A stretch of 64,000 bases of DNA. It comes from Paenibacillus albicereus. Its GTDB lineage: Bacteria > Bacillota > Bacilli > Paenibacillales > Paenibacillaceae. Below the pieces are notes generated by a model. It was given only the letters and a program-made list of their open reading frames with translations. It was not told where the DNA came from and ran no database searches. The DNA lies in assembly GCF_012676905.1 (NCBI RefSeq), contig NZ_CP051428.1, positions 349,501 through 413,500 of the forward strand, in the 5' to 3' direction. Of the stretch, positions 1 through 64,000 are shown piece by piece; within the stretch, counting starts at the first letter, position 1; the number at the start of each line of letters is the position of its first letter. The position numbers and the translations under genes were made by a program.

Positions 1-1
1 T

Positions 2-1225
2 CTGGCCGAGCTTCATGAGCGGTTGTACGAGGAGCCGCTGCTGAGCCGCGCGGATCGCGAGCTGGTGCGCCGACAAAGCTGGCAGGCGCTGTTCATGGCG
101 ACGGAACGCCGCCTGCAGGCTGAAGGCCAAGACATTCCCAAGCACATATCCCAGTGGTGGGCGCGCGTGCGCGCCGGGGATGGCGCAGGGTATCGGACGC
201 TGAAGGAGCTTTGGGGCCGAGGGGAGGCGCTTGCCTCGGAGGCGCTCCTGCATGCGACGCTGGCTTGGCGGCGATTGGGATGGCTGGACGGGGAGACCAT
301 CAAGCCGATACGCAAGCCGGTTCTGGCGGCGGAGGTTTCGGGCAATCCGCATGCGCTGGATCTGAACCAGCCGGCCGGGCGTCTGTTTTTTCAGGCGCTG
401 CTGTCTGTGTCCTATCCCGGCGAGATAAAGGACGTGCCAGATCGGGCGGCTGAGACGGGACAACCAAGCCGTGGCGCCGATGACTTCGATGCGGATGCAT
501 TAGACACAGAATCAGATCTGAGCCGCGAAGTCTTGCGAAACCTGGATACGTTGGCGGCACGGGAGGTGTACCGGCGCTGGGGCGTGCTTGACGACGACTT
601 TTCCTCTTATGTCCATGTGTTCTATTCCGGCAGGCACCAAGGGCGCTGGGCGCCGCGTGGCGAGGTGTGGACGCTGGCCCAGGTGGAGTCCATGTCGGAG
701 CTTCCTCCTGTGACGGAGCTGTATGTCGTAGAGAATCCCGCCGTCTATGCCTCGCTCATCGAAAGCTCTGCTCCCGTCTATGGAGAGGGTCAGGACGGGC
801 CGCGCAGCGGCGCAGCGCCCATGCTTCTTTGTACGAGCGGCCCTGCCAGCGCCGCCGCGCTGCGTCTACTGGATCTTTATGTCCGCTCGGGACGGCTTCA
901 GGGATCCATTCATTATTCCGGCGACTACGACGGAAAGGGAATCGCCATGGCCAATGTGCTCTGGCGCAGGCATGGGGCATGCTTTTCTCCCTGGCGATTT
1001 GACAGCGAGACCTATGGAACTGCGGTTCAAGGGATGATTGCGGGAGGGCTTTCCTTCTCACTAGAGGAATGCAGACAGCTGATGAAGCTGCGGGCGGAGT
1101 GGCAGCCTGCGCTGAGCGCCAAGCTGCTGGAGGGCAAGCGCAAGCTGTTCCAGGAGGAGCTGCTTCCGCTGTTGGAGGCAGATTGGCGGCAAGCGCAATC
1201 CAAACGAGAAGCGGAGAACCGTTAG
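2..1225 (+). CDS. Wadjet type II-like JetD subunit (DUF2399 Toprim protein, TIGR02679-like), 5' end outside window
   Basis: The frame is open to the window edge, so the start lies upstream; TTG 23 is only the first possible start inside the window. The C-terminal half looks like the DUF2399 Toprim-type domain: a glutamate in VVENPAVY (about residue 237 counted from 23) and the acidic pair in SGDYDGKGIA (D301, D303), the usual metal-binding residues. Family knowledge: proteins of this kind sit at the end of four-gene cassettes (TIGR02677-02680) described as Wadjet type II, where JetD is the nuclease that cuts circular plasmid DNA loaded by an SMC-like complex. The JetA, B and C partners would have to lie upstream, outside the window. 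The spread of base composition is slightly lower in GC than the operon that follows. Assignment to the family is good; the Wadjet role is inferred. Confidence 0.75.
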   Translation: MAELHERLYEEPLLSRADRELVRRQSWQALFMATERRLQAEGQDIPKHISQWWARVRAGDGAGYRTLKELWGRGEALASEALLHATLAWRRLGWLDGETIKPIRKPVLAAEVSGNPHALDLNQPAGRLFFQALLSVSYPGEIKDVPDRAAETGQPSRGADDFDADALDTESDLSREVLRNLDTLAAREVYRRWGVLDDDFSSYVHVFYSGRHQGRWAPRGEVWTLAQVESMSELPPVTELYVVENPAVYASLIESSAPVYGEGQDGPRSGAAPMLLCTSGPASAAALRLLDLYVRSGRLQGSIHYSGDYDGKGIAMANVLWRRHGACFSPWRFDSETYGTAVQGMIAGGLSFSLEECRQLMKLRAEWQPALSAKLLEGKRKLFQEELLPLLEADWRQAQSKREAENR

Positions 1226-1334
1226 AAGCGCCACGCATCCCGCGCATCCTGCAAGCGCGATACAGTGGCAACGACTATTTTAATGTAACAAAATTAGCCG
1301 AACCTTGCCGGACATGCTGCCTAACTGATGCTGA

Positions 1335-1487
1335 TGTCTATTGGCAAGGCGGAGCCTGTTCGTCCATCGCGACCGCCCGCCGTACATCCGCTTTCGCCTG
1401 GAGGAGCGGCTAGTCTATTACAACGAGGAGGATCACGCCCGGACGAGAGAGCTGTACGAGCGGCTTTGCGGAAACATTATCCAATGA
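1335..1487 (+). pseudogene. decayed coding fragment, unidentified
   Basis: This frame reads about 50 residues from a stop at 1332 to TGA 1485, with a protein-like stretch containing HRDRPPYIRFRLEER and LYERLCGNI. There is no start codon with a ribosome binding site. A different frame just upstream (around 1310-1355) reads DADVYWQGGA and could be the same gene before a frameshift. I do not recognise the family. It most likely is the 3' remnant of a gene lost next to the defence cassette. The rest of 1226-1688 holds a terminator and the manC leader. Confidence 0.3.
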
Positions 1488-1527
1488 TTTCAGTATCGGC
1501 TATCCGTTAGAATACAAGAAGAATCAG

Positions 1528-1572
1528 GCCTTCTTCGGGGAACTTCGACCCTCCCTGGAAGAGGCTATTTTT
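1528..1572 (+). terminator. Rho-independent terminator
   Basis: GCCTTCTTC (from 1528) can pair with GAAGAGGC (1558-1565), followed by TATTTTTG. It separates the jetD-like gene and the decayed fragment from the manC operon. Confidence 0.6.
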
Positions 1573-1688
1573 GTGTAATTTTGAAACTTTTATCCTATTT
1601 GGACTAGGACTATAAACCTATTTCTTATTCGTACCGATAAAGACAGAAACAATCACTTTTTTGATTATTTCTTTCAGAGGAGGCCGAC

Positions 1689-3092
1689 ATGAGGCTGATC
1701 CTGCTATCCGGCGGTTCAGGCAAGAGGCTGTGGCCGCTGTCCAACGACCTGCGCTCCAAGCAATTCATCAAGAGCCGGCAGAAGGGCGAGCCCGAGTCTG
1801 CGCCCCCAACGTCCATGATCCAGCGGGTGTGGGAAAAGCTCGGCCGCCACGGCCTTCAGCACCGGTCCGTCATCGCGGCCGGGTTGACGCAGCAGAGCTT
1901 GATTCAGACGCAGCTTGGCGCCTGCGTGCCGCTCGTGCTGGAGCCGGTTCGCCGCGATACGTTCCCGGCGGTCGCTCTCGCGACGCTGCATCTGCGGGCC
2001 GAGGGAGCTGCGGCCGAAGAGATCGCCGTCGTCATGCCGGTCGACGCCGAAGCGGGAGACGGCTTCTATGAGGCGATTCGGGAGCTGGGAGAGCGGATGG
2101 AAGGGGCAGGCTGCGAGATCGGATTGATCGGCAGGCTGCCGACCGAAGCATCGGATAAATACGGGTACCTCTTGCCAGGTGAGGCCATCGGGAAAGAGCC
2201 GCGCATGCGGCAAGTGACGGCATTCATCGAGAAGCCTCCCGCGGTAGAGGCGGAGCGCCTGATTCGGCAAGGCGCTTGGTGGAACTGCGGCGTGTTCGCT
2301 TTCCGGCTCGGCTATGTGGAAGCGCTGCTGCGAGAAGCGGGGCTGCCGGCCTCGTACGAGGAGCTTCTGGACGTTTATGAGCAGCTGGAGCCGATCAGCT
2401 TCGACTATCGCGTCGTCGAGCGGGCGGCTTCGGTCGCGGTGCTGCCCTACGAAGGGCCTTGGAGAGATCTGGGCACCTGGAACGAGTGGACCGAGACGAT
2501 GCCGGGCCAGCTCGTCGGTCCTGGATTGCTCGGACAAGATTGCGACGGCACTCACGTCATCAACGAGCTGCAGATTCCGATCGTGGTCTCCGGCATCCGC
2601 GATGCGGTCGTCGCCGCCAGCCCGGACGGCATCCTCGTGACGGACAAGCGCAGCTCGACCGGACTCAAGGGAATCGTCTCCGAGCTGGACGGGCGGGCTA
2701 TGTATGAGGAGACCTCTTACGGCTGGTATCGCGTCATCGATATGGAACGAACTTCGCTGGGCCATGCCCTCACCAAGCGTCTTCATCTTCGAGCAGGAAG
2801 GGAAATCGCCTCGCATCGCCATCGGCTGCGGGACGAAGTGTGGACATTCTTGTGCGGCGAGGCGGAGATCGTGCTGGACGGACAGGTTTTCCGAGTTGCC
2901 GCGGGCGACTCGGTCCATTTTCGGGCCGGAGCATGGCATGCGGTGCGGGCGCTGGAGCATGTGGACGCGATCGAGGTGCAGTCAGGCAGCGCGGTGAGCG
3001 AGGATGACATCGAGTACGAAACGAGCCGGGGAACGCCATCTCCCCTGTTCGGCGGAAAGCGGGAGGGGGGCAGGCCATGGACGGAAACGTAA
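1689..3092 (+). CDS. manC: mannose-1-phosphate guanylyltransferase (GDP-mannose synthesis), with C-terminal cupin
   Basis: 467 aa, the usual length of type II ManC proteins. The N-terminal nucleotidyltransferase signature GGSGKRLWPLS lies at about residues 8-18 and the FIEKP motif at residues 179-183. The C-terminal third (about residues 370-440) is a cupin with HRHRLRDEVWT and the GDSVHF turn, the phosphomannose isomerase-like module. The enzyme makes GDP-mannose from mannose-1-phosphate and GTP; the cupin may also isomerise fructose-6-phosphate. The ATG follows AGAGGAGGCCGAC. The next gene starts 16 nt before the stop, so GDP-mannose supply is coupled to the glycosyltransferases downstream. 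Confidence 0.9.
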   Translation: MRLILLSGGSGKRLWPLSNDLRSKQFIKSRQKGEPESAPPTSMIQRVWEKLGRHGLQHRSVIAAGLTQQSLIQTQLGACVPLVLEPVRRDTFPAVALATLHLRAEGAAAEEIAVVMPVDAEAGDGFYEAIRELGERMEGAGCEIGLIGRLPTEASDKYGYLLPGEAIGKEPRMRQVTAFIEKPPAVEAERLIRQGAWWNCGVFAFRLGYVEALLREAGLPASYEELLDVYEQLEPISFDYRVVERAASVAVLPYEGPWRDLGTWNEWTETMPGQLVGPGLLGQDCDGTHVINELQIPIVVSGIRDAVVAASPDGILVTDKRSSTGLKGIVSELDGRAMYEETSYGWYRVIDMERTSLGHALTKRLHLRAGREIASHRHRLRDEVWTFLCGEAEIVLDGQVFRVAAGDSVHFRAGAWHAVRALEHVDAIEVQSGSAVSEDDIEYETSRGTPSPLFGGKREGGRPWTET

Positions 3093-5131
3093 GGATCGGA
3101 GACCTTCTGCTGCAGCAAGAGCTCATTACCGAGGAGCAGCTGCAGCAGGCGATCGAGCACCAGCGCCGATACGGCGGGCGGCTGGGCGATATTTTGGCTG
3201 CGCAGGCAGGCATTCCCGCCGCCGACATCGAGCGGTTGACCGAGCGGTCGCGGCAGAAGGGGCGGCTCGGGGAAATGCTCGTCGACGCCGGCGCGATCAT
3301 GCCGGAACAGCTGGAGCGCGCGCTGGAGTTCCAGCAGAAGAGCGGCGGTATCTTAGGGGACATCCTGCTGTCGCTCGGCATGATCGAGCCGGATCGGCTT
3401 TACCGGGAAATCGCGACGCAGCAGCAGATCGGCCGGGTCGGCCTGGAGTTCAGCTTCGAGGACGAGCACAAGCTTCCGGAGGCGCTGGCGCGCCGGCTGA
3501 ACGCCGTCGTCATCAACCGCGATCTCGACCGCTGCCTCGTGGCGGCGGGAGCGCCTCTGGCCCCGGAGCAGCTGCGCGAGCTTGAGGAGCGGCTCGGCAG
3601 CCGGGCGGAGCAAGTGCTGGCGACTCGCGAGGAGATGGAGTTTTTCTACAAGCAGGTGTATACGACCGAGCTCATGCAGGAGAGCACCGAAAAGCTGATG
3701 CAGGAAAACCCGGAGGACTCGGCGCATGTGACCTTCACGAAGCCGCAGCTGGCCGTAGGGGCCCTTGCCCTGATTCTGTTCCTGGCCGGCTTGGCCTGGG
3801 ACTGGCTGACGACGCTCATCGTCGTCAATATCGGCATCCAGCTGCTGTACCTGGTCATGACCGTCTTCAAGTACGGCATCCTCTACTTCGGCTCGAAGGA
3901 AAGCGCGCAGCTGCGCTTCGAGGAGGAGGAGATCGCGGCGATCGACGAGCGGGAGCTTCCGATCTATACGATTCTCGTTCCAATGTACAAGGAGAGCAAT
4001 ATCCTGCCGACGCTCATGCGCAACATCGACGCGATCGACTACCCGAAAGCCAAGCTCGACGTGCGCCTGCTCATCGAGGAGGACGACGTCGAGGCGCAGG
4101 AGCTGCTGAAGGCGATGAATCCGCCTTCGTACTACACGGTGCTGGTCGTTCCGCACAGCCTGCCCAAGACAAAGCCCAAAGCGTGCAACTACGGCCTCAT
4201 CCGCGCCCGCGGAGAGTACGTCGTCATCTACGATGCGGAGGACCGTCCCGACCCGGACCAGCTCAAAAAGGTGTTTCTTGCTTTCAAGCGAAGCCCGGAC
4301 AACGTCTGCTGCGTGCAGGCCAAGCTGAACTACTTCAACAGCGAGCAGAACCTGCTGACGCGCTGGTTCACGCATGAATACAGCATGTGGTTCGAGCTGC
4401 TGCTGCCCGGCGTCATGAAGCTGGACGTCCCGATTCCGCTCGGAGGCACGTCCAACCACTTCAAGACGGGCGTGCTCAAGTCGATCAACGCATGGGATCC
4501 GTACAACGTGACCGAGGACGCCGATCTCGGCGTGCGGCTGTACAAGGAAGGCTACAAGACGGCGATCGTCGACTCCCGCACCTGGGAGGAAGCGACGAGC
4601 CGCGTCGGCAACTGGATCCGCCAGCGCTCCCGCTGGATCAAGGGCTACATGCAGACCTGGCTCGTCCATATGCGGGACCCGCTGCGGCTGTGGCGCGATC
4701 TCGGTCCGCGGGGTTTCCTCGGCTTCCAGGCGATGGTGCTGGCGACGCCGCTGCTGCCGCTGCTCAATCCGATCTTCTGGACGATGCTGCTGCTCTGGTA
4801 TCTGGCCCGCGTCGAGGTGATCCCGCTCTTCTTCCCGGGACCGATCTATTATTTCGCGGCGTTCGAGCTGTTCCTGGGCAACTTCGTTTTCGTCTACAGC
4901 TTCACGGCGGGCATCTACTGGGTGACGCGCGACCTGCACGACAAGGGCAGCCGCGTCTTCTCCTACTCGCTGGTCAAGTACACGCTGCTGGCGCCCGCCT
5001 ACTGGGTGCTCATGAGCATCGCGGCGATGAAAGCGGCCTGGCAGCTGGTCACCAAGCCCTTTTATTGGGAAAAAACGCAGCACGGCCATGCGACGACGGA
5101 TACCCATGCGGGCGTCGACGCTTCGGCCTGA
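3077..5131 (+). CDS. family 2 glycosyltransferase with N-terminal MshEN c-di-GMP-binding domain
   Basis: 684 aa. Residues 5-125 carry repeated MshEN/GSPII_E_N motifs: IGDLLLQQELI, then RLGEMLVDAGAI with LERALEFQ and ILGDILLSLGMI. The latter two are tandem motifs of the kind that bind cyclic di-GMP in MshE-type proteins. A membrane segment follows at about 225-270, then a cytoplasmic GT2 domain with VPMYKE (about 303), the acidic YDAEDRPDPDQ (about 384), TEDADLG (about 480) and the QRSRW substrate motif (about 516), and several C-terminal membrane spans. This is the layout of processive synthases and of bacterial polysaccharide GT2 proteins. It overlaps manC by 16 nt and probably uses GDP-mannose. 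The inference is c-di-GMP-gated polysaccharide synthesis at the membrane. Confidence 0.85.
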   Translation: MDGNVRIGDLLLQQELITEEQLQQAIEHQRRYGGRLGDILAAQAGIPAADIERLTERSRQKGRLGEMLVDAGAIMPEQLERALEFQQKSGGILGDILLSLGMIEPDRLYREIATQQQIGRVGLEFSFEDEHKLPEALARRLNAVVINRDLDRCLVAAGAPLAPEQLRELEERLGSRAEQVLATREEMEFFYKQVYTTELMQESTEKLMQENPEDSAHVTFTKPQLAVGALALILFLAGLAWDWLTTLIVVNIGIQLLYLVMTVFKYGILYFGSKESAQLRFEEEEIAAIDERELPIYTILVPMYKESNILPTLMRNIDAIDYPKAKLDVRLLIEEDDVEAQELLKAMNPPSYYTVLVVPHSLPKTKPKACNYGLIRARGEYVVIYDAEDRPDPDQLKKVFLAFKRSPDNVCCVQAKLNYFNSEQNLLTRWFTHEYSMWFELLLPGVMKLDVPIPLGGTSNHFKTGVLKSINAWDPYNVTEDADLGVRLYKEGYKTAIVDSRTWEEATSRVGNWIRQRSRWIKGYMQTWLVHMRDPLRLWRDLGPRGFLGFQAMVLATPLLPLLNPIFWTMLLLWYLARVEVIPLFFPGPIYYFAAFELFLGNFVFVYSFTAGIYWVTRDLHDKGSRVFSYSLVKYTLLAPAYWVLMSIAAMKAAWQLVTKPFYWEKTQHGHATTDTHAGVDASA

Positions 5132-5155
5132 TCTCACGAGCGGACAGGTGAACTT

Positions 5156-6718
5156 ATGAAATCGCATCGTCTATCTTCCTCCCGAACGGGACTATATGCC
5201 GTCTTCGGCTTCGTGCTGCTGCTCGAATTCGGATTCGGATTCTACCTCGCCGCCGTCTACGGCTTCATGTCGGGCGACGCGTCGAGCCGCGTAGCCAACG
5301 CCTTCTATGTCCTGTACAGCCGCGAGCCCGGCCTGGCGAACATCGGCTTCGTCTGGAATCCGCTGCCGAGCCTCATGGAGCTCGTCGTGCTCGTGTTCTA
5401 TCCGCTCTACAAAGGGCTGGCCGCGCAGGGCATCGCCGCCGTCATCGTCTCGAGCCTTTTCGCCGCGCTGACGGCGGTCCAGCTCGTGCGGGCGGGCGAC
5501 CGATTCGGCCTCCGCCGCAGGCTGAGCGTGCTGCTCGCACTGCTGTACGCCTTCAATCCGTATATCTTCTACTATGGGGCGAACGGCCTCACCGAAGCGA
5601 TCTTCATCTATTTCATCACCATCTGCGTCGTGCAGCTGCTGCTCTGGATGGGGAAGCAGTCGGCAGGGCCGCTCGTGCTGGCGGCCGTCGCGCTGGCGCT
5701 GGCGTTCTGGACCCGGTACGAGACGGTGTTTTTCGGCGCGGCGCTGGCGCTCGCCGTGCTGATCTGGATCGTCCGTGATCGGGAGGAGACGCTCAAGCAC
5801 CGGCTGCAGCAGGCCGAGGGAACATGGACGCTGCTGCTGGCGCCGGTCGTCTACTCCGGCTTGCTGTGGATTTTCTTCAACTGGACGATCATGGGAGATC
5901 CGCTCTACTTCCTCACCTCGGACTATGGCAATCTGGGCCAGGCCGAGCTGCTCCAGGACGAGAAATTCCAGCGCCTGATCGGCAATCCATGGAATACGCT
6001 GCTGTTCGTCGGAGAGCGGACCGCCTACTTCAGCCTGCCTCTGCTCGCGATCCTGCTCATCCGGCTCTATGAGGGCAGGCTGCTGCGGCGAGACGTGCTG
6101 CTCCTGCTGCTGCTGGCGCTGAGCATTCCGGCCATGCAGTTCATTCTTCTGCTGCGGGGCGGCACGGCCGCCTGGATCCGCTACTATATGTACGTCTTCC
6201 CGATCGCGGCGGCCTGGATGCCGTACGAGATCAGCCGCCTGCGGCATCGGCGCACAGGCGTCGCGCTGCTGCTCGTATCGCTCGCGGGCAGCGGCTATGT
6301 CATGCTCGGCATGATGAACGACCCGACGATCGCTTCCGACGAGTACGAGGCGTTCCGGCAGAACAAGCTTTACGCCGAGCAGCAGGCCGGAAAGCAGATG
6401 ACGGACGTGATCGACCGCGAGCTTCCGGGCCGGACGATCCTGACCGACTCGTTCAGCAGCTTCCGGATCGTCATGGGCAGCGACAGCCCTCGCCAGTTCC
6501 TCATCACCAGCGACAGCGAATTCGCGGACGCGCTGGAGGCGCCGGCGGAGCATGGCGTCGAGTACGTGCTGGTGCCCAATCCGCAGGCGGTGCTCTCGCT
6601 GGACGAAGTGAACAAGAAGTACCCTTCCCTCTATGAGCAGGGAGCGGACTGGGCGGAGCTGTACCGCCAGGCCGGCGAATATTGGAAGCTGTACAAGGTC
6701 AAGCCGGAGACGGAATGA
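5156..6718 (+). CDS. GT-C type membrane glycosyltransferase (ArnT/PMT-like)
   Basis: 520 aa with about ten hydrophobic spans in the first 380 residues and a soluble C-terminal tail of about 130 residues, the general plan of lipid-linked sugar transferases of the GT39/GT83 group. An early extracytoplasmic loop contains GDASSRV, where such enzymes keep their catalytic acidic residue, and a later loop contains FNPYIFYYGANGLTEA. It starts 24 nt after the GT2 gene and is the last gene of the manC operon before two strong terminators. The likely role is transfer of mannose (or a related sugar) from a polyprenyl phosphate outside the membrane. The acceptor is unknown; the family call rests on topology more than motifs. 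Confidence 0.65.
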   Translation: MKSHRLSSSRTGLYAVFGFVLLLEFGFGFYLAAVYGFMSGDASSRVANAFYVLYSREPGLANIGFVWNPLPSLMELVVLVFYPLYKGLAAQGIAAVIVSSLFAALTAVQLVRAGDRFGLRRRLSVLLALLYAFNPYIFYYGANGLTEAIFIYFITICVVQLLLWMGKQSAGPLVLAAVALALAFWTRYETVFFGAALALAVLIWIVRDREETLKHRLQQAEGTWTLLLAPVVYSGLLWIFFNWTIMGDPLYFLTSDYGNLGQAELLQDEKFQRLIGNPWNTLLFVGERTAYFSLPLLAILLIRLYEGRLLRRDVLLLLLLALSIPAMQFILLLRGGTAAWIRYYMYVFPIAAAWMPYEISRLRHRRTGVALLLVSLAGSGYVMLGMMNDPTIASDEYEAFRQNKLYAEQQAGKQMTDVIDRELPGRTILTDSFSSFRIVMGSDSPRQFLITSDSEFADALEAPAEHGVEYVLVPNPQAVLSLDEVNKKYPSLYEQGADWAELYRQAGEYWKLYKVKPETE

Positions 6719-6748
6719 CCGCTGCTCCAGCGAGCGGACCGACGCTGG

Positions 6749-6796
6749 ACGCCGGAAGCCGATCTCATCGGGGAGATCGGCTTCCGGCGTTTTTTT
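6749..6796 (+). terminator. strong Rho-independent terminator
   Basis: A perfect 18-bp stem (6749-6766 with 6773-6790), six-base loop, then a run of T. It ends the manC operon. Confidence 0.95.
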
Positions 6797-6856
6797 CTCC
6801 CTCGCCGGTCCCTGGCGCCGCCGCAATCCCGCAAGCCCCGCGCTGCCGTCCCCGCA

Positions 6857-6899
6857 AAGCCGCAAACCCGCAAAGCCGCGCGGGCTTGCGGCTTTTTTT
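6857..6899 (+). terminator. second Rho-independent terminator
   Basis: A 15-bp stem with one mismatch (6857-6871 with 6880-6894 approximately) and a seven-T tail, about 60 bp after the first terminator. The double stop insulates the RiPP operon from the operon upstream. Confidence 0.9.
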
Positions 6900-6947
6900 C
6901 GGTTCTTTTCCGCAAGCGGTTTGTGGAATGACGAAGCCTCGTTTTCG

Positions 6948-6976
6948 GTGTGAATGGGAAAAAGATCGCTTATAGT
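6948..6976 (+). promoter_or_regulatory. possible sigma-A promoter of the RiPP operon
   Basis: A good -10 box TATAGT lies at 6971-6976; the hexamer 17 nt upstream (GTGTGA) is a poor -35 box, so the promoter may need an activator. It sits between the twin terminators and the first RiPP gene, leaving a leader of about 75 nt. Confidence 0.35.
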
Positions 6977-7057
6977 GAAAACAAGGGAAACAACGAGAGC
7001 ACGAACCGGACGAGGGCAACGAAAGAGAAGAGACGACGAGGGCGAGGAGGAGACGGC

Positions 7058-9424
7058 ATGAAGGGATTTTCATTCGGAGGCGGATTGACGCTGGTCCATC
7101 TGGAGGCGAGCTCGCCGAGGCTGTTCGCGGCGGAGGACCAGCTGGACTGCCGGTACGTGAGGGCCTACTTCAAGCAGCAGGGCACGCCGACGGCGCAGTA
7201 CATCCAGGCCAGCCTGGCCGGGCGGTACGAGACGGCGGAGGACCTGCTCTCGCTCGGCAACGACGCGGTCGCCTTCCACGTCACGCCCGCCTCCTACCGT
7301 CTCTGCCGGGAGCTGAGCGGCACGCTCGCCGACCTCGACGGCTCGCTGCGGATCTTCTGGTTCGGCGAGTGGGCGGCCGAGCTGCCGGACCGCTCGCTGC
7401 CGGCGACGGTGGAGCGGCTGGTGCGCTCGGAGCCGGAGCGCGTCCTGCACCGGCTGCTTGAACCGGACGCGCCGGACGAGGCGGCCGACGAGATGGACGC
7501 GCTCGACGCCATCGCCGGCGTATGGGAGGAAGCGGCCTCGATGCGGCAGGCGCCGCTGCTGGCGGTCAAGGCTTCGGATCGGCTGGGAGGAGCATCCGCT
7601 CCGGACGGCCTCCGGCTGCACTCGCCGGAGCGGCTCGCCCGGGACATCCGGCTCGCGGCCGCGGCTTCCCGCCAGGCGCGGCCGGAGCTGCGGCTGATCG
7701 GCTACGAAGCGGCGACGGCCGACGAGGCGCGAGAGGCCGCCGTGGCCGAGGCGCTGGAGGCATGCGGGGGAAGCGCGACGTGGTCGGTCGAGCTGACGCT
7801 GGAGCGCTGGCGGAGCGGCGGAGCCGCCCGGCTCGCGGAGAGGGGCGCCAGCACGCTGACGCTGCGGCTGCCGGACAGCCTGGACGAGACGGAGCCTTTC
7901 CTCTCCGACATGCTCCGCGAGCTGAGGATTGCCTGGCCGGAGCTGCGGCTGCGTGTCGTGCTGGAGACGTCGCCTGGCAGCACGGAGTCGGGATCGAGGC
8001 GGGTCGCCGGGCAGCTGAGGCAGTGCCTGGACGAAGGGTTGCTCGCCCGGGATGCGATCACGGCCGCCATCCCCGCTGCCGCTGGTGCCGAGGCCCGCAT
8101 GCTGCTGCCCGCTCCGCTGGAGGAGCTGGCGCGTGAGCGGCTCGGATCGAGCTCGGAGGCGGCGCTCGTGAACGGCTTCCTCGCCTTCATGACCGGACAT
8201 TACCCGCCGCATGCCCTCGGAGGGGGCGCCAAGCATATCGGCGTCGACGAGGACGGCTGGAGGCCCGAGACGATCCGGCGCATGGGCGAGCATTCCGCCC
8301 TCAACAGCGCGATCTTTTTCGAACAAAACCAAGAAAACAGGGACGAAAGCTTGGATATAATAGAGCCGCCGATCTTCTACGATCAGGACGGCAGGTGGAA
8401 GCGGCTGGACCGCCGCTTCGACCGGGCCGGCGGCGAGGCCGAGCGCGAAGGTGTCTATCTCTCCAACGCCAATCGGCTGGATCGCGACGAGAGCGGCCGC
8501 TGGCAGCTGCGGCTGAACGACTTTCTGCTGGCCGAGCCGATCTCGCTGCAGCGCCAGCGCTATGAGGAAGCCGCGGCCGAGGACGGCGCGTGTGAGCCCG
8601 CCGCCTTCCGGCTGCTGGAGCTCCGCAGCGAGCGCGACCTTGATCGGTTCCTCGACGACGTGGACGGGTTCAGCCGCACGGGACGCTTCGCCCATGGCTA
8701 TGAAGTCCAGTCGCATGTAATGGACAGCTGCCGCTGGTCGGCGGCGGGCGCCTGCTCGGCCCGCAAGCTGCCGAGGCTGTTCGCGGACAAGGAGGGCGAG
8801 GTGGCCTCCTGCCGGGGCTGCGCGCCGATCGGGCATCTGGACGACACGCCGGACCAGCTGCTGCTGCAGGCCGCGGTGCTGTCCGACCAGGAGCAGCTGC
8901 TGCGCGGCTGCAGCTCCTGCGAGATCCGCTCGACCTGCTCCCAGTGCGCGTTCCTGCCTCCCTACATGACGGCCTCGCAGTATTGCGCCATCCGCCGCGA
9001 GCACGTCATGCTCCATCGCTACATGCAAGTGGTGCAGCTGGTCAAAGGGCTTCGCCGGCATACCCAAGCGCTGTCCGCGCTGGACGCCGAGACGCTGCTC
9101 GTCTCGCTGCCGACCTGCACCCACTACTACCCTCACCCCGGCATGGCCGCGCGTCCTTCGCTCGTCAGCGAGGCGGTGTTCCTCTTGACGACGGACGGTA
9201 CGCCGGTGCTGTACCAGGCCGTCAGCCAAAAGGTGCTCAAGCTCAGCGAGCCGATGGCGCTGCTGCTCGAAGGGCTGATGGTCGGCGCGACCGAAGCCGA
9301 GCTGGCCGAGGCGCTGCAGGCGAAGTACGGCACGGAGCCGGCCTACGCCGCCGCCGCCGTCTCGCAGGCGATCGAGCAGTTCAGCCGCCAAGGCTGCCTC
9401 CATCTGCCCGCACGGGCATCGTGA
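7058..9424 (+). CDS. daptide-type accessory protein with SPASM-like cysteines and C-terminal RRE (MpaC-like)
   Basis: 788 aa from ATG 7058, which follows GAGGAGGAGACGG; longer starts lack a ribosome site. The N-terminal half reads like a degenerate B12-binding/TIM-barrel architecture but has no CxxxCxxC radical-SAM motif. Cysteines cluster at C558 and C566, C585 and C588, C618-C621-C627-C630 (CSSCEIRSTCSQC) and C643, a SPASM-like pattern for auxiliary iron-sulfur or zinc binding. Residues 705-785 fit a PqqD-like RiPP recognition element. Family knowledge: in daptide biosynthesis an accessory protein with a C-terminal RRE brings the precursor to the oxidative decarboxylase. It is the first gene of the operon, 17 nt before the aminotransferase. 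The daptide role is inferred from architecture and neighbours. Confidence 0.65.
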   Translation: MKGFSFGGGLTLVHLEASSPRLFAAEDQLDCRYVRAYFKQQGTPTAQYIQASLAGRYETAEDLLSLGNDAVAFHVTPASYRLCRELSGTLADLDGSLRIFWFGEWAAELPDRSLPATVERLVRSEPERVLHRLLEPDAPDEAADEMDALDAIAGVWEEAASMRQAPLLAVKASDRLGGASAPDGLRLHSPERLARDIRLAAAASRQARPELRLIGYEAATADEAREAAVAEALEACGGSATWSVELTLERWRSGGAARLAERGASTLTLRLPDSLDETEPFLSDMLRELRIAWPELRLRVVLETSPGSTESGSRRVAGQLRQCLDEGLLARDAITAAIPAAAGAEARMLLPAPLEELARERLGSSSEAALVNGFLAFMTGHYPPHALGGGAKHIGVDEDGWRPETIRRMGEHSALNSAIFFEQNQENRDESLDIIEPPIFYDQDGRWKRLDRRFDRAGGEAEREGVYLSNANRLDRDESGRWQLRLNDFLLAEPISLQRQRYEEAAAEDGACEPAAFRLLELRSERDLDRFLDDVDGFSRTGRFAHGYEVQSHVMDSCRWSAAGACSARKLPRLFADKEGEVASCRGCAPIGHLDDTPDQLLLQAAVLSDQEQLLRGCSSCEIRSTCSQCAFLPPYMTASQYCAIRREHVMLHRYMQVVQLVKGLRRHTQALSALDAETLLVSLPTCTHYYPHPGMAARPSLVSEAVFLLTTDGTPVLYQAVSQKVLKLSEPMALLLEGLMVGATEAELAEALQAKYGTEPAYAAAAVSQAIEQFSRQGCLHLPARAS

Positions 9425-9441
9425 ACGAAAGGAGATCCGAC

Positions 9442-10848
9442 ATGCGGAACCATCCCTCTGCAAGCCAGGACCAACCCGCCGCCGGCGCTGCTCGCGCCGC
9501 CGATCCGGCGGCTGCGCCGCCGCCCGTCCTGCAGCCGCCCGGCTACCCGATCGTCCATCCGCTCAAGGACGTCCGTCTGGGCGAAGCCTTCCCCTCCTTC
9601 GCGGCGGGAGACGGCATCTACGTCCAGGACACGAACGGCAAGACCTATATCGACGGCATCAGCGGGCTCTGGAACGTCTCGCTCGGCTACCGCCATCCCG
9701 GCATCCGCCAGGCGATCGTCGACCAGCTCGACCGGCTGCCCTACGTCAACCCTGTCGACGGCGCCAATCCGACGACGCTCGCATTCGCCGAGACGCTGCT
9801 GCGCCTGACGCCGCCGTCTCTGGCCAAGGTCGCCTATACGTGCACCGGCTCGGAGTCGGTGGAGCTGGCGATCAAGCTCATCCGCAAGTTCCATCAGCTG
9901 TCGGGACGGCCGGAGCGCACGCTCATCGCGGTGCTCGACAAGTCCTACCACGGCACGTACTACGGCTCGATGAGCGCAAGCGGCATCGACCAGGAGATTT
10001 CGGAGAGCTACGGCCCCAAGGTGCCCGGCTTCCGGTTCCATCCCGTGCCGCTCGGCGACGACGGCAAGCCGGCCGTGCTGGAGGGCGAGCTGCTGGAGCG
10101 CCGGCTGGCGGAGCTGGAGAGGCTGTTCGCGGAGGAGGAAGGCCGTCTCGGCGGCATCATCCTCGAGCCGATCATCGGGTCGGGCGGCATCCTGCCGCTG
10201 CCGGACCGCTACCTGCGGAGAATCCGCGAGCTGTGCGACGCCTCCGGCGTCCTGCTCGCCTTCGACGAGGTGGCAACGGGCATGGGCCGCACGGGACGCA
10301 TGTTCGCCTTCGAGCACAGCGGCGCGACGCCCGACATCCTCTGTTTGTCCAAAGGCATCAACAGCGGCTACCTGCCGCTCGGCGCGACGCTGTTCAGCGA
10401 CGCGATCTACCAGGCGTTCGCCCGGGCCGGCTCTCATATCGAGCATCTGTCGACGCAGAACGGCAATCCGATCGCCTGCGCCGCCGGCCTCGCGACCGTC
10501 GAGGCGCTGGAGCAGCCCGGGCTTCTGGCCGAGGTGACCCGCAAGGGCGAGCTGCTCCGCCACCTGCTCAACGAAGCGCTGGCCGCGAATCCGCTGTACC
10601 TCGAGACACGGGGACAAGGGCTCATGATCGGCGTCGCCCTCACCTCGGACCGCTCGCAGCGGGCGCTGCTCGATGCAGACCGCCTGCGGGATGTCGTCGC
10701 CCGGCTGAAGCAGCGCGGCCTGCTCGTCTACCCGATCCATACGCCCGGCGTGACGACCGGCTTCCACCTGTTCCCTCCGCTGATTATCGAGGACGGCGAG
10801 ATCCGCAAGATCGTCCAGATCATCGCCCGCTCGCTGGGAGGGAGGTGA
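9442..10848 (+). CDS. class III PLP-dependent aminotransferase (daptide MpaD-like)
   Basis: 468 aa, ATG 9442 after AAGGAG. The fold-type I class III signatures are clear: FDEV with the pyridine-binding D275, LSKGINSGYLPLG with the Schiff-base lysine K304, and an N-terminal substrate region GISGLWNVSLGYRHP. The first 35 residues are Ala/Pro rich. In daptide pathways an aminotransferase of this class aminates the methyl ketone left after oxidative decarboxylation of the C-terminal Thr. Here it lies between the RRE accessory gene and the precursor array, which supports that role. By sequence alone it could also be an omega-amino acid or beta-alanine:pyruvate type transaminase. Confidence 0.8.
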   Translation: MRNHPSASQDQPAAGAARAADPAAAPPPVLQPPGYPIVHPLKDVRLGEAFPSFAAGDGIYVQDTNGKTYIDGISGLWNVSLGYRHPGIRQAIVDQLDRLPYVNPVDGANPTTLAFAETLLRLTPPSLAKVAYTCTGSESVELAIKLIRKFHQLSGRPERTLIAVLDKSYHGTYYGSMSASGIDQEISESYGPKVPGFRFHPVPLGDDGKPAVLEGELLERRLAELERLFAEEEGRLGGIILEPIIGSGGILPLPDRYLRRIRELCDASGVLLAFDEVATGMGRTGRMFAFEHSGATPDILCLSKGINSGYLPLGATLFSDAIYQAFARAGSHIEHLSTQNGNPIACAAGLATVEALEQPGLLAEVTRKGELLRHLLNEALAANPLYLETRGQGLMIGVALTSDRSQRALLDADRLRDVVARLKQRGLLVYPIHTPGVTTGFHLFPPLIIEDGEIRKIVQIIARSLGGR

Positions 10849-10856
10849 GCGCGAGC

Positions 10857-10988
10857 ATGAATCCGGCCAAGCATGACCTGGCCTCGCCGCTGGAGCTGCC
10901 TCCGGCCGAGCCGGAAGCGGAGTCCGTCGTCATCTCCCGGCTGCGGGCCTGCCTGCATCGCATCGGCAGCTTCCTTTCCTTCCGCTGA
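10857..10988 (+). CDS. 43-aa putative precursor peptide with acidic leader and cationic C-terminus
   Basis: The start ATG 10857 is 8 nt after GGAGGTGA, which overlaps the aminotransferase stop. The first 23 residues are Pro/Glu rich (LELPPAEPEAES); the last 20 are amphipathic and cationic, with RLRACLHRIGSFLSFR at the end: one Cys, three Ser, four Arg and one His. The plan is that of a leader plus core peptide. Unlike the seven main precursors, its C-terminal part offers Cys and Ser residues that a YcaO cyclodehydratase could use. No family recognised. Confidence 0.6.
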   Translation: MNPAKHDLASPLELPPAEPEAESVVISRLRACLHRIGSFLSFR

Positions 10989-11032
10989 CCGATCCGCGAC
11001 CTGTCCTTCATTCCGCCTAGGAGGTGATACCC

Positions 11033-11119
11033 ATGATGGCAATCTGGCCTCTTCCGTTCCCGAAGCTTCCGATTCCGTTCCCGCATCCGTTCCCGATCGA
11101 TCCGATCATCTTCTTCTAA
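11033..11119 (+). CDS. 28-aa proline/phenylalanine-rich peptide
   Basis: ATG 11033 (ATGATG) sits 7 nt after the very strong CTAGGAGGTGAT, the same kind of ribosome site used by the precursors that follow. The peptide has nine Pro and six Phe in 28 residues, with PFPKLPIPFPHPFP in the middle and IIFF at the end. It has no recognisable leader and no Cys, Ser or Thr. I know no family like it. It may be a structural, regulatory or antimicrobial peptide of the cluster, or a relic; its ribosome site argues it is translated. Confidence 0.5.
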   Translation: MMAIWPLPFPKLPIPFPHPFPIDPIIFF

Positions 11120-11162
11120 TCGCTAGCATCCCGAGTGCATTCCATTCCAGGAGGTGAATTCC

Positions 11163-11273
11163 ATGAACGAAATCTCCCTGCAGCTCGAAGAGCTGGAAGC
11201 CGTCGCGGCTCCTGGCTGGCAAGATACGGTCGTCATCATCGCGATCGGTCTGGGCATCGCGGCCCTCACCTAG
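11163..11273 (+). CDS. daptide-like precursor 1
   Basis: 36 aa after AGGAGGTGAATTCC. The leader reads NEISLQLEELEAV and ends in AAPG; the core (WQDTVV onward) is hydrophobic with Gly and closes with AALT. The C-terminal residue is Thr, the residue converted in daptides. It is the most divergent of the seven, the only one not ending in AFT, and has an internal Thr (WQDT). Confidence 0.8.
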   Translation: MNEISLQLEELEAVAAPGWQDTVVIIAIGLGIAALT

Positions 11274-11323
11274 GTTTTGAACCCCGCGTCAAGCGCTTGA
11301 TTCCACGAGAGGAGGTGAAATCC

Positions 11324-11437
11324 ATGAAGAACCTGTCCCTGCAGCTCGAAGAGCTCGAGGCGGTCGCCGCTCCGGTCGATTGGGGCGATGTCGCGATCGG
11401 CGTCGGCATCGGCATCGGCGTCATCGCCTTCACGTAA
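11324..11437 (+). CDS. daptide-like precursor 2
   Basis: 37 aa, ribosome site GAGGAGGTGAAATCC. Leader KNLSLQLEELEAV, junction AAPVDW, core with alternating Gly and Ile/Val and terminal VIAFT. The core has no Cys or Ser, and its only Thr is the last residue. The Gly-rich hydrophobic segment would make a short membrane helix. Confidence 0.85.
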   Translation: MKNLSLQLEELEAVAAPVDWGDVAIGVGIGIGVIAFT

Positions 11438-11482
11438 TCCGTGTTCTCCTGCATTCGAGATTCGGCCAAGGAGGTGAAATCC

Positions 11483-11599
11483 ATGAAAAACCTGTCCCTG
11501 CAGCTCGAGGAGCTCGAAGGCGTGACCGCGCCGGACTGGCAAGACGTCGCGATCGGCATCGGCATCGGCATCGGCATCGGAGCGATCGCCTTCACGTAA
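11483..11599 (+). CDS. daptide-like precursor 3
   Basis: 38 aa, ribosome site AAGGAGGTGAAATCC. Same leader family as precursor 2 (SLQLEELEGV), junction TAPDW, and a core with five Gly at every second position ending AIAFT. Sequence and spacing suggest that precursors 2 and 3 are a duplication. Confidence 0.85.
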   Translation: MKNLSLQLEELEGVTAPDWQDVAIGIGIGIGIGAIAFT

Positions 11600-11642
11600 T
11601 CGATCGGCCTGATTCAGCTTCCATAGAAAGGAGGCCAAATCC

Positions 11643-11768
11643 ATGAACCAAGCTCTGTCCCTCCAGCTGGAGGAACTGGAAACCGTCGCGGCACCGGGCG
11701 ACGGCGCGTACATCGCCGGCGTAGCGGTAGGCGTCGCGATCGGCATCGGCATCATCGCCTTCACGTAA
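11643..11768 (+). CDS. daptide-like precursor 4
   Basis: 41 aa, ribosome site GAAAGGAGGCCAAATCC. Leader NQALSLQLEELETV, junction AAPGDGAY, core with AGVAVGVAIG and terminal GIIAFT. Nearly identical to precursor 6. Confidence 0.85.
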   Translation: MNQALSLQLEELETVAAPGDGAYIAGVAVGVAIGIGIIAFT

Positions 11769-11809
11769 TTCCCTATCCAACCCAATTCTATTGAAAGGAG
11801 GAACCATCC

Positions 11810-11947
11810 ATGAACCGATCCCTGAACCTGCACATGGAGCTGCTCGAAGACGTAGCCGCCCCCGGCGACGCGCAAGACTTCGTCGAAGGCGTAGCCGTCG
11901 GCCTGGGCGCCGTCGCAGCCGTCGTCGGCATCATCGCCTTCACGTAA
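11810..11947 (+). CDS. daptide-like precursor 5 (second leader type)
   Basis: 45 aa, ribosome site GAAAGGAGGAACCATCC. The leader differs from precursors 1-4: NRSLNLHMELLEDV. Junction AAPGDAQDF, core with EGVAVGLGAVAA and terminal GIIAFT. Nearly identical to precursor 7. Confidence 0.85.
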   Translation: MNRSLNLHMELLEDVAAPGDAQDFVEGVAVGLGAVAAVVGIIAFT

Positions 11948-11987
11948 GGCCAACCCCCCTCATTCTTCGAAAAAGGAGGCCAAACCC

Positions 11988-12113
11988 ATGAACCAAGCCC
12001 TGTCCCTGCAGCTGGAGGAACTGGAAGCCGTCGCGGCTCCCGGCGACGCGGAATACATCGCCGGCGTAGCGGTAGGCGTCGCCATCGGCATCGGCATCAT
12101 CGCCTTCACGTAA
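11988..12113 (+). CDS. daptide-like precursor 6
   Basis: 41 aa, ribosome site AAAAAGGAGGCCAAACCC. It differs from precursor 4 in only a few residues (leader EAV for ETV; AAPGDAEY for AAPGDGAY). Terminal GIIAFT. Confidence 0.85.
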   Translation: MNQALSLQLEELEAVAAPGDAEYIAGVAVGVAIGIGIIAFT

Positions 12114-12201
12114 TCGCGGCCTTACTTAACCGAGATCGACCCTTTTCACCCTATCCTGGCCTTGATCCAACCCAAACCTATTATCCAAGGAGGAATCATC
12201 C

Positions 12202-12339
12202 ATGAACCAATCCCTGAACCTGCATATGGAACTGCTTGAGGACGTATCCGCTCCAGGCAGCGGCAAAGACTTCGTCGAAGGCGTAGCCGTCGGCCTGGGC
12301 GCTGTCGCAGCCGTCACCGCCATCATCGCCTTCACCTAA
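12202..12339 (+). CDS. daptide-like precursor 7 (second leader type)
   Basis: 45 aa, ribosome site CAAGGAGGAATCATCC. Leader NQSLNLHMELLEDV, junction SAPGSGKDF, core ending TAIIAFT. It is the partner copy of precursor 5. Of the GIIAFT/AIIAFT peptides it is the only one with an extra Thr (near the C-terminus) and a Ser at the junction. Confidence 0.85.
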   Translation: MNQSLNLHMELLEDVSAPGSGKDFVEGVAVGLGAVAAVTAIIAFT

Positions 12340-12402
12340 GACCTGCTGGACGAACGATCGCCCGCTTGACCCGGCTGAGCCTCTCAGCCGCTTGAGATGG
12401 GA

Positions 12403-12444
12403 GACTCTCTCCCCGCCTGGACGCTGGAGCCGGGCGGGGGAGTC
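12403..12444 (+). other. stem-loop between precursor array and protease gene
   Basis: GACTCTCTCCCCGCC (12403-12417) pairs imperfectly with GGCGGGGGAGTC (12433-12444). There is no T run, so it is more likely to set the ratio of precursor to downstream mRNA, by stabilisation or partial termination, than to act as a full terminator. Confidence 0.45.
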
Positions 12445-12536
12445 CTCCCCATGACGCTGCGCATCGACGGCTTGCCGCCCTTTTTCACGACTTTGGCTTT
12501 TCTTCTGGACACTATGAACGATTCGAGGTGAACGAG

Positions 12537-13733
12537 ATGTCGACCGCATCAGCCTTCGATATCCATGAGATCGAAAACAACCTGTTCCTGGTTCAACATA
12601 GATCAAGCCGCAAGTTCATCCGCATGGGACCGCGCGAGACGGAGTACCTGCAATATCTCGCCTCGACACCCGCCGCCGCGAGCTCCGCTCCGCAGGGCGA
12701 GGCGGCCGAGCAGGCCGCCCCCTACGCCGGCAGCCTATCGGAGGAGGAGCAGGCTTATCTCGCCTCCAAGTTCGGCGAATGGGGCTTCCTCGACCCGGCC
12801 GTGCCGGAGGAGGAAGCGGCCGGCACCCGCAAGTGGCGCTTCAACTGGCGCATCGACGATCTGACGACGATCAAGTTCTTCTCCGTCGATCCCGACGCCT
12901 GGCTGGACCGCCGGCTGCCGCTCATCCGCTCGCTGCTCCATCCGGCGGCGATCGCGGCCTACGGGCTTGTCATGCTCGGCGCCCTCGCGCTGCTGCTGGC
13001 GCAGCCGCAGCTGGCCGTCGGCCTCGACCCGTACGGCCTCGGCTGGGCCCAGTACGCGGCGATCTACGCGATGATCGTCCTGACGACAGTCATCCACGAG
13101 CTCGGCCACGGCATGACGTGCAAATACTACGGCGGACGCGTGAAGCAGATGGGCGCGATGCTGTTCTACTTCAGCCCGGCGATGTTCTGCGACGTGAGCG
13201 ACACGTATACGTTCCGGCGCAGGCGGCATAAGATGGCGGTGCTGGCGGCAGGCGTGTTCAGCCAGTGGCTGCTCTCCTCGCTCGCGATCCTCGCCTACGG
13301 CGGGCTCCAAGCGGCCGGAGCGCAGCCGTCGGAGCTGCTGCTGTATTACGCCTTCGCCAACGTCGGCATGAGCGTGCTCAACCTGATGCCGCTCGTCAAG
13401 CTCGACGGCTACTGGATGCTGAGCCACTGCCTCGGCATCGCCAACCTGCGGAGCAAGGCGTTCCGCTCTCTCTGGAGCCTGCTGCGCCTGCCCGGCCCCC
13501 GCGATCCGATCGCGGCAAGCCCCCCGAGCCGCCGGGAGCGCTCGATCCTGCTCGCCTACGGCGCGGCGGCGGCGGCGTTCACCCCCTGCTTCTGGCTCTG
13601 GGGCATCCTGCAGGTGCAGGAGCGGCTGCAAGGCTGGATCGGCGCCTTCAGCTTCCTCGTGACCGCCGGCATCGCGGTCGTCATGCTCTATCACATGGGC
13701 AAGTTTTTCCGGACGATGAGACAGCCGGCTTAA
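12537..13733 (+). CDS. M50-family intramembrane metalloprotease (leader peptidase candidate)
   Basis: 398 aa. ATG 12537 is chosen because GAGGTG just upstream is its ribosome site; the GTG inside that site would give three extra residues. The zinc motif HELGHG lies at H187-H191 and the third ligand in VKLDGYWML at D290, with several membrane spans around them. The first 90 residues resemble a PqqD-like/winged-helix fold (HEIENNLFLVQHRSSRKF), which in such proteases can recognise the leader. Known daptide clusters include an intramembrane metalloprotease. Here it follows the seven precursors and precedes the exporter, so leader removal at the membrane is the likely task. Confidence 0.8.
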   Translation: MSTASAFDIHEIENNLFLVQHRSSRKFIRMGPRETEYLQYLASTPAAASSAPQGEAAEQAAPYAGSLSEEEQAYLASKFGEWGFLDPAVPEEEAAGTRKWRFNWRIDDLTTIKFFSVDPDAWLDRRLPLIRSLLHPAAIAAYGLVMLGALALLLAQPQLAVGLDPYGLGWAQYAAIYAMIVLTTVIHELGHGMTCKYYGGRVKQMGAMLFYFSPAMFCDVSDTYTFRRRRHKMAVLAAGVFSQWLLSSLAILAYGGLQAAGAQPSELLLYYAFANVGMSVLNLMPLVKLDGYWMLSHCLGIANLRSKAFRSLWSLLRLPGPRDPIAASPPSRRERSILLAYGAAAAAFTPCFWLWGILQVQERLQGWIGAFSFLVTAGIAVVMLYHMGKFFRTMRQPA

Positions 13734-13766
13734 CCGGCTCCAAACCAAGACAAGGTGGGATATGAG

Positions 13767-14663
13767 ATGGGACTGGAAATCAATCACTTAATCAAGCGCT
13801 ACGGAGGGAAGACGGTGCTGCACGGCATCTCGCTCGAAGCGCGCACCGGCCAGGCGTTCGGCCTGCTCGGCGGCAACGGGGCGGGCAAGACGACGACGAT
13901 CCGCTCCGTCCTCGGCCTGGTCGAGTACGAGTCCGGCTCCATCACCTGGGACGGCAAGCCGATCCAGGACAACCGCCCGAGCATCGGCTATCTGCCGGAG
14001 GAGCGCGGCCTGTATCCGAAGGAGAAGGTCAGCGAGCAGCTCATCTACTTCGCGATGCTAGAGGGACTGTCCCGGCCGGCGGCGGTCAAGGCGATGCGCG
14101 GCTGGCTGGAGCGGCTCGGCATCGCCGAGCACGAGGGCAAGCGCGTCGAGCAGCTGTCCAAGGGCAATCAGCAGAAGGTGCAGATCATCTCCTCGCTCAT
14201 CCACGATCCCGAGCTGGTCATCCTCGACGAGCCGTTCAGCGGCCTCGACCCGGTCAACTCCGACATGCTGGCATCCGTCGTGCAGGACCAGCTGAAGCTG
14301 GGCAAGACGATGATTTTCTCCAGCCACCAGATGGGCCAGGTCGAGCGGTTCTGCGACTATGTGTGCATTCTCAAGCGCGGCCAGATGACCGTCTCCGGCA
14401 AGCTGGCCGACATCAAGCGCTCCTACGGGCGCACGAGCCTGCTGCTGCGCAGCGAGCAGGACTTGACCCCGCATCTGGCGACGTTCGGCATGCAGCCGGT
14501 CGAGGAGTCGCTCCATGAGTGGCAGGTCAAGGTCGACAGCGAGGAGCAGGCCCACGGCCTCATGCAGTCGATGGCGGGCGCGGGCGTGAAGCTGCTCAAG
14601 TTCGAGCTCAAGGAGCCGACGCTCCATGAAATCTTCATTGAAAAGGTAGGCGAAGGAGCATGA
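13767..14663 (+). CDS. ABC transporter ATPase (peptide export)
   Basis: 298 aa from ATG 13767, after AAGGTGGGA; the upstream GTG lies inside that site. Walker A GGNGAGKTT at about 35-43, signature LSKGNQQK at about 131 and Walker B VILDEP at about 151, then a C-terminal region as in NatA/YhaQ-type ATPases. It overlaps the permease gene by four bases (ATGA). With the permease it probably exports the mature peptides or gives self-protection. Confidence 0.9.
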   Translation: MGLEINHLIKRYGGKTVLHGISLEARTGQAFGLLGGNGAGKTTTIRSVLGLVEYESGSITWDGKPIQDNRPSIGYLPEERGLYPKEKVSEQLIYFAMLEGLSRPAAVKAMRGWLERLGIAEHEGKRVEQLSKGNQQKVQIISSLIHDPELVILDEPFSGLDPVNSDMLASVVQDQLKLGKTMIFSSHQMGQVERFCDYVCILKRGQMTVSGKLADIKRSYGRTSLLLRSEQDLTPHLATFGMQPVEESLHEWQVKVDSEEQAHGLMQSMAGAGVKLLKFELKEPTLHEIFIEKVGEGA

Positions 14664-15904
14664 AGCAGTTCGGCCTTGTATTCCGGTATTCCTTCCGGGA
14701 GCGTCTCCGGTCCAAATCGTTCACGCTGACGATCTACATCGCGGCGGTGCTGCTGGCGGCGCTCATCTTCCTCCCCAAGGTATTGCAGTCGGATGGCGGC
14801 GAATCGGTCGACGGTACGGTCGCCGTCGTCAACAAGACCGACTTGGCGTTGACGCCGGAAAGCCTCGCGCAAGGCGTGTCGCCCTCGTACGCCTGGAAGC
14901 TTGTCGAGCCGTCCGGGGAAGCCGAGGCCCGCGCGCAGCTGGCCAAGGACGACGACAGCCTGCTCGGCCTGGCGGCGATCGAGGAGAAGGACGGCAAGCC
15001 GGTGCTCTCGCTGACAGTCAACAAGCTTGACGACGCGCCTTATGCCGAAGCGCTTGGGACCTACGTCCAAGGGGTCTACACGGCAAGCGAGCTCGGCAAG
15101 CTGACGCTGGATCCGGCGCAGAAGGAGCGCGTGACCGCGGCCTTGCAGCTCGACGTGCAGGAGCTCAAGGCGGGCAGCAAGTCGGCCCTCGTCATGTATT
15201 TGCCGGTCTACCTCATCACCTTCATGCTCTACCTGCTGATCTACCTGTTCGGCGGCAACGTGGCCGTCTCCGTCTCGGTCGAGAAGAGCTCCCGCATCAA
15301 GGAAATCCTCATCACCAAAGTAAAGCCGGAGCAGCTGCTGTTCGGAAAGGTGTTCGGCGTCGGCCTCGCCGGCCTGCTGCAGTTCGTCCTCATCCTGGGC
15401 ATTGGCTACGGCATGCTTCTCGCCTCCGGCTCGGGCGGAGCGCTCGATTTGTTCGGCTTCACGGTCGACTTCTCGATGCTGGGCGCCAAGACGATCGCCC
15501 TGCTCGTACTGTTCTTCATCCTCGGCTACTTCTTCTACGCGGCGCTGTTCGCCGCCTGCGGCTCGCTCGTCAGCCGCAGCGAGGAGGTCAACGGCATGAT
15601 CCTGCCGGTCTCGGTCATCATGATGGGTGGCTTCCTGGTCGCGCTGATCTCGCTCGGCTCTCCGGACGGCAGCCTCGCCGTCGTCAGCTCCTACATCCCG
15701 TTCGCGACGCCGTTCACGATGTTCGTCCGGGTCGGGATGACCGAGCCGACCTGGACCGAGATTCTCGTGCCGACGCTCATCCTGCTCGCCTCCACGGGCA
15801 TCGCCTGCTGGATTTCCGCCAAAATCTATCAGGTCGGCGTCCTGCTCTACGGGCAGAAGCCGACGCCGAAGCTGATCTACAAAGCGCTTCGGTCGACGAT
15901 GTAA
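14660..15904 (+). CDS. ABC-2 type permease (NatB-like)
   Basis: 414 aa. One N-terminal membrane span (residues 20-40), a large extracytoplasmic domain (about 45-175), then five or six spans from residue 176 on. This is the NatB/ABC-2 layout. Translationally coupled to its ATPase. Likely function: efflux of, or immunity to, the hydrophobic RiPP products. Confidence 0.85.
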   Translation: MKQFGLVFRYSFRERLRSKSFTLTIYIAAVLLAALIFLPKVLQSDGGESVDGTVAVVNKTDLALTPESLAQGVSPSYAWKLVEPSGEAEARAQLAKDDDSLLGLAAIEEKDGKPVLSLTVNKLDDAPYAEALGTYVQGVYTASELGKLTLDPAQKERVTAALQLDVQELKAGSKSALVMYLPVYLITFMLYLLIYLFGGNVAVSVSVEKSSRIKEILITKVKPEQLLFGKVFGVGLAGLLQFVLILGIGYGMLLASGSGGALDLFGFTVDFSMLGAKTIALLVLFFILGYFFYAALFAACGSLVSRSEEVNGMILPVSVIMMGGFLVALISLGSPDGSLAVVSSYIPFATPFTMFVRVGMTEPTWTEILVPTLILLASTGIACWISAKIYQVGVLLYGQKPTPKLIYKALRSTM

Positions 15905-15916
15905 GGAGGGGCGCAC

Positions 15917-16765
15917 ATGGCGATAGACATCACCAAGGTGGCGCCGCCCGCCCGATCTGTCCCGATCCCGCCTCCGGCCGTCCGGCCGGAAGGGGCGGCG
16001 GCCCGGCCGCTGCTCGGCCAGTGGGCGATGGTGACCGGGGCCGGGCGCGGCATCGGCGAGGAGATCGCGCGGCAGTTCGCCGCCTCCGGCGCGTCGCTCG
16101 TCCTGACCGAGCTGCCGGAGCGCATGCCGCTGCTGGAGGAGAGCGCCGCCGCGCTGCGGCGGGAGCATGGCGTGCAGGCGAGCTGCCTGCCGCTCGACCT
16201 GCGCCGCATGGAGCAGGTCGAGGAGGCGGCCGCGCGCATCGGCGGCGAGGTCGAGGCGGGCGTGGACTACCTCGTCAACAACGCCGGCGTCAACCTGCTG
16301 CAGCCGGCGCTGACGCTCACGCAGGAGGAATGGGACTTTGTCGTGGACATCAATCTCAAGGGCACGTTTTTCCTCACCCGCGAGGTGGCCAAGGCGATGG
16401 TCCGCAAGAAGCGCGGCTCGATCGTCATGATCGCCTCGCAGCACGGCGTCGTCGCCAACGAGAACCGCGCTCCCTACTGCGCCAGCAAGGCCGGACTCAT
16501 CCATCTGTCCAAGGCGCTCGCGGTCGAATGGGCGAAATACGGCATCCGCGTCAACACAGTGTCGCCGACGTTCGTGCTGACCGAGGCGAGCGAGCCGCAT
16601 CTGACCGATCCGCAGTTCCTGCGGGCCAACCTGCCCAAGCTGCCGCTGCGCAAGTTCGCGACGCCGGAGGACATCGCCCGCTCGGCGCTGTTCCTGGCGA
16701 CGGACGCGGCCGGCATGATTACCGGGCATAACCTCGTCGTCGACGGCGGCTGGACCGCCCTCTGA
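15917..16765 (+). CDS. short-chain dehydrogenase/reductase (candidate oxidative decarboxylase of precursor C-terminal Thr)
   Basis: 282 aa. Classical SDR with TGAGRGIG (about 40-47), NNAG and the catalytic Y187xxxK191 in PYCASKAG preceded by the IAS serine. A 35-residue Pro/Ala-rich N-terminal extension precedes the Rossmann fold. It starts 13 nt after the permease. By chemistry, oxidation of the Thr side-chain alcohol gives a beta-keto acid that loses CO2, which is the first daptide step. I am not certain which fold the characterised daptide oxidative decarboxylase has, so the assignment rests on context and chemistry. Confidence 0.7.
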   Translation: MAIDITKVAPPARSVPIPPPAVRPEGAAARPLLGQWAMVTGAGRGIGEEIARQFAASGASLVLTELPERMPLLEESAAALRREHGVQASCLPLDLRRMEQVEEAAARIGGEVEAGVDYLVNNAGVNLLQPALTLTQEEWDFVVDINLKGTFFLTREVAKAMVRKKRGSIVMIASQHGVVANENRAPYCASKAGLIHLSKALAVEWAKYGIRVNTVSPTFVLTEASEPHLTDPQFLRANLPKLPLRKFATPEDIARSALFLATDAAGMITGHNLVVDGGWTAL

Positions 16766-16842
16766 CGGCCGGTGCGCCTGAGCCGACGGCCCGACCGGAA
16801 TCCCCCTTTTCGAGAATCCATCCTCCAGAAGCATCACCGCAA

Positions 16843-17020
16843 GCCGGATACCCGGCGGAGCGCATCCATAAGCAGCACCCGGCCGGATACCCGGCGAAGC
16901 GCATCCATAAGCAGCACCCGAGCCGGTTACCCGGCGAAACGCATTCATCGGCAGCGCCTTGAGCCGGATACCCGGCGGACACACAGCGGCGCCCTGAGCC
17001 GGAGTACCCGGCGAAGCCAG
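16843..17020. repeat. five tandem approximately 40-bp hairpin repeats
   Basis: Units start at 16843, 16882, 16922, 16963 and 16998 (spacing 39, 40, 41, 35). Each opens with GCCGGATACCCGGC or a close variant, a small self-complementary hairpin, followed in the first units by GAGCGCATCCATAAGCAGCA-like DNA. Unit lengths are not multiples of three, so it is non-coding. It fills most of the 370-bp gap between the dehydrogenase and the methyltransferase. Confidence 0.85.
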
Positions 17021-17135
17021 CATCTTCCGCAGCGGAGCCGACTCCCGGGCCTGGCGTCCGGCGGCTCCCGCGCAGGCGGGCGGCGCGGCGAAGCGGCACT
17101 CATCCCCATTCATTCGACGCGAGGAGGCGGTTGTA

Positions 17136-17960
17136 ATGTATTTCGGCGTATTCAAGGACTTGAGGAACCTGGGGCTGCCCGGCAGCCAGGATTTCGATCT
17201 GTATGAAGGGTACTATTCCGAGTTCTACGAGGCGGTGGCGGGCCGCACGGACTACGACATCCCGCTGCTGCTGGAGCAGGCGGCGGCGCTTGCGGGCGGC
17301 GGCAAGGTGCTGGAGCTGGCCTGCGGCTCGGGCCGCGTCCTGATGCATCTGGCCAATCGCGGCTTCCAGACGGTCGGCCTCGACCTGTCCGAAGATATGC
17401 TCAAGATGTGCCGCCGCAAGAGCGAGCTGCTGCCGCCGCGCCTGAAGAGCCGCATCGACGTGCGCCAAGGCGACATGACGAGCTTCGAGCTCGGCGAGGA
17501 GTTCCCCCTCATCATCCTGTCGGCGACGAGCATCAGCCTGCTGCGCGAGCGGAGCGACCTGGAGCGCATGCTGCAGGCGGTGGAGCGCCATCTGGCGGAC
17601 GGCGGACGGTTCATCTTCGACTACGTGCTGTCCAACGACATCCACAACAGCCAGCTGCGCGGCGGCCGCGTCAACGGCGTCACGCTCGATCTCGGGCCTG
17701 ACCACAAGCAGTTCGTCCTCATGGGCGAGGAGGAGAACCGGGAGGATCAGAGCGCGGTCATGAACTTCTACGCCGAGGTCATCCAGGGCGGGCAGACGAA
17801 GCGCTATTTCGGCTCTACGTTCAAGAAGTTCTTCCCCGAGGAGGACATCCACGCCTGCATCGCCGCTTCCGGCCTGCGCATCGCGGACTCCCGCCTGTAC
17901 AGCGTCGAGGGCGACGGCAACGTGCGCTGCCTGATTCTGGAGAAGGAGGCCGCCCGATGA
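17136..17960 (+). CDS. SAM-dependent methyltransferase (daptide MpaM-like candidate)
   Basis: 274 aa, start after GAGGAGGCGGTTGTA. Class I methyltransferase with motif I VLELACGSGRV at about 58-68 and the acidic GLDLSEDML. The N-terminal 50 residues (YYSEFYEAV) are typical of small-molecule N-methyltransferases. In daptides a methyltransferase dimethylates the new C-terminal amine. It overlaps the E1-like gene by four bases, so it is co-translated with the azoline module but separated from the daptide genes upstream by the repeat array. Confidence 0.75.
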   Translation: MYFGVFKDLRNLGLPGSQDFDLYEGYYSEFYEAVAGRTDYDIPLLLEQAAALAGGGKVLELACGSGRVLMHLANRGFQTVGLDLSEDMLKMCRRKSELLPPRLKSRIDVRQGDMTSFELGEEFPLIILSATSISLLRERSDLERMLQAVERHLADGGRFIFDYVLSNDIHNSQLRGGRVNGVTLDLGPDHKQFVLMGEEENREDQSAVMNFYAEVIQGGQTKRYFGSTFKKFFPEEDIHACIAASGLRIADSRLYSVEGDGNVRCLILEKEAAR

Positions 17961-18547
17961 GCGCCTTCGTCACGATTCTGGGCGGCGGGGGAGAGGGCGG
18001 CGAGGCCGAGCCGATCGCCGCCGCCCTGCGCGGCCTCGGCGTCGAGGCGCGCGCCGCGTCGGCGTTCGCCGAGATCGATCCCGGCAGCGACCTCGTGCTC
18101 GTGCTCCAGGCGGAGCTCCAGGGCGCCGCGTTCAACGCCTACGCCCTGGAGCATGGGCTGACGTGGCTGCCGGTCGCGTTCTCGCATACGGTCGGCCGCC
18201 TCGGCCCGATCATCATTCCCGGCGAAACGGCCTGCTACGACTGCCTGGAGCTGCGCGGACGCGCGAACGGCCTGCCGCCGCTCGCAGCCAAGCCGAGCCG
18301 GTTCGACCCGAGCTGGTCGATGGTCGCGTCGCTCGCCGTCATGGAGACGGTCAAGTGGCTGTCGCGCTCCACGAACAGCTTCGCGCCGCTGTCGCTCGGC
18401 CATCAGGTCGAGTTCGACGCCTTTCACCTCCAGGGCGAAGTGAATCCGGTGTACCGGCTGCCCACCTGCCCGTCCTGCGGGCTGCGCCATCAGGCGCGGC
18501 TCGCCGCCCAGCCATGGACCGAGGCCGGGCTGGTGCAGCTGCCATGA
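17957..18547 (+). CDS. truncated E1-like (ThiF/SagC-type) partner of YcaO
   Basis: 196 aa. The middle carries GPIIIPGETACYDCLELR with C93 and C96, and the C-terminus has CPSC at C171 and C174; together they form the zinc tetrathiolate typical of the E1-like C protein of azol(in)e RiPP cyclodehydratases. Such proteins usually have an N-terminal RRE of about 90 residues; here only a short Rossmann-like start is left. Leader binding may therefore depend on another RRE, for example that of the accessory protein. Coupled by ATGA overlaps to the methyltransferase and to ycaO. Confidence 0.7.
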   Translation: MSAFVTILGGGGEGGEAEPIAAALRGLGVEARAASAFAEIDPGSDLVLVLQAELQGAAFNAYALEHGLTWLPVAFSHTVGRLGPIIIPGETACYDCLELRGRANGLPPLAAKPSRFDPSWSMVASLAVMETVKWLSRSTNSFAPLSLGHQVEFDAFHLQGEVNPVYRLPTCPSCGLRHQARLAAQPWTEAGLVQLP

Positions 18548-19920
18548 GCCGCCAGCTGATCCGCCGCTGGAGCAGTTCGGCGCCTGCGGCTCCCGGCGCT
18601 CGCCGTCCCCGCGGTCCGGCGCTCGGCCTGACGGAGCCGCTGGCACGGGCGATCAGCCCGCAGGGCGGCATGGTGCGCGGGCTGATGAGCCTCAGCACCG
18701 ATCCCGGCGATCCGGCGCTGTTCCTCAGCCTCGCCGCTCCGGCCGATCCCAAGGCGTTCGGCGGCCGCCAGCACGGCCTGATCGACCGCTTCGCCAGCGG
18801 CATGGGCTTCACGCTCGAGGAGGCGAACGTATCCGCGGTGGCCGAGGCGGTCGAGCGCTACTGCGCCGCCTATGTCATTCCGGACCGCACCGTCTTCGCC
18901 TCGTGGCGCGAGCTGCGCGCCGAAGCGCTGCATCCCGGCGCGCTGCCGCTGTTCACGCCGGAGCAGCACGCGACGTGGCAGTTTCCGTACCAGCCGTTCA
19001 CCGAGGATGCGCGCATCCGCTGGGTGCCGGCGCGCTCGCTGGCGACCGGCCGCGAGAAATTCGTGCCGGCCGCGATCGCCTGGGATTCCTACGTCCCGCA
19101 GAGCGACGACGAGGCGGCGATCTGCTTCGGCCTCATGACCGGCTCGGCCGCCGGCTCGACGCTCGAGCAGGCGATGATCGGCGGGCTGCTGGAGATCATC
19201 GAGCGCGACGCCTTCATGATGATGTGGTACAACATGGCCTCGCTGCCGCGGCTCGACATCCGCGAGCATCCGCTGGCGCGTCCGTTCCGCGAGCTGCTCG
19301 ACGAGAGCCGCTTCGAGCTGTCGATCGTGGACACGACCGGCGACACGGGCATCCCGTCCGCGTTCGGCCTGCTCCAGACGAGCGACGGACGGGTCAGCTT
19401 CGGCGGCTCGGCGAGGCTCTCCATGGAAGAGGCTGTCGTCAAGACGCTCATGGAGATCAGCCAGCTGTTCATCGGCAACAAGGCGCAGATCTACGCCGAA
19501 GGTCTGCCGTCGCTGCTGCCCCATCAGATCACCGACTACGGCCTGCGGCTTCCGTATTACGAGCAGCCGTTCGCGCATGAGGAGCTGGCTTTCACGGCGG
19601 CCTCGCCGCTGCTGCATCCGGTGCCGCCCGCTCCGCCCGTCGCTTCCGCCTCCGAGGCGGAGCGGCTCGCGCATCTCGTCGGCGCCTTGCAGGCGCGCGG
19701 CCTGGAGCCGCTCTGCGTCGACGTCACGACGGACGACGTGCGCGAGCTCGGGCTGCATGTCGTCAAGATGATCGTGCCGGGCACGATCCAGCTGCCGCGC
19801 AGCGAGCGCGAGCGGCTGATTGCCAGCCGCCGCATCTACGACGTGCCGGTGGAGCTCGGCTGGCGCAGCTCGCCGATCGCGCCGTCCGAGCTCAACGTCA
19901 GCCCGCATCCGTTTCCTTGA
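18544..19920 (+). CDS. YcaO cyclodehydratase (azoline-forming type)
   Basis: 458 aa, ATG 18544 overlapping the E1-like stop. Conserved ATP-binding regions: AEAVERYCAAY with E101 and E104, and GGLLEIIERDAF with E217 and E220. The C-terminus is NVSPHPFP, a proline-rich PxPxP-like end characteristic of azoline-forming YcaO proteins and important for their catalysis. Family reaction: ATP-dependent cyclodehydration of Cys, Ser or Thr to azolines. Its E1-like partner is adjacent. Which peptide it acts on is the open question, because the main cores contain almost no such residues. Confidence 0.85.
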   Translation: MSRQLIRRWSSSAPAAPGARRPRGPALGLTEPLARAISPQGGMVRGLMSLSTDPGDPALFLSLAAPADPKAFGGRQHGLIDRFASGMGFTLEEANVSAVAEAVERYCAAYVIPDRTVFASWRELRAEALHPGALPLFTPEQHATWQFPYQPFTEDARIRWVPARSLATGREKFVPAAIAWDSYVPQSDDEAAICFGLMTGSAAGSTLEQAMIGGLLEIIERDAFMMMWYNMASLPRLDIREHPLARPFRELLDESRFELSIVDTTGDTGIPSAFGLLQTSDGRVSFGGSARLSMEEAVVKTLMEISQLFIGNKAQIYAEGLPSLLPHQITDYGLRLPYYEQPFAHEELAFTAASPLLHPVPPAPPVASASEAERLAHLVGALQARGLEPLCVDVTTDDVRELGLHVVKMIVPGTIQLPRSERERLIASRRIYDVPVELGWRSSPIAPSELNVSPHPFP

Positions 19921-20005
19921 CCGGCCTCGACCGGCTTCCATCTGCGTCCCTCGCGCCAGCTTGCGCGCCGCGGCCGCGACCAATAATCGACAAGGGCGTG
20001 ATCCT

Positions 20006-20776
20006 ATGCAATCCAAGTTCATCGACTGGCGCGCCGACGCGCTCGCCGGCGAAGAGTCTCTGTCCCTGACGTACCACCTCAATTCCAGCCACTACCCGCA
20101 GCTGGAGGTGCTGACCCGCTCCCGGATGAAAATGCTGCGCAAGCTGTTCGCGCAGATGAACGCGCCCGCGACGCCCGCCAAGCGGTATTTCTCCGCTCCG
20201 CGCGCCGCTCTGGGCGACGATCCCGAGGCGGCGGCCGAGGATCGGCTGAGCGCCCACCCGAGCCTGCGCCGGCTGCTGTGGCGGCTGCGCCGCATGCAGC
20301 CGGAGGCGCAGCCGTTCGCGGACTTCGGGCCGCTGGAGGAGCTCGGCGGCGCGGCGCTCGACTCGCCCGAGCTGTACATTCTCTCGCGGAGCTCGGCGAC
20401 GAACCGGCTCGAGCTGTTCTACTTCCATCCGCACGGCGACTGCCTGCAGGAGCTCGGCGCTCCGGACGAGGAGCGGTGCTCGGCGCTGTTCGACCCGGCG
20501 GTGAGCGCCGGACCGCTGCAGGGCGCGATCTTCGTCGCCGCCAATCTGCACCGGTCGCTGCAGCTGTTCGGCGAGCGCGGCTACCGGCTTAGCCTGCTGG
20601 AGGGGGGCCGCCTGACCGAGCGGCTCTCCGCCTGCTCGCCCGGCAGCGGGCTGCGGGTGCAGCCGGTGCTCGGCTTCTACGACAGCCGCGTGCATCAGCT
20701 GCTCGGGCTCGACGGCCACTATGAAGTCGCGCTGAGCTGCCTGCTGCTGCAGGCCGAGCCGGAGGGAGCCCGATGA
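20006..20776 (+). CDS. SagB-like nitroreductase-fold protein (azoline dehydrogenase candidate)
   Basis: 256 aa from ATG 20006, weak site AAGGGCGTG. The N-terminus has the SagB-like SLTYHLNSSHYP; the C-terminal half has the nitroreductase pattern ERGYRLSLLEGGRL, LGFYDSRVHQLLGLDGHYE and a final hydrophobic strand. SagB-type flavoenzymes oxidise azolines to azoles with FMN. The middle part is divergent, and whether it still binds FMN cannot be decided by eye. Position after ycaO and coupling to the GntR gene support membership in the azole module. Confidence 0.6.
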   Translation: MQSKFIDWRADALAGEESLSLTYHLNSSHYPQLEVLTRSRMKMLRKLFAQMNAPATPAKRYFSAPRAALGDDPEAAAEDRLSAHPSLRRLLWRLRRMQPEAQPFADFGPLEELGGAALDSPELYILSRSSATNRLELFYFHPHGDCLQELGAPDEERCSALFDPAVSAGPLQGAIFVAANLHRSLQLFGERGYRLSLLEGGRLTERLSACSPGSGLRVQPVLGFYDSRVHQLLGLDGHYEVALSCLLLQAEPEGAR

Positions 20777-21276
20777 AAGACCGCACCGAGCCGCTCCCCC
20801 TCCTCCCCGGGGAGCTGCCGCTGCGCGTCGCTCCGGACAGCGCGCAGCCTCTTTACGCCCAGCTGGAGGCTCAGCTGCGCGAGCTGATCCACAGCGGGGC
20901 GCTGCCGGAGGACAGCCAGCTGCCCAGCTTGCGGGATCTCGCCTCGAAGCTGGGCTGCAGCCTCATCACCGTCCGCCGCGTCTACCTGGATTTGGAGCGC
21001 GAAGGCCTGCTGACGATTTCCAAAGGCATCGGCACGTTCGTCTGCCGCCGCGGCTCGGAGCGTTCCGCGCGTCGGGCATGGTCGAAGGCGCTCGTGCAGG
21101 AGGCTTTCCGCAGCGCGGTCGCGACCGGCTCCAAGTATGGCCTGAAGCCGGATGAGATGCGGCGGCTGCTGGAGGACCAGCTCGAGGGGAGCGACTCGGG
21201 ACCTACGGCGGACTCGGGCGGAGACGAGCCGGAGGGCGGGCGCCCGCCCGATCCGCGGCCCCCGGCGAAGGCCTGA
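20773..21276 (+). CDS. GntR-family (YtrA-like) transcriptional regulator
   Basis: 167 aa, overlapping the previous stop (ATGA). The N-terminal winged helix is clear: PLYAQLEAQLRELIHSG, LPSLRDLASKLGCS and ITVRRVYLDLEREGLL. Only a short effector/dimerisation tail follows, as in the YtrA subfamily, and the last 35 residues are low-complexity Gly/Pro. YtrA-type regulators often control ABC exporters linked to peptide antibiotics. It is the last gene of the cluster and may repress it. The effector is unknown. Confidence 0.85.
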   Translation: MKDRTEPLPLLPGELPLRVAPDSAQPLYAQLEAQLRELIHSGALPEDSQLPSLRDLASKLGCSLITVRRVYLDLEREGLLTISKGIGTFVCRRGSERSARRAWSKALVQEAFRSAVATGSKYGLKPDEMRRLLEDQLEGSDSGPTADSGGDEPEGGRPPDPRPPAKA

Positions 21277-21377
21277 GCGGCGGTAGGCAACCGCCGCCAG
21301 AAGCAAGGCGCGGATTCGCATTCCCAGCGGGAATTTTTTAGGGCAATCGCCATTCCATTCCCCCCTCAGCCGGTTTC

Positions 21378-21408
21378 AAGCCTTCGGGCATGGAGCGGGC
21401 TTTTTTTC
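21378..21408 (+). terminator. Rho-independent terminator of the RiPP operon
   Basis: AAGCC (21378-21382) pairs with GGCTT (21398-21402), followed by seven T. It separates the RiPP cluster from comQ. Confidence 0.65.
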
Positions 21409-21530
21409 GCTGAATCGCTCCCATAGCTTGAAGGAAATGGATTCTTTTCTATGGAATATGTCATGGGACCTCATGCATGCGCCGTAGTCGTCCACACCTA
21501 GGGCATAGGGATCAGATCGGGGGGAATGGG

Positions 21531-22451
21531 ATGGAGCAAGCGGGGAGAGGGATGGAGCAGGCGATGAGGGAAAGCGTCGAGGCGCACTTCGTGCTGCCGC
21601 AGCTGAAAGAGATGGCGCGCGCCTGCCTGGAGCAGAAGCTGCGGGAGTCGATGCTGTTCGGCAAGATGACGATGCTTCATTACCGCATGTACAAGGGCGG
21701 GGACGACGAGCGGATCTTCCGCGCCGCAGCGGCGGTGGAGCTGATGATCCTGAGCCTCGACATGATCGACGACGTGCAGGACCGGGACAATCCGGCGGTT
21801 CCGTGGAGCGCCTACCGCCCGGAGATCACGCTGAACCTGGCGCTCGGCATGCTGATGATCGCCCAGCGGCTGCTGCTGGAGAGCGGCTTCGAGCCGGAGC
21901 GGGCGCAGCAGGCCGCGAGGCTGCTCAGCATGCAGGTGCTGACCGCCGTGCACGGGCAGACGCTCGACCTGCTCAACGACATCCCCGACGAGGATGCCTA
22001 TCTGGCGATGGTCAGCCAGAAGTCGGCGGCGCTGCTCGTCTGCGGCTGCATGATCGGCACGGTGCTTGCCACCGGGGAATGGAAGGAGCAGGTGCGCAGC
22101 TACGCCGAGCAGCTCGGCATCGCCGCCCAGATCAAGAACGACATCCGCGATCTGGCCAACTGGACGGACAAGAACGACTTCCTGAACCGCAAGCTCACGC
22201 TGCCGACGCTGTTCCTGTTGCAGGCCGTCACGGACGAGGACCGCTGGGTGCTCGACTACTACGAGGGCCGGCTCTCGATGGAGGAGGTCCGCCACCGGCG
22301 CGAGGAGCTGGAGGCGATCCTGGAGAAGACCGGCACGATGCTCTACTCGTCGGTGCGCATGCGCACGCACTACTACCGCTTCCTGGAGCTGCTGGAGCAG
22401 CTGGAGCTGGAGGATGGCTGGCGCGACCAGATGCTTGCCCTGGCGGAGTAA
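21531..22451 (+). CDS. comQ: ComQ isoprenyl transferase (ComX maturation)
   Basis: 306 aa from ATG 21531 behind GGGGGGAATGGG; a second in-frame ATG at 21552 is possible. All-helical prenyltransferase-like protein with first Asp-rich motif DDVQDRD (D80-D86) and second motif NDIRDL (D204, D207). ComQ transfers an isoprenyl group to a Trp of the ComX pre-pheromone and takes part in its release. Followed by comX, comP and comA in canonical order, which makes the identification firm despite sequence divergence from Bacillus. Confidence 0.85.
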   Translation: MEQAGRGMEQAMRESVEAHFVLPQLKEMARACLEQKLRESMLFGKMTMLHYRMYKGGDDERIFRAAAAVELMILSLDMIDDVQDRDNPAVPWSAYRPEITLNLALGMLMIAQRLLLESGFEPERAQQAARLLSMQVLTAVHGQTLDLLNDIPDEDAYLAMVSQKSAALLVCGCMIGTVLATGEWKEQVRSYAEQLGIAAQIKNDIRDLANWTDKNDFLNRKLTLPTLFLLQAVTDEDRWVLDYYEGRLSMEEVRHRREELEAILEKTGTMLYSSVRMRTHYYRFLELLEQLELEDGWRDQMLALAE

Positions 22452-22651
22452 GGTGTAGCATTCGCGCTGCGGGAGTCGGCTCGGCCGAGCGGAATGGAGC
22501 CTTTAAGGTAAGAGCAGTTTCGACCGCCGGCCATAACCCGATTCCCGCAGCCCCGGCGCATCTACCGCCACCTCCAGCTCCCCGCACCCCCGCAAGCGGC
22601 CGCATGCGGGGCGCGCAAGAACGTTTGCGGCTTTCCCCCAGCGGCTTTTCG

Positions 22652-22680
22652 TTTCCGACATCCGGGCGCCTCGCTATAGT
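22652..22680 (+). promoter_or_regulatory. possible comX promoter
   Basis: TATAGT at 22675-22680 with a weak -35 TTTCCG 17 nt upstream, 50 nt before comX. The rest of the comQ-comX gap (22452-22650) shows no other recognisable element. Confidence 0.35.
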
Positions 22681-22730
22681 GGAATTAAGAGATGACGACG
22701 CTCTTAAAACCCAATTCGGAGGGATGTACC

Positions 22731-22910
22731 ATGTTGAAAGAAATGATCCAGTCCATCGTGAAGGAATCCGGCTCTGTGATGCGAATTCAATTGGGACAGC
22801 TTCAACTGGCAGGCCTCAGCGATGCGGAGCAAAGAGCGTTCGCTGACGTGGTGGACCGTCGGGCGAAGAACGAAGGCGGCAACTTGCTCAGCGATCCGAT
22901 TTGGTGCTGA
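22731..22910 (+). CDS. comX: ComX quorum-sensing pre-pheromone
   Basis: 59 aa, ATG 22731 after GGAGGG. The N-terminal leader is LKEMIQSIVKESGSV; the C-terminal, probably mature, part is NEGGNLLSDPIWC. ComX pheromones are cut from the C-terminus and carry an isoprenylated Trp; W58 is the only Trp. Unusually the peptide ends right after it, in Cys59. It lies between comQ and comP. Confidence comes mainly from context and size, since ComX sequences are very variable. Confidence 0.8.
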   Translation: MLKEMIQSIVKESGSVMRIQLGQLQLAGLSDAEQRAFADVVDRRAKNEGGNLLSDPIWC

Positions 22911-22937
22911 AATCAGCCGATTGGCAGGTGGCTTTAA

Positions 22938-25298
22938 CTGTATAGGAAATGGAAACGATCCCTTTTTCTCCTCGCTGTGATTCTAACGGCCGTTTATCTG
23001 GTCCATACAAGCTTCTCGTCCGTCATAACGGGCATAGAAACGCAGGCCGGACCTGGGCGGGACGGGACGTATACGATTACAAATATTGAAAAAGGGTTTT
23101 GGGCGGACGGCAAGCTTGCCGTGGGGGATCGAGTGGCGAGAATCAATGACGAGTCCGCCGATAGACATCTGCCGCTGCGCTACTTCGGGTATGTCGAACT
23201 GGCCTCCAGCCTGGACGTCATCCGCGCAGGCCAAGACGGACAGGAGAACACGCTGCGGATCGAGCTGCCAGACCAGCTGGCTCAAAAGGATTGGTTGTTC
23301 TGGTTTGTTGTACCGACGCTGGCTCTGCTCGTCTTCTCCTGCTTCGGCTTCTTCGTCTACAGTCGCAAAAAGGAAGATCCTGCTGCCCTCCGCCTGATTT
23401 TATTCTTTCTCAGCATCGGGTTCGCGTACCTCAGCGCCATGGTTTCCGGTAGGGGAGACCTGGTCGGCAGAGTGGTGCTCACGGTTGCCTTCGCCGGAGT
23501 GCCGCTGACCTTCCTGCTCTTCCTGGACCGCTACTTGCAGCGCTACGGCAAGCGGTTCGCCTCCAAGGCAGCCTTGCTCCTGATGCAAGCCGGCTTCATC
23601 GCGCAGCTTGCCGTACAGGCGGTCGAATTGACGACGGGAGCGGTATCGTTCAAGTCGCTCTTCCTGATGGCCTACTTCGTGCTCGGCAACGCATACATCA
23701 TCTACAAGCTGGTCCGCTCGTACCTCGCTCATCGGCAGGATGACTTGAAATCGCTGTTCAAGCTGACGCTGCTCGGCCATCTGGTCGGGTTTCTGCCGTT
23801 TCTGCTGCTGTACGGTGTGCCGCTGCTGTTCGGCGTGCCGATCATTCCGGCGCAGGTAGCGGCGGCGTTCCTGCTCGGACTGCCGATCGTTTACCTATAC
23901 ATGTTCACGACGCAGCGGCTGTTCGACATCGACTTCTTCCTGAGCCGGTTTTCCTACTACACGATCATCGCCTTTTTCCCGACGCTGCTCATCACGGGAC
24001 TTGCGGTCGTGCTGACGAGCCATCGCCAGCTCGCCTGGGTCGGCTGGGCGCAGCTGTTCCTCGTCGTGTACCTGCTCATCACGGCGTTCCTGTTCATCAA
24101 GGAGTTCCTCGACCACCGGCTGCGCCCGAAATGGAACAAGGACCTGAACAACTTCCAGGGCAGCCTCGACCGCTTCTCCTCGCGCATCTCGCGCGTCATG
24201 AAGCAGGCCGATCTCGAGCGGGTGCTCGAGCAGGAGGTGCGCTCGATCCTGCCCGTGCGCGAGGTCGCCTTCTTCCGCTATGAGCCGGAAGCGGAGCCGG
24301 GGACGGCGCAGACGCTCCAGGCGGACGCGGCCCGCGAGCTCGCCGCGAGCGGACGGCGGCTCGGCGTCGGCGCCGCCGTCGTCCTGTCGACGGGCCTCGC
24401 CGTCGTCATCGGGCAAAAGCGTTCCGCTTTCCAGATTCTCTGGATCGGGGACAAGACGAACCGCACCAAGTTCAATCCCGACGAGCTCGGGTGGCTCAAG
24501 ACGCTGGCCAACTACAGCGCCATCGTATTTGAAAACCTGCATCTGATCGAGAACCTGATCGGAGATCTGGAGGCCGAGATGTCCAAGCGCCAAGGAACGC
24601 CTTCATGGGTGCTTCGCATGATTTTTCAGCTGGCCGAGAGCGAGCGCCGCAAGCTGGCTTCCGACCTGCACGACACGGCGCTGCAGGACCAGCTCATCTG
24701 GTACCGCAAGCTGGAGGCGGCGATGGTCGACTACGACATGCCGCCGGAGATGCGCAGCCAGCTGACCGACATCCGAGAGGGCTTGCTGGACGTCATCCAT
24801 CAGATCCGCGAGACGTGCAACGAGCTGCGGCCGCCGCTGCTGGAGGAGATGGGGCTCGTCGGCTCGCTGCGCAGCCTGTTCGAGCAGCAGCAGATCCGCG
24901 CCAACTACGCGATCGAGTTCAAGGCCGGCGAGCTGCCGAAGTCGCTTGGCGACCAGGAGACGCTGACGCTGTTCCGCATCGTGCAGGAGCTGCTCGTCAA
25001 CGCGAGCAAGCATGCCCGGGCGTCGCTCATCCGCATCGAGCTGCGCGAGGACGAAGGCGGCGTGCGGCTGCGCTACCGGGACGACGGCGTCGGGCTGGCG
25101 CTGGAGAAGCTGCAGGATTCGTACCAGCATATGGGCCTCTCCGGCATCAAGGAGAGAGTGCGAAGCCATGCCGGCCGCATCCGGTTCCTCTCGGAGCCGG
25201 GCGAGGGCCTGGAAGTCGATCTTTGGCTGCCGAACGAGTCGGCGGCGCATGAAGGAGAAGATGGGATAGATGAGCGCGATTCGAATCTTGCTGGTTGA
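22938..25298 (+). CDS. comP: ComP sensor histidine kinase (ComX receptor), probably from a CTG start
   Basis: 786 aa if translation starts at CTG 22938; GTG 22977 would give 773 aa. The extra residues (LYRKWKRSLFLLAV) supply the positive charges and first half of the first membrane helix, as in Bacillus ComP, and GGCAGGTGG sits 7 nt before the CTG. An extracytoplasmic PDZ-like loop follows (about residues 30-110), then about seven further membrane spans to residue 400, a linker, a HisKA_3 domain with SDLHDTALQDQ, and a C-terminal GHKL ATPase (DDGVGL). It senses ComX and phosphorylates ComA. It overlaps comA by 29 nt. Confidence 0.9.
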   Translation: MYRKWKRSLFLLAVILTAVYLVHTSFSSVITGIETQAGPGRDGTYTITNIEKGFWADGKLAVGDRVARINDESADRHLPLRYFGYVELASSLDVIRAGQDGQENTLRIELPDQLAQKDWLFWFVVPTLALLVFSCFGFFVYSRKKEDPAALRLILFFLSIGFAYLSAMVSGRGDLVGRVVLTVAFAGVPLTFLLFLDRYLQRYGKRFASKAALLLMQAGFIAQLAVQAVELTTGAVSFKSLFLMAYFVLGNAYIIYKLVRSYLAHRQDDLKSLFKLTLLGHLVGFLPFLLLYGVPLLFGVPIIPAQVAAAFLLGLPIVYLYMFTTQRLFDIDFFLSRFSYYTIIAFFPTLLITGLAVVLTSHRQLAWVGWAQLFLVVYLLITAFLFIKEFLDHRLRPKWNKDLNNFQGSLDRFSSRISRVMKQADLERVLEQEVRSILPVREVAFFRYEPEAEPGTAQTLQADAARELAASGRRLGVGAAVVLSTGLAVVIGQKRSAFQILWIGDKTNRTKFNPDELGWLKTLANYSAIVFENLHLIENLIGDLEAEMSKRQGTPSWVLRMIFQLAESERRKLASDLHDTALQDQLIWYRKLEAAMVDYDMPPEMRSQLTDIREGLLDVIHQIRETCNELRPPLLEEMGLVGSLRSLFEQQQIRANYAIEFKAGELPKSLGDQETLTLFRIVQELLVNASKHARASLIRIELREDEGGVRLRYRDDGVGLALEKLQDSYQHMGLSGIKERVRSHAGRIRFLSEPGEGLEVDLWLPNESAAHEGEDGIDERDSNLAG

Positions 25299-25935
25299 CG
25301 ATCACCCTTCCGTAGGCGAAGGAACCAAGACGATGATCGAACAAGACCCGGACATGCAAGTCACGGTTCTGCATTCCGCCATGGAAGCGCTGGAGATCGT
25401 CAAGACGGAGGCGTTCGACGTCATGCTGTTCGATCTCAACATGCCGGTCATCAGCGGCTTGGAGCTGACCAAGCGCCTGACGGCGTCCAATCCGGAGCAC
25501 CGGATCCTGATCTACACCGGCTATGAGATCAGCCCCAACTTCAACCTGCTCATCGAGTCCGGAGTCAGCGGCTTCGTGAGCAAGACCGCTTCGCGCGAGC
25601 AGCTGCTGACCTCGATCCGCTGCGTCCTGCGGGGCGAGGCGATCGTGCCGGTGCAGCTGCTTCGCCAGCTCCGCCGCCGCGACATCCGGCTGCCGCAGGA
25701 GCATGGAGAGCGCGCGCTGGAGGAAGTCAGCATCAACGAGCGCGAGACCGAGATCCTCCAGGAGGTCGCCAGCGGCAGCAGCAACCGCGATATCGCGAGC
25801 AAGCTGCTCATGAGCCAGCGCACGGTCGAATACAATTTGACGCGCATCTTCGAGAAGCTCGGCGTACGCTCCCGTTCCGAGGCGATCGTCGAGGCCAAGC
25901 GGCTCGGCATCTTGTCGGCGAGCGAGTTCCGGTAA
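25270..25935 (+). CDS. comA: ComA response regulator (NarL/LuxR type)
   Basis: 221 aa. Receiver domain with DDHPSV at the start, phospho-acceptor D55 in MLFDLNMP and the conserved Thr in IYTGY; C-terminal LuxR helix-turn-helix with INERETEILQEVASG and MSQRTVEYNLTRIFEKLGV. ATG 25270 overlaps comP. Phosphorylated ComA activates competence- and antibiotic-type genes in Bacillus; targets here may include the RiPP cluster next door, which is an inference from position. Confidence 0.9.
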   Translation: MSAIRILLVDDHPSVGEGTKTMIEQDPDMQVTVLHSAMEALEIVKTEAFDVMLFDLNMPVISGLELTKRLTASNPEHRILIYTGYEISPNFNLLIESGVSGFVSKTASREQLLTSIRCVLRGEAIVPVQLLRQLRRRDIRLPQEHGERALEEVSINERETEILQEVASGSSNRDIASKLLMSQRTVEYNLTRIFEKLGVRSRSEAIVEAKRLGILSASEFR

Positions 25936-25963
25936 AAAAGCGGAAGTTTTTCCAGCGGATTCT

Positions 25964-25993
25964 TTGCTTTTGGGTTAAGAAATGTGCTACAAT
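25964..25993 (+). promoter_or_regulatory. promoter of first cold-shock gene
   Basis: TTGCTT (25964-25969), an 18-nt spacer and TACAAT (25988-25993). It leaves a 5' leader of about 110 nt with structured segments, typical of cold-inducible csp mRNAs. Confidence 0.65.
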
Positions 25994-26109
25994 AGGGGAA
26001 TCGTATAGGAGACACCAGTCGCCTAGGAGAAAGGGCCCGCGATGCTGCTCTTTTTCGAACGGCGGCTTTTTCTTTTGTTTACGTAAACCCTATCTAGGAG
26101 GAATGTTCC

Positions 26110-26313
26110 ATGCAACAAGGTACTGTAAAATGGTTCAACGCTGAAAAAGGTTACGGCTTCATCGAGGTAGAAGGCGGCGAAGACGTATTCGTACACTTCA
26201 GCGCCATCCAATCCGAAGGCTTCCGCACGCTGGACGAAGGCCAACGCGTTGAGTTCAACGTCGTTCCTGGCAACCGCGGCCCGCAAGCCGAAAACGTCGT
26301 TAAAATCTACTAG
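26110..26313 (+). CDS. cold-shock protein, CspA/CspB family
   Basis: 67 aa, ATG after TAGGAGGAATGTTCC. A single cold-shock domain with RNP1 GYGFIEV and RNP2 VFVHFSAI, closing in GPQAENVV. It binds single-stranded RNA/DNA as an RNA chaperone at low temperature. A paralog at 57066 differs at about a dozen residues. Followed by its own terminator and ydjO, another cold-induced gene. Confidence 0.97.
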
Positions 26314-26320
26314 TCGCCAC

Positions 26321-26346
26321 GCCCTGCACCAGCAGGGCTTTTTTTT
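26321..26346 (+). terminator. Rho-independent terminator
   Basis: Perfect 7-bp stem GCCCTGC/GCAGGGC with loop ACCA, then eight T, just after the csp stop. Confidence 0.9.
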
Positions 26347-26400
26347 CTCGATATGCCGGCGCCGCAAGGCGGGCCACTTTGAACAGGAGGCGAAGCTCGA

Positions 26401-26631
26401 ATGTATTATTCCCGCAAGAAACCTCAAGCGGAGCTGCCGACCGAGATCACCGAGATCTGGTCCTGCGTAAGCGAGGACTGCAATGGATGGATGCGCAAAA
26501 ATTTCGCTCTGGACGAAGTGCCGACATGCTTTTTGTGCCAGTCTCCGATGGAGCACGCGACCCGCGAGCTGCCGGTGCTGCATGACAACAGCGCTTCCGC
26601 GCTGAAAAAGCAGGCTTCCGGCGAGGAATAG
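26401..26631 (+). CDS. ydjO: YdjO-like cold-inducible zinc-ribbon protein
   Basis: 76 aa. Two cysteine pairs, SCVSEDC and TCFLC, form a small zinc ribbon, with WMRKNFALDE between them and MEHATRELPVL after, the YdjO family pattern. ATG 26401 after AACAGGAGGCGAAGCTCGA. Function unknown; in Bacillus it is induced by cold, which fits its place after csp. Confidence 0.85.
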   Translation: MYYSRKKPQAELPTEITEIWSCVSEDCNGWMRKNFALDEVPTCFLCQSPMEHATRELPVLHDNSASALKKQASGEE

Positions 26632-26642
26632 GAACGAACGAA

Positions 26643-26669
26643 GACAGCCCGAGAGGGCTGTCTTTTTTA
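26643..26669 (+). terminator. Rho-independent terminator
   Basis: GACAGCCC/GGGCTGTC stem with four-base loop and six T, ending the csp-ydjO unit. Confidence 0.9.
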
Positions 26670-26676
26670 TTGCCCC

Positions 26677-26695
26677 TTAGTGAAAATTTTCACAA
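26677..26695. promoter_or_regulatory. Fnr- or Rex-like palindromic operator
   Basis: The perfect palindrome GTGAAAATTTTCAC (26680-26693) is flanked by TTA and AA. It fits the Rex pattern TTGTGAA-N4-TTCACAA and nearly fits the Fnr/Crp pattern TGTGA-N6-TCACA. A likely -10 box TACAAT follows at 26744-26749. The target gene is a formate/nitrite channel, an anaerobic function, which supports redox control. Confidence 0.6.
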
Positions 26696-26786
26696 AAAAA
26701 CCGAAACGTGAGGACGGTCACTTTTTCTTCCGGCTCCCGCCTCTACAATAGGGGCAAAGGCTCGCGCACCGAAGGAGGAACCTCTC

Positions 26787-27626
26787 ATGTACGAACAATC
26801 GCTGGAGAAGCTGGCGCGGCTGGCGTCGGAAAAAAGCGCGATGCAGCGCGCGCAGCCGCTGCGCTATCTCGTGCATTGCATGCTGGCCGGAGCTTATGTC
26901 GGCCTCGGCATCGTGCTTATCTTCCGGATCGGCGCGCCACTGCTGGCGGCGCATTCGCCGGTCACCTCCCTCGTCATGGGAGCGTTTTTCGGCATCGCGC
27001 TCACGCTTGTCGTATTCGCCGGAGCGGAGCTGTTCACCGGCAACAACATGTATTTCACGATCGGCCGCCTCTCGGGCACCGTCACCGGGGGAGATGCGCT
27101 TCGGAACGGGGCGTTCGTGTTCGCCGGCAATCTGCTCGGCGCGCTCGCGCTATGCGGGCTCGTCATCGGGGCGGGCATCTTCCATGGCACCCAGCCGGAC
27201 GATCTGCTGTTCGCGATCGCGGCCAAAAAGATGCATCTGAGCTACGCCGAGCTATTCTTCCGCGGCATCCTCTGCAACATGCTCGTCTGCCTGGCCCTTT
27301 GGTCCGGCGCTCGCGCCAAGTCGGAGACGACGAAGCTCATCCTCATCTGGTGGATGCTGCTCGCGTTCATCGCCAGCGGCTACGAGCACAGCGTCGCCAA
27401 CATGACGCTGCTCAGCCTGTCGCTGCTGCTGCCGCATCCCGACACGATCACGTTCGTCGGCATGCTGCGCAACCTCGTCCCCGTCACGCTCGGCAACATC
27501 GTCGGCGGAGGCCTGTTCATCGGGGCGGCCTACTGGTCCATCAGCCCGATCCGGCTCGGCCGGGACGAGGCGCAGAGCGCAGCCGCCTCGTCGTCTGCGC
27601 CTGCGCACCAAGAATTCCGGCGCTGA
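26787..27626 (+). CDS. formate/nitrite transporter (FNT) family channel, NirC-like
   Basis: 279 aa with six membrane spans of the FNT fold. The family loop GAELFTGNNMYFTIG (between spans 2 and 3) and the second half EHSVANMTLL and NIVGGGLFIGAAYW are conserved. It moves formate or nitrite (monovalent anions with protons) across the membrane. ATG 26787 after GAAGGAGG. The gene stands alone, with a redox-type operator upstream and a terminator downstream. Formate and nitrite cannot be told apart by eye. Confidence 0.9.
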   Translation: MYEQSLEKLARLASEKSAMQRAQPLRYLVHCMLAGAYVGLGIVLIFRIGAPLLAAHSPVTSLVMGAFFGIALTLVVFAGAELFTGNNMYFTIGRLSGTVTGGDALRNGAFVFAGNLLGALALCGLVIGAGIFHGTQPDDLLFAIAAKKMHLSYAELFFRGILCNMLVCLALWSGARAKSETTKLILIWWMLLAFIASGYEHSVANMTLLSLSLLLPHPDTITFVGMLRNLVPVTLGNIVGGGLFIGAAYWSISPIRLGRDEAQSAAASSSAPAHQEFRR

Positions 27627-27651
27627 GGGCCCGGCGCTCGTCAGCATGTTC

Positions 27652-27694
27652 AAGCGACCCGTTCCGCCATCGAGGCGGAGCGGGCGCTTTTTTC
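27652..27694 (+). terminator. Rho-independent terminator
   Basis: AAGCG.CCCG.TTCCGCC pairs with GGCGGAG.CGGG.CGCTT, followed by a T run. Confidence 0.85.
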
Positions 27695-27722
27695 TTTTCG
27701 CCTGTTTGCAGCAAACGGCCCG

Positions 27723-27752
27723 TTGACAGCACGGTAGGGGCGGGCTTATAGT
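27723..27752 (+). promoter_or_regulatory. sigma-A promoter of the LysR regulator gene
   Basis: Consensus TTGACA (27723-27728), an 18-nt spacer and TATAGT (27747-27752), 57 nt upstream of the start codon. Confidence 0.8.
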
Positions 27753-27809
27753 CGTACAAATTAATCCAACTATGTTGATGCGAAAAATTAAAATTGGAGG
27801 AGGCTATCC

Positions 27810-28691
27810 ATGAACATCGACAATATCGAGGCATTCGTCTACGTCAACCATTACGGCAGCTTCAACAAGGCGGCCGAGGCGCTATACCTGTCCCAGCCGT
27901 CCGTCACCTCTCGCATCCAGACGCTGGAGCGGGAGCTGGACGCCAAGCTGTTCGAGCGGCAAGCCAAGGGGGTGCAGCTGACCGAGACGGGCAAGACGTT
28001 CCTGCCCTACGCGCAGCAGATCCTCCAGACGTACCGCAAGGGCAAGCTCCATCTGCAGAAGAAGCCGTCCGTCCCCCAGGAGCTGCGCATCGGCAGCACC
28101 GTCTCCGTTTCCACGTACATCATTCCGGAGCTGCTCCCCTTCCTCAAGAGCCGCTTCCCCGAGCTGACGTTCAAGCTGACGACGGCCACGACCGACGAGC
28201 TGGGCATGCGGCTGCTCGACCAGGAGATCGACCTCGCGTTCGTGCGCAAGCTCGCCCACCCCTCTCTCCGCTCCTATCCGCTCTACGACGATCCCATCCG
28301 GCTGTATGTCTACGAAGGCCATCCGTTCGCCGCTCGCGGCCGGATCGCGCTGTCCGAGCTCACGGGGGAGAAGCTGGTGTTCTTCGAATGCGGGTCGCTC
28401 GACTGGCTGCGGCTGCATCGCGTGTTCGAAAGCCTGGAGCATCCGCCGGACATCGTCTGCCAGGCCGATCAGTCCGAGACGGCCAAGAAGCTCGTGCTCG
28501 GCCGCGCCGGCATCGCCTTCCTGCCGGGCGTCTGCATCCGGGAGGAAGCGGCGCAAGGACGGCTCGTGCCCGTCGAGATCGCGGAGACGGCCGGCATCTC
28601 CTTGCAGACGAGCCTCAGCGTGCGCAGCGGCGAGCACGCGGAGCTGGCGGAAGCGATCCGGAGCTTCCATGCCTTTTCTATGATCGAATAG
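27810..28691 (+). CDS. LysR-family regulator (YtlI/CysL-like)
   Basis: 293 aa. N-terminal helix-turn-helix NIEAFVYVNHYGSFNKAAEALYLSQ (read from residue 4) with the typical QPSVTSRIQTLERELDAKLFER helix, here given in parts, then a periplasmic-binding-like effector domain from about residue 88. ATG 27810 after TTGGAGGAGG. It is the first gene of a sulfur-compound salvage locus in which Bacillus uses the LysR protein YtlI as activator. The effector is likely O-acetylserine or a pathway intermediate (inferred). Confidence 0.85.
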   Translation: MNIDNIEAFVYVNHYGSFNKAAEALYLSQPSVTSRIQTLERELDAKLFERQAKGVQLTETGKTFLPYAQQILQTYRKGKLHLQKKPSVPQELRIGSTVSVSTYIIPELLPFLKSRFPELTFKLTTATTDELGMRLLDQEIDLAFVRKLAHPSLRSYPLYDDPIRLYVYEGHPFAARGRIALSELTGEKLVFFECGSLDWLRLHRVFESLEHPPDIVCQADQSETAKKLVLGRAGIAFLPGVCIREEAAQGRLVPVEIAETAGISLQTSLSVRSGEHAELAEAIRSFHAFSMIE

Positions 28692-28732
28692 AAGAAGTCT
28701 ATTGGCCGGGCGGCGGCATGCGGTGCTACAGT
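28687..28732 (+). promoter_or_regulatory. LysR-type operator and promoter of the sulfur salvage operon
   Basis: Perfect inverted repeat AATAGA-N5-TCTATT (28687-28703) overlaps the regulator stop codon. TTGGCC (28702-28707) and TACAGT (28727-28732) with a 19-nt spacer could be the promoter. An activator site overlapping the -35 region is typical of LysR control. Confidence 0.45.
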
Positions 28733-28802
28733 AGAGGCAGGACTTAATCCTTACTAATTGCATAGGAATGATAAACAAATCAAAGGCCGAGGAGGAATCA
28801 GG

Positions 28803-29306
28803 ATGGGGGAGCTGTACCGGATCGCTGCCGAGCAGGATGCGCCGCGCCTGCAGCAGATCATCTACGGAGCCTACGAGCAGATCCGCGAGCTCCGGCTGAG
28901 CTGGCCTGCCGCCCATGCGGACGAGGAGCTGATCCGCACCAATATCCGCGAGCATGAATGCTACGTGCTGGAGCTGGACGGGGAGCTGGCCGCGACGATT
29001 ACGCTGTCGAAGGGCGAGGAGGCGAAGGCGATCACCGAGCTGCCCTTCCTGAAATGGTTCGCGGTCGCGCCGGAGCTGCAGAGCCGCGGCGTCGGCTCCA
29101 AGCTGCTGTCTTGGGTCGAGCAGGAGGTGCTGGCGCGCCGCATCGGCGCCGAGGCGGTCACGCTGGCGACCGCGGAGCGGCATCCATGGCTGCTCGCCAT
29201 GTACGAGCGCAAGGGCTACGAGCGGTACCGGGCGATCGACTTCGGCAACGGCGACGGCACGATGCATCTGCTGCGCAAGCGGCTGCAGCCGCAGCTGCAA
29301 GAGTAG
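28803..29306 (+). CDS. GNAT N-acetyltransferase (SnaA-like)
   Basis: 167 aa, ATG 28803 after GAGGAGGAATCAG. GNAT fold with the acetyl-CoA loop LQSRGVGSKLL and the later AMYERKGYERY. In the B. subtilis ytm and yxe operons such enzymes (SnaA, SnaB) N-acetylate S-(2-succino)cysteine or other S-modified cysteines, the first salvage step. Location directly before a cystine-type ABC transporter and two monooxygenases supports that role; substrate inferred. Confidence 0.75.
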   Translation: MGELYRIAAEQDAPRLQQIIYGAYEQIRELRLSWPAAHADEELIRTNIREHECYVLELDGELAATITLSKGEEAKAITELPFLKWFAVAPELQSRGVGSKLLSWVEQEVLARRIGAEAVTLATAERHPWLLAMYERKGYERYRAIDFGNGDGTMHLLRKRLQPQLQE

Positions 29307-29335
29307 GGAACGATCAGGATAAGGGGGAGAACGCA

Positions 29336-30229
29336 TTGAACAGACGCCTTTCACCGACATGGATTCATCCGGCACGGCCGCTGCTGCTGTCCGCCGCGCT
29401 GCTCGCGGGGCTGGCGCTGGCCGGATGCGGAGCCGGAGCCGATGCCGGCAACGCGGATAACGGAGCGGGAGCGGCCCGTCCGGCTTCCGGAGCGGAGGCT
29501 TCGGCGCAGCCGGCCAAAAAGATCATCGTCGGCACGGGCACGCAGTTCCCTCAGGTATGCTTCATCGACGCGGACGGCAAGCTCACCGGATTCGACGTGG
29601 AGCTGGTGCGGGAGCTCGACAAGCGGCTGCCCGCCTACGAGTTCGAGTTCCAGACGCTGGAGTTCAAGAGCCTGCTGCTCAGCCTCGAGACGGGCAAGAT
29701 CGACTTCGCCGCGCATGAGTTCGAGAAGAATCCGGAGCGGTCGGAGAAGTATCTGTTCAACAAGGAGCCGTACGCCCACTGGCGCAACAAGATCGTCGTC
29801 GCCAAGGACAACGACGCCAAGATCGAGTCGCTGGCCGACATGCACGGCAAGAAGTTCCTCACCTCGCCGACGAGCGCCCAGGCGCAGATTCTGGAGAACT
29901 ACAACAAGGAGAACGGCGATCCGCTAAAGATCGTCTACTCCAGCGGAGTGGCCAACGATACGGTGAACCAGATCACGAGCGGCCGCGTGGACGCGGCGCT
30001 CGCCGCCGACTTCTCGCTGTCGCTGATCGATCCCCAGGGCAAGCTCAAGCGGGTCGGCAAGGCGCTGTCGGAGGCGGACATCCTGTTCGTCTTCCGCAAG
30101 AACGAGCCCGAGTCGCAGCAGCTTGCCGACGACATCGACGTCGCGCTCAAGGAAGTGAAGGCCGACGGCACGCTGGCGAAGCTGAGCGAGCAGTGGCTCG
30201 GCTCGGACTTTACTTCCGAGGAGGAGTAG
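29336..30229 (+). CDS. amino-acid ABC transporter substrate-binding lipoprotein (TcyJ/K-like)
   Basis: 297 aa, TTG start 29336 after AAGGGGGAGAACGCA. Lipoprotein signal: RR, hydrophobic segment, then LALAGC, so the mature protein is anchored by a diacylated Cys. Family 3 solute-binding fold with FPQVCFIDADGKLTGFDVEL early and KADGTLAKLSEQW at the end. Next to two permeases and an ATPase; likely ligand cystine or S-substituted cysteine. Confidence 0.88.
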   Translation: MNRRLSPTWIHPARPLLLSAALLAGLALAGCGAGADAGNADNGAGAARPASGAEASAQPAKKIIVGTGTQFPQVCFIDADGKLTGFDVELVRELDKRLPAYEFEFQTLEFKSLLLSLETGKIDFAAHEFEKNPERSEKYLFNKEPYAHWRNKIVVAKDNDAKIESLADMHGKKFLTSPTSAQAQILENYNKENGDPLKIVYSSGVANDTVNQITSGRVDAALAADFSLSLIDPQGKLKRVGKALSEADILFVFRKNEPESQQLADDIDVALKEVKADGTLAKLSEQWLGSDFTSEEE

Positions 30230-30278
30230 CAGCCCGGAGCCGGCCCGAGCCGGCTTCCGCAACGAGGAGGACCTGCCG

Positions 30279-31064
30279 ATGGGCGGATTGCCGTTCGACT
30301 TTGCCTATGTGATCGACTTCATCCCGAAGCTGCTCGGCACGCTCGGGCTGACGCTGCAGATCGTCGCCGGCTCCTTGCTGCTCGGCCTGCTGGCCGGCCT
30401 GCTGGCGGCGCTGCCGCGGCTGTACCGGGTGCCCGTGCTGGCGCAGCTCTCGCAGCTGTATGCTTCGTTTTTCAGGGGGACGCCGATCCTCATCCAGCTG
30501 TTTCTGTTCTACTACGGGCTGCCGGAGCTGCTGAAGCTCGTCCAGGTGGACGTGAGCAAGACGCCGGTGCTCGCCTTCGTCATCCTGACCTACGGGCTGC
30601 ATACCGGGGCTTACGTCTCGGAGACGATCCGCGCGTCGATCCAGGCGGTCGACCGCGGACAGGTGGAGGCCGCCTATGCCGTCGGCATGACCGGCCTGCA
30701 GGCGTTCCGCCGCATCGTCGCCCCGCAGGCGCTGGCGATCGCGGTGCCGGTGCTGTCCAACCTGACGCTGGCGCTGCTCAAGGACACCTCTCTCGCGTTC
30801 ACGCTCGGCGTCATGGAGATGACCGGCAAGTCGCAGACGCTGGCGACGCTCACGCAGCATTTTGCGGAAGCCTATCTGGCGCTGGCGCTCGTGTACTTTG
30901 TCGTCGCGTTCGTGCTGGAGAAGCTGCTGAAGCTCGGGGAGCGCCGGCTGCTGCGGCATGAGCGGAGCGGCGAGGAGCCGGCGCGGCCGCGCCGGTTCGC
31001 GGCGCTGAGGCCGTCCGTGCGGACGGCTCCGGGCCAGGAGCTGAAAGGAGGGAGCGCGCCATGA
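30279..31064 (+). CDS. amino-acid ABC transporter permease (TcyL-like)
   Basis: 261 aa. HisM-type membrane protein with about five spans, the motif [19 protein letters not shown] and the EAA loop [19 protein letters not shown] that contacts the ATPase. The last 35 residues are basic and low in complexity. Overlaps the next permease gene by four bases. Confidence 0.9.
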
Positions 31065-31771
31065 ATCTGGACCTGGCGTTCATCGCGGAGGCGCTGCTGA
31101 AGCTGCTGCCCGCCGTGCCGACGACGCTGCTGCTGACGGCTGTCTCGGTCGGCTGCGGCCTGGCGGCGGGCAGCGTGCTGGCGCTGCTGCGCTTGTTCTC
31201 GGTGCCGGTGCTGGGCCGGCTCGCCGCCGGCTGGGTGACGGTCATCCGGGGCACGCCGATGCTGACGCATCTGCTGCTGCTCTATGCCGGGCTGCCGCTG
31301 CTGCTCGACAGCCTGGCCGGCCAGCTCGGCTCGTCGTGGACGTCGGCGCGCATCCCGATGATCGCGTTCGCGATGCTGTCGTTCTCGGTCACGGCGTCCG
31401 CGTACGGCTCGGAGGTGATCCGCTCCGGCCTGCTCGCCGTCAGCCGCGGGCAGATGGAGGCGGCGCTGTCGGTCGGCATGACCGTGCCGCAGGCGCTGCG
31501 GCGCATCGTCTTTCCGCAGGCGCTGGCGGCGAGCGTGCCGAACCTGACGAACTTCGTCATCGGCATGCTGCATGCCTCGACGCTCGCCTTTGTCGTGTCG
31601 GTCGTCGACATCAACGCGCAGGCCGAGATCGTCGCCTCGACGAACTGGAAGTACTTCGAGGCGTTCCTGGCCGCGGCGGTGCTGTTCTGGGCGATGACGC
31701 TCGTGCTGGAGCGGATCGGGGCGGCCTTGGAGAAGCGCGTCAATCGCTACCATCGAGGGGGAGTCGCATGA
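31061..31771 (+). CDS. amino-acid ABC transporter permease (TcyM-like)
   Basis: 236 aa, same family as its neighbour: [19 protein letters not shown] and EAA loop [19 protein letters not shown]. The two permeases form a heterodimer. ATGA overlaps on both sides show a tightly coupled operon. Confidence 0.9.
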
Positions 31772-32520
31772 TCCGGCTGAAGGGAATCCGCAAGTCGTTC
31801 GGACGGACGGAGGTGCTGAAGGGCATCGACCTGAGCGTGGAAAAAGGTGAGGTGCTCGCCATTCTCGGCCCGAGCGGCTCGGGCAAGACGACGCTGCTGC
31901 GCTGCCTCAACTTCCTGGAGCGGCCGTCGGAGGGCAGCATCCATATCGGCGGCTTCTCCGCCGACTGCCGCTCGATCCGCCGCAAGGACATCCACGAGCT
32001 GCGGCGGCGCACGGCGATGGTGTTCCAGCAGTACAATCTGTTCCGCCACAAGACGGCGCTCGAGAACGTGATGGAGGGGCTGGTCGTCGCCCGCCGGCTG
32101 CCCCGGGAGGAGGCGCGCCGGCGCAGCGTCGAGCTGCTGGAGAAGGTCGGGCTGGGCGAGCGGCTGGACGCCTATCCGAGCCAGCTGTCGGGCGGCCAGC
32201 AGCAGCGCGTCGGCATCGCCCGCGCCCTGGCGCTCGAGCCGGAGGTGATCCTGTTCGATGAGCCGACGTCGGCGCTCGATCCCGAGCTTGTCGGCGAGGT
32301 GCTGGCGGTGCTCCGCCGCATCGCCCGCGAGGGCATGACGATGATCGTCGTCACCCATGAGATGGGCTTCGCGCAGGATGTGGCGAGCCGCGTCGTGTTC
32401 ATGGACGACGGGGCCGTCGTCGAGGAGGGGCCGCCGGAGGAGCTGTTCCGCATGCCCAAGGAGGAGCGCACCCGGCAGTTCCTGCGGCGCATCACGCCGG
32501 AGGCGACGTATTCGATCTGA
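31768..32520 (+). CDS. amino-acid ABC transporter ATPase (TcyN-like)
   Basis: 250 aa. Walker [11 protein letters not shown]-loop MVFQQYNLF, signature [15 protein letters not shown], Walker [15 protein letters not shown] and the switch histidine in VVTHEMGF. Polar amino-acid uptake family. It completes the importer with the lipoprotein and two permeases. Confidence 0.95.
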
Positions 32521-32537
32521 AAAAGGGAGGTTCCGCC

Positions 32538-33773
32538 ATGTCTTCGCTGTCCATCAGCGTGCTTGACCAGAGTCCCATCCATCCCGGCGAGACGCCGGAG
32601 CAGGCGCTGGCGCATACGGTTCGTCTGGCGCGCCGCGCCGACGAGCTCGGGCTGCGGCGCTTCTGGGTCGCCGAGCATCATGACAGCGAGCTGCTCGCCG
32701 GCTCGTCGCCGGAAGCGCTCATCGGCTACCTGCTGGCGAGCACGGAGCACATCCGCATCGGCTCGGGCGGCGTCATGCTGCAGCATTACAGCCCGTACAA
32801 GGTGGCGGAGACGTTCCATGTGCTGGCCGCGCTCGCGCCGGGCCGCGTCGATCTCGGCGTCGGCCGGGCGCCCGGCGGCCTGCCCCGCAGCACGCAGGCG
32901 CTGCGGCAGGGCGCGGGCGGCGCGGGCGTGCCGCTCGAAGGCAAGCTCGAGGAGCTGAGCGGCTACCTCGGCGGCCGTCCGCTCGCCGAGCCGCATCCGC
33001 TGGCGGGGCTGCGCGCCGCTCCGGCTCCGGCCGAGCCGCCGCGGCTGCATGTGCTCGGGGCGACCGAGGACAGCGCCCGCTCAGCCGGGCGGCTCGGCCT
33101 GCCCTATGTGTTCTCGCTGTTCATCGGCGCGGACGAGGAGCTGGCGGCGCGGGCGGCGCGGGCGTACCGCGAGAGCTTCGACCCCTCCTCCGGGCGGAGG
33201 CCGGAGCTGATCGTCGCCGTGGCGGCGGTCGCCGCCGATACGGACGCAGCGGCCGAGGCGCAGCTGTCGCCGCAGAAGGTCGTCAAGACGCATCTGTCCG
33301 ATGGGCGGACGGTGACGCTCGGCACGCGGGAGCAGGCGGAGGAGTTCGGCCGCCAATCCGGCCTCGCCTACCGGATCGAGGAGAAGGAAGCGATCGTCTA
33401 CGCCGGGTCCAGGCAGACGGTCGGGCGCAAGCTGCGCGCGCTGCAGGAGGCGACCGGGGCGGAGGAGTTCATCGTCGTCACGAACGTGCCGGACTTCGCC
33501 GCGCGGCTGCGCTCGTTCGAGCTGCTGGCGGAGCTGGCGGCGGAGGCGGACGCAGGACGGGAAGCCGAAGCGGCAGCAGGAGGGGCTGTCGAGGCGGCTG
33601 CGGGGTCGGCTGTCGAGGCGGAAGCAGGAGGGGCTGTCGAGGCGGAAGCAGGACTGGCTGTCGAGGCGGAAGCAGGACTGGATGTCGAGGCGGCCGCGGG
33701 GTCGGCTGTCGAGACGGCTGCAGGACGGCATGTCGAGGCGGCCGAGACGCTGACTGCGGGAGATCCGGCGTGA
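32538..33773 (+). CDS. LLM-class flavin oxidoreductase (CmoO/YtmO-like) with repeat-encoded C-terminal tail
   Basis: 411 aa; the luciferase-like domain covers about residues 1-335, the usual size of the family (SVLDQSPIHPGETPEQAL, FWVAEHHDSELLAGSSPE, IGSGGVMLQHYSPYKVAE). The last 75 residues are a run of eight-residue repeats of the AVEAEAGL type, encoded by 24-bp DNA repeats, and are not part of the enzyme fold. Same position relative to the ABC transporter as YtmO in the Bacillus ytm operon. Its reaction is unproven; it probably uses reduced FMN. Confidence 0.8.
   Translation: MSSLSISVLDQSPIHPGETPEQALAHTVRLARRADELGLRRFWVAEHHDSELLAGSSPEALIGYLLASTEHIRIGSGGVMLQHYSPYKVAETFHVLAALAPGRVDLGVGRAPGGLPRSTQALRQGAGGAGVPLEGKLEELSGYLGGRPLAEPHPLAGLRAAPAPAEPPRLHVLGATEDSARSAGRLGLPYVFSLFIGADEELAARAARAYRESFDPSSGRRPELIVAVAAVAADTDAAAEAQLSPQKVVKTHLSDGRTVTLGTREQAEEFGRQSGLAYRIEEKEAIVYAGSRQTVGRKLRALQEATGAEEFIVVTNVPDFAARLRSFELLAELAAEADAGREAEAAAGGAVEAAAGSAVEAEAGGAVEAEAGLAVEAEAGLDVEAAAGSAVETAAGRHVEAAETLTAGDPA
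33561..33746 (+). repeat. in-frame 24-bp tandem repeat (eight units)
   Basis: Units begin at 33561, 33585, 33609, 33633, 33657, 33681, 33705 and 33729, each GCTGTCGAGGCGGAAGCAGG-like. Period 24 keeps the frame, so copy number can change without breaking the gene. Two units (33633 and 33657) are identical, suggesting recent expansion. Confidence 0.9.
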
Positions 33774-35137
33774 GCGGCACGGGACGGAGCGGGCTTGCCG
33801 GAAGCGATGGCTGGCCGGCTGGCCTCTCCGAGCCGGCGGAAGCCGAGGCGGCGGAGGCGGTAGCTTCCTCAGGAGCCGGCTCGGCTCCGATCGCCAGCGA
33901 TGCGGAGCTGGAGGCGCGCCTCGTCGCCATCCGGCGCGAGCTGCACCGCCATCCGGAGCTGTCGCGCGAGGAGCGGGAGACGACGCGCCGCCTGCAGGGC
34001 TGGCTGGAGGCGGCGGGCATCCTCCCGAACGCCCGCTACGGGCTGCGCACCGGCCTGATCGCCGAGATCGGCGGCCCGGGTCCGGTCGTGGCGCTGCGCG
34101 CGGACATCGACGCGCTGCCGATCCAGGAGGAGACGGGGCTGACGTTCGCCTCGCTGACGCCGGGCGTCATGCATGCGTGCGGGCATGACTTCCACGCGGC
34201 GGCTCTTGTCGGAGCCGCGCTTCTGCTGCAGCGCCGGGCGGGCGAGCTGCCCGGCACGGTGCGGCTGCTGTTCCAGCCGGCGGAGGAAAAGGCGGCCGGC
34301 GCCCGCGAGCTGATCGCCGCCGGCGCCCTCGACGGCGCAAAAGCCGTGTTCGGGCTGCACAACAAGCCCGACCTGCCGGTCGGCGCGGCCGGCATCAAGG
34401 CCGGTCCGCTCCTGGCGGCCGCCGACGGCTTCGTCGTCGAGCTGCGGGGCCGGGCCACGCATGCCGCCGTGCCGGAAGCGGGCCTCGACCCGATCGCGGC
34501 GGCGGCGCATGTCGTGACGGCGCTGCAGACGATCGCGAGCCGCAGCGTCGGTCCGCTGGACAGCGCCGTCGTCAGCGTGACGAAGCTCCATAGCGGCACG
34601 TCGTGGAACATCATACCCGACCTGGCGGTGCTGGAGGGCACGATCCGCACGTTCGACGAGGCGGTGCGCCGGCGCGTGCTGGAGCGCTTCGAGGCGATCG
34701 TCGTCGGCGTCGCCTCCGCGCTCGGGTCGGAGGCGACGCTGCGCTGGGTGCAAGGTCCGCCGCCGGTGCTCAACGATCCGGCGCTGGCGGAGCTCGGACG
34801 CGAGGCGGCCGCCGCGGCCGGCCTGGAGGCGATCGAGGCCGTCCCTTCCCTGGCGGGCGAGGACTTCGCGTACTACCAGCGCGAGGTCCCGGGCCTGTTC
34901 GTCTTCCTGGGGACGAACGGGCCGCAGGAGTGGCATCATCCCCGCTTCGACGTCGACGAGCGGGCGCTGCTGCCGGCGGCGCGGCTGCTGGCCGAGCTGG
35001 CGGAGCGGGCGCTGCGGCGGTTCGCGGCGGAAGCGGAGGAGACGGGGGCAGAGGCGGATGAGGACGGAAAGCAGCGACATGAAGGAGGAGAAGCCCATGG
35101 GAGCGATCGATCTGCAAGCCTTTCGCCGGACGCATGA
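33770..35137 (+). CDS. M20-family amidohydrolase (SndA/SndB-like N-acetylcysteine deacetylase)
   Basis: 455 aa, GTG 33770 overlapping the previous stop. An Ala/Gly-rich N-terminal extension of about 43 residues precedes the fold, which starts at LVAIRRELHRHPELS. Metal-site motifs: MHACGHDFHAAAL, the catalytic Glu in QPAEEKAAGA and LAGEDFAYY. Family knowledge: HipO/IAA-amidohydrolase enzymes deacylate N-acyl amino acids; SndA and SndB free cysteine from N-acetylcysteine after C-S cleavage. The C-terminal 30 residues are charged and low in complexity and overlap the start of the DinB gene. Confidence 0.85.
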   Translation: MSGTGRSGLAGSDGWPAGLSEPAEAEAAEAVASSGAGSAPIASDAELEARLVAIRRELHRHPELSREERETTRRLQGWLEAAGILPNARYGLRTGLIAEIGGPGPVVALRADIDALPIQEETGLTFASLTPGVMHACGHDFHAAALVGAALLLQRRAGELPGTVRLLFQPAEEKAAGARELIAAGALDGAKAVFGLHNKPDLPVGAAGIKAGPLLAAADGFVVELRGRATHAAVPEAGLDPIAAAAHVVTALQTIASRSVGPLDSAVVSVTKLHSGTSWNIIPDLAVLEGTIRTFDEAVRRRVLERFEAIVVGVASALGSEATLRWVQGPPPVLNDPALAELGREAAAAAGLEAIEAVPSLAGEDFAYYQREVPGLFVFLGTNGPQEWHHPRFDVDERALLPAARLLAELAERALRRFAAEAEETGAEADEDGKQRHEGGEAHGSDRSASLSPDA

Positions 35138-35567
35138 ACAGCTGGCGCAGGCCATCGAAGGACTGGACGAGCGGCAGCTGAAGGAAAAGGAGGCTCCCGG
35201 CAAGTGGAGCGTAACGGAGGTGCTGGCCCATCTGGCCGATCACAGCATCGTCGTGTCGTTCCGCATCCGCGACATCCTCGCCGATACGGAGGCCGGGCTG
35301 CCGCGCTTCGACCCGGACCGCTGGGTGTCGGGGCAGCATGGCGACGAGGAGGAGGCGGCGGAGCATCTGGCGGCGTTCGCGGCGCTGCTGCGGGCGAACG
35401 CCCGGCTGCTGGAGCGGCTGGACGAGGGGGAGCTGGCCAAGCAGGGCATCACGTTCAAGGGCGACCCGATCGACCTGCGCGGCATCGCGGACGGCTTCGT
35501 CCGGCATGTCGGCACGCACTTGGCGCAGATCGCCCGCATCCGGCGGGCCGTCGAAGCCGTGCGCTGA
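35097..35567 (+). CDS. DinB/YfiT-like putative metal-dependent hydrolase
   Basis: 156 aa from ATG 35097, which follows AAGGAGGAGAAGCCC. Four-helix DinB fold with [16 protein letters not shown] and a C-terminal [13 protein letters not shown]; the histidines at these three places are the usual metal ligands. Such proteins are often thiol-dependent transferases (for example bacillithiol S-transferase), which would fit a sulfur salvage operon, but this is inference. Confidence 0.75.
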
Positions 35568-35593
35568 GCGCGCAGAACAAGGAGGAATCCAAG

Positions 35594-36952
35594 ATGGGCA
35601 AGCGCAGACAGCTGCGCCTGGGGGCGATGCTCCACGGCGTCGGCAGCAGCACGTCGCTATGGCGGCATCCCGACATCCAGGCGGATGCGAGCACGAATTT
35701 CAAGCTGTACCGGGAGTGGACGCGCAAGGCGGAGGAGGGCCGGTTCGACCTCGTGTTCGTGGCCGACGGGCTGTACATCAACGAAAAGTCGATCCCGCAC
35801 TTCCTCGACCGCTTCGAGCCGCTCACGATCCTGAGCGCGCTCGCCGCCGCCAGCGGGCGGATCGGCCTCGTCGGCACGCTCTCGACGTCGTACAGCGAGC
35901 CGTTCACGGTGGCGAGGCAGTTCGGCTCGCTCGACAAGATCAGCGGCGGCCGCGCCGGCTGGAACATCGTCACCTCGCCGCTCGAGGGCTCCGCGCTCAA
36001 CTTCGGCCCCAAGCGGCACCCCGAGCATGACGAGCGCTACCGCATCGCCAAGGAGCATCTGGACGTCGTGCGGGGGCTGTGGGACTCGTGGGAGGACGAC
36101 GCGTTCCCGCGCGACAAGGAGCGGGGCGTCTACTTCGACCGCAGCCGGCTGCATGAGCTGAACCACGAGGGCGAGTTCTTCTCCGTCAAGGGGCCGCTGA
36201 ACGTCTCCCGTTCCCCGCAGGGGCATCCGGTGCTGTTCCAGGCCGGCGCCTCCGAGGTCGGTCGGGACTACGCGGCGAGCGAGGCCGATGCGATCTTCGC
36301 CGGCCACGAGACGCTGGAGGAGGCGGCCGCTTTCTATGCGGACGTCAAGAAGCGCGCGGCCGCATTCGGCCGCAACCCGGACGATCTGCTCGTCTTCCCG
36401 GGCATCGGGCCGATCGTCGGCGCCACCGAGGAGGAGGCCGAGCGCAAGTACCGCGAGGCGGCGGCGCTCGTCTCGGCCGAGGACGCGCTGCTCTATCTGG
36501 GCCGCTTTTTCGAGCATCACGACTTCTCGCAGTACGAGCTCGACGCTCCGTTCCCGGAGCTCGGGGAGCTCGGCCAGAACAGCTTCCGCAGCACGACCGA
36601 CCGCATCAAGGCGGCGGCCCGCGAGCAGGGGCTGACGCTGCGCCAGGCGGCGCTGCAGGCGGCGACGCCTCGGCCGTCGTTCATCGGCACGCCGGAGCAG
36701 GTCGCGGACCGCATGCAGGCGTGGTTCGAGGCGGGCGCGGCGGACGGGTTCATGATCGGGTCGAGCGTGCCGCGCGCGCTGGAGGACTTCATCGATCATG
36801 TCGTGCCGATCCTGCAAGCGCGAGGCTTGTTCCGCCACGAGTACGAGGCGGATACGCTGCGCGGCAACCTCGGCCTGCCGGTGCCGGAGAACCGACATGC
36901 CGCCGCCCGGCGGGCTCGGCAGGCGGATGCGCCTGCGCCGAGCGGGGCTTAG
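35594..36952 (+). CDS. NtaA/SnaA/DszA-family FMN monooxygenase (CmoJ/YxeK-like)
   Basis: 452 aa, ATG after GGAGGAATCCAAG. Typical start of the family with [18 protein letters not shown], then [21 protein letters not shown] and [17 protein letters not shown]2-dependent enzymes of this group split C-S or C-N bonds; YxeK and YtnJ break N-acetyl-S-(2-succino)cysteine. With the acetyltransferase upstream and the M20 deacetylase it completes a three-step salvage route to cysteine. Substrate range inferred. Confidence 0.85.
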
Positions 36953-36986
36953 CTTCGCGATATGGGGAAAATAGGGGGAATGAACG

Positions 36987-37544
36987 ATGGCTAGAAAAGC
37001 GAGCTCGGTGGAGCAAGTCGTCGCCGTCGGCATCGGCGCGGCGCTGTTCGTCGTGCTGGGAAGGTTCGGCTCGATCCCGTCCGGTATTCCGGACACGAAC
37101 ATCGAGACGACCTACGTGCTGCTTGCGCTGTTCGCGGTGCTGTACGGACCGCTCGCGGGCCTGTTGACCGGCCTGATCGGGCACACGCTCAAGGATGCGA
37201 TCTTCTACGGAGCGCCTTGGTTCAGCTGGGTCGTCGGCTCCGCGCTTGTCGGCCTCATCATCGGCCTGGCTTCGCGCAAGATCGACGTGCGGGACGGGGA
37301 GTTCGGCACGAAGGAGCTCATCCGCTTCAACCTCTACCAGATCGTCGCCAATGCGGCCGCCTGGTTCGTGGCCGCGCCGGTGCTGGACATCGTCATCTAC
37401 GCCGAGCCGGTGAACAAGGTGTTCACGCAAGGGCTCGTCGCGGGCCTGTCCAACATCGTGACGGTCGCGGTCCTCGGCTCGCTGCTCTTGGCGGCCTACG
37501 CCAAGACCCGCACCCCACAAGGCAGCCTGACGCGGGAGCTGTAA
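36987..37544 (+). CDS. ECF transporter S component, UPF0397 family
   Basis: 185 aa, five or six membrane spans. UPF0397 features: [17 protein letters not shown] near the start, [18 protein letters not shown] and [15 protein letters not shown] components give ECF transporters their vitamin specificity; the UPF0397 ligand is not firmly known. It starts 34 nt after the monooxygenase gene, so it could feed flavin or another cofactor to the flavoenzymes upstream (inference). Confidence 0.85.
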
Positions 37545-37582
37545 AGCTCCGGAGGCTCGGGATTCCTGATTTCCATTCAGAC

Positions 37583-37624
37583 AAGCAAGGGGCCGGCGCG
37601 CTGCGCCGGCTTCGCTGCTTTTTC
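37583..37624 (+). terminator. intra-operon stem-loop terminator or attenuator
   Basis: AGCA.AGG.GGCCGGCGC pairs with GCGCCGGC.TTC.GCTGCT, followed by TTTTT. It lies between the S component and the ATPase, so it may reduce read-through and keep S component in excess. Confidence 0.6.
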
Positions 37625-37640
37625 GGAGGAGGCTATCATC

Positions 37641-39527
37641 ATGAACGTACGCATGGACAAGGCGGCTCCGCATGCGGGCGGCAGCGGGCTGGACGCGAAG
37701 CCGTGGGCAGCAGGCCGCTCTGCCGGCGAAGCCGGCAGCCACCCCGGGCCATCCCTGATCGAGCCGGATGCGCCACCGTCAGCGGCAGGCCGCTCCGCAA
37801 GCGGAATCCCTGCCGCAACCATGCCGCCGGCCATCGAGTTGGATGGCTTCGGCTTCCAGTACCGGTCCCAGCAGGAGCCGACGCTGCATGATCTCCGTCT
37901 GACGATCGCCGCAGGCGAGAAGGTGCTGATCGTCGGCCCGTCCGGCTCGGGCAAAAGCACGCTTGCCCATTGCCTGAACGGCCTCGCGCCGCATGTGCAT
38001 CCCGGCGAGATGACGGGCCGGGCGCGCGTCTGCGGCCGGGAGCTGGCGGGGCTCGGCATCCGGGAGCTGTCGAGGCTCATCGGCACGGTGCTGCAGGATT
38101 CCGACGGGCAGTTCGTCGGGATGACGGTCGGCGAGGACATCGCCTTCGAGCTGGAGAACCGCGCCGTGCCGCAGGCGCAAATGAAGGAGCAGGTGCGGCA
38201 AGCCGCGCGCGCCGTCGGCATGGAGGCGCAGCTGGGCGCGTCGCCGCAGACGCTGTCGGGCGGCCAGAAGCAGCGCGTCTCGATGGCGGGCGTGCTCGTG
38301 AGCGACACGCCGGTGCTGCTGTTCGACGAGCCGCTGGCCAGTCTCGACCCCGAGGCCGGACGGCAGGCGGTGGAGCGGATCGACGCCATCCACCGCGAGA
38401 CGGGCAAGACGATCGTCATCGTCGAGCATCGGCTGGAGGAGGTGCTTCATCGCCCGGTCGACCGCATCGTCCTCATCGTCGACGGCCGGATCGCGGCCGA
38501 CCTGCCGCCGGCGGAGCTGCTCAGCTCGCCGCTGCTGGCCGAGGCGGGCTTGCGCGAGCCGCTGTATGTGACCGCGCTGCGGCATGCGGGCTGCGCGATC
38601 TCGCCGGAGCTGCATCCGGAGAGCCTCGAACGGCTGGAGCTCGCGGACATTCGCGAGCGGCTGCTCGTCTGGCACGGGGCGGCATCGTCCGACCCTCCGG
38701 CGGCTCCCCGTCCGCCCGTGCTGGAGCTGGAGGACGTGCATTTCGCCTATGACGGGGAAGGTCCGGCGGTGCTGAACGGGCTGACGCTGCGGCTCGGGGA
38801 GGGCGAGCTGCTGGCCGTCGCGGGGACCAACGGTGCGGGCAAGTCGACGCTGGCGCGGCTCATCTGCGGCTTTTGCCGGCCGACCGCCGGGCGCATCCTT
38901 CACCGGGGGCGCGACCTGGCGGGCGACACGATCCAGGAGCGCTCGGAGCGGATCGGCTACGTCATGCAGAATCCGAACCATATGCTGTCCAAGACGCTGC
39001 TCTACGACGAAGTCGCGCTCGGGCTGCGTCTGCGCGGCGTGCCGGAGGGCGAGGCGCGGGAGCGCGTGCTGGAGACGCTGCGCATCTGCGGCCTCCATCC
39101 GTTCCGCAGCTGGCCGATCTCGGCGCTCAGCTACGGCCAGAAGAAGCGGGCGACGATCGCCTCCATCCTCGCGCTGGGTCCCGGTATCCTGCTGCTGGAC
39201 GAGCCGACGGCCGGGCAGGACTACCGCCATTACACCGAGATGATGGAGTTCGTGCTGCAGCTCAAGCATCGGGGAACAAGCATCCTCGTCATTACGCATG
39301 ACATGCACCTGATGATGGAGTATGCCGAGCGGACCGTCGTCGTCGAGGGCGGACGGGTGCTGGCGGACGCGACCCCTGCGGCTGTGCTGACCGATGCGGA
39401 GCTCGTGCGCCGGGCGAGCCTGCGCGAGACGTCGCTGCAGCGGCTGGCCGAGCGCGCGGGCATCGTGCCGCCGGCGGAATTCGTCGCCCGGTTCATCCGC
39501 CGCGACCGGGAGGCGAGGCGAAGATGA
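37641..39527 (+). CDS. ECF transporter fused double ATPase (EcfA-EcfA')
   Basis: 628 aa with two complete ATPase domains: Walker A GPSGSGKSTL (about 98) and GTNGAGKSTL (about 396), signatures LSGGQKQRVSMA and LSYGQKKRATIA, and two Walker B motifs LLFDEP and LLLDEP. The first 50 residues are a Gly/Ala/Pro-rich extension with short inverted repeats in the DNA. Energises the S component upstream through the EcfT protein that overlaps its stop by four bases. Confidence 0.92.
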   Translation: MNVRMDKAAPHAGGSGLDAKPWAAGRSAGEAGSHPGPSLIEPDAPPSAAGRSASGIPAATMPPAIELDGFGFQYRSQQEPTLHDLRLTIAAGEKVLIVGPSGSGKSTLAHCLNGLAPHVHPGEMTGRARVCGRELAGLGIRELSRLIGTVLQDSDGQFVGMTVGEDIAFELENRAVPQAQMKEQVRQAARAVGMEAQLGASPQTLSGGQKQRVSMAGVLVSDTPVLLFDEPLASLDPEAGRQAVERIDAIHRETGKTIVIVEHRLEEVLHRPVDRIVLIVDGRIAADLPPAELLSSPLLAEAGLREPLYVTALRHAGCAISPELHPESLERLELADIRERLLVWHGAASSDPPAAPRPPVLELEDVHFAYDGEGPAVLNGLTLRLGEGELLAVAGTNGAGKSTLARLICGFCRPTAGRILHRGRDLAGDTIQERSERIGYVMQNPNHMLSKTLLYDEVALGLRLRGVPEGEARERVLETLRICGLHPFRSWPISALSYGQKKRATIASILALGPGILLLDEPTAGQDYRHYTEMMEFVLQLKHRGTSILVITHDMHLMMEYAERTVVVEGGRVLADATPAAVLTDAELVRRASLRETSLQRLAERAGIVPPAEFVARFIRRDREARRR

Positions 39528-40354
39528 AGGCCAAGCTGATCGCCTATACCGGGCAAGACTCGCCGATCCACCGGCTGTCGGGCGCGGCCAAGCTGGTCGT
39601 TTTCGCCATCTGGTCCGTCACCGCCATGATGACCTACGATACCCGGGTGCTGCTCGCGCTGCTCGTGCTCGGCCTGATCGCGTTCCGCGTCTCGCGCGTC
39701 CGCTTCCGGGAGTTCTCGTTCGTGCTGACGCTCATCCTGGCCTTCTTCCTGATGAACCATGCCGCGATCTTCCTGTTCTCGCCGCTGGAAGGCGTCCGGA
39801 TCTACGGCACGCGGCATGACCTGCTGCATCTGGCGGGGCGCTGGTGGGTGACGGAGGAGCAGCTGTTCTACCAGCTCAACGTGGCGCTCAAGTACCTGGC
39901 CGTCATTCCGATGGCGCTGCTGTTCATCCTGACGACCGATCCCGGCGAGTTCGCCTCGTCGCTGAACCGGGTCGGCGTCAGCTACCGGATCGCCTGCTCG
40001 GTGTCGATCGCGATGCGCTACATCCCGGACATCCAGCGCGACTTCCAGAACATCCGCTTCGCGGCGCAGGCGCGCGGCCTCGACATCTCCCGCAAGGAGA
40101 AGCTGGCCAAACGAGCGCGCCACATGGCCGGCATCCTGCTGCCGCTCATCCTGACGAGCGTGCAGCGGATCGAGACGGTCAGCGCCGCGATGGAGCTGCG
40201 CGGCTTCGGCCAAGGGCCGAAGCGCACCTGGTACAGCGCCAGGCCGCTGCGCGCCGCCGACATCGCGGCAATCGCGTTCGTGGTCCTGCTCGCAGGCGTG
40301 TCGCTCTGGCTGACGTTCGCGGACGGCTCGCGCTTTTACAATCCGTTCGCGTGA
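39524..40354 (+). CDS. ECF transporter transmembrane protein EcfT (CbiQ family)
   Basis: 276 aa, about five spans. The coupling motifs AQARGLDISRKE (first Ala-Arg-Gly) and MELRGFGQGPKR (second) touch the ATPases. ATGA overlap with the ATPase gene. The stop is two bases from the end of the convergent regulator gene, leaving no room for a terminator between them. Confidence 0.92.
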   Translation: MKAKLIAYTGQDSPIHRLSGAAKLVVFAIWSVTAMMTYDTRVLLALLVLGLIAFRVSRVRFREFSFVLTLILAFFLMNHAAIFLFSPLEGVRIYGTRHDLLHLAGRWWVTEEQLFYQLNVALKYLAVIPMALLFILTTDPGEFASSLNRVGVSYRIACSVSIAMRYIPDIQRDFQNIRFAAQARGLDISRKEKLAKRARHMAGILLPLILTSVQRIETVSAAMELRGFGQGPKRTWYSARPLRAADIAAIAFVVLLAGVSLWLTFADGSRFYNPFA

Positions 40355-40356
40355 TT

Positions 40357-41325
40357 TCAGAGCTCCCTCAGGCTCGTCAGACGCTCTTCCAAGATCAAGC
40401 GCAGCTCGTCCGGAATCCGCTCGAACTGAACCCCCTTCCCTAGGAACAACAGCCAATCGGCATAGTACGCCAGTGCTTCCCCATCGCTGACGTCCAGCTG
40501 GACCTGGAAGATTCCGCTCGATTGGAACATCCCGGTGAAGGACAGGATGATTCCCGGCGGATGCAGGCGCTTGAAGCGCTGGATTCCGGTCGCATCCAGC
40601 TTTACGACCAGATTGGCATCCTGCGCGCGAAGGCGCTTCTTGATTCGGATTTCTTGCTCGGAGCACTTCATCTCTTGCTCGGAAATCTCGGAATCCCTCA
40701 GCATGTCGACAGGCAAGTAACGGAATTCGTCCGTTTCGAACTCGTAGGCCTCGACCAGCCACTGCGCGTTTGAGTTGAAGATATGCAGCAAATAAACGTC
40801 CAGCAGCTGCGGCCAGCCGGGGATCAGCTCATACTTCACGCGCAGATGCCGGTCCCGCACGGCAAGCGAAATGAGCTGGTTCAGCTCCGGGGGCGCCGCA
40901 TCGTCGAGCTCCAGCAGCTGCGGATGGGCCGGATTCGTATTTTCAAACAGCAGGATATGGTTGAGCTCGAGCAGCTCGTCTTGCTGGGCTTGCGACGCGA
41001 TCCCGATGAGCTTTTCCGTGATGGAGCGGCGATTGTGGAGATAGGGGAGCTGCGAATTTTTTGAAGCGATGAAGCTGATGAAGATCGCCTTCAGCTCCTC
41101 CGGCGTGAACCGGGCGGCCGGCAGGTACTGGTTTTGCAGCACATGATACCCGCCGCCGCGTCCCAGCTCGGTCGTCAGCGGAAAGCCGAGCGACTGAATC
41201 TCGTTGATGTCGCGGATCGCAGTCGAGCGGGAAATCTTGAATTCCTTTTGAATCTCGGCGATCGTAAAGTGCGCGCGGTTGTTAATGTATCGCATAATTA
41301 AATTGACTCGCTCTGTTTTCTTCAT
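40357..41325 (-). CDS. WYL-domain transcriptional regulator (YafY/DeoR-type)
   Basis: 322 aa. N-terminal HTH_11 (ERVNLIMRYINNRAHFTI, then SRSTAIRDINEIQSLGFPL and a GRGGGYHV wing), followed by a WYL domain (WLVEAYEFETDEFRYLPVDM in the middle third) and a C-terminal WCX-like region (VKLDATG, FQVQLDVSD). Codon use is less GC-rich than in neighbours. Divergent from two GyrI-like genes across an 81-bp gap with a palindromic operator; probably controls them and itself. Confidence 0.88.
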   Translation of the reverse strand: MKKTERVNLIMRYINNRAHFTIAEIQKEFKISRSTAIRDINEIQSLGFPLTTELGRGGGYHVLQNQYLPAARFTPEELKAIFISFIASKNSQLPYLHNRRSITEKLIGIASQAQQDELLELNHILLFENTNPAHPQLLELDDAAPPELNQLISLAVRDRHLRVKYELIPGWPQLLDVYLLHIFNSNAQWLVEAYEFETDEFRYLPVDMLRDSEISEQEMKCSEQEIRIKKRLRAQDANLVVKLDATGIQRFKRLHPPGIILSFTGMFQSSGIFQVQLDVSDGEALAYYADWLLFLGKGVQFERIPDELRLILEERLTSLREL

Positions 41326-41334
41326 GATGAAAAG

Positions 41335-41351
41335 GTATCATGTTTTGATAC
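41335..41351. promoter_or_regulatory. palindromic operator between regulator and GyrI-like genes
   Basis: GTATCA-N5-TGATAC, a perfect 6+6 inverted repeat, 10 bp from the regulator start codon and 55 bp from the GyrI-like start. A likely binding site for the WYL regulator. Confidence 0.6.
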
Positions 41352-41406
41352 ACTTTGGAATTAGCCTAAGTCTAGCAAGGCAAATTCGATCAAGGAGCTG
41401 AAGCAG

Positions 41407-41886
41407 ATGAAGGAGTATTCCATCCAAACCATCTCGGAAAATTACAAGATGACGGCTTACGGCGTTGCGCTTGGAGACTATAAGGATTGGGCCGGCAATG
41501 CGGCGAAGACGGCGGCGAAAAAAGCGGAGATCACGGAAAACGGCAAGCTGGCCGAGCTTCTGGCGCTCTCGGACGGACAAGAGCATCAGATCAACTACGT
41601 TCTCGACGGCCAAGCTTGGCGCGGCTTCGGCGTCATGGGCGAGTTCGATGTGGAAGGCGCCGTCGTCCTCGACTTCCTCGCCGGCGATTACATCGTCGTG
41701 CCCGGCACGGGCGCCGACAAGGAGCGCCTTGCCGACGAGATCACAGGCAAAGTCTTCGGGGGCTTGCTGAACCAAATACCAGAATACAGCTATGTCGGCC
41801 CAGGAAATTCAACCTTCGTCAGAGCAGATGGAGCGGGAGGGTTTTACGGCGAAATGTGGCTTCGCAGCCAAAAAAATCCTAGCTGA
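41407..41886 (+). CDS. GyrI-like small-molecule-binding protein 1
   Basis: 159 aa, start after AAGGAGCTGAAGCAG. A stand-alone effector-binding (GyrI-like) domain: MTAYGVALGDYKDW, a central YVLDGQAWRGFGV, DYIVVPGTGADKERL and the closing FYGEMWLRS. The family binds hydrophobic drugs or inhibits gyrase; no DNA-binding domain here. First of two tandem paralogs divergent from the WYL regulator. Confidence 0.8.
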   Translation: MKEYSIQTISENYKMTAYGVALGDYKDWAGNAAKTAAKKAEITENGKLAELLALSDGQEHQINYVLDGQAWRGFGVMGEFDVEGAVVLDFLAGDYIVVPGTGADKERLADEITGKVFGGLLNQIPEYSYVGPGNSTFVRADGAGGFYGEMWLRSQKNPS

Positions 41887-41908
41887 TTTCAAGGAAAGGA
41901 GCACGGAC

Positions 41909-42385
41909 ATGGCAGCTTATGCTCTGGAGTTCAAGAAATCGTTCACCTTGACCGCATATGGCTTTTCGATTCAATCCAAGGTTCAGGATCGGCAGGCAAT
42001 GCACAAGGAAAAAGCCGAGTTTTGGGACAAGCTGAAGACAGACGGGCGTTTCAGCAAGCTCAAGGAAGCTGCGAAAAACGATCGCGAATGGTCGGTCAAC
42101 GAGGTTTATCGCGGAACGGCATGGAATTATTTTGCGGTAGAAGCCGGCAGGTCCGTGCCGGATGCAACGCGCATCATTGAATTCCCGGAGAGCGAGTATA
42201 TCGTCGTCGCAGGAAGCGGCGACAAGGAAACGCTGTTCGATGAGCTGACTTACCGCGCTTTTGGCGAGGTGCTGGCTCAGGTCACGGATTATGCTTACGT
42301 CGGCGGGCCCAATGCGACCTATCGCGAAGATAGCGGCGACGGCACGTTCTACGGGGAATTCTGGGTGCCTGTGGTGAAGAGATAG
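41909..42385 (+). CDS. GyrI-like small-molecule-binding protein 2
   Basis: 158 aa from ATG 41909 after AAGGAAAGGAGCACGGAC. Paralog of the preceding gene: LTAYGFSIQSKVQD, YRGTAWNYFAVEAG, EYIVVAGSGDKETL, YVGGPNATY and FYGEFWVPV align block by block, but the sequences are well diverged, so the duplication is old. Possible heterodimer or split ligand range. Confidence 0.8.
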   Translation: MAAYALEFKKSFTLTAYGFSIQSKVQDRQAMHKEKAEFWDKLKTDGRFSKLKEAAKNDREWSVNEVYRGTAWNYFAVEAGRSVPDATRIIEFPESEYIVVAGSGDKETLFDELTYRAFGEVLAQVTDYAYVGGPNATYREDSGDGTFYGEFWVPVVKR

Positions 42386-42415
42386 GTCCGTCGTGACGCA
42401 AGGAACGAAGGAAGA

Positions 42416-42443
42416 AGAGCAGAGGGCGCCCCCTGCTCTTTTT
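42416..42443 (+). terminator. Rho-independent terminator
   Basis: AGAGCAG.GGG and CCC.CTGCTCT form the stem around GCGC, followed by five T. Ends the GyrI-like pair. Confidence 0.8.
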
Positions 42444-42602
42444 GCCGATCATGCCTTGCCCATGCCTTCGCCCCGCGTCGTTGGCGCTGTTGATCGGGGC
42501 GGAGGAGGTCGGATGCTCCGGAGACAACGGCTGCGGCCAGGTTTGGAGGAGCCCCGGAGAGGGGAAGAGCTGGGAGAGGGAGCGCGAAAGGAGAGAGAAC
42601 GA

Positions 42603-43247
42603 ATGCCTGACCAGGAAGCCGGATGGCGGACGGCGGCTTTTTCGATGGGCTGCTTCTGGAGTCCGGAGGCGCTGTTCGGCGCGCGGGAAGGCGTGCTCGC
42701 CACGCAAACCGGCTACGCCGGCGGCGCCGCGGAGGCGCCGACGTACCGCGAGATGGGCGATCATTCGGAGACGGTGCTCGTCCGTTATGACGCGGCGGTT
42801 GTTTCGTACGGGGAGCTGCTGCGGCTGTTCCGGGAGCATCATGATCCGGCCAACACGAACGGTTACAAGGGGCGGCAGTACCAGTCGATACTCCATTGGA
42901 CCGAGCCGGAGCAGCTCGAGGCGATCGAGGCTTGGCTGGAGGAGCGGCGCCTGGCGGGACTGCCGGAGCCGGATACGGAGATCAGGGAGCTGGGACCGTT
43001 CTTCCCTGCGGAGGAACGGCATCAGAAGTACTACCTCAAGCGCTATCCCGATGCCTGGGAAAAGCTGCTCGGCCTGTTCCCGTCCCACGCAGAGGCGGAA
43101 AGCTCCCGGCTGGCTTGCCGTCTGAACGGGCTGGCCAAGGGCTTCGCCAACCGCTCCGCGCTGCTGGACGAGCTGGAGCGGTGGACCGGCGAAGCTCCGG
43201 AGCGCCGGCGCGAGCTCGCTGCCGCCGTGCGCAGCATCCGCTGGTAG
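42603..43247 (+). CDS. msrA: peptide methionine-S-sulfoxide reductase MsrA
   Basis: 214 aa from ATG 42603, after GAAAGGAGAGAGAACGA. Catalytic motif GCFWSPEALFG with the reactive Cys, and conserved TGYAGG, GDHSETV, HDPANTNGYKGRQYQS. The longer upstream frame lacks a ribosome site. Reduces methionine-S-oxide in proteins with thioredoxin. The C-terminal 45 residues beyond the catalytic domain (GLAKGFANRSALLDELE) are an extension of uncertain role. The single clear Cys near the C-terminus (RLACRLNG) may be the resolving one. Confidence 0.9.
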   Translation: MPDQEAGWRTAAFSMGCFWSPEALFGAREGVLATQTGYAGGAAEAPTYREMGDHSETVLVRYDAAVVSYGELLRLFREHHDPANTNGYKGRQYQSILHWTEPEQLEAIEAWLEERRLAGLPEPDTEIRELGPFFPAEERHQKYYLKRYPDAWEKLLGLFPSHAEAESSRLACRLNGLAKGFANRSALLDELERWTGEAPERRRELAAAVRSIRW

Positions 43248-43324
43248 CGCGGCGGCCGCGCTCGCGACAGCTAACGCCAGCTACGGTTGCTGGCGGGGGC
43301 ATAGCCGCAGGATCCCGCCGCCTC

Positions 43325-43352
43325 TTGCCAAGCCCTGTCATCCCGCTATACT
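43325..43352 (+). promoter_or_regulatory. promoter upstream of the nuclease-like gene
   Basis: TTGCCA (43325-43330), a 16-nt spacer and TATACT (43347-43352). Confidence 0.6.
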
Positions 43353-43384
43353 GGAGCTATAGCATGAATAGGGCCGTGAAGCAC

Positions 43385-43442
43385 ACGCCGCCTCCGTTCG
43401 TTCCCGTTTCCGGGAGCGCGCGGGGCGGCGTTTTGCTTTTTA
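43385..43442 (+). terminator. leader stem-loop, possible attenuator
   Basis: ACGCCGCC (43385-43392) pairs with GGCGGCGT (43424-43431), enclosing a second stem GTTCCCG/CGGGAGC, and TTTTGCTTTTT follows. It lies between the promoter and the start codon of the next gene, so it could attenuate it. Confidence 0.6.
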
Positions 43443-43469
43443 TCGGGAACGAACGAGGAGGAGACGAGG

Positions 43470-44189
43470 ATGGCAGACTTCAAGCAAGCGTACACGGCAT
43501 GGCTGGAGGAGGAGGTACAGCGGGAGGAGAATGTCCGGCGCAAGGAACGGCTGGCAGCAGGACTTGGACATGGCACGGAAGAATTTCTGCGAAGAGCATG
43601 GTTCCCGGCCATCGGAGGGTTCCAGCACCTGCATCCGGAGTGGGAAGTCCGCGACATGGGTGGAGGCTGCCGATACATTGACCTGGCATACCTGCCCCCG
43701 GCCGGCGGAAGAAGCGCGTTCGAAATCCAGGGGTACGGTCCTCACGCCCGGGATCTGGATGTGCGCCGCTTCAAGGACTTGAGCTGGAGGCATAGCTATC
43801 TATCGATAGACAGCTGGATGGTCCTTCCGGTCGCCTATCCGTCGATCCAGGAGGAGCCGAAGCGCTGCCAGCAGCTGGTGCTCGCCTTTGTCGGCAAATT
43901 TGTTGCAATGAGCGTATCTCGGAAGCTGAACTGGCAAGAGGCCGAGATTCTCCGGTATGCGTATCGGCAGATGGTTCCTTTTTCAGCTATAGAGCTGTCC
44001 GAACATCTTATGGCATCCGAATCTCATACACGAAAGCTGCTGGGAAAGATGGTCGATGGGGGCTACCTGAGCATCGTCAGCGGAAAGATGCGCTATCGGT
44101 TGTATGGCCTGTCGGAACGCTCCCTTGCCGAAGGGCTGGCGACGAGTCAAATCGTTAGCAGGCCAAAATCGGGAGGCCAGGAATTTTAA
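43470..44189 (+). CDS. hypothetical protein: nuclease-like fold plus winged helix
   Basis: 239 aa, start after GAGGAGGAGACGAGG. I do not recognise a named family. The first half has an early helical region and the pattern YIDLAYLPPAGGRSAFEIQGYG, given here as IDLAYL and then FEIQGYG 13 residues on, an Asp...Glu-x-Gln arrangement seen in PD-(D/E)xK nuclease folds, followed by RRFKDLSWRHSYL. The second half reads as a winged helix (ELSEHLMASESHTRKLLGK, MVDGGYLSI). The last 26 codons lie inside a 227-bp repeat that recurs 586 bp downstream, so the present C-terminus was probably created by repeat insertion. Alone in its transcription unit. Confidence 0.7.
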   Translation: MADFKQAYTAWLEEEVQREENVRRKERLAAGLGHGTEEFLRRAWFPAIGGFQHLHPEWEVRDMGGGCRYIDLAYLPPAGGRSAFEIQGYGPHARDLDVRRFKDLSWRHSYLSIDSWMVLPVAYPSIQEEPKRCQQLVLAFVGKFVAMSVSRKLNWQEAEILRYAYRQMVPFSAIELSEHLMASESHTRKLLGKMVDGGYLSIVSGKMRYRLYGLSERSLAEGLATSQIVSRPKSGGQEF

Positions 44190-44337
44190 CGACGCGTGGG
44201 AAGCTTAGCCGGTCCAAAGGCGAGGAAAAGCGAGCAAAAGGAGGCGATTGGCTGCTGGAAGCGTCTGACGCGTCGTTAGCTTTTCGAGAGTACGGAAAAG
44301 GGGCTTCTAAGCGTTTCAGCCGTCGTTAGCGTGGGGG
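44111..44337. repeat. 227-bp dispersed repeat, copy A
   Basis: Same length as copy B and clearly alike along the whole stretch, with a near-identical core (GAGGAAAAGCGAGCAAAAGG and following). Rich in inverted TAACGACG/CGTCGTTA words that can form hairpins. Its first 79 bp encode the C-terminus of the preceding gene. Confidence 0.85.
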
Positions 44338-44528
44338 AGGAGTTGCATGCAGAGCATCTGGCCAGCGTCTCCTACGCCTCCGCGGGTTTCATAGTCGTTA
44401 GCGCGGGGAGGAATGGTATGGTCCATGAAGCGCTTCATTTAGGAAGAAAAGTAACGTTTGAGGGAGCACGAAGGACGTTGGGGGAAGCGATTTGTTGGCG
44501 GGGCGCTGGGAAAGCTGCTAAAGGCGCC

Positions 44529-44606
44529 GCGTTGGTACTGAACGAATTGGAGGCTGCTACGCGTTGGTACTGAACGAATTGGGGCTGCTACGCGTTGGTA
44601 TGAACC
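44529..44606. repeat. tandem 31/32-bp repeat, two and a half copies
   Basis: Units start at 44529, 44561 and 44592 with GCGTTGGTACTGAACGAATT; the second lacks one base and the third is cut short. Between repeat copies A and B. A small open frame here (44331-44573) is made of repeat DNA and is not convincing as a gene. Confidence 0.85.
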
Positions 44607-44696
44607 GGGATGTAGGGGGTGCGACCGCATTTGTGGCGGGAATAGAGTGTTGAAAGCGCGCCTCTTGCCGACGACGCTGAGTGGGGGCTGCCGCTC

Positions 44697-44923
44697 GTCG
44701 GAATGCTCCTTAGCCGAAGGACTAACGACGAATCAGACCGTTAGAAGGCCGAAATGGGTCGCACTGAAATTCTAACGACGCGTAGGACGCTTAGCCGCAC
44801 CAAAGGTGAGGAAAAGCGAGCAAAAGGAGGCGATTGGCTGCTGGAAGCGTCTGACACGTCGTTAGCTTTTCGAGAGTGCGAAAAATGGGCATCTAAGCGT
44901 TTCTGCCGTCGTTAGCGTGGGGG
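44697..44923. repeat. 227-bp dispersed repeat, copy B
   Basis: Copy of 44111-44337 at a distance of 586 bp, non-coding here: the frame used in copy A is broken by stop codons. The span 44190-45157 contains no supported gene. Confidence 0.85.
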
Positions 44924-45082
44924 ATGCCGTGACGGTGGGGAAGGCGGAGATCATGAATCGCGCGCGGCGCGGGTCTGCGGAGGTTGCATGGGTGAATCGA
45001 ACGCTGCGCGAGCAGACGGAAACGCCGTTCAGCGGGACGAAAGCTCTCGTTTTCAGAAATTCGGCGTGCTCGTCCAAATGGA

Positions 45083-45118
45083 AAAAAGCCCGCTCCGCCG
45101 TAAAGGCAGAAGCGGGCA
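45083..45118 (-). terminator. Rho-independent terminator of the GH20 gene
   Basis: On the minus strand GCCCGCT and AGCGGGC form the stem, with an inner GCC/GGC pairing, followed by six T. Confidence 0.85.
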
Positions 45119-45157
45119 TCCGGTTTCGTTCGGTCTTCACGAAGAGTCGGCTCCGGC

Positions 45158-47104
45158 TCAGAAAGGATTCTGCACGTGGTAGAACACGTTCGGGCTGGCC
45201 ATGCGGTAGTAGTAGCTGCACCAGCCGACGCTGCCGCCCTGCTCCAGGTTCACGCTGCTGTACGGCAGCCGCTCCTGCTCCAGCTCCTCGAGCCGGTCCG
45301 CGTGGCCATCGAGGTAGTCGCGCAGGCGCATCGCGGCCGTGTCGAGACGCGTCAGCACGCCGCCGTAGCGGATGTCCAGCACCTCCCAGCCGAAAGGCTT
45401 GAACATCGACAGCCACTGGCGCCGATGCGCCTCGCGCAGCGCCCGCACCGACTCGGCGATGCGCGGCAGCAGCTCCGACGCGAGCCGCTCCAGCTCCGCG
45501 CGGTCGTCTGCATCGTAGGCGGCCTTGAGTTTCAGTCCGGCCTGGCTTTTCCAGCGCAGCGCGCTGCACAGCCGCTCCGGCACCTCGAACAGCGGATCGA
45601 GCGCCGTGCCCGGCCGCCGCGACGAGGCGATCTGCGCCTCCAGCTCCGCATAGTGCGCGTCCAGCTCCAGGCCGGCGATCTGGCGGTCGAACAGGCCGAG
45701 CAGCACGTCCTGGTACAGCAGGAACTTGGACGGATTGGTCTGCTTGCGGTTGCCCGGCTCCGCGCCGGGCGTCTCGTCGAGGCCGCTGAGCAGCAGGAAC
45801 GACGCCGCCTCGGTACCCGTGCAGGCCAGCGTGCGGGCCTCGACCCGGCTCCATTCCGGCTTGCCGTCGCAGTAGGCTTGCTCCGCGTAGTATTGCAGGC
45901 CGAGCAGCGCGATGAACGGATTGCTTTCCATGCCGTCGTCGCCCCACATCGTCGCGTACACCTCGTCCACACCCTCGGCCTTGCAGGCGAGCAGCGCCGC
46001 TTCGGTCGCCGCCAGCGACAGGCCGTAGTTGACGCCGAACGTGTTGAATACCCAGACGCCGCCCGCGAACACGACGCGGCAGCCGAGCGGACGGTGCTTG
46101 CCGAGCTGCGCCTCGTAGTGCTCCGGCTCGAAGTGATTGTAATCCCAGTACACCATGTCCACGTCGGACGGAATGTGGCGGGCCATCTCCTCGGGGATGA
46201 CCGTGTTCCGGTCGAAATGCTCCGCTCCATTCGCGGAAGCGAGCTTGAGGAACATATCGCTCCACATCATCGGGGCCAGGCCGCGCCGGCGCACGATGTC
46301 CAGCACCGCCTGCAAATGCCCGGCGATGATCGGGAAGCGGCCGGCGAAGCCGTGCAGGTCCAGATGCTTGCCGCGTCCGACCTCCTCCGCCTCGTCCATG
46401 CCGATGTGGATCTTGCGGCTGCGGAACGGAGCCGTCGCCCGCTCGATCATCCGCTCGACCAGCTCCATCACGCGCTCGTCATCGGCGAGCAGCGCGCCTT
46501 TGGTGTCTTTGTAGCCTTTGACCGGCTCCCACTTGAGGAACTCCTCCAGATGGGCGAGCGTCTGGATGCTCGGGAACGCCTCGATGCCGAAAAGGTCCGC
46601 GTAGTCGTCGATCGCCCGCAGCTCCTGCTCGCTATAGCGTCCGCGCATATAGCCGAAATACGGCTCGCCTGGAATCTCGTACGTATCCTCCATGTACAGC
46701 ATGACGCTGTTCAGCCCCATGAGCGCCATCCGGCGCAGCAGGTCGCGCCAAGCCTCCAGCGTGAGCACGCCGTTGCGCGACAGGTCGAACATCGGCCCGA
46801 CCGTGCCGATCCGCTGCTTCTCCTCCAGCTCCCATGCTTCGCCCTGCACGCCCTTCTCCAGCAGCAGCGAAAACGCGCGGAAAAACTGATGCTTGCGCTC
46901 ATAGCGGATCCATGCCTGTCCGTCGCCATAGCCGGCCGCCAAGCCTTCGCCGCCACGCTCGACGCGGACCGTTACGTTCCGGCCGTCGGCAGCGCTGTCT
47001 CCGCCGATCTCCGTCTTCCATCCCAGCCCGAGTCCATCCGTCAGCTCGCGCAGTCCGGCCTCCACCTCGCCGAGCTCTCCGATCCATCTCCATGTCGTAT
47101 CCAT
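45158..47104 (-). CDS. glycoside hydrolase family 20 N-acetylhexosaminidase
   Basis: 648 aa, no signal peptide, so cytoplasmic. After an N-terminal alpha/beta domain the GH20 barrel starts near GPMFDLSRNGVLTLE; HIGMDEAEEVGRG holds the catalytic Asp-Glu pair D237-E238, which bind the acetamido group and act as general acid. Further barrel pieces are MMWSDMFLK, VYWDYNHF and MWGDDGMESN. It removes terminal N-acetylglucosamine or N-acetylgalactosamine from imported saccharides. Monocistronic. The C-terminus has a trimmed QGGSVGWCSYYYRM module seen in exo-acting members. Confidence 0.88.
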   Translation of the reverse strand: MDTTWRWIGELGEVEAGLRELTDGLGLGWKTEIGGDSAADGRNVTVRVERGGEGLAAGYGDGQAWIRYERKHQFFRAFSLLLEKGVQGEAWELEEKQRIGTVGPMFDLSRNGVLTLEAWRDLLRRMALMGLNSVMLYMEDTYEIPGEPYFGYMRGRYSEQELRAIDDYADLFGIEAFPSIQTLAHLEEFLKWEPVKGYKDTKGALLADDERVMELVERMIERATAPFRSRKIHIGMDEAEEVGRGKHLDLHGFAGRFPIIAGHLQAVLDIVRRRGLAPMMWSDMFLKLASANGAEHFDRNTVIPEEMARHIPSDVDMVYWDYNHFEPEHYEAQLGKHRPLGCRVVFAGGVWVFNTFGVNYGLSLAATEAALLACKAEGVDEVYATMWGDDGMESNPFIALLGLQYYAEQAYCDGKPEWSRVEARTLACTGTEAASFLLLSGLDETPGAEPGNRKQTNPSKFLLYQDVLLGLFDRQIAGLELDAHYAELEAQIASSRRPGTALDPLFEVPERLCSALRWKSQAGLKLKAAYDADDRAELERLASELLPRIAESVRALREAHRRQWLSMFKPFGWEVLDIRYGGVLTRLDTAAMRLRDYLDGHADRLEELEQERLPYSSVNLEQGGSVGWCSYYYRMASPNVFYHVQNPF

Positions 47105-47323
47105 CGTCGCTTGCCCCCTATGCCCTCCGTCGCCGCACGGCCGCTTGCGCCGCCGGCGCGGGCTCCATGATCCTGTCCTTCATTGTACCGGATGGCAGCC
47201 CGCTGCTGAACGGTGAGAAATCAACGAAATAGGGGGCCAAATCGCGGGAGATTGCGTCGTGTGCCGGCAAAGGATAAGCTGGGAGAAATGCTGCGGCAGC
47301 CACGCAGACGAGGAGGACAATGA

Positions 47324-48169
47324 ATGGACGGCATGCTGGAAACGATCCTGGACAGCCTCGGGCTGGAGGGAAGGCTGGCCGAGGTGCAGCGGGTCCAGAC
47401 CGCGCATCGCATGAGGCTGGCGGAGTTCTGGGCCATCCGGGAGGGCGCGCGCGTGCTGGAAATCGGATGCGGGCAAGGAGACACGACCGCGGTGCTCGCT
47501 TGCCTGGTCGGTCCGTCCGGCTTCGTGCACGGGGTTGATATCGCGCCGCCCGGCTACGGAGCGCCGATGACTGTAGGCGAGGCGGCGGCAAGGCTGCAGC
47601 AGTCTCGAATCGGCGGTCCGGTGCGGGTGGAGTTCGGCCTCGACGTGCTGCGGGACGAAGTGGACTTTGGGGACCGTGCCTTCGACGACATCGTCTTCTC
47701 CCATAGCTCCTGGTACCTGCAGTCGCCGGAGCAGCTGGAGCGGCTGCTCGTCCGCGCGCGGCGGTGGGGCCGCCGGCTCTGCTTCGCCGAATGGGACCCG
47801 CGCATCAGCCGGATCGGGCAGCTGCCGCATCTGCTGGCCGTGCTCGTGCAGGCGCAGGCCGAGTGCTTCAAGACGGGCAGCGAAGCGAACGTCCGCACGC
47901 TGCTCGCCCCAGCGGACATCACACGGATCGCGAAAGCCGCCGGATGGAGCGTATCCGGGGACGCGGTCCTCCCGGCTGGCGGCCTTCAGGACGGAGGCTG
48001 GGAGGTCGACCTGGCGCTGGGGCCGCTGGCCGAGGAGCTGCCCCGGCTGGAAGGCCTCCCCCGCAAGAGCCGCGAGCTGCTGGAGTCGCAGCTTGGCCTG
48101 CTCGCCGCATGCGTCTCTTCCGGCCAACGGATGGAGGCGATGGACAGCTGGGTGATGACGGCCGTCTGA
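47324..48169 (+). CDS. class I SAM-dependent methyltransferase, unknown substrate
   Basis: 281 aa, start after GAGGAGGACA. Motif I VLEIGCGQGDTTAV at about 46-59, then GVDIAPPGYG and the motif IV/post region DDIVFSHSSWYL. The C-terminal 70 residues (GPLAEELPRLEGLP) are specific to this protein. Stand-alone gene between a divergent hydrolase and a CtaM-like gene; no context for the substrate. Confidence 0.8.
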   Translation: MDGMLETILDSLGLEGRLAEVQRVQTAHRMRLAEFWAIREGARVLEIGCGQGDTTAVLACLVGPSGFVHGVDIAPPGYGAPMTVGEAAARLQQSRIGGPVRVEFGLDVLRDEVDFGDRAFDDIVFSHSSWYLQSPEQLERLLVRARRWGRRLCFAEWDPRISRIGQLPHLLAVLVQAQAECFKTGSEANVRTLLAPADITRIAKAAGWSVSGDAVLPAGGLQDGGWEVDLALGPLAEELPRLEGLPRKSRELLESQLGLLAACVSSGQRMEAMDSWVMTAV

Positions 48170-48303
48170 GCCTCGGGACGGCTGCGGTTCGGCGCTGCGG
48201 CGGCCGGAACGGGCAAGATTCAACGTGTTGTCACACATGAAGGACATGCCGTTGCCTATAATGAAAGTATCAACAGGCAATGCGAGAAGGAGGATCATCC
48301 GCC

Positions 48304-48870
48304 TTGAACGAGTCTCCGAATTCCATCCAGCCGACATCCGGCCGCAATTTCACGGCCTGGATCATCGGCATTTCCTTGGTGGCGAACGCCATCATTCTGG
48401 CGCTGTTCTTCGGGCCGATCGGCTACAAGGGCAGCGTCGGCTGGGACATCACTGTCCTGCCGCGCATCAACGCCATCCTCAACAGCTTCACCTTCATCTT
48501 CCTCGTGGCCGCGCTGGTGTCGATCCTGCGCAAGAACATCAAGCTGCACAAGGGCTTCATCCTGGCGGCGTTCTCGTCGACGCTGCTGTTCCTGGTGACG
48601 TACCTGACGTTCCACTACCTGTCCCCCGAGACGGCAAAGTTCGGCGGCGAAGGCATCGTGCGGCCGATCTACTTCACGATCCTCATCACGCACAGCTTCC
48701 TGGCGGCGGTCATCGTGCCGCTGGCGCTGTTCGCGCTCGTCTGGGGCTGGACGATGCAGGTGCAGAAGCACAAGCGCATCGTGCGCTGGGCGATGCCGAT
48801 CTGGCTGTACGTCAGCTTCACCGGCGTCATCGTGTATCTGTTCATGGCGCCTTATTATGTGAGCGGCTGA
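48304..48870 (+). CDS. DUF420 membrane protein (CtaM/YozB-like)
   Basis: 188 aa, TTG 48304 after AAGGAGGATCATCCGCC; an upstream ATG lacks a site. Five membrane spans with the DUF420 features LPRINAILNSFTFIFL, HKGFILAAFSSTLLFL and ITHSFLAAV, and histidines in spans as in CtaM, which helps assemble cytochrome caa3/aa3 oxidases. The two His in KLHKGF and ITHSF are candidate copper or heme ligands. Confidence 0.85.
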   Translation: MNESPNSIQPTSGRNFTAWIIGISLVANAIILALFFGPIGYKGSVGWDITVLPRINAILNSFTFIFLVAALVSILRKNIKLHKGFILAAFSSTLLFLVTYLTFHYLSPETAKFGGEGIVRPIYFTILITHSFLAAVIVPLALFALVWGWTMQVQKHKRIVRWAMPIWLYVSFTGVIVYLFMAPYYVSG

Positions 48871-48889
48871 GCCATACGCCTTAAAAGCC

Positions 48890-48927
48890 AAAAACCGGAG
48901 CTCCCATCAAGGGGGCTCCGGTTTTTG
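48890..48927. terminator. bidirectional terminator
   Basis: AAAAACCGGAGC.CCC pairs with GGG.GCTCCGGTTTTT. Serves both the CtaM-like gene and the convergent lipoprotein gene. Confidence 0.9.
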
Positions 48928-48944
48928 GATTGGCAGCTCGACGG

Positions 48945-49457
48945 TCAGCCGCCGAGCTGCTTCACTTGATCCAAAATCTCGGTGATCTGCGTCAGCGTCT
49001 GGCCGATCTGCGACTGCTCGATCGCCTGGGCGGTCAGCTGGCCGCTGTTCACTGTCTGCAGCAGGCTGTCGATCTGGCCGTTGAGCACGCCATTGGCCTG
49101 CTCGAGCTTGGCGTCGACCGCCGAGGCGAACTCCGGCGCGGTCAAGCCGTTGAAGGCGGCGATGTCCGACTTCATGGCCGTCAGCTCCGACTCCAGGGTT
49201 GCCAGCGCGTCCGGATCGGTCAGCGCCTGCTGCGCCAGATCGGGCAGCTGGTTCGAGAACTGGCTCGCTTCATTGATATAGGTCGTCGCTTCATTCACAT
49301 AGGTGAGGGAATCGTTCACGCCGCCGATCGCTTCGTCGACGCTGCCCGGCAGCGAGCAGCCGGCCAGGAGGGCAGGGGCGAGCAACAGCGCCAGCAGCCG
49401 CCGGCGTCCGAAGGATACGGCTCGCGCGGGAAGGCGGAGCCGGTGGTTGTGGGTCAT
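48945..49457 (-). CDS. DUF6376-like lipoprotein
   Basis: 170 aa. The N-terminus is basic, then hydrophobic with the lipobox LLAGC, so it is membrane-anchored outside the cell. The mature part is helical, rich in Gln, Ser, Thr and Leu with heptad-like spacing (LTYVNEATTYINEAS), as in DUF6376 proteins of Bacillaceae. Function unknown. The start is preceded by GAAAGGATGATGAACCG on the minus strand. Confidence 0.75.
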   Translation of the reverse strand: MTHNHRLRLPARAVSFGRRRLLALLLAPALLAGCSLPGSVDEAIGGVNDSLTYVNEATTYINEASQFSNQLPDLAQQALTDPDALATLESELTAMKSDIAAFNGLTAPEFASAVDAKLEQANGVLNGQIDSLLQTVNSGQLTAQAIEQSQIGQTLTQITEILDQVKQLGG

Positions 49458-49966
49458 CGGTTCATCATCCTTTCGCGTGTCGTTGCTCTCCTTTACTCTC
49501 CGCGGAGCCGGATGGTTTCACCTTTCGCCGTCGATCATGCCTTTTCAACCGATCGGGGGCGGGTACATGGGTAGCAGAAGCCGAGAGGGAAGGCCGAATG
49601 AGGACTAAAAGACCGATTCATCCACGGGCTGGCCGTATCGGGTAACACTTGGTATCATATCTCAGGCAAAAATCAGATGCTCTATGCTTGTGACAAAGAC
49701 AGCAAATGCTTGTGACAAAAACAGCAAAGAGCGGAGCGCGGTGGCCCGAAGGCTTCGATTGAATCTTGCCTTCTCCGGACGGAAGCCGCCTCGCCCTCGT
49801 GAAGCGGACCGGACAGACCGTCAAGCTCGTCCTGTCCGGTGCCCACGCCCTTGGCCGCGTGGCGGTACTGGTCCCGGGTCCAGACCGGCGTCCGGCCGCA
49901 GACGCTTCCGAGCCGCCCGGCCGCGATGGTACGCTGATTCCATCGAGCCAAGGAGGCGAAAAGGCG
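49458..49966. other. 509-bp intergenic region with a 22-bp tandem duplication
   Basis: No supported gene. 49685-49706 and 49707-49728 are a 22-bp direct repeat (TGCTTGTGACAAA then ACAGCAAA) with one mismatch. The right half (49760-49960) stays open in the frame of the next gene but lacks a ribosome site. AAGGAGGCGAAAAGGCG before 49967 marks the true start of that gene. Confidence 0.7.
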
Positions 49967-50587
49967 ATGGGCATTTCGAGGGAACAAAAAGGGAGAGGGC
50001 TGTACATCCTTCTTACCGACACCGGCACGCTGTTCACGCGGCTGATTAAAACGTATACGGGAGCGCCCTACAATCACGCCTCCTTGGCGCTGGACCCTTG
50101 CCTTCGGCAGATGTTCAGCTTCGGTCGCAAAGACCTTGCTCATCCTCTGGCGGCGGGATTCGTCCGGGAGGAAGCGGAACGCATGTGCCGAGAGTACCCG
50201 AGGACGACCTGCGCGCTGCTTCGGCTCGACGTTACGGAGCAGCAGTATCAGAGAGCCTGCGGCGTCATCCGTTCTTTTGAACAGACCGAGGACCGTTACG
50301 GCTACAACCTGTTCGGGCTGCTCGGCTTCGTGCTGAACCTGCGGTTCGAGCCGAAAGACCGCTATTTCTGCTCGCAGTTCGTCGCCCATGCGCTCGAACG
50401 AAGCGGGATTGCCTTGTTCGACCAGTCGCCGGCGCTGACTGCTCCTCATCAATTCCTGGAGCATTCCGAGCTGGAGATCGTCTACGAAGGCCCGCTCTCC
50501 GCCTATCCGCTGCTCGACCGGGGAGGCTATGGCGCGGAACCGGCAGAGGCGGGAATCCGGCTGTTGCCGAACAGGGCCGCTGTCTGA
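49967..50587 (+). CDS. permuted papain-like (NlpC/P60-type YiiX-like) amidase
   Basis: 206 aa from ATG 49967. The permuted catalytic layout is visible: a histidine in YNHASLALD near the start and a cysteine late in RYFCSQFVAHAL. Family members of this kind are lipid- or peptide-acting amidases found as stand-alone proteins. No signal peptide. Stand-alone gene; function uncertain. Confidence 0.75.
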   Translation: MGISREQKGRGLYILLTDTGTLFTRLIKTYTGAPYNHASLALDPCLRQMFSFGRKDLAHPLAAGFVREEAERMCREYPRTTCALLRLDVTEQQYQRACGVIRSFEQTEDRYGYNLFGLLGFVLNLRFEPKDRYFCSQFVAHALERSGIALFDQSPALTAPHQFLEHSELEIVYEGPLSAYPLLDRGGYGAEPAEAGIRLLPNRAAV

Positions 50588-50773
50588 GGCGGGCAAGGAT
50601 CGGCTGGATCAACCTTGAAAACGAGTCGTTGACGGTTCCGGGAGGATAGCTTCCCAACTGGACTTGCGCTGCGCAACTAACGGCAAGCTAACAAACGGGA
50701 CAACCCATTCCAAGAAAGAGCAAGACGCTCCCTATTTCTTCCTGCATCTGTTACCTATACTCGAAGGAAGAAA

Positions 50774-50787
50774 TGTAACCGCTTGCA
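50774..50787 (+). promoter_or_regulatory. cre-like catabolite repression site
   Basis: TGTAACCGCTTGCA matches the CcpA consensus TGWNANCGNTNWCA at all but one position. It lies 38 bp before the mannanase start, suited to repression by preferred sugars. Confidence 0.6.
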
Positions 50788-50825
50788 AAAAGCGGAATCC
50801 ACCTCATTTCAACAGGGAGGAAACC

Positions 50826-53800
50826 ATGACCAAAACGACCCCTTGGCTGGCCGGGGCGCTCGCCGCCGCGCTCGCGGCTTCGCCCGCCGCTGCAGCCGCT
50901 CCAGCGGGCAGCCTGCCCGGCCAGGCTGCCGCAACCGTTTCCGCCGATGCGCAGGGACATTGGGCTCGGGAAGCGATCGTGCGCTGGACGGAGGCAGGTC
51001 TGCTGACCGGCTATCCCGACGGGCGCTTCCAGCCGTCGAAGACGATGACGCGGGCCGAGCTCGCGGCGGTCATCAACCGCTTGTTCGGCTATGCGGCCGA
51101 CGGCTCCGCCGCAGCCTTCCGCGACGTGCCGTCGTCCGCCTGGTATGCCCAGGCGCTCGCCGCAGCGCGTGAGGCCGGGTATTACCAAGGCGACGGCGCG
51201 AACAAGGCGCTGCCGGACGCGGCCGTCAGCCGCCAGGACGCGGCCGTGCTGCTGGCGCGGGCATTCGAGCTGCAGGCGGCGGACGGAGCGGCGGCTGCGG
51301 GCTTCAGCGACAACGCCTCCATCCGCGCTTATGCGCGAGAAGCGGTCGCCGCGCTGCGTCCGGCGCTCGAAGGCGATCCGGACGGAGCATTCCGTCCGGA
51401 CGCCAAGCTGACGAGAGCCGAGGCGGCGCAGCTGCTGGATCGCCTGGTGGCGGCGTATGAGGCCAAGCCGGGAGCGGAGCGCAGCGGCGAGGCGGAGGGA
51501 CATGCCGTCGTGAACGCGGACGGCGTCAAGCTCAAGGACATGCGGATCGAGGGCAACCTGTACCTTGCCCCCGGCATCGGGGACGGCGACGCCGCCCTGG
51601 AGCGCGTGCAGGTGGCCGGCACGACCCGGATCGCGGGCGGAGGCGAGCATTCCATCCATGTCACCGACTCCACGCTCGGAGAGACGGTCATCGAGCGCAA
51701 GCAGGGCAAGGCGCGCCTCGTGCTGACCGGCGGCACGGTGCAGCGGCTGAACGTCCGGGGGACGGCCATCGTCGAGCTCGCCGGCAGCGCGTCGGTCGAG
51801 GTGCTGGAGCTGGGTGCGAGGGCCAGCCTGACGATCGGGGACCAAGTCCGTATCGGCAAGCTGGCCGTGCCGCAAGGAGGAAGCACGGTCAACGGGCAAG
51901 CCGTTTTGGCCGGCGAGTACCGCTGGACGGACGGAGCGCTGGCGCCGATCGGCGCGGCCTCTCCTGCGCCGTCGGCCGTTCCGAGCACGACGCCAGCGGC
52001 AACGCCGGCCGCGACGCCGACACCGGCGAGCTCGACTCCGGCTCCTACGGCCGCGCCTACTGCTGCGCCGACGGCGACTCCGGCGCAGACCGTCACGCCA
52101 GCGCCGACGGCCACGCCAACGCCGACGGCCACGCCAACGCCGACGTCAACGCCGCAGACGATCGACCTGGTCGACCGCCAGGCGACGGCGGAGACCCGCT
52201 CTCTTTTCTCCTATCTGAACGAAATTCGCGGCACGGGCATCCTGTTCGGCCAGCAGCACGCGACGACGGAGGGCCTCAGCATCACGGAGCGCGACGGCAC
52301 GCAGTCGGACGCCAAAAACGCCGTCGGCGACGACCCGGCCGTGTTCGGCTGGGACACGCTGAGCCTGGAGGGCCATGAGAAGCCGGGCGTCAAAGGAGAT
52401 CCGCTCCAAAGCCGCGACAACCTCGCCGCCGTCATGAAAAAAGCCTACGAAAGCGGCGGCGTGCTGACGCTCAGCGCGCACATGCCGAACTTCGTCACCG
52501 GCGGCGATTTCTATGACCTGCGCGGCAACGTCGTCTCGACGATTCTGCCGGGCGGCAGCAACCATGATGCGTACAACGAGTTCCTCGACCTCGTCGCGGA
52601 CTTGGCCCTGCATCTCAAGGATGACGGCGGCAAGCCGATTCCGGTCGTCTTCCGTCCGTTCCACGAGCAGAGCGGCAGCTGGTTCTGGTGGGGCGCGGCA
52701 TTCACGACCAAGGAGGAGTACAAGGAAATCTTCCGCTATACAGTCGAGTACCTGCGCGACCGCAAAGGCGTGCGCAACTTCCTGTACGCCTACTCGCCGG
52801 GAGGCGGCTTCGGCACGGACAAGGAGCGCTACCTGGAGACGTATCCGGGCGACGGCTACGTCGATCTGATCGGCTTCGACAGCTATTACAACGGCGAGGG
52901 CCAGTCCTGGTTCGACGGCGTGGCCGTCGAGGCGGCGACCGTCTCCCGCGTGGCGGACGAGAGGGGCAAGATCGCGGCGCTGACCGAATTCGGCTACCAG
53001 AAGATGAAGACATCCGGCAACGCGACGCCGGACTTCTACACCCGGCTGACCGCCGCCCTCCAGTCCGATCCGGACGCCAAGCGGATGGCCTACATGCTCA
53101 CCTGGGCGAACTTCGGCGATACGTCCACCTACGTCCCGTATCCGCGCGCCGAGGGCGAGCCGAACGAGATGCTGCCGGACTTCATCCGCTTCTACGAGGA
53201 GCCGTACACGCTGTTCGCGCAAGGCGTCCGGCATGCCTACGACCGCAGCGTCCAGGCGGCGGAAGAAAAGCCGTTCGTGCATGTCGCCTCGCCGACGAAC
53301 CAAGCGACGGTCCGCACGTCCAGCTACAAGGTGCGGGTGCGCGTGCTGCACGCGGACGGAGCCCGCGTCGTCATGACGGCGGACGGCATGGCGCAGGAGC
53401 AGCCGCTGGCGCTGAATCCGGCGACCGGCTTCTATGAGGGAGACTGGCCGATCGACGGCCGGCTGAACGGCACGGCGGCGAGCGTGACGGTGCGGGTCTA
53501 CGTGGCGGACGGCAGCCTGCTGCAGGAGGAGCGCAAGACGGTGGCGGTGAAGATTCCGGAAGCGCTGCTGGGCGAGTACACGTTCGACGATGGACTGGAA
53601 GGAGCGTCGAGCGGCGGCGGCTGGAAGGCCGAGGTCGGAGAGGCGCAGCGGGCGGAGTGGGACGGAGGAGGCGCGCTCAAGGTCGACGTCGGCGGCCTCG
53701 ACCCGGCCGAGACGTGGCAGGAGATCAAGCTGCAGCTGAACGGCGCCGCGGCCAAGCTTGGCCTGACGGACATGAGCCAGGTCCGCCGCGTCAAGCTGGA

Positions 53801-55121
53801 TGCGTACATCCCGCTGGAGCTGGGCACGGCGAGCGGCGGCGAGGCGAAGATCCAGGCGTTCGGCATGCTGCCGCCCGACTTCGAGGCGAAATACGGCATG
53901 GGCACGACGCAGGTCCGTTTGAACGAGCTGCCGACGGTGACGGTCGGGCAGCAGGTGTACGCGCATTACGCGCCGGAGTTCGACCTGACCGATCTCGCCA
54001 AGCTCCAAGCATCGCAGGAGCTGTACGTCTCGCTGGCGGGCAGCGGCCTGTCTGGCGCGGGCAGCATCTATATCGACCGCATCGGCCTGTACAGCATGTT
54101 CGTCGACGCCTCGCTCGATCCGGCGTCGGTCGATGACTTCGAGGGCTACATGGGACAGAACGAGGCGCTGGCGACCAAATTCGTCCATGCCGGCGGCGAC
54201 AGCGCCTCGGCGTCGTTGGATTCCGCGCGCAAGAACGGCGGCGGCTACGGCCTGAAATACAGCTACACGCTCGGCTCGAGCGGCTACGCGGGCATCACCA
54301 AGTCGATGGGCGGCGCCGACTGGTCGGGCTCCAACGTCCTCCGGTTCTGGTACCAGCCGGACGGCAAGGGGCAGAAGCTCGTCATGCAGATCAACGCCTC
54401 CGGCAAGACCTACGAGTACTACCCGGACACGACGGGCACCGAGCCGCAGCTCGTCGTGGCGCCTTTCCGCGACTTCCAGCCGGCCAACGGCGCGACCGGG
54501 ACGCTGACGCGGCTGAATCTCAAGAGCGTGAACGCCTTCTCGATCTATACGAACGCGGTGCCGGACGGCCATCAGCTGTCGAGCGCGATGTACTTCGACG
54601 ACATCCGGGCGCTGACCGATCCGGACGCCGGCACGGTGCCGAGCGGAGAAGGCGGAGCCGGCCTGCCGAAAGGCGTGCTGCAGAACTTCGAGCAGTCGCT
54701 CGGCGGCTGGGCAGCGGGCGGGAACGACATCGGCCTCGGGGCGGCTGCGCTTGCTGCCGATGGCGGCGGCCAGGCGCTGGCGGTGACGATCGGCTCCAGC
54801 CCGGAGGCCGGCAAGAACGGCGAGATCGCCCGCGTCGGCGCGCTCGATCTGAGCAGCGGCTCCAAGCTGCGGCTGCGCGCCCGCATCGAGGGCGGCAGCG
54901 CCTCGGCGCAGCTGTTCCTCAAGCATGGCGGCGGCTGGTCCTGGGCGGCGGCGGACGGCAAGCCGCTGACGAGCGAGTACCAGTGGTACGAGATCGATCT
55001 GGACGGCCCGGACAGCTACGGCAAGCCGATCGACAAGTCGTTCCTGCAGGCGATCGGCCTGCAGGTGTACGACGCGACCGGCGGCGGCACGGTGTACGTC
55101 GACGACGTGACGCTGGAGTAG
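50826..55121 (+). CDS. SLH-anchored GH26 endo-beta-mannanase with several carbohydrate-binding modules
   Basis: 1431 aa, ATG 50826 after AGGGAGGAAACC. Order: signal peptide (to about 27), three SLH repeats (about 38-215: GHWAREAIVRWTEAGLLTGY and WYAQALAAAREAGYYQG), a beta-rich spacer (220-375), a Pro/Thr/Ala linker (about 380-440), GH26 barrel with acid/base E614 in RPFHEQSGSWFWWG and nucleophile E721 in LTEFGYQ, an Ig-like module (about 815-915), a CBM27-like module (about 915-1095), and two further beta-sandwich CBM-like modules (CIA30/CBM11-like). It cuts beta-mannan at the cell surface. Own promoter with a cre-like site; terminator downstream. Confidence 0.92.
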   Translation: MTKTTPWLAGALAAALAASPAAAAAPAGSLPGQAAATVSADAQGHWAREAIVRWTEAGLLTGYPDGRFQPSKTMTRAELAAVINRLFGYAADGSAAAFRDVPSSAWYAQALAAAREAGYYQGDGANKALPDAAVSRQDAAVLLARAFELQAADGAAAAGFSDNASIRAYAREAVAALRPALEGDPDGAFRPDAKLTRAEAAQLLDRLVAAYEAKPGAERSGEAEGHAVVNADGVKLKDMRIEGNLYLAPGIGDGDAALERVQVAGTTRIAGGGEHSIHVTDSTLGETVIERKQGKARLVLTGGTVQRLNVRGTAIVELAGSASVEVLELGARASLTIGDQVRIGKLAVPQGGSTVNGQAVLAGEYRWTDGALAPIGAASPAPSAVPSTTPAATPAATPTPASSTPAPTAAPTAAPTATPAQTVTPAPTATPTPTATPTPTSTPQTIDLVDRQATAETRSLFSYLNEIRGTGILFGQQHATTEGLSITERDGTQSDAKNAVGDDPAVFGWDTLSLEGHEKPGVKGDPLQSRDNLAAVMKKAYESGGVLTLSAHMPNFVTGGDFYDLRGNVVSTILPGGSNHDAYNEFLDLVADLALHLKDDGGKPIPVVFRPFHEQSGSWFWWGAAFTTKEEYKEIFRYTVEYLRDRKGVRNFLYAYSPGGGFGTDKERYLETYPGDGYVDLIGFDSYYNGEGQSWFDGVAVEAATVSRVADERGKIAALTEFGYQKMKTSGNATPDFYTRLTAALQSDPDAKRMAYMLTWANFGDTSTYVPYPRAEGEPNEMLPDFIRFYEEPYTLFAQGVRHAYDRSVQAAEEKPFVHVASPTNQATVRTSSYKVRVRVLHADGARVVMTADGMAQEQPLALNPATGFYEGDWPIDGRLNGTAASVTVRVYVADGSLLQEERKTVAVKIPEALLGEYTFDDGLEGASSGGGWKAEVGEAQRAEWDGGGALKVDVGGLDPAETWQEIKLQLNGAAAKLGLTDMSQVRRVKLDAYIPLELGTASGGEAKIQAFGMLPPDFEAKYGMGTTQVRLNELPTVTVGQQVYAHYAPEFDLTDLAKLQASQELYVSLAGSGLSGAGSIYIDRIGLYSMFVDASLDPASVDDFEGYMGQNEALATKFVHAGGDSASASLDSARKNGGGYGLKYSYTLGSSGYAGITKSMGGADWSGSNVLRFWYQPDGKGQKLVMQINASGKTYEYYPDTTGTEPQLVVAPFRDFQPANGATGTLTRLNLKSVNAFSIYTNAVPDGHQLSSAMYFDDIRALTDPDAGTVPSGEGGAGLPKGVLQNFEQSLGGWAAGGNDIGLGAAALAADGGGQALAVTIGSSPEAGKNGEIARVGALDLSSGSKLRLRARIEGGSASAQLFLKHGGGWSWAAADGKPLTSEYQWYEIDLDGPDSYGKPIDKSFLQAIGLQVYDATGGGTVYVDDVTLE

Positions 55122-55217
55122 CAGCGACCGGAATTTTGCGGCGGACGCCGGATTGCCGCAGGCCGAGCAAGGGTAGGAGCTCCCTTGCTGGAGCCGGCGC
55201 GGCAGCAAGTCATGCCA

Positions 55218-55262
55218 GAAACGGGACGAGGCGGATAGGGATTCCGTCTCGTCCCGTTTTGC
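55218..55262 (+). terminator. Rho-independent terminator
   Basis: AAACGGGACGAG and CTCGTCCCGTTT form the outer stem, with GCGGAT/ATTCCGT pairing inside and a T-rich tail. Confidence 0.85.
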
Positions 55263-55387
55263 TTTTCAGCCGGTACGTCCGCCATCCGCTCCCCCTTCGC
55301 GCGGCGATGACACCGCAACATCGCGCTGCGCTTCTCCTGATATAACGGAACAGCAAGGCGACCAACCGAACGAAGGAGAGGATCACG

Positions 55388-56155
55388 ATGATGAACAGGC
55401 TGGAAGGAAAGACCGCGCTCGTCACAGGAGCAAGCCGGGGCATCGGCCGTGCGATCGCGCTGCGGCTGGCGAGGGAGGGGGCGCTGACCGTCGTCCATTA
55501 CGGCAAAAGACGCGAGGAAGCCGAGCGTGTCGTGGAGCAGATCGGCCGCGAAGGCGGCCGTGCGCTGGCCGTCGGCGCCGATCTCGCCACGGTGGGCGGC
55601 ATCCGGGGAATGTTCGAGCAGCTGGATCGGGACCTGGGGGCGGACACCGGATCCGTCCGGTTCGACATCCTCGTCAACAATGCCGGCATGGGGCTGATCC
55701 AAGCGATGCAGGAGACGACGGAGGCATCGTTCGACCAGGTGATGAGCCTGAACGCGAGGAGCCCCTTCTTCGTAGCGCAGCACGCGGTGCCCCGTCTGAA
55801 CGACGGCGGACGGGTCATCAATCTGTCGTCGTTCGTGACGAAGGCCGCATCGCCGAGCGTGTTCGCCTACAGCATGAGCAAGGGAGCCGTCGATACGTTC
55901 ACGCTGGCTCTGGCAAAGGAGCTGGCGCCGCGCGGCATTACGGTGAACGCCATCCAGCCAGGCGTCATCGATACCGAGATGAATGCCGTCATGCTTCAGG
56001 ATACGGGAGGGCGGGCGTATGCCGCCGGCCTGTCCGCCTTCGGCCGCTGGGGCGAGCCGGAGGACGTGGCGGACATCGCCGCGTTCCTCGCTTCTTCCGA
56101 CAGCCGCTGGGTAACGGGGCAGCTTCTCGACGCGAGCGGCGGCTCCGCTCTGTAG
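55388..56155 (+). CDS. SDR-family oxidoreductase (FabG-like)
   Basis: 255 aa. TGASRGIGRAIAL cofactor loop, NNAGMGLIQA, catalytic Ser in NLSSF and YSMSKGAVD (YxxxK), C-terminal VTGQLLDASGG. NADP-type basic residues follow the loop (GKRREEAE). Substrate unknown; no operon partners. A start one codon later (ATG 55391) is equally possible. Confidence 0.88.
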   Translation: MMNRLEGKTALVTGASRGIGRAIALRLAREGALTVVHYGKRREEAERVVEQIGREGGRALAVGADLATVGGIRGMFEQLDRDLGADTGSVRFDILVNNAGMGLIQAMQETTEASFDQVMSLNARSPFFVAQHAVPRLNDGGRVINLSSFVTKAASPSVFAYSMSKGAVDTFTLALAKELAPRGITVNAIQPGVIDTEMNAVMLQDTGGRAYAAGLSAFGRWGEPEDVADIAAFLASSDSRWVTGQLLDASGGSAL

Positions 56156-56365
56156 GGGCGCGAACCCTCAGGGAGCGGCACGACTCTCGCGGCACCCGTC
56201 CGGTCGGGCCGGCCCGGATGGCTGCCCGGCGCCAACGCTCTCTCGCGCGGCTCTTCCCGATTCAAGCAAGCGTCGCCGATTTCGTGTAGGATGGAGGAAA
56301 GAAACCGGCGCGCCCGTCTGTCGGAGCATGGCGGGGCGGTAGAGCGCGCTGCGGGAGGTTGCGGC

Positions 56366-56761
56366 ATGAACGAGAGCAAGAAGGAAGAGGCCGTCGTGAG
56401 GCTGGACGGGCTGGCCGTCGTCAGCGGCGATGGGGCAGCCGAGGCTGCGGAAGACTCGGCGGCAGAAGGTCGGGGAGAAGGAACAGGCCAGGAAGGCTCC
56501 ACGGAGAAAAGTCCGGTTAAGGAAAGCCGGAGCAAAGAAGGCGAGATCGCCGAGTGGATGGTGGAGACGATCCGCGACAGGGGCATGCTCCGCCAGGAGG
56601 AGGCGATCGCCCATGTGCGCGCCGTCTACGGCGAGGCGTACGTGTTCGTCAACGAGGCGGGCAACGCCTCGCTGGAGAAGGAGGTCAAGAAGGCGTTCCG
56701 CAAGCTCCATCGGGGGCGGATCGCCTGGGACCGGGACGGCTTTTTCTGGGCTTGGACTTAG
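56366..56761 (+). CDS. DUF6953 protein
   Basis: 131 aa from ATG 56366 after GGGAGGTTGCGGC. The first 60 residues are low complexity, acidic and Gly/Ala rich; the conserved part (about 62-131) runs from IAEWMVETIRDRGMLRQEEA to RIAWDRDGFFWAWT, a small helical domain typical of DUF6953. Function unknown. Confidence 0.75.
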   Translation: MNESKKEEAVVRLDGLAVVSGDGAAEAAEDSAAEGRGEGTGQEGSTEKSPVKESRSKEGEIAEWMVETIRDRGMLRQEEAIAHVRAVYGEAYVFVNEAGNASLEKEVKKAFRKLHRGRIAWDRDGFFWAWT

Positions 56762-56918
56762 GTGGAGCCGGGAGGCGGCGCTTGCGGCGAGAGAGGCCAC
56801 GCAAGCGTCGCCTCCCTTCTTCTGAGCCGCGGGAGCGAAGGGATTCGAGCCGCAGCAAAGGCGGGTGGAGCCGAAGGGGCCGAAGTCAGAAAATTTTTCC
56901 TTTTTGCTGGAAGTCCGG

Positions 56919-56948
56919 TTGCAATTGCTTTCATGGATATGCTACCAT
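56919..56948 (+). promoter_or_regulatory. promoter of second cold-shock gene
   Basis: TTGCAA (56919-56924), an 18-nt spacer and TACCAT (56943-56948), the same spacing as at the other csp gene. The leader of about 110 nt that follows contains short inverted repeats. The gap 56762-57065 holds nothing else. Confidence 0.5.
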
Positions 56949-57065
56949 AACCGTAATAACCACTCGGCTGAATCTTCATATTGGTTGCGTTATTGCTCAA
57001 TAACCCTGAATATGTTGCATCTCAGATACAAAGGTTAGATCCCAGCACGGCAGGAGGTGCAACAC

Positions 57066-57266
57066 ATGCAAAGAGGTACAGTAAAATGGTTCAACGCCGA
57101 AAAAGGCTACGGCTTTATCGAAGTTGAAGGTGGAAGCGATGTATTCGTACACTACTCCGCCATCACGGGCGAAGGCTTCAAGACGCTGGACGAAGGCCAA
57201 GCGGTCGAGTTCAACGTTGTTGACGGAAGCCGCGGACCGCAAGCCGAAAACGTCGTGAAGCTGTAA
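57066..57266 (+). CDS. cold-shock protein, CspA/CspB family (second copy)
   Basis: 66 aa, ATG 57066 after CAGGAGGTGCAACAC; a start three codons upstream is possible. Cold-shock domain with GYGFIEV and VFVHYSAI. The nucleotide sequence resembles the copy at 26110, with lower GC than most genes here, as usual for highly expressed csp genes. Confidence 0.97.
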
Positions 57267-57289
57267 GCTTCCGATTCGGCAAGCGACCC

Positions 57290-57336
57290 AAAAGGCTGCC
57301 TGCTCATCCACGAGATGAGCGGGCAGCCTTTTTTTG
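57290..57336 (+). terminator. Rho-independent terminator
   Basis: AAAGGCTGCC.TGCTCATC pairs with GATGAGCG.GGCAGCCTTT, then a T run. Confidence 0.92.
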
Positions 57337-57393
57337 CGCTCCTCGTCCGGCCGCAGGCGGCGTACTCGGTCCGGGACGGCCGGTTCGGCAAAG

Positions 57394-58527
57394 TCAGGCC
57401 TCTCCTTTAGTCAGCATATAGCTATGCTGCTTCGGATTTTCCCGAATTTCCTTTGCCAGCTCCTCGTAGGTCTCTGTGAGAATCACGGTGCGGACTCTCT
57501 GCGCGTTCGGGTCTCGGGGCTGCAAAAAACCGGATGCAATCCACTGCTTGACCTTTTCACGAGCCGTGCGGTCTCTCATGTCCAGAAGCGTCATGATTTC
57601 GGATACGGAGACTTCCTCCTGCTTGAAAATCAGCTGACGGTATACTTTTCTTTGATCCATGTCCAGCCGACGAATCGGCTCAGGTTCTACATGGAGCAGT
57701 TCCTTGTTTTTTTCCTGGACAATCTCCGCTGCTTGCGTGAACACCTCGGCCAAACCTTCCATAAAGTACTCCAGCCATTGCGTCACGTCCGCGTCGTGCC
57801 TGCCGAAGTAGTAATTATGCGGAAGCCCCATCTGCAAGGCCTGATAATAGTCGCTTAAATTACGATCATAGAATTTCTCGAGCACGAAAATTTTCTTTAA
57901 TCCAAACTGTCCCCTACGCAAGATATACGTAGCAATCATTCGAGCCGTTCGGCCATTGCCGTCCATGTAAGGGTGGATCGTCAGAAATTGCCACATCGCA
58001 ATGCCCGCCCGAATTGGTGCAGGGAGCTTATGCGTTTCCGGAGAGTTGAGCCAGGCCACGTAGTCTTCCATGAGCACAGGGACGTCGGAGGGCTCTGGAG
58101 CCATATAAAAGCCGGCCTCGTTTCTTCTTCCCACGACGACTTGCTGTTCCCGGTATTCGCTGAGCCTTGGACGGCCGCCACGGCTGATTTTGATGATGGC
58201 ATGCAGTTTTTTGACCCACTCTTCCGTAATGGGCAATTCTCTTGATTCCGCATCATCTAGGAACTCAAGGGCTTTCATCAGGTTGTAGACTTCCTGTTCT
58301 TTCTCGATGTCGCTATGTTTGTAGAAAACGGCTCTTTTTTTGTCATCATCCAGCTCGTTGCCTTCGATGCGGGTCGACAAAAGAACGGTTGTTTCCTTGG
58401 CTTCCTTTTGAAGCTGCTCCAAGATATCGACTGGCATAGGAAGCTGTTCGACAATGACGCTGGAACGCTGAATTTCCAATAAGCTGTTCAGCATCCGAAT
58501 GGTGGTTTGAAAACGAGGATGAAACAT
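57394..58527 (-). CDS. Fic-domain protein (AMPylase-type) with N-terminal inhibitory helix
   Basis: 377 aa from ATG 58527, which has AAGGAGGGATGGC before it; ATG 58551 lacks a site. Fic motif HPYMDGNGRTAR (H185, D189, N191, R193) is complete, and the self-inhibitory motif STRIEGN (E55) lies before it, the class II arrangement. The C-terminus has a winged-helix region (EEVSVSEIMTLLDMRDRTA). Fic enzymes transfer AMP or similar to target proteins. No adjacent antitoxin-like gene. Base composition is clearly less GC-rich than its neighbours, a sign of transfer. Confidence 0.88.
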   Translation of the reverse strand: MFHPRFQTTIRMLNSLLEIQRSSVIVEQLPMPVDILEQLQKEAKETTVLLSTRIEGNELDDDKKRAVFYKHSDIEKEQEVYNLMKALEFLDDAESRELPITEEWVKKLHAIIKISRGGRPRLSEYREQQVVVGRRNEAGFYMAPEPSDVPVLMEDYVAWLNSPETHKLPAPIRAGIAMWQFLTIHPYMDGNGRTARMIATYILRRGQFGLKKIFVLEKFYDRNLSDYYQALQMGLPHNYYFGRHDADVTQWLEYFMEGLAEVFTQAAEIVQEKNKELLHVEPEPIRRLDMDQRKVYRQLIFKQEEVSVSEIMTLLDMRDRTAREKVKQWIASGFLQPRDPNAQRVRTVILTETYEELAKEIRENPKQHSYMLTKGEA

Positions 58528-58596
58528 GCCATCCCTCCTTGTTTCAATCATACCACAACATTCTTGATTGCCGCTAATTTGCCGCTAATAATTCAA

Positions 58597-59394
58597 TCAA
58601 ATGACGCTCCGGACCGGCAGCAGCGGCCACTGCTGGCCGAGCTGCCAGGCAAGCAGCGTCGAGGCGAGCACGTAGAGGGCATACCCGGCGTCAGCGGCCG
58701 ACAGGGAGTAGCGGTAATAGTAGGTGCGGGAGCCGGCGCCGCTGGCGAAGCGCTTGGCTTCCATCGCCGCTGCCGTGCGGTGGGCGCGCCGGATGCACTG
58801 CGCGAGCAGCGGAATCGCGTACAGGCGCAAGCGCTCGTACAGGCCGCGCAGGCCTCTTGGCCTGCGGCCGCCGCGTATTTGCAGCGCTTGGCGCAGCGTG
58901 ACGAACTCCTCCGCGAGCAGCGGCAGCATGTTGAACGCCGCGAGGAAGCTGTAGGCGTACCGCGGCGGCAGGCGCAGCTGCTGCATGAGCGAGTAGAACA
59001 GCGCGACGGGCCGCGTCGTCAGCGCGAACGCGAGGCCGACGGCCGCCACCTGCAGCGAGCGGAAGCCGAGATGCAGGCCGCGGTAGAAGCTTTCCTCCGT
59101 GATGCGGATCAAGCCGTACTTGAACCAGACGGTCTCGCCGCTGCCGAACATCATCATGCCGGACGCGGAGCTGACGAACAGCAGCAGGAACGGCGAGGCG
59201 TACAGCAGCAGCCGCAGCGGCGGATGCCCGGTGAACAGCGCCAGCGGCAGCAGCGCGGCGACGGCGAGCAGCAGCATGACGTTCGGGTCATGCGTCAGCA
59301 GCACGAGCACGAACAGCAGCGCCGATACCGCCAGCTTATGCGTCGGATTGACGCGGTGCAGCCACGTCTCGCGGTAGGGAAAGGCCAGGTTCAT
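58597..59394 (-). CDS. ykoC: ECF transporter EcfT-type transmembrane protein (YkoC-like)
   Basis: 265 aa from ATG 59394, overlapping the ATPase stop; longer frames run into repeat DNA of the ATPase gene. Five or six spans, with coupling motifs LQIRGGRRPRG and MEAKRFASGAG. Partner of the YkoD-like ATPase and YkoE-like S component in a thiamine-regulated operon. Confidence 0.88.
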   Translation of the reverse strand: MNLAFPYRETWLHRVNPTHKLAVSALLFVLVLLTHDPNVMLLLAVAALLPLALFTGHPPLRLLLYASPFLLLFVSSASGMMMFGSGETVWFKYGLIRITEESFYRGLHLGFRSLQVAAVGLAFALTTRPVALFYSLMQQLRLPPRYAYSFLAAFNMLPLLAEEFVTLRQALQIRGGRRPRGLRGLYERLRLYAIPLLAQCIRRAHRTAAAMEAKRFASGAGSRTYYYRYSLSAADAGYALYVLASTLLAWQLGQQWPLLPVRSVI

Positions 59395-61358
59395 CGGAAC
59401 GGCGCTCCTTTCGGAAGGGAAGGACGGGAGAGGGGGGCTGTGACGGAGGAAGTGGGCGGCGAGGCCGTTGGACCGCGACCCGGTCCGGAATCCAGTCCGC
59501 GAACCAGTCCGCGAGCCGGCTCGCGGACTGGTTCGCGGTCCGGTCCGTCCCACGGAGGCGGAGCCGGAGCCGAAGCCGGCCGCACTGGAGCGGGAAGCTC
59601 CCGCGCGACTCCTTGCTCGACCTGCCAGAGGCGGGTGGCGAAGCGGCGGACGAGCTCGTCGTCATGCGTCACCATGAGGATGGCGCAGCCGCTCCGGCGC
59701 AGCTCCTCGAGCTGCTCCATCATCGAGACGGTGCCGGCGGCGTCGAGGCCGAACGTCGGCTCGTCGAGCAGCAGCAGCCGCTGGCCGCTGGCCATCGCGG
59801 AAGCGACGCTCAGACGGCGCTTCTGTCCCATCGACAGCTGATACGGGTGGCGCAGCTCCAGCCCGCTCAGCGCGAACCGCCCGAGCAGCTCGCCGGTACG
59901 GTCGGCCCGCTCCTGCGGAGCGAGTCCCTCCGGCATGGAGTACGCCAGCTCCTCGGCGACGCTGTCCGTGACGAGCTGGAACTCCGGATTCTGAAAGCAG
60001 TACGCCGCCAGCTGCGCCGCCTGCCGGGGCTTGCGCAGCCGGGTATCCGGCACGCCCAAGAGGCGCATCCGCCCTTCGCTGCGGACGAGCCGCATGATGG
60101 CGAGCAGCAGCGTGCTCTTGCCGGCGCCGTTGGCTCCGGTGACGGCAATCCAGTCGCCGGCGCAGACGCGCAGGCGGTCGGCCCGCACCTTGACTTCTCG
60201 GCCGCGCAGCCCGGCGAAGCCGTCCAGCTCCAGCAGCGGTGTCCGCGCAGCCGTGCAGGCGGCCGCGTGCGGGAGCGTCGCGGCGTGCGGTCCGATCGCC
60301 GGCGCAGAGGACGCGGTCCGAACGCTGTCCCGGGCGCTCTCCGCGCCTGCCGGGGGCGGTGCGGGCGGCGAAGCGCCGAGAGCCTTCTCCTCCGCGGACG
60401 CTTCTCCGGATGAAGCGGCCGGAGTCGGCCCGCCCCATCCGGAGGCCCGCCGCGCGGCCTCGTCGTCCCAGAAGCCCGGGTACCACACCCCATAGCGGCG
60501 CAGATGCTCGCGGCAGTCGCGGAAAATCCGCTCCGGCGGACCGTCCGCCTCCAGCCGGCCGTCCGGCGAGAACAGCAGGATGCGGTCCATGTCGCCGGCG
60601 ATGAGGTCGATCTTGTGCTCCACGATGAGCACGGTGCGGCCGTCCCAGATGCGGCGCAGCGCGTCCCATACCTGGGCCGTGCCGTCGGCGTCGAGCAGCG
60701 CGGTCGGCTCGTCGAGCAGCAGCGCGTCGGGACCGACGGCCAGCATCGAGGCGACGGCGAGCCGCTGCTTCATCCCTTGGGACATCGCCGAGATGGCCGT
60801 ATGCGGATCGGGCAGGACGAGACCGGCCTGCGCCAGGCACGCCGCGATCCGTCCCGGCATCTCCTGGCGGGGCACGGCTTGGTTTTCCAGCGCGAACGCG
60901 ATCTCCTCGTCCGCATAAGGCATGCAGAATTGCGCCTCCGGATCCTGAAAGACGTAGCCCGGCCGCTCCGGCACGACGAGCCGCTCGGCCTTGAGCGGAA
61001 TCGGGATCGCCGAGGGCACGAGGCCGCCGAGCACCTGCAGCAGCGTCGACTTGCCGCAGCCGCTCGGTCCGAGCAGCAGCACCTTCTCGCCGCGCCGGAT
61101 CGTCACGTCGAGGTCGCGGAACAGCAGCGGCGCGTCCTCGCCGGGGTACTTGAGCCGCAGGCGGATCGCCTCGGCCGCGACCGGTGCGTCCGGGGCGTCC
61201 GAGGCGCAGCCTCCGGCAGCCGCTTCAGCTGCTTCCGCCCACCGTGGGGTGCGACCGGCAGCGGCGTTGCGATCAAGCGCCGGGCCCGCAGCCGCTCCGG
61301 CTACGCTTATCCGCGCCTCGCTCTGCGAAGCTGCCTCGCGCCTAGTCCTGAAGGGCAT
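59391..61358 (-). CDS. ykoD: ECF transporter fused double ATPase (YkoD-like)
   Basis: 655 aa. Two ATPase domains: Walker A GPSGCGKSTL and GANGAGKSTL, Q-loops VFQDPEAQF and CFQNPEFQL, signatures MSQGMKQRLAVA and LSMGQKRRLSVA, Walker B LLLDEPT twice. An Ala-rich linker of about 90 residues joins the domains, and an odd C-terminal tail of about 65 residues is rich in Arg, Gly and Pro with REPVREPARGLVRG, encoded by palindromic DNA. The N-terminal 55 residues are also low complexity. Energises HMP/thiamine uptake with YkoE and YkoC. Confidence 0.9.
   Translation of the reverse strand: MPFRTRREAASQSEARISVAGAAAGPALDRNAAAGRTPRWAEAAEAAAGGCASDAPDAPVAAEAIRLRLKYPGEDAPLLFRDLDVTIRRGEKVLLLGPSGCGKSTLLQVLGGLVPSAIPIPLKAERLVVPERPGYVFQDPEAQFCMPYADEEIAFALENQAVPRQEMPGRIAACLAQAGLVLPDPHTAISAMSQGMKQRLAVASMLAVGPDALLLDEPTALLDADGTAQVWDALRRIWDGRTVLIVEHKIDLIAGDMDRILLFSPDGRLEADGPPERIFRDCREHLRRYGVWYPGFWDDEAARRASGWGGPTPAASSGEASAEEKALGASPPAPPPAGAESARDSVRTASSAPAIGPHAATLPHAAACTAARTPLLELDGFAGLRGREVKVRADRLRVCAGDWIAVTGANGAGKSTLLLAIMRLVRSEGRMRLLGVPDTRLRKPRQAAQLAAYCFQNPEFQLVTDSVAEELAYSMPEGLAPQERADRTGELLGRFALSGLELRHPYQLSMGQKRRLSVASAMASGQRLLLLDEPTFGLDAAGTVSMMEQLEELRRSGCAILMVTHDDELVRRFATRLWQVEQGVARELPAPVRPASAPAPPPWDGPDREPVREPARGLVRGLDSGPGRGPTASPPTSSVTAPLSRPSLPKGAPFR
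59497..59538. repeat. perfect 42-bp palindrome inside the ykoD 3' end
   Basis: The centre lies between 59517 and 59518; each arm is 21 bp (left arm starts CCGCGAACCAG). It encodes part of the Arg/Gly/Pro tail and would form a very stable hairpin or cruciform. Confidence 0.95.
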
Positions 61359-61362
61359 CGCC

Positions 61363-61980
61363 TCAGCCCTCCAGCGCGTCGTAGTCCTTGGCGGAAGCCG
61401 GACGCAGCAGGCTCGTCACGCCGGTGCGCTCGAGCGCGCGGGCCAGCGCCCAGGCGAACAGGCCGGCGATGACGATGCTGCCGAGCAGCCGCATCGAGAC
61501 GAACAGCGCGTAGTTCCAGAACGCGAGCTGGTCGATGTAGCCGTAGTAGCGGTCGATGAAGATCGAGGCGACGGCGGCACCGATGGAGGCGAGCACGGCG
61601 ACGATCGGACCGGCCTTGCGGTACAGGAACAACGCGAAGAACAGCTCGGCGCCGAGGCCCTGGAACAGGCCGTACCAGAGCGTCGAGATGCCCCACGATC
61701 CGCCGAGGAACGCCTCGATCGCGGCGGCGGAGACTTCCGCCAGGATGGCCACGCCGGGCTTGCGGATGAGCAGGAAGGCGAACGTGCCGGCCATGAACCA
61801 CATGCCGTAGCTGAGCTGCTCGGCGTGCAGGCCGAGCGGCTTGAGGACGTCGTACATCGGGCCCCAGACCTTGTAGACGAGGCCGAAGACGACCGAGATG
61901 ACGATCGTGACGAGGATGTCGGCGAGAGTGAGGCGATGGCCGGAGCGCGGCCGGCGGCGGGACGGGGTTGCGGTGGACAT
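61363..61980 (-). CDS. ykoE: ECF transporter S component YkoE (HMP/thiamine)
   Basis: 205 aa from ATG 61980 after GAAAGGAAGCTGATCCTCCC on the minus strand. Membrane protein with YkoE landmarks LADILVTIVISVVFGLVY, PLGLHAEQLSYGMWFMAG, EAFLGGSWG and GLGAELFFALF. YkoE binds thiamine or its pyrimidine. The TPP riboswitch upstream on the same strand confirms the substrate class. First gene of ykoE-ykoD-ykoC, five bases before ykoD. Confidence 0.92.
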   Translation of the reverse strand: MSTATPSRRRPRSGHRLTLADILVTIVISVVFGLVYKVWGPMYDVLKPLGLHAEQLSYGMWFMAGTFAFLLIRKPGVAILAEVSAAAIEAFLGGSWGISTLWYGLFQGLGAELFFALFLYRKAGPIVAVLASIGAAVASIFIDRYYGYIDQLAFWNYALFVSMRLLGSIVIAGLFAWALARALERTGVTSLLRPASAKDYDALEG

Positions 61981-62062
61981 GGGAGGATCAGCTTCCTTTC
62001 GAATGGGGAGTCGATCTCTCACAGCGGCATGATCCCGGGGCGGCTGCCCGCAGGCGGATACG

Positions 62063-62090
62063 AAAAAAGCCCGCCGGACAGCCGGCGGGC
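62063..62090 (-). terminator. riboswitch-controlled terminator of ykoEDC
   Basis: Minus-strand stem GCCCGCCGG/CCGGCGGGC with six T, between the TPP aptamer and ykoE. It is the expression platform: TPP binding should favour it. Confidence 0.85.
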
Positions 62091-62249
62091 AGATGGAATC
62101 GGACAAGCGCGCGTGCGTCCCCTGCGGCGGCGGGCCGCAGGGACTCGGCCGGCCTGCGCGCGGCAGGCCGGTCGGGAAAGGATTGCCCGCCCGAGTGGAG
62201 CGGAGGACGGATGTCCTCCGAACGGACGGGGCCTTGCCCGAGTGGCGCG

Positions 62250-62339
62250 ATGCATTCTCTCTACGCTGGCATTACCCAGATCAGATCAATGGTCAGCGGC
62301 ATGCGGCCGCAGTCTCAGCCCGACTTCATCGAGCCCCCA
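62250..62339 (-). promoter_or_regulatory. TPP riboswitch (THI element)
   Basis: Minus-strand aptamer: GGGGGCTCGATG at the start, GGGCTGAGACT (pyrimidine-sensing arm), then CTGATCTGGGTAATGCCAGC and GTAGAGAGAATGC, matching the THI consensus CUGAGA...CUGGAUAAUGCCAGCGUAG. Shuts off ykoEDC when thiamine pyrophosphate is plentiful. The stretch 61981-62501 holds only this element, its terminator and the leader of the next gene. Confidence 0.95.
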
Positions 62340-62501
62340 TGCATGCTATGAAAGTGCTCTTACTATACCTTGGAAAATCCGGTTCGGCAATAGGAAAAGA
62401 AGCGGCGAGGGCCGACGGGGGCGCGGAAGGGGCCGCGGCCCCAAGCTCGGTTGCATCCGCTTTCCGGGGCGGGTAAGCTGGAGGAAAGGAGGGATTGTTC
62501 A

Positions 62502-63434
62502 ATGAACTATCGACGCTTGGGCAAGACGGAGCTGAACGTGTCGGTCGTCGGCATCGGCACCTGGCAATTCGGCGGGGAATGGGGCATGGACTTCTCGCAG
62601 GACGAGGTCGACGCGATCCTCGACAAGGGCGCGGAGCTCGGCATCAACCTGATCGACACGGCGGAATGCTACGGGGACCATCTGTCGGAGCAGCTCATCG
62701 GGGGGTACTTGAGCCGCCGCAAGCGCGAGGACTGGATCGTCGCCACGAAGTTCGGCCATCATTTCCATGAGCGGTTCAAGCGGACCGACGTGTACGGGGC
62801 GGGGGACGTCGTGCGCCAGCTGGACGCCTCGCTGAAGGCGCTGCGGACCGACTACGTGGACCTGTACCAGTTCCATTCGGGCCCGGACGCGGCGTTCGAC
62901 AACGACGACCTGTGGACGGCGCTGGACAAGCAGGTGCAGGCCGGCAAGATCCGCCATCTGGGCACCTCCATCGGCAGCAACGACAATCTCCACCAGACGG
63001 AAGGCTCGACGCGCGTCGGCTCGCAGGCGATCCAGGTCGTCTACAACCGGCTCGACCGCAAGCCGGAGGAGCGCGTCTTTCCCGCCTGTCAGGCGCAGGA
63101 CCTCGGCGTGCTGGCGCGGGTCCCGCTCGCGAGCGGCTTCCTGAGCGGGAAGTACAAGCCGGGCACATCCTTCGGCGCGACCGACGTGCGCCATCGCCAG
63201 GACGCGGAGCTGGTGCGCCGCCGCCTGGAGGAAGTAGAGCGCATCGCCGTGGAAGAGGTGCCGCAGGGCGTCGACATGGCGGCCTGGGCGCTCGCTTGGT
63301 GCCTGCGCCATCCGGCGGTGACGTCCGTCATCCCCGGCTGCAAAAATCCGCAGCAGGTGCAGAGCAACGCCGACGCGGTCGCGCTCGTGACGGAGCCGCA
63401 TCCGCAGGAAGTGCCGGCACCGGCCCGCGCATAG
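62502..63434 (+). CDS. aldo/keto reductase
   Basis: 310 aa, ATG 62502 after AAAGGAGGGATTGTTCA. AKR fold with GIGTWQFGGEWG, the catalytic D-Y pair in INLIDTAECYGD and the Lys in WIVATKFGHHF; the histidine tetrad member is in LYQFHSGP. C-terminal cofactor loop VIPGCKNPQQVQSN. NADPH-dependent reduction of aldehydes or ketones; substrate unknown, stand-alone. Confidence 0.9.
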   Translation: MNYRRLGKTELNVSVVGIGTWQFGGEWGMDFSQDEVDAILDKGAELGINLIDTAECYGDHLSEQLIGGYLSRRKREDWIVATKFGHHFHERFKRTDVYGAGDVVRQLDASLKALRTDYVDLYQFHSGPDAAFDNDDLWTALDKQVQAGKIRHLGTSIGSNDNLHQTEGSTRVGSQAIQVVYNRLDRKPEERVFPACQAQDLGVLARVPLASGFLSGKYKPGTSFGATDVRHRQDAELVRRRLEEVERIAVEEVPQGVDMAAWALAWCLRHPAVTSVIPGCKNPQQVQSNADAVALVTEPHPQEVPAPARA

Positions 63435-63562
63435 GCGGAACGCGGCTCGGGGCGGTCGGGTCGAAGGAGTTCGGCGATGACGATTGCGTACGGGACGCGG
63501 GTTCCCCAAGCTGGCGGCTCCCGAAGGGACAGGCTTGATCCCCCGTAACCAGGCCGCAGGTG

Positions 63563-63602
63563 AAAAAGAGCCTTCATCCGCACAAGCGGATGAAGGCTCT
63601 TT
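63563..63602. terminator. bidirectional terminator
   Basis: AAAGAGCCTTCATCCGC/GCGGATGAAGGCTCTTT, a perfect 17-bp stem with loop ACAA. Ends the reductase gene; 63435-63748 contains nothing else recognised. Confidence 0.9.
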
Positions 63603-63748
63603 AGCGTCTCCGCTCGCGGAGAGGCTCCTTGCCGAGTACGGCCGTTCCTTCGTGCGACAAGGTTACCGTCAGCGAGCTCGCAGCGCCGCGCCCATGACGA
63701 GAGGGCGGATCGCCTGTGCGCTCGCCAGACGACGCCCGGAAGCCCGCT

Positions 63749-64000
63749 TCAACGCTGGGGTTCTTTGTCCGGCGGCCACGCGGATGCCGGAATTTTGCCC
63801 GTATGCTCCCGCCAGTCCTCGGGCACCGCCACGGAGCACATCAGCTCCAGGCTGTTGCCGTCGGGGTCGTCGAAATAGATCGACGCGTTCGCCTGGTGAG
63901 GGCGAACGAAAGGGGAAGCGTCCGGCTGCCGCCCGAACGGCACCGGCTCGATGCCGGCCGACTCGAGCCAGGCCGCGCTGCGCAGGAGCCCCTCCCAGTC
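63749..64000 (-). CDS. VOC/glyoxalase-family protein, 5' end outside window
   Basis: The frame is open to the window edge; about 83 residues are visible. QANASIYFDDPDGNSLELMC is the final metal-binding strand of the vicinal oxygen chelate fold, with the conserved Glu. A C-terminal tail WREHTGKIPASAW follows. Could be a glyoxalase, bleomycin- or fosfomycin-resistance type protein; the missing N-terminal half would be needed to say which. Confidence 0.8.
   Translation of the reverse strand, partial: DWEGLLRSAAWLESAGIEPVPFGRQPDASPFVRPHQANASIYFDDPDGNSLELMCSVAVPEDWREHTGKIPASAWPPDKEPQR

Follow-up and report, generated by a model that had tools for sequence, protein, structure and literature searches.

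Imidazoline daptides and azoline-type genes

The C-terminal chemistry of daptides, including the imidazoline, has been shown for actinobacteria, where daptide YcaOs were reported in 2025 to close the methylated C-terminal diamine into a dimethylimidazoline (PMC12338566). Neither an E1 nor a SagB is mentioned in accounts of the two imidazoline pathways that have been characterised, so an E1 is not needed in them. Azuritide 3 (S. azureus), which is produced beside a YcaO, carries a tertiary-amine end and not a ring. In 2023, a YcaO and an "azoline dehydrogenase" (TIGR03605) were listed in daptide clusters, and a short-chain (PF13561) dehydrogenase was reported for those of Bacillota (Ren 2023, PMC10036551); SagB, ThiF, E1-like and TIGR03882 are not mentioned in its main text. 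That listing goes against the separation of daptides from azol(in)e RiPPs assumed in a preliminary description of the DNA analysed here.

Gene content and conservation of the cluster

Gene content, conservation, precursor pattern and motif losses were established directly in this analysis. Within the window (the whole 64,000-nucleotide stretch analysed, from the soil bacterium Paenibacillus albicereus), positions 7058–21276 hold a single daptide cluster that also encodes E1-like, YcaO and SagB-like proteins (Table 1). Every gene named in the preliminary description lies where it had been located, and the locus indeed combines daptide genes with those of an azoline-type module. The daptide identity rests on curated NCBIfam cut-offs, which were exceeded by the protease, aminotransferase, methyltransferase and four of the seven precursors (the four tested). 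At this locus the methyltransferase, E1-like and YcaO genes are joined by stops that each overlap the next start as ATGA, and the start of the GntR-type regulator overlaps the SagB-like stop.

Table 1. Genes and small ORFs of the cluster, by position in the window
Feature	Positions	Strand	Evidence
DapB-type RRE protein, 788 aa	7058..9424	+	ATG at 7058 downstream of ribosome-binding site
Daptide aminotransferase (DapD/MpaD type)	9442..10848	+	NF041821 509.7 bits, cut-off 450
Extra small ORF X1 (MNPAKHD...)	10857..10988	+	seen by eye here and in nearest relative
X2, leaderless Pro-rich peptide MMAIWPLPFPKLPIPFPHPFPIDPIIFF	11033..11119	+	
Precursor A1, C-terminal ALT	11163..11273	+	NF041808 above cut-off 25
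Precursor A2, C-terminal AFT	11324..11437	+	
Precursor A3, C-terminal AFT	11483..11599	+	NF041808 above cut-off 25
Precursor A4, C-terminal AFT	11643..11768	+	NF041808 above cut-off 25
Precursor A5, C-terminal AFT	11810..11947	+	NF041808 above cut-off 25
Precursor A6, C-terminal AFT	11988..12113	+	
Precursor A7, C-terminal AFT	12202..12339	+	
Daptide intramembrane metalloprotease, HELGH (HExxH)	12528..13733	+	NF041824 422 bits, cut-off 300
ABC transporter ATPase	13755..14663	+	PF00005
ABC-2 permease	14660..15904	+	PF12698
SDR dehydrogenase	15917..16765	+	PF13561 217.9 bits
Daptide N-methyltransferase	17136..17960	+	NF041820 247.1 bits, cut-off 175
E1-like partner, 196 aa	17957..18547	+	TIGR03882 46.1 bits, cut-off 36.9
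YcaO cyclodehydratase, 458 aa	18544..19920	+	TIGR03604 274.6 bits, cut-off 219.25
SagB-like pseudo-oxidase	20006..20776	+	TIGR03605 45.4 bits, below cut-off 78.4
GntR-type regulator	20773..21276	+	PF00392

The co-occurrence of both modules also held up, with eight genes in one constant order in 12/12 full daptide loci found among 394 genomes of the family; one of these loci (G382) is interrupted by a contig end before DapB/AT. Recurrence of this gene set, in unchanged order, at 12 loci shows that it is not a chance association. A ComQXPA quorum system adjoins the cluster. This neighbour is new here, and suggests a possible means of inducing the cluster in culture; the comQ loci lacking a full cluster, 12 in number, were hand-picked from the comQ list.

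The DapB-type protein ends in a PqqD/RRE-like domain at approximately residues 705–783, and ten Cys, all within its C-terminal half, are invariant in an alignment of seven. It scored 45.2 against the NCBIfam daptide-RRE model, whose cut-off is 150. Its N-terminal half may perhaps be a barrel lacking the CxxxCxxC motif, the mean pLDDT of the predicted model being 51. The dehydrogenase is of the short-chain type and not the Fe-ADH of actinobacterial clusters; by analogy with the role described in PMC10036551, it is likely a DapC of the Bacillota type, responsible for oxidative decarboxylation of the C-terminal Thr.

Precursor peptides

The seven precursors, spanning 11163–12339, are short, with an E-rich leader and a C-terminal Thr. 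Across the 12 full loci, 76/76 leader-bearing ORFs terminate in [Phe/Leu]-Thr (penultimate Leu in 40, Phe in 36), although a terminal Thr was not a criterion for their selection; the 76 include near copies, 50 being distinct. As had been stated for the main cores, residues available for azoline formation are few: Cys occurs in 0/76, and no Ser or Thr other than the terminal Thr is present in 26/76, including five of the seven cores of this locus. The Cys/Ser/Thr-rich core expected of an azol(in)e RiPP (TOMM/LAP) was thus not found among the 76. With cores almost devoid of these residues, the YcaO should act on the terminus or perform other chemistry.

A classical hybrid, in which the daptide enzymes act on the C-terminus and the YcaO forms (methyl)oxazolines at internal Thr/Ser residues in some of the precursors, could draw on the remaining 50/76 cores, which have at least one further Ser/Thr, and on the scoring of the YcaO as a SagD-type azoline former. 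In two of the 12 clusters (L048 and L052) every core contains Ser/Thr. However, the 26 cores with no further Ser/Thr, the absence of Cys from all 76, an E1 without an RRE and a SagB-like protein without its motifs make this reading distinctly improbable, and the same observations count against an azol(in)e product as proposed earlier.

The two extra small ORFs had also been put forward as YcaO substrates (these are probably X1 and X2). X2-type ORFs do lie near the precursors here and in two other loci, preceding them here and in L044 and occurring both before and between them in L042. But X2 of this locus has no Cys, Ser or Thr, and X1 was recognisable by eye in only 2/12 regions compared, i.e. 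this locus and its nearest relative. That the E1, YcaO and SagB serve X1/X2 or an unlinked precursor and only share the locus is further opposed by the translational overlap of the methyltransferase, E1 and YcaO genes at this locus and by their constant order with the methyltransferase, and we regard it as extremely unlikely.

The YcaO and its E1-like partner

The cluster YcaO is the sole YcaO match in the genome and, judged by its sequence, looks intact. The PxPxP-like end noted previously is PHPFP, and the same end was found in 14/14 copies. Its nearest solved relatives are TruD, MusD and LynD. The TIGR03604 score of 274.6 bits, versus 128.6 for one Streptomyces daptide YcaO, makes it look more like an ordinary azoline former than the latter does. 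In a tree that included two Streptomyces daptide YcaOs, it was distant from those two and did not group with them, although a single clade was not rejected (AU p 0.33).

A small comparison of Streptomyces plasmid clusters, all four with LanKC, related the YcaO to the penultimate residue: Leu in 8/8 precursors of the two clusters with a YcaO, and Met/Ala in 8/8 precursors of the two without an annotated YcaO, where tblastn gave no YcaO match at E ≤ 0.01 within 20 kb. In an Actinomyces oris cluster with a YcaO, a precursor-like ORF terminates in Ile, not Thr.

The E1-like protein aligns to TruD from residue ∼128 (profile start), leaving no room for an RRE; the leader-binding RRE expected of an azol(in)e E1/F partner is absent from its 196 residues. 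Four zinc-type Cys (93, 96, 171 and 174) are invariant. This short E1-like protein is new here, and we infer that it participates in the cyclisation.

The SagB-like protein

In its predicted structure, the SagB-like protein folds as an azoline oxidase, similar to McbC, ThcOx and BmdC, and its gene is retained in 12/12 full clusters. Taken with a gene set that is that of azole makers, these features would fit a full imidazole maker, in which SagB would oxidise the YcaO-formed imidazoline to a C-terminal 1,5-dimethylimidazole (−50.984 Da). The motifs indicate otherwise. Fifteen copies (the 12 full loci plus L036, L040 and L056) were compared with six control SagBs, plasmid records selected from search hits by the author. 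At the position of Lys-Tyr in 6/6 controls, 15/15 copies have Leu-Phe or Leu-Leu; the FMN-type motif PS[GA]Gx[LR]Y (PSGGALYP) was found in 0/15 copies versus 6/6 controls; and RRSxR, present in 6/6 controls, is not at the expected place. In addition, the TIGR03605 score is under the cut-off. The original activity thus appears, from these sequences, to be lost, and imidazole formation is very unlikely. The active-site Tyr of BmdC is Tyr260 (PMC8795117), and equating it with the aligned KYG presupposes a two-residue offset. The N-terminal region is modelled with low confidence (pLDDT 40–59, approximately, for residues 1–60), so flavin might be bound by other residues.

The SagB-like gene was found in 24 genomes, 12 of which lack the full cluster; in ten of those it is an open frame. 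Among these ten, Lys and PSGGALY are absent from 10/10 and Tyr is retained in one (G293); two (G290 and G069) are counted among the 15 copies as well. One pair without the full cluster gave a dN/dS of 0.11 for this gene. Four copies (G248, G157, G169 and G046) have drifted at old-active-site residues that are otherwise invariant, which fits slow decay. The pseudo-SagB and its survival after cluster loss are new here. A dead azoline oxidase now outside biosynthesis, with a role in peptide-binding self-protection or a tie to the neighbouring ComQXPA system, seems unlikely overall; a self-protective, peptide-binding role would explain why bacteria that lost the peptide genes still keep the protein.

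Proposed pathway and its implications

The reading we favour, and hold to be fairly probable, is a Bacillota daptide cluster with a captured azoline synthetase (E1-YcaO-SagB) that has been reduced to a C-terminal imidazoline cyclase. Re-use of the synthetase is preferred because daptide YcaOs form a dimethylimidazoline in actinobacteria. By analogy, we infer that these proteins perform the same C-terminal chemistry as the actinobacterial enzymes, such that the last Thr of small peptides is probably remodelled as a charged ring. Several observations weigh against this reading: the resemblance of the YcaO to ordinary azoline formers and its separation from the Streptomyces daptide YcaOs, the characterised pathways that need no E1, the two clusters with Ser/Thr in all their cores, the Ile-ended ORF of Actinomyces oris, and the ring-free end of azuritide 3.

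In the proposed pathway, DapB would bind the leader and recruit the SDR, which would oxidise the last Thr and decarboxylate it, leaving an aminoacetone; this would be converted to the 1,2-diamine by the aminotransferase, and the methyltransferase would add a single methyl. The YcaO, assisted by the short E1 and using ATP, would then link the secondary amine to the carbonyl of the penultimate Phe/Leu, giving a C-terminal 3,4-dimethylimidazoline. Peptides escaping the YcaO would receive a second methyl, yielding a tertiary amine. Cleavage by the protease after ...AP and export by the ABC pair would follow. The SagB-like protein would not oxidise the ring and may be a structural subunit or have an independent role.

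The preliminary "hybrid azole/daptide" reading is therefore right in part only. Its suggestion of a new C-terminal cyclisation comes close to the 2025 actinobacterial result, whereas the Phe-Thr methyloxazoline it also offered is set aside: the known route begins with loss of the Thr carboxylate and exchange of the Thr oxygen for an amine. If the proposed pathway is true, an azole-making enzyme set has been pared down to one that cyclises a peptide end, and imidazoline daptides extend to Bacillota, to Phe-derived ends and to a multi-subunit cyclase. The cluster would also provide a natural, catalytically dead SagB, useful for probing the function of the dehydrogenase subunit in complexes of this kind.

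Comparison with known systems

The cyanobactin heterocyclases TruD, LynD and MusD, nearest solved relatives of the E1 as well as the YcaO, are single proteins with a leader-binding N-terminus that act on internal Cys/Ser/Thr; the E1-like protein here is without that leader-binding part. Unlike the azoline oxidases McbC, BmdC and ThcOx, the SagB-like protein is missing the catalytic and flavin motifs. With Bacillota daptides, as described in PMC10036551, the cluster shares a PF13561 dehydrogenase, many precursors and a short protease. It resembles the tfDap and saDap imidazoline daptides (Thermobifida fusca and Streptomyces azureus; PMC12338566/PMC12670281) in combining daptide genes with a YcaO having a PxPxP end, in cores where only the C-terminal Thr is conserved, and, for some cores, in the Leu before Thr of the solved product. 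It differs from them in its E1-like and SagB-like partners, an SDR rather than an Fe-ADH, a larger DapB, a penultimate residue that is either Phe or Leu, and a YcaO distant from the two Streptomyces daptide YcaOs compared.

Gene content and conservation of the cluster

The genome was assembled as a single contig of 5.17 Mb, and its sole YcaO match lay in the daptide cluster of the window. This cluster encoded, in order, a DapB-type RRE protein, an aminotransferase, seven precursors, an HExxH protease, an ABC pair, a short-chain dehydrogenase (SDR), a methyltransferase (MT), an E1-like protein, YcaO, a SagB-like protein (azoline-oxidase type, lacking the FMN and Lys-Tyr motifs) and GntR, with ATGA overlaps at MT-E1, E1-YcaO and SagB-GntR. 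The protease, aminotransferase and methyltransferase all exceeded the NCBI daptide cut-offs, as did the four precursors tested. Among named relatives, Paenibacillus pasadenensis was nearest at this locus (YcaO identity 93%).

Features of the window and of comparison locus L042
Feature	Location	Position	Remarks
Daptide cluster	window	7058-21276	every gene on + strand
DapB	window	7058-9424	N-terminal half perhaps a radical-SAM-like barrel without CxxxCxxC, then a Cys-rich stretch (low-confidence model)
X2 mini-peptide	window	11033-11119
39-bp unit, 3.8 copies	window	16824-16977	between SDR and MT genes
ComQXPA cassette	window	21534-25935	immediately downstream of cluster
comQ	window	21534-22451	alternative start 21477
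comX	window	22731-22910	PF05952, 35.8 bits (cut-off 25)
comP	window	22977-25298
comA-like	window	25270-25935
Five mini-peptide ORFs	L042	8122-8184, 8226-8282, 8545-8634, 8878-8976, 9208-9306	before and between daptide precursors

The daptide protease model matched 111 of 394 Paenibacillaceae genomes (E ≤ 0.001), 11 of them above its cut-off; genome G251, just under it (295.9 vs 300 bits), was counted as the twelfth locus. The window was compared with 11 other such loci and with six weaker protease matches. DapB, aminotransferase, protease, SDR, MT, E1, YcaO and SagB occurred in the same order in 12/12 loci, one of them (G382) partial, as its contig begins downstream of the DapB and aminotransferase position and both genes fall outside the data. 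The eight-gene set was absent from all six weaker loci. Carriers included P. pasadenensis, P. ihuae, P. auburnensis and three Saccharibacillus species. The preliminary description of a hybrid locus, joining daptide C-terminal Thr enzymes to an azoline-type E1/YcaO/SagB module, was confirmed as an observation, and its interpretation was supported in part.

Beyond the cluster lay a ComQXPA quorum-sensing cassette. Both comQ and comX were found downstream in 11/11 other loci tested; comQ was not seen within the 20 kb of L052 (from G251). Since comQ-like genes occurred in 132 of 388 family genomes, they are not restricted to daptide carriers.

Other clusters were also encountered. Two Paenibacillaceae clusters, L054 (G171) and L055 (G198), encode an M50-type protease and daptide-like leaders (EELELVDAP) with cores ending in MGC/VGC or FCS, and are perhaps another RiPP type; L054 has in addition an E1/MccB-like frame that carries an ATP-type motif and whose C-terminal segments are hydrophobic. 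Relatives of DapB, aminotransferase and SDR share a contig (L107, G474) with a thiopeptide-like precursor ending ...CSTCGSSSCSSCCT, whose product is possibly a thiopeptide with a daptide-type end. An Actinomyces oris plasmid (L108) combines daptide methyltransferase, aminotransferase and Fe-ADH with YcaO; its precursor-like ORF ends in Ile, not Thr.

Precursors and site of modification

Across the 12 loci, ORFs with the leader motif were collected from the precursor regions with the last residue left free, and Thr was last in 76/76, preceded by Leu (40) or Phe (36). No core contained Cys (0/76), and 26 of the 76 (5/7 in the window) had no Ser or Thr besides the terminal one; in L048 and L052 each core carries another. 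The C-terminus is the sole candidate position common to all precursors. Among Streptomyces plasmid daptide clusters, Leu preceded Thr in 8/8 precursors of the two with YcaO, and Met or Ala did so in 8/8 of the two without it (by annotation and tblastn), a suggestive association of Leu with YcaO in a small sample of four. X2-type mini-peptides, present in the window and L042, are leaderless, Pro-rich and hydrophobic, with ribosome-binding sites.

Retention of the SagB-like gene

The SagB-like profile matched 24 of 388 family genomes, 12 with the full cluster and 12 without; for three of the latter (G046, G157, G068) 2.7-3.7 kb were viewed and the missing cluster was inferred from the protease model search. 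Among these 12, SagB-like copies were broken in G068 and G217, and YcaO sequence persisted in G048, G069 and, within its short stretch, G068. Neither G295 nor G290 had a YcaO match, and their SagB-like genes, a single pair, gave dN/dS 0.11 at dS 0.39 (0.19 for the cluster-bearing window/P. pasadenensis pair), which suggests that SagB may have kept a use in these genomes. Loss in G290 may, however, be recent, because pieces of DapB and protease persist. Other copies drift around the old active site. At 12 hand-picked comQ loci without the full cluster, SagB was retained in eight (one a fragment), DapB in three, E1 and YcaO in two each, and SDR and a methyltransferase fragment in one each; aminotransferase and protease were found in 0/12. 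As SagB adjoins comQ, position alone could account for part of its retention.

Comparison with known daptide pathways

Neither PMC10036551 nor PMC12670281 mentions SagB, ThiF, E1-like proteins or ComX in its main text. In the pathway reconstituted by Dommaraju et al. 2025 (PMC12338566; journal version PMC12670281), oxidative decarboxylation, transamination and methylation precede YcaO, which converts the mono-methylated diamine to a 3,4-dimethylimidazoline. Because YcaO makes this C-terminal group (PMC12338566), the earlier puzzle of a YcaO without Cys, Ser or Thr to act on is resolved. By analogy, the most likely reading of the window cluster is an imidazoline daptide pathway in a Bacillota form. 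The short E1 and the SagB-like protein would be leftovers of a captured synthetase, a capture that we infer from the gene set and that the YcaO tree does not decide. YcaO, azoline dehydrogenase TIGR03605 and SDR PF13561 are named among daptide-cluster families by Ren et al. 2023 (PMC10036551); the headline gene combination is already known, and the details of the window cluster are new.
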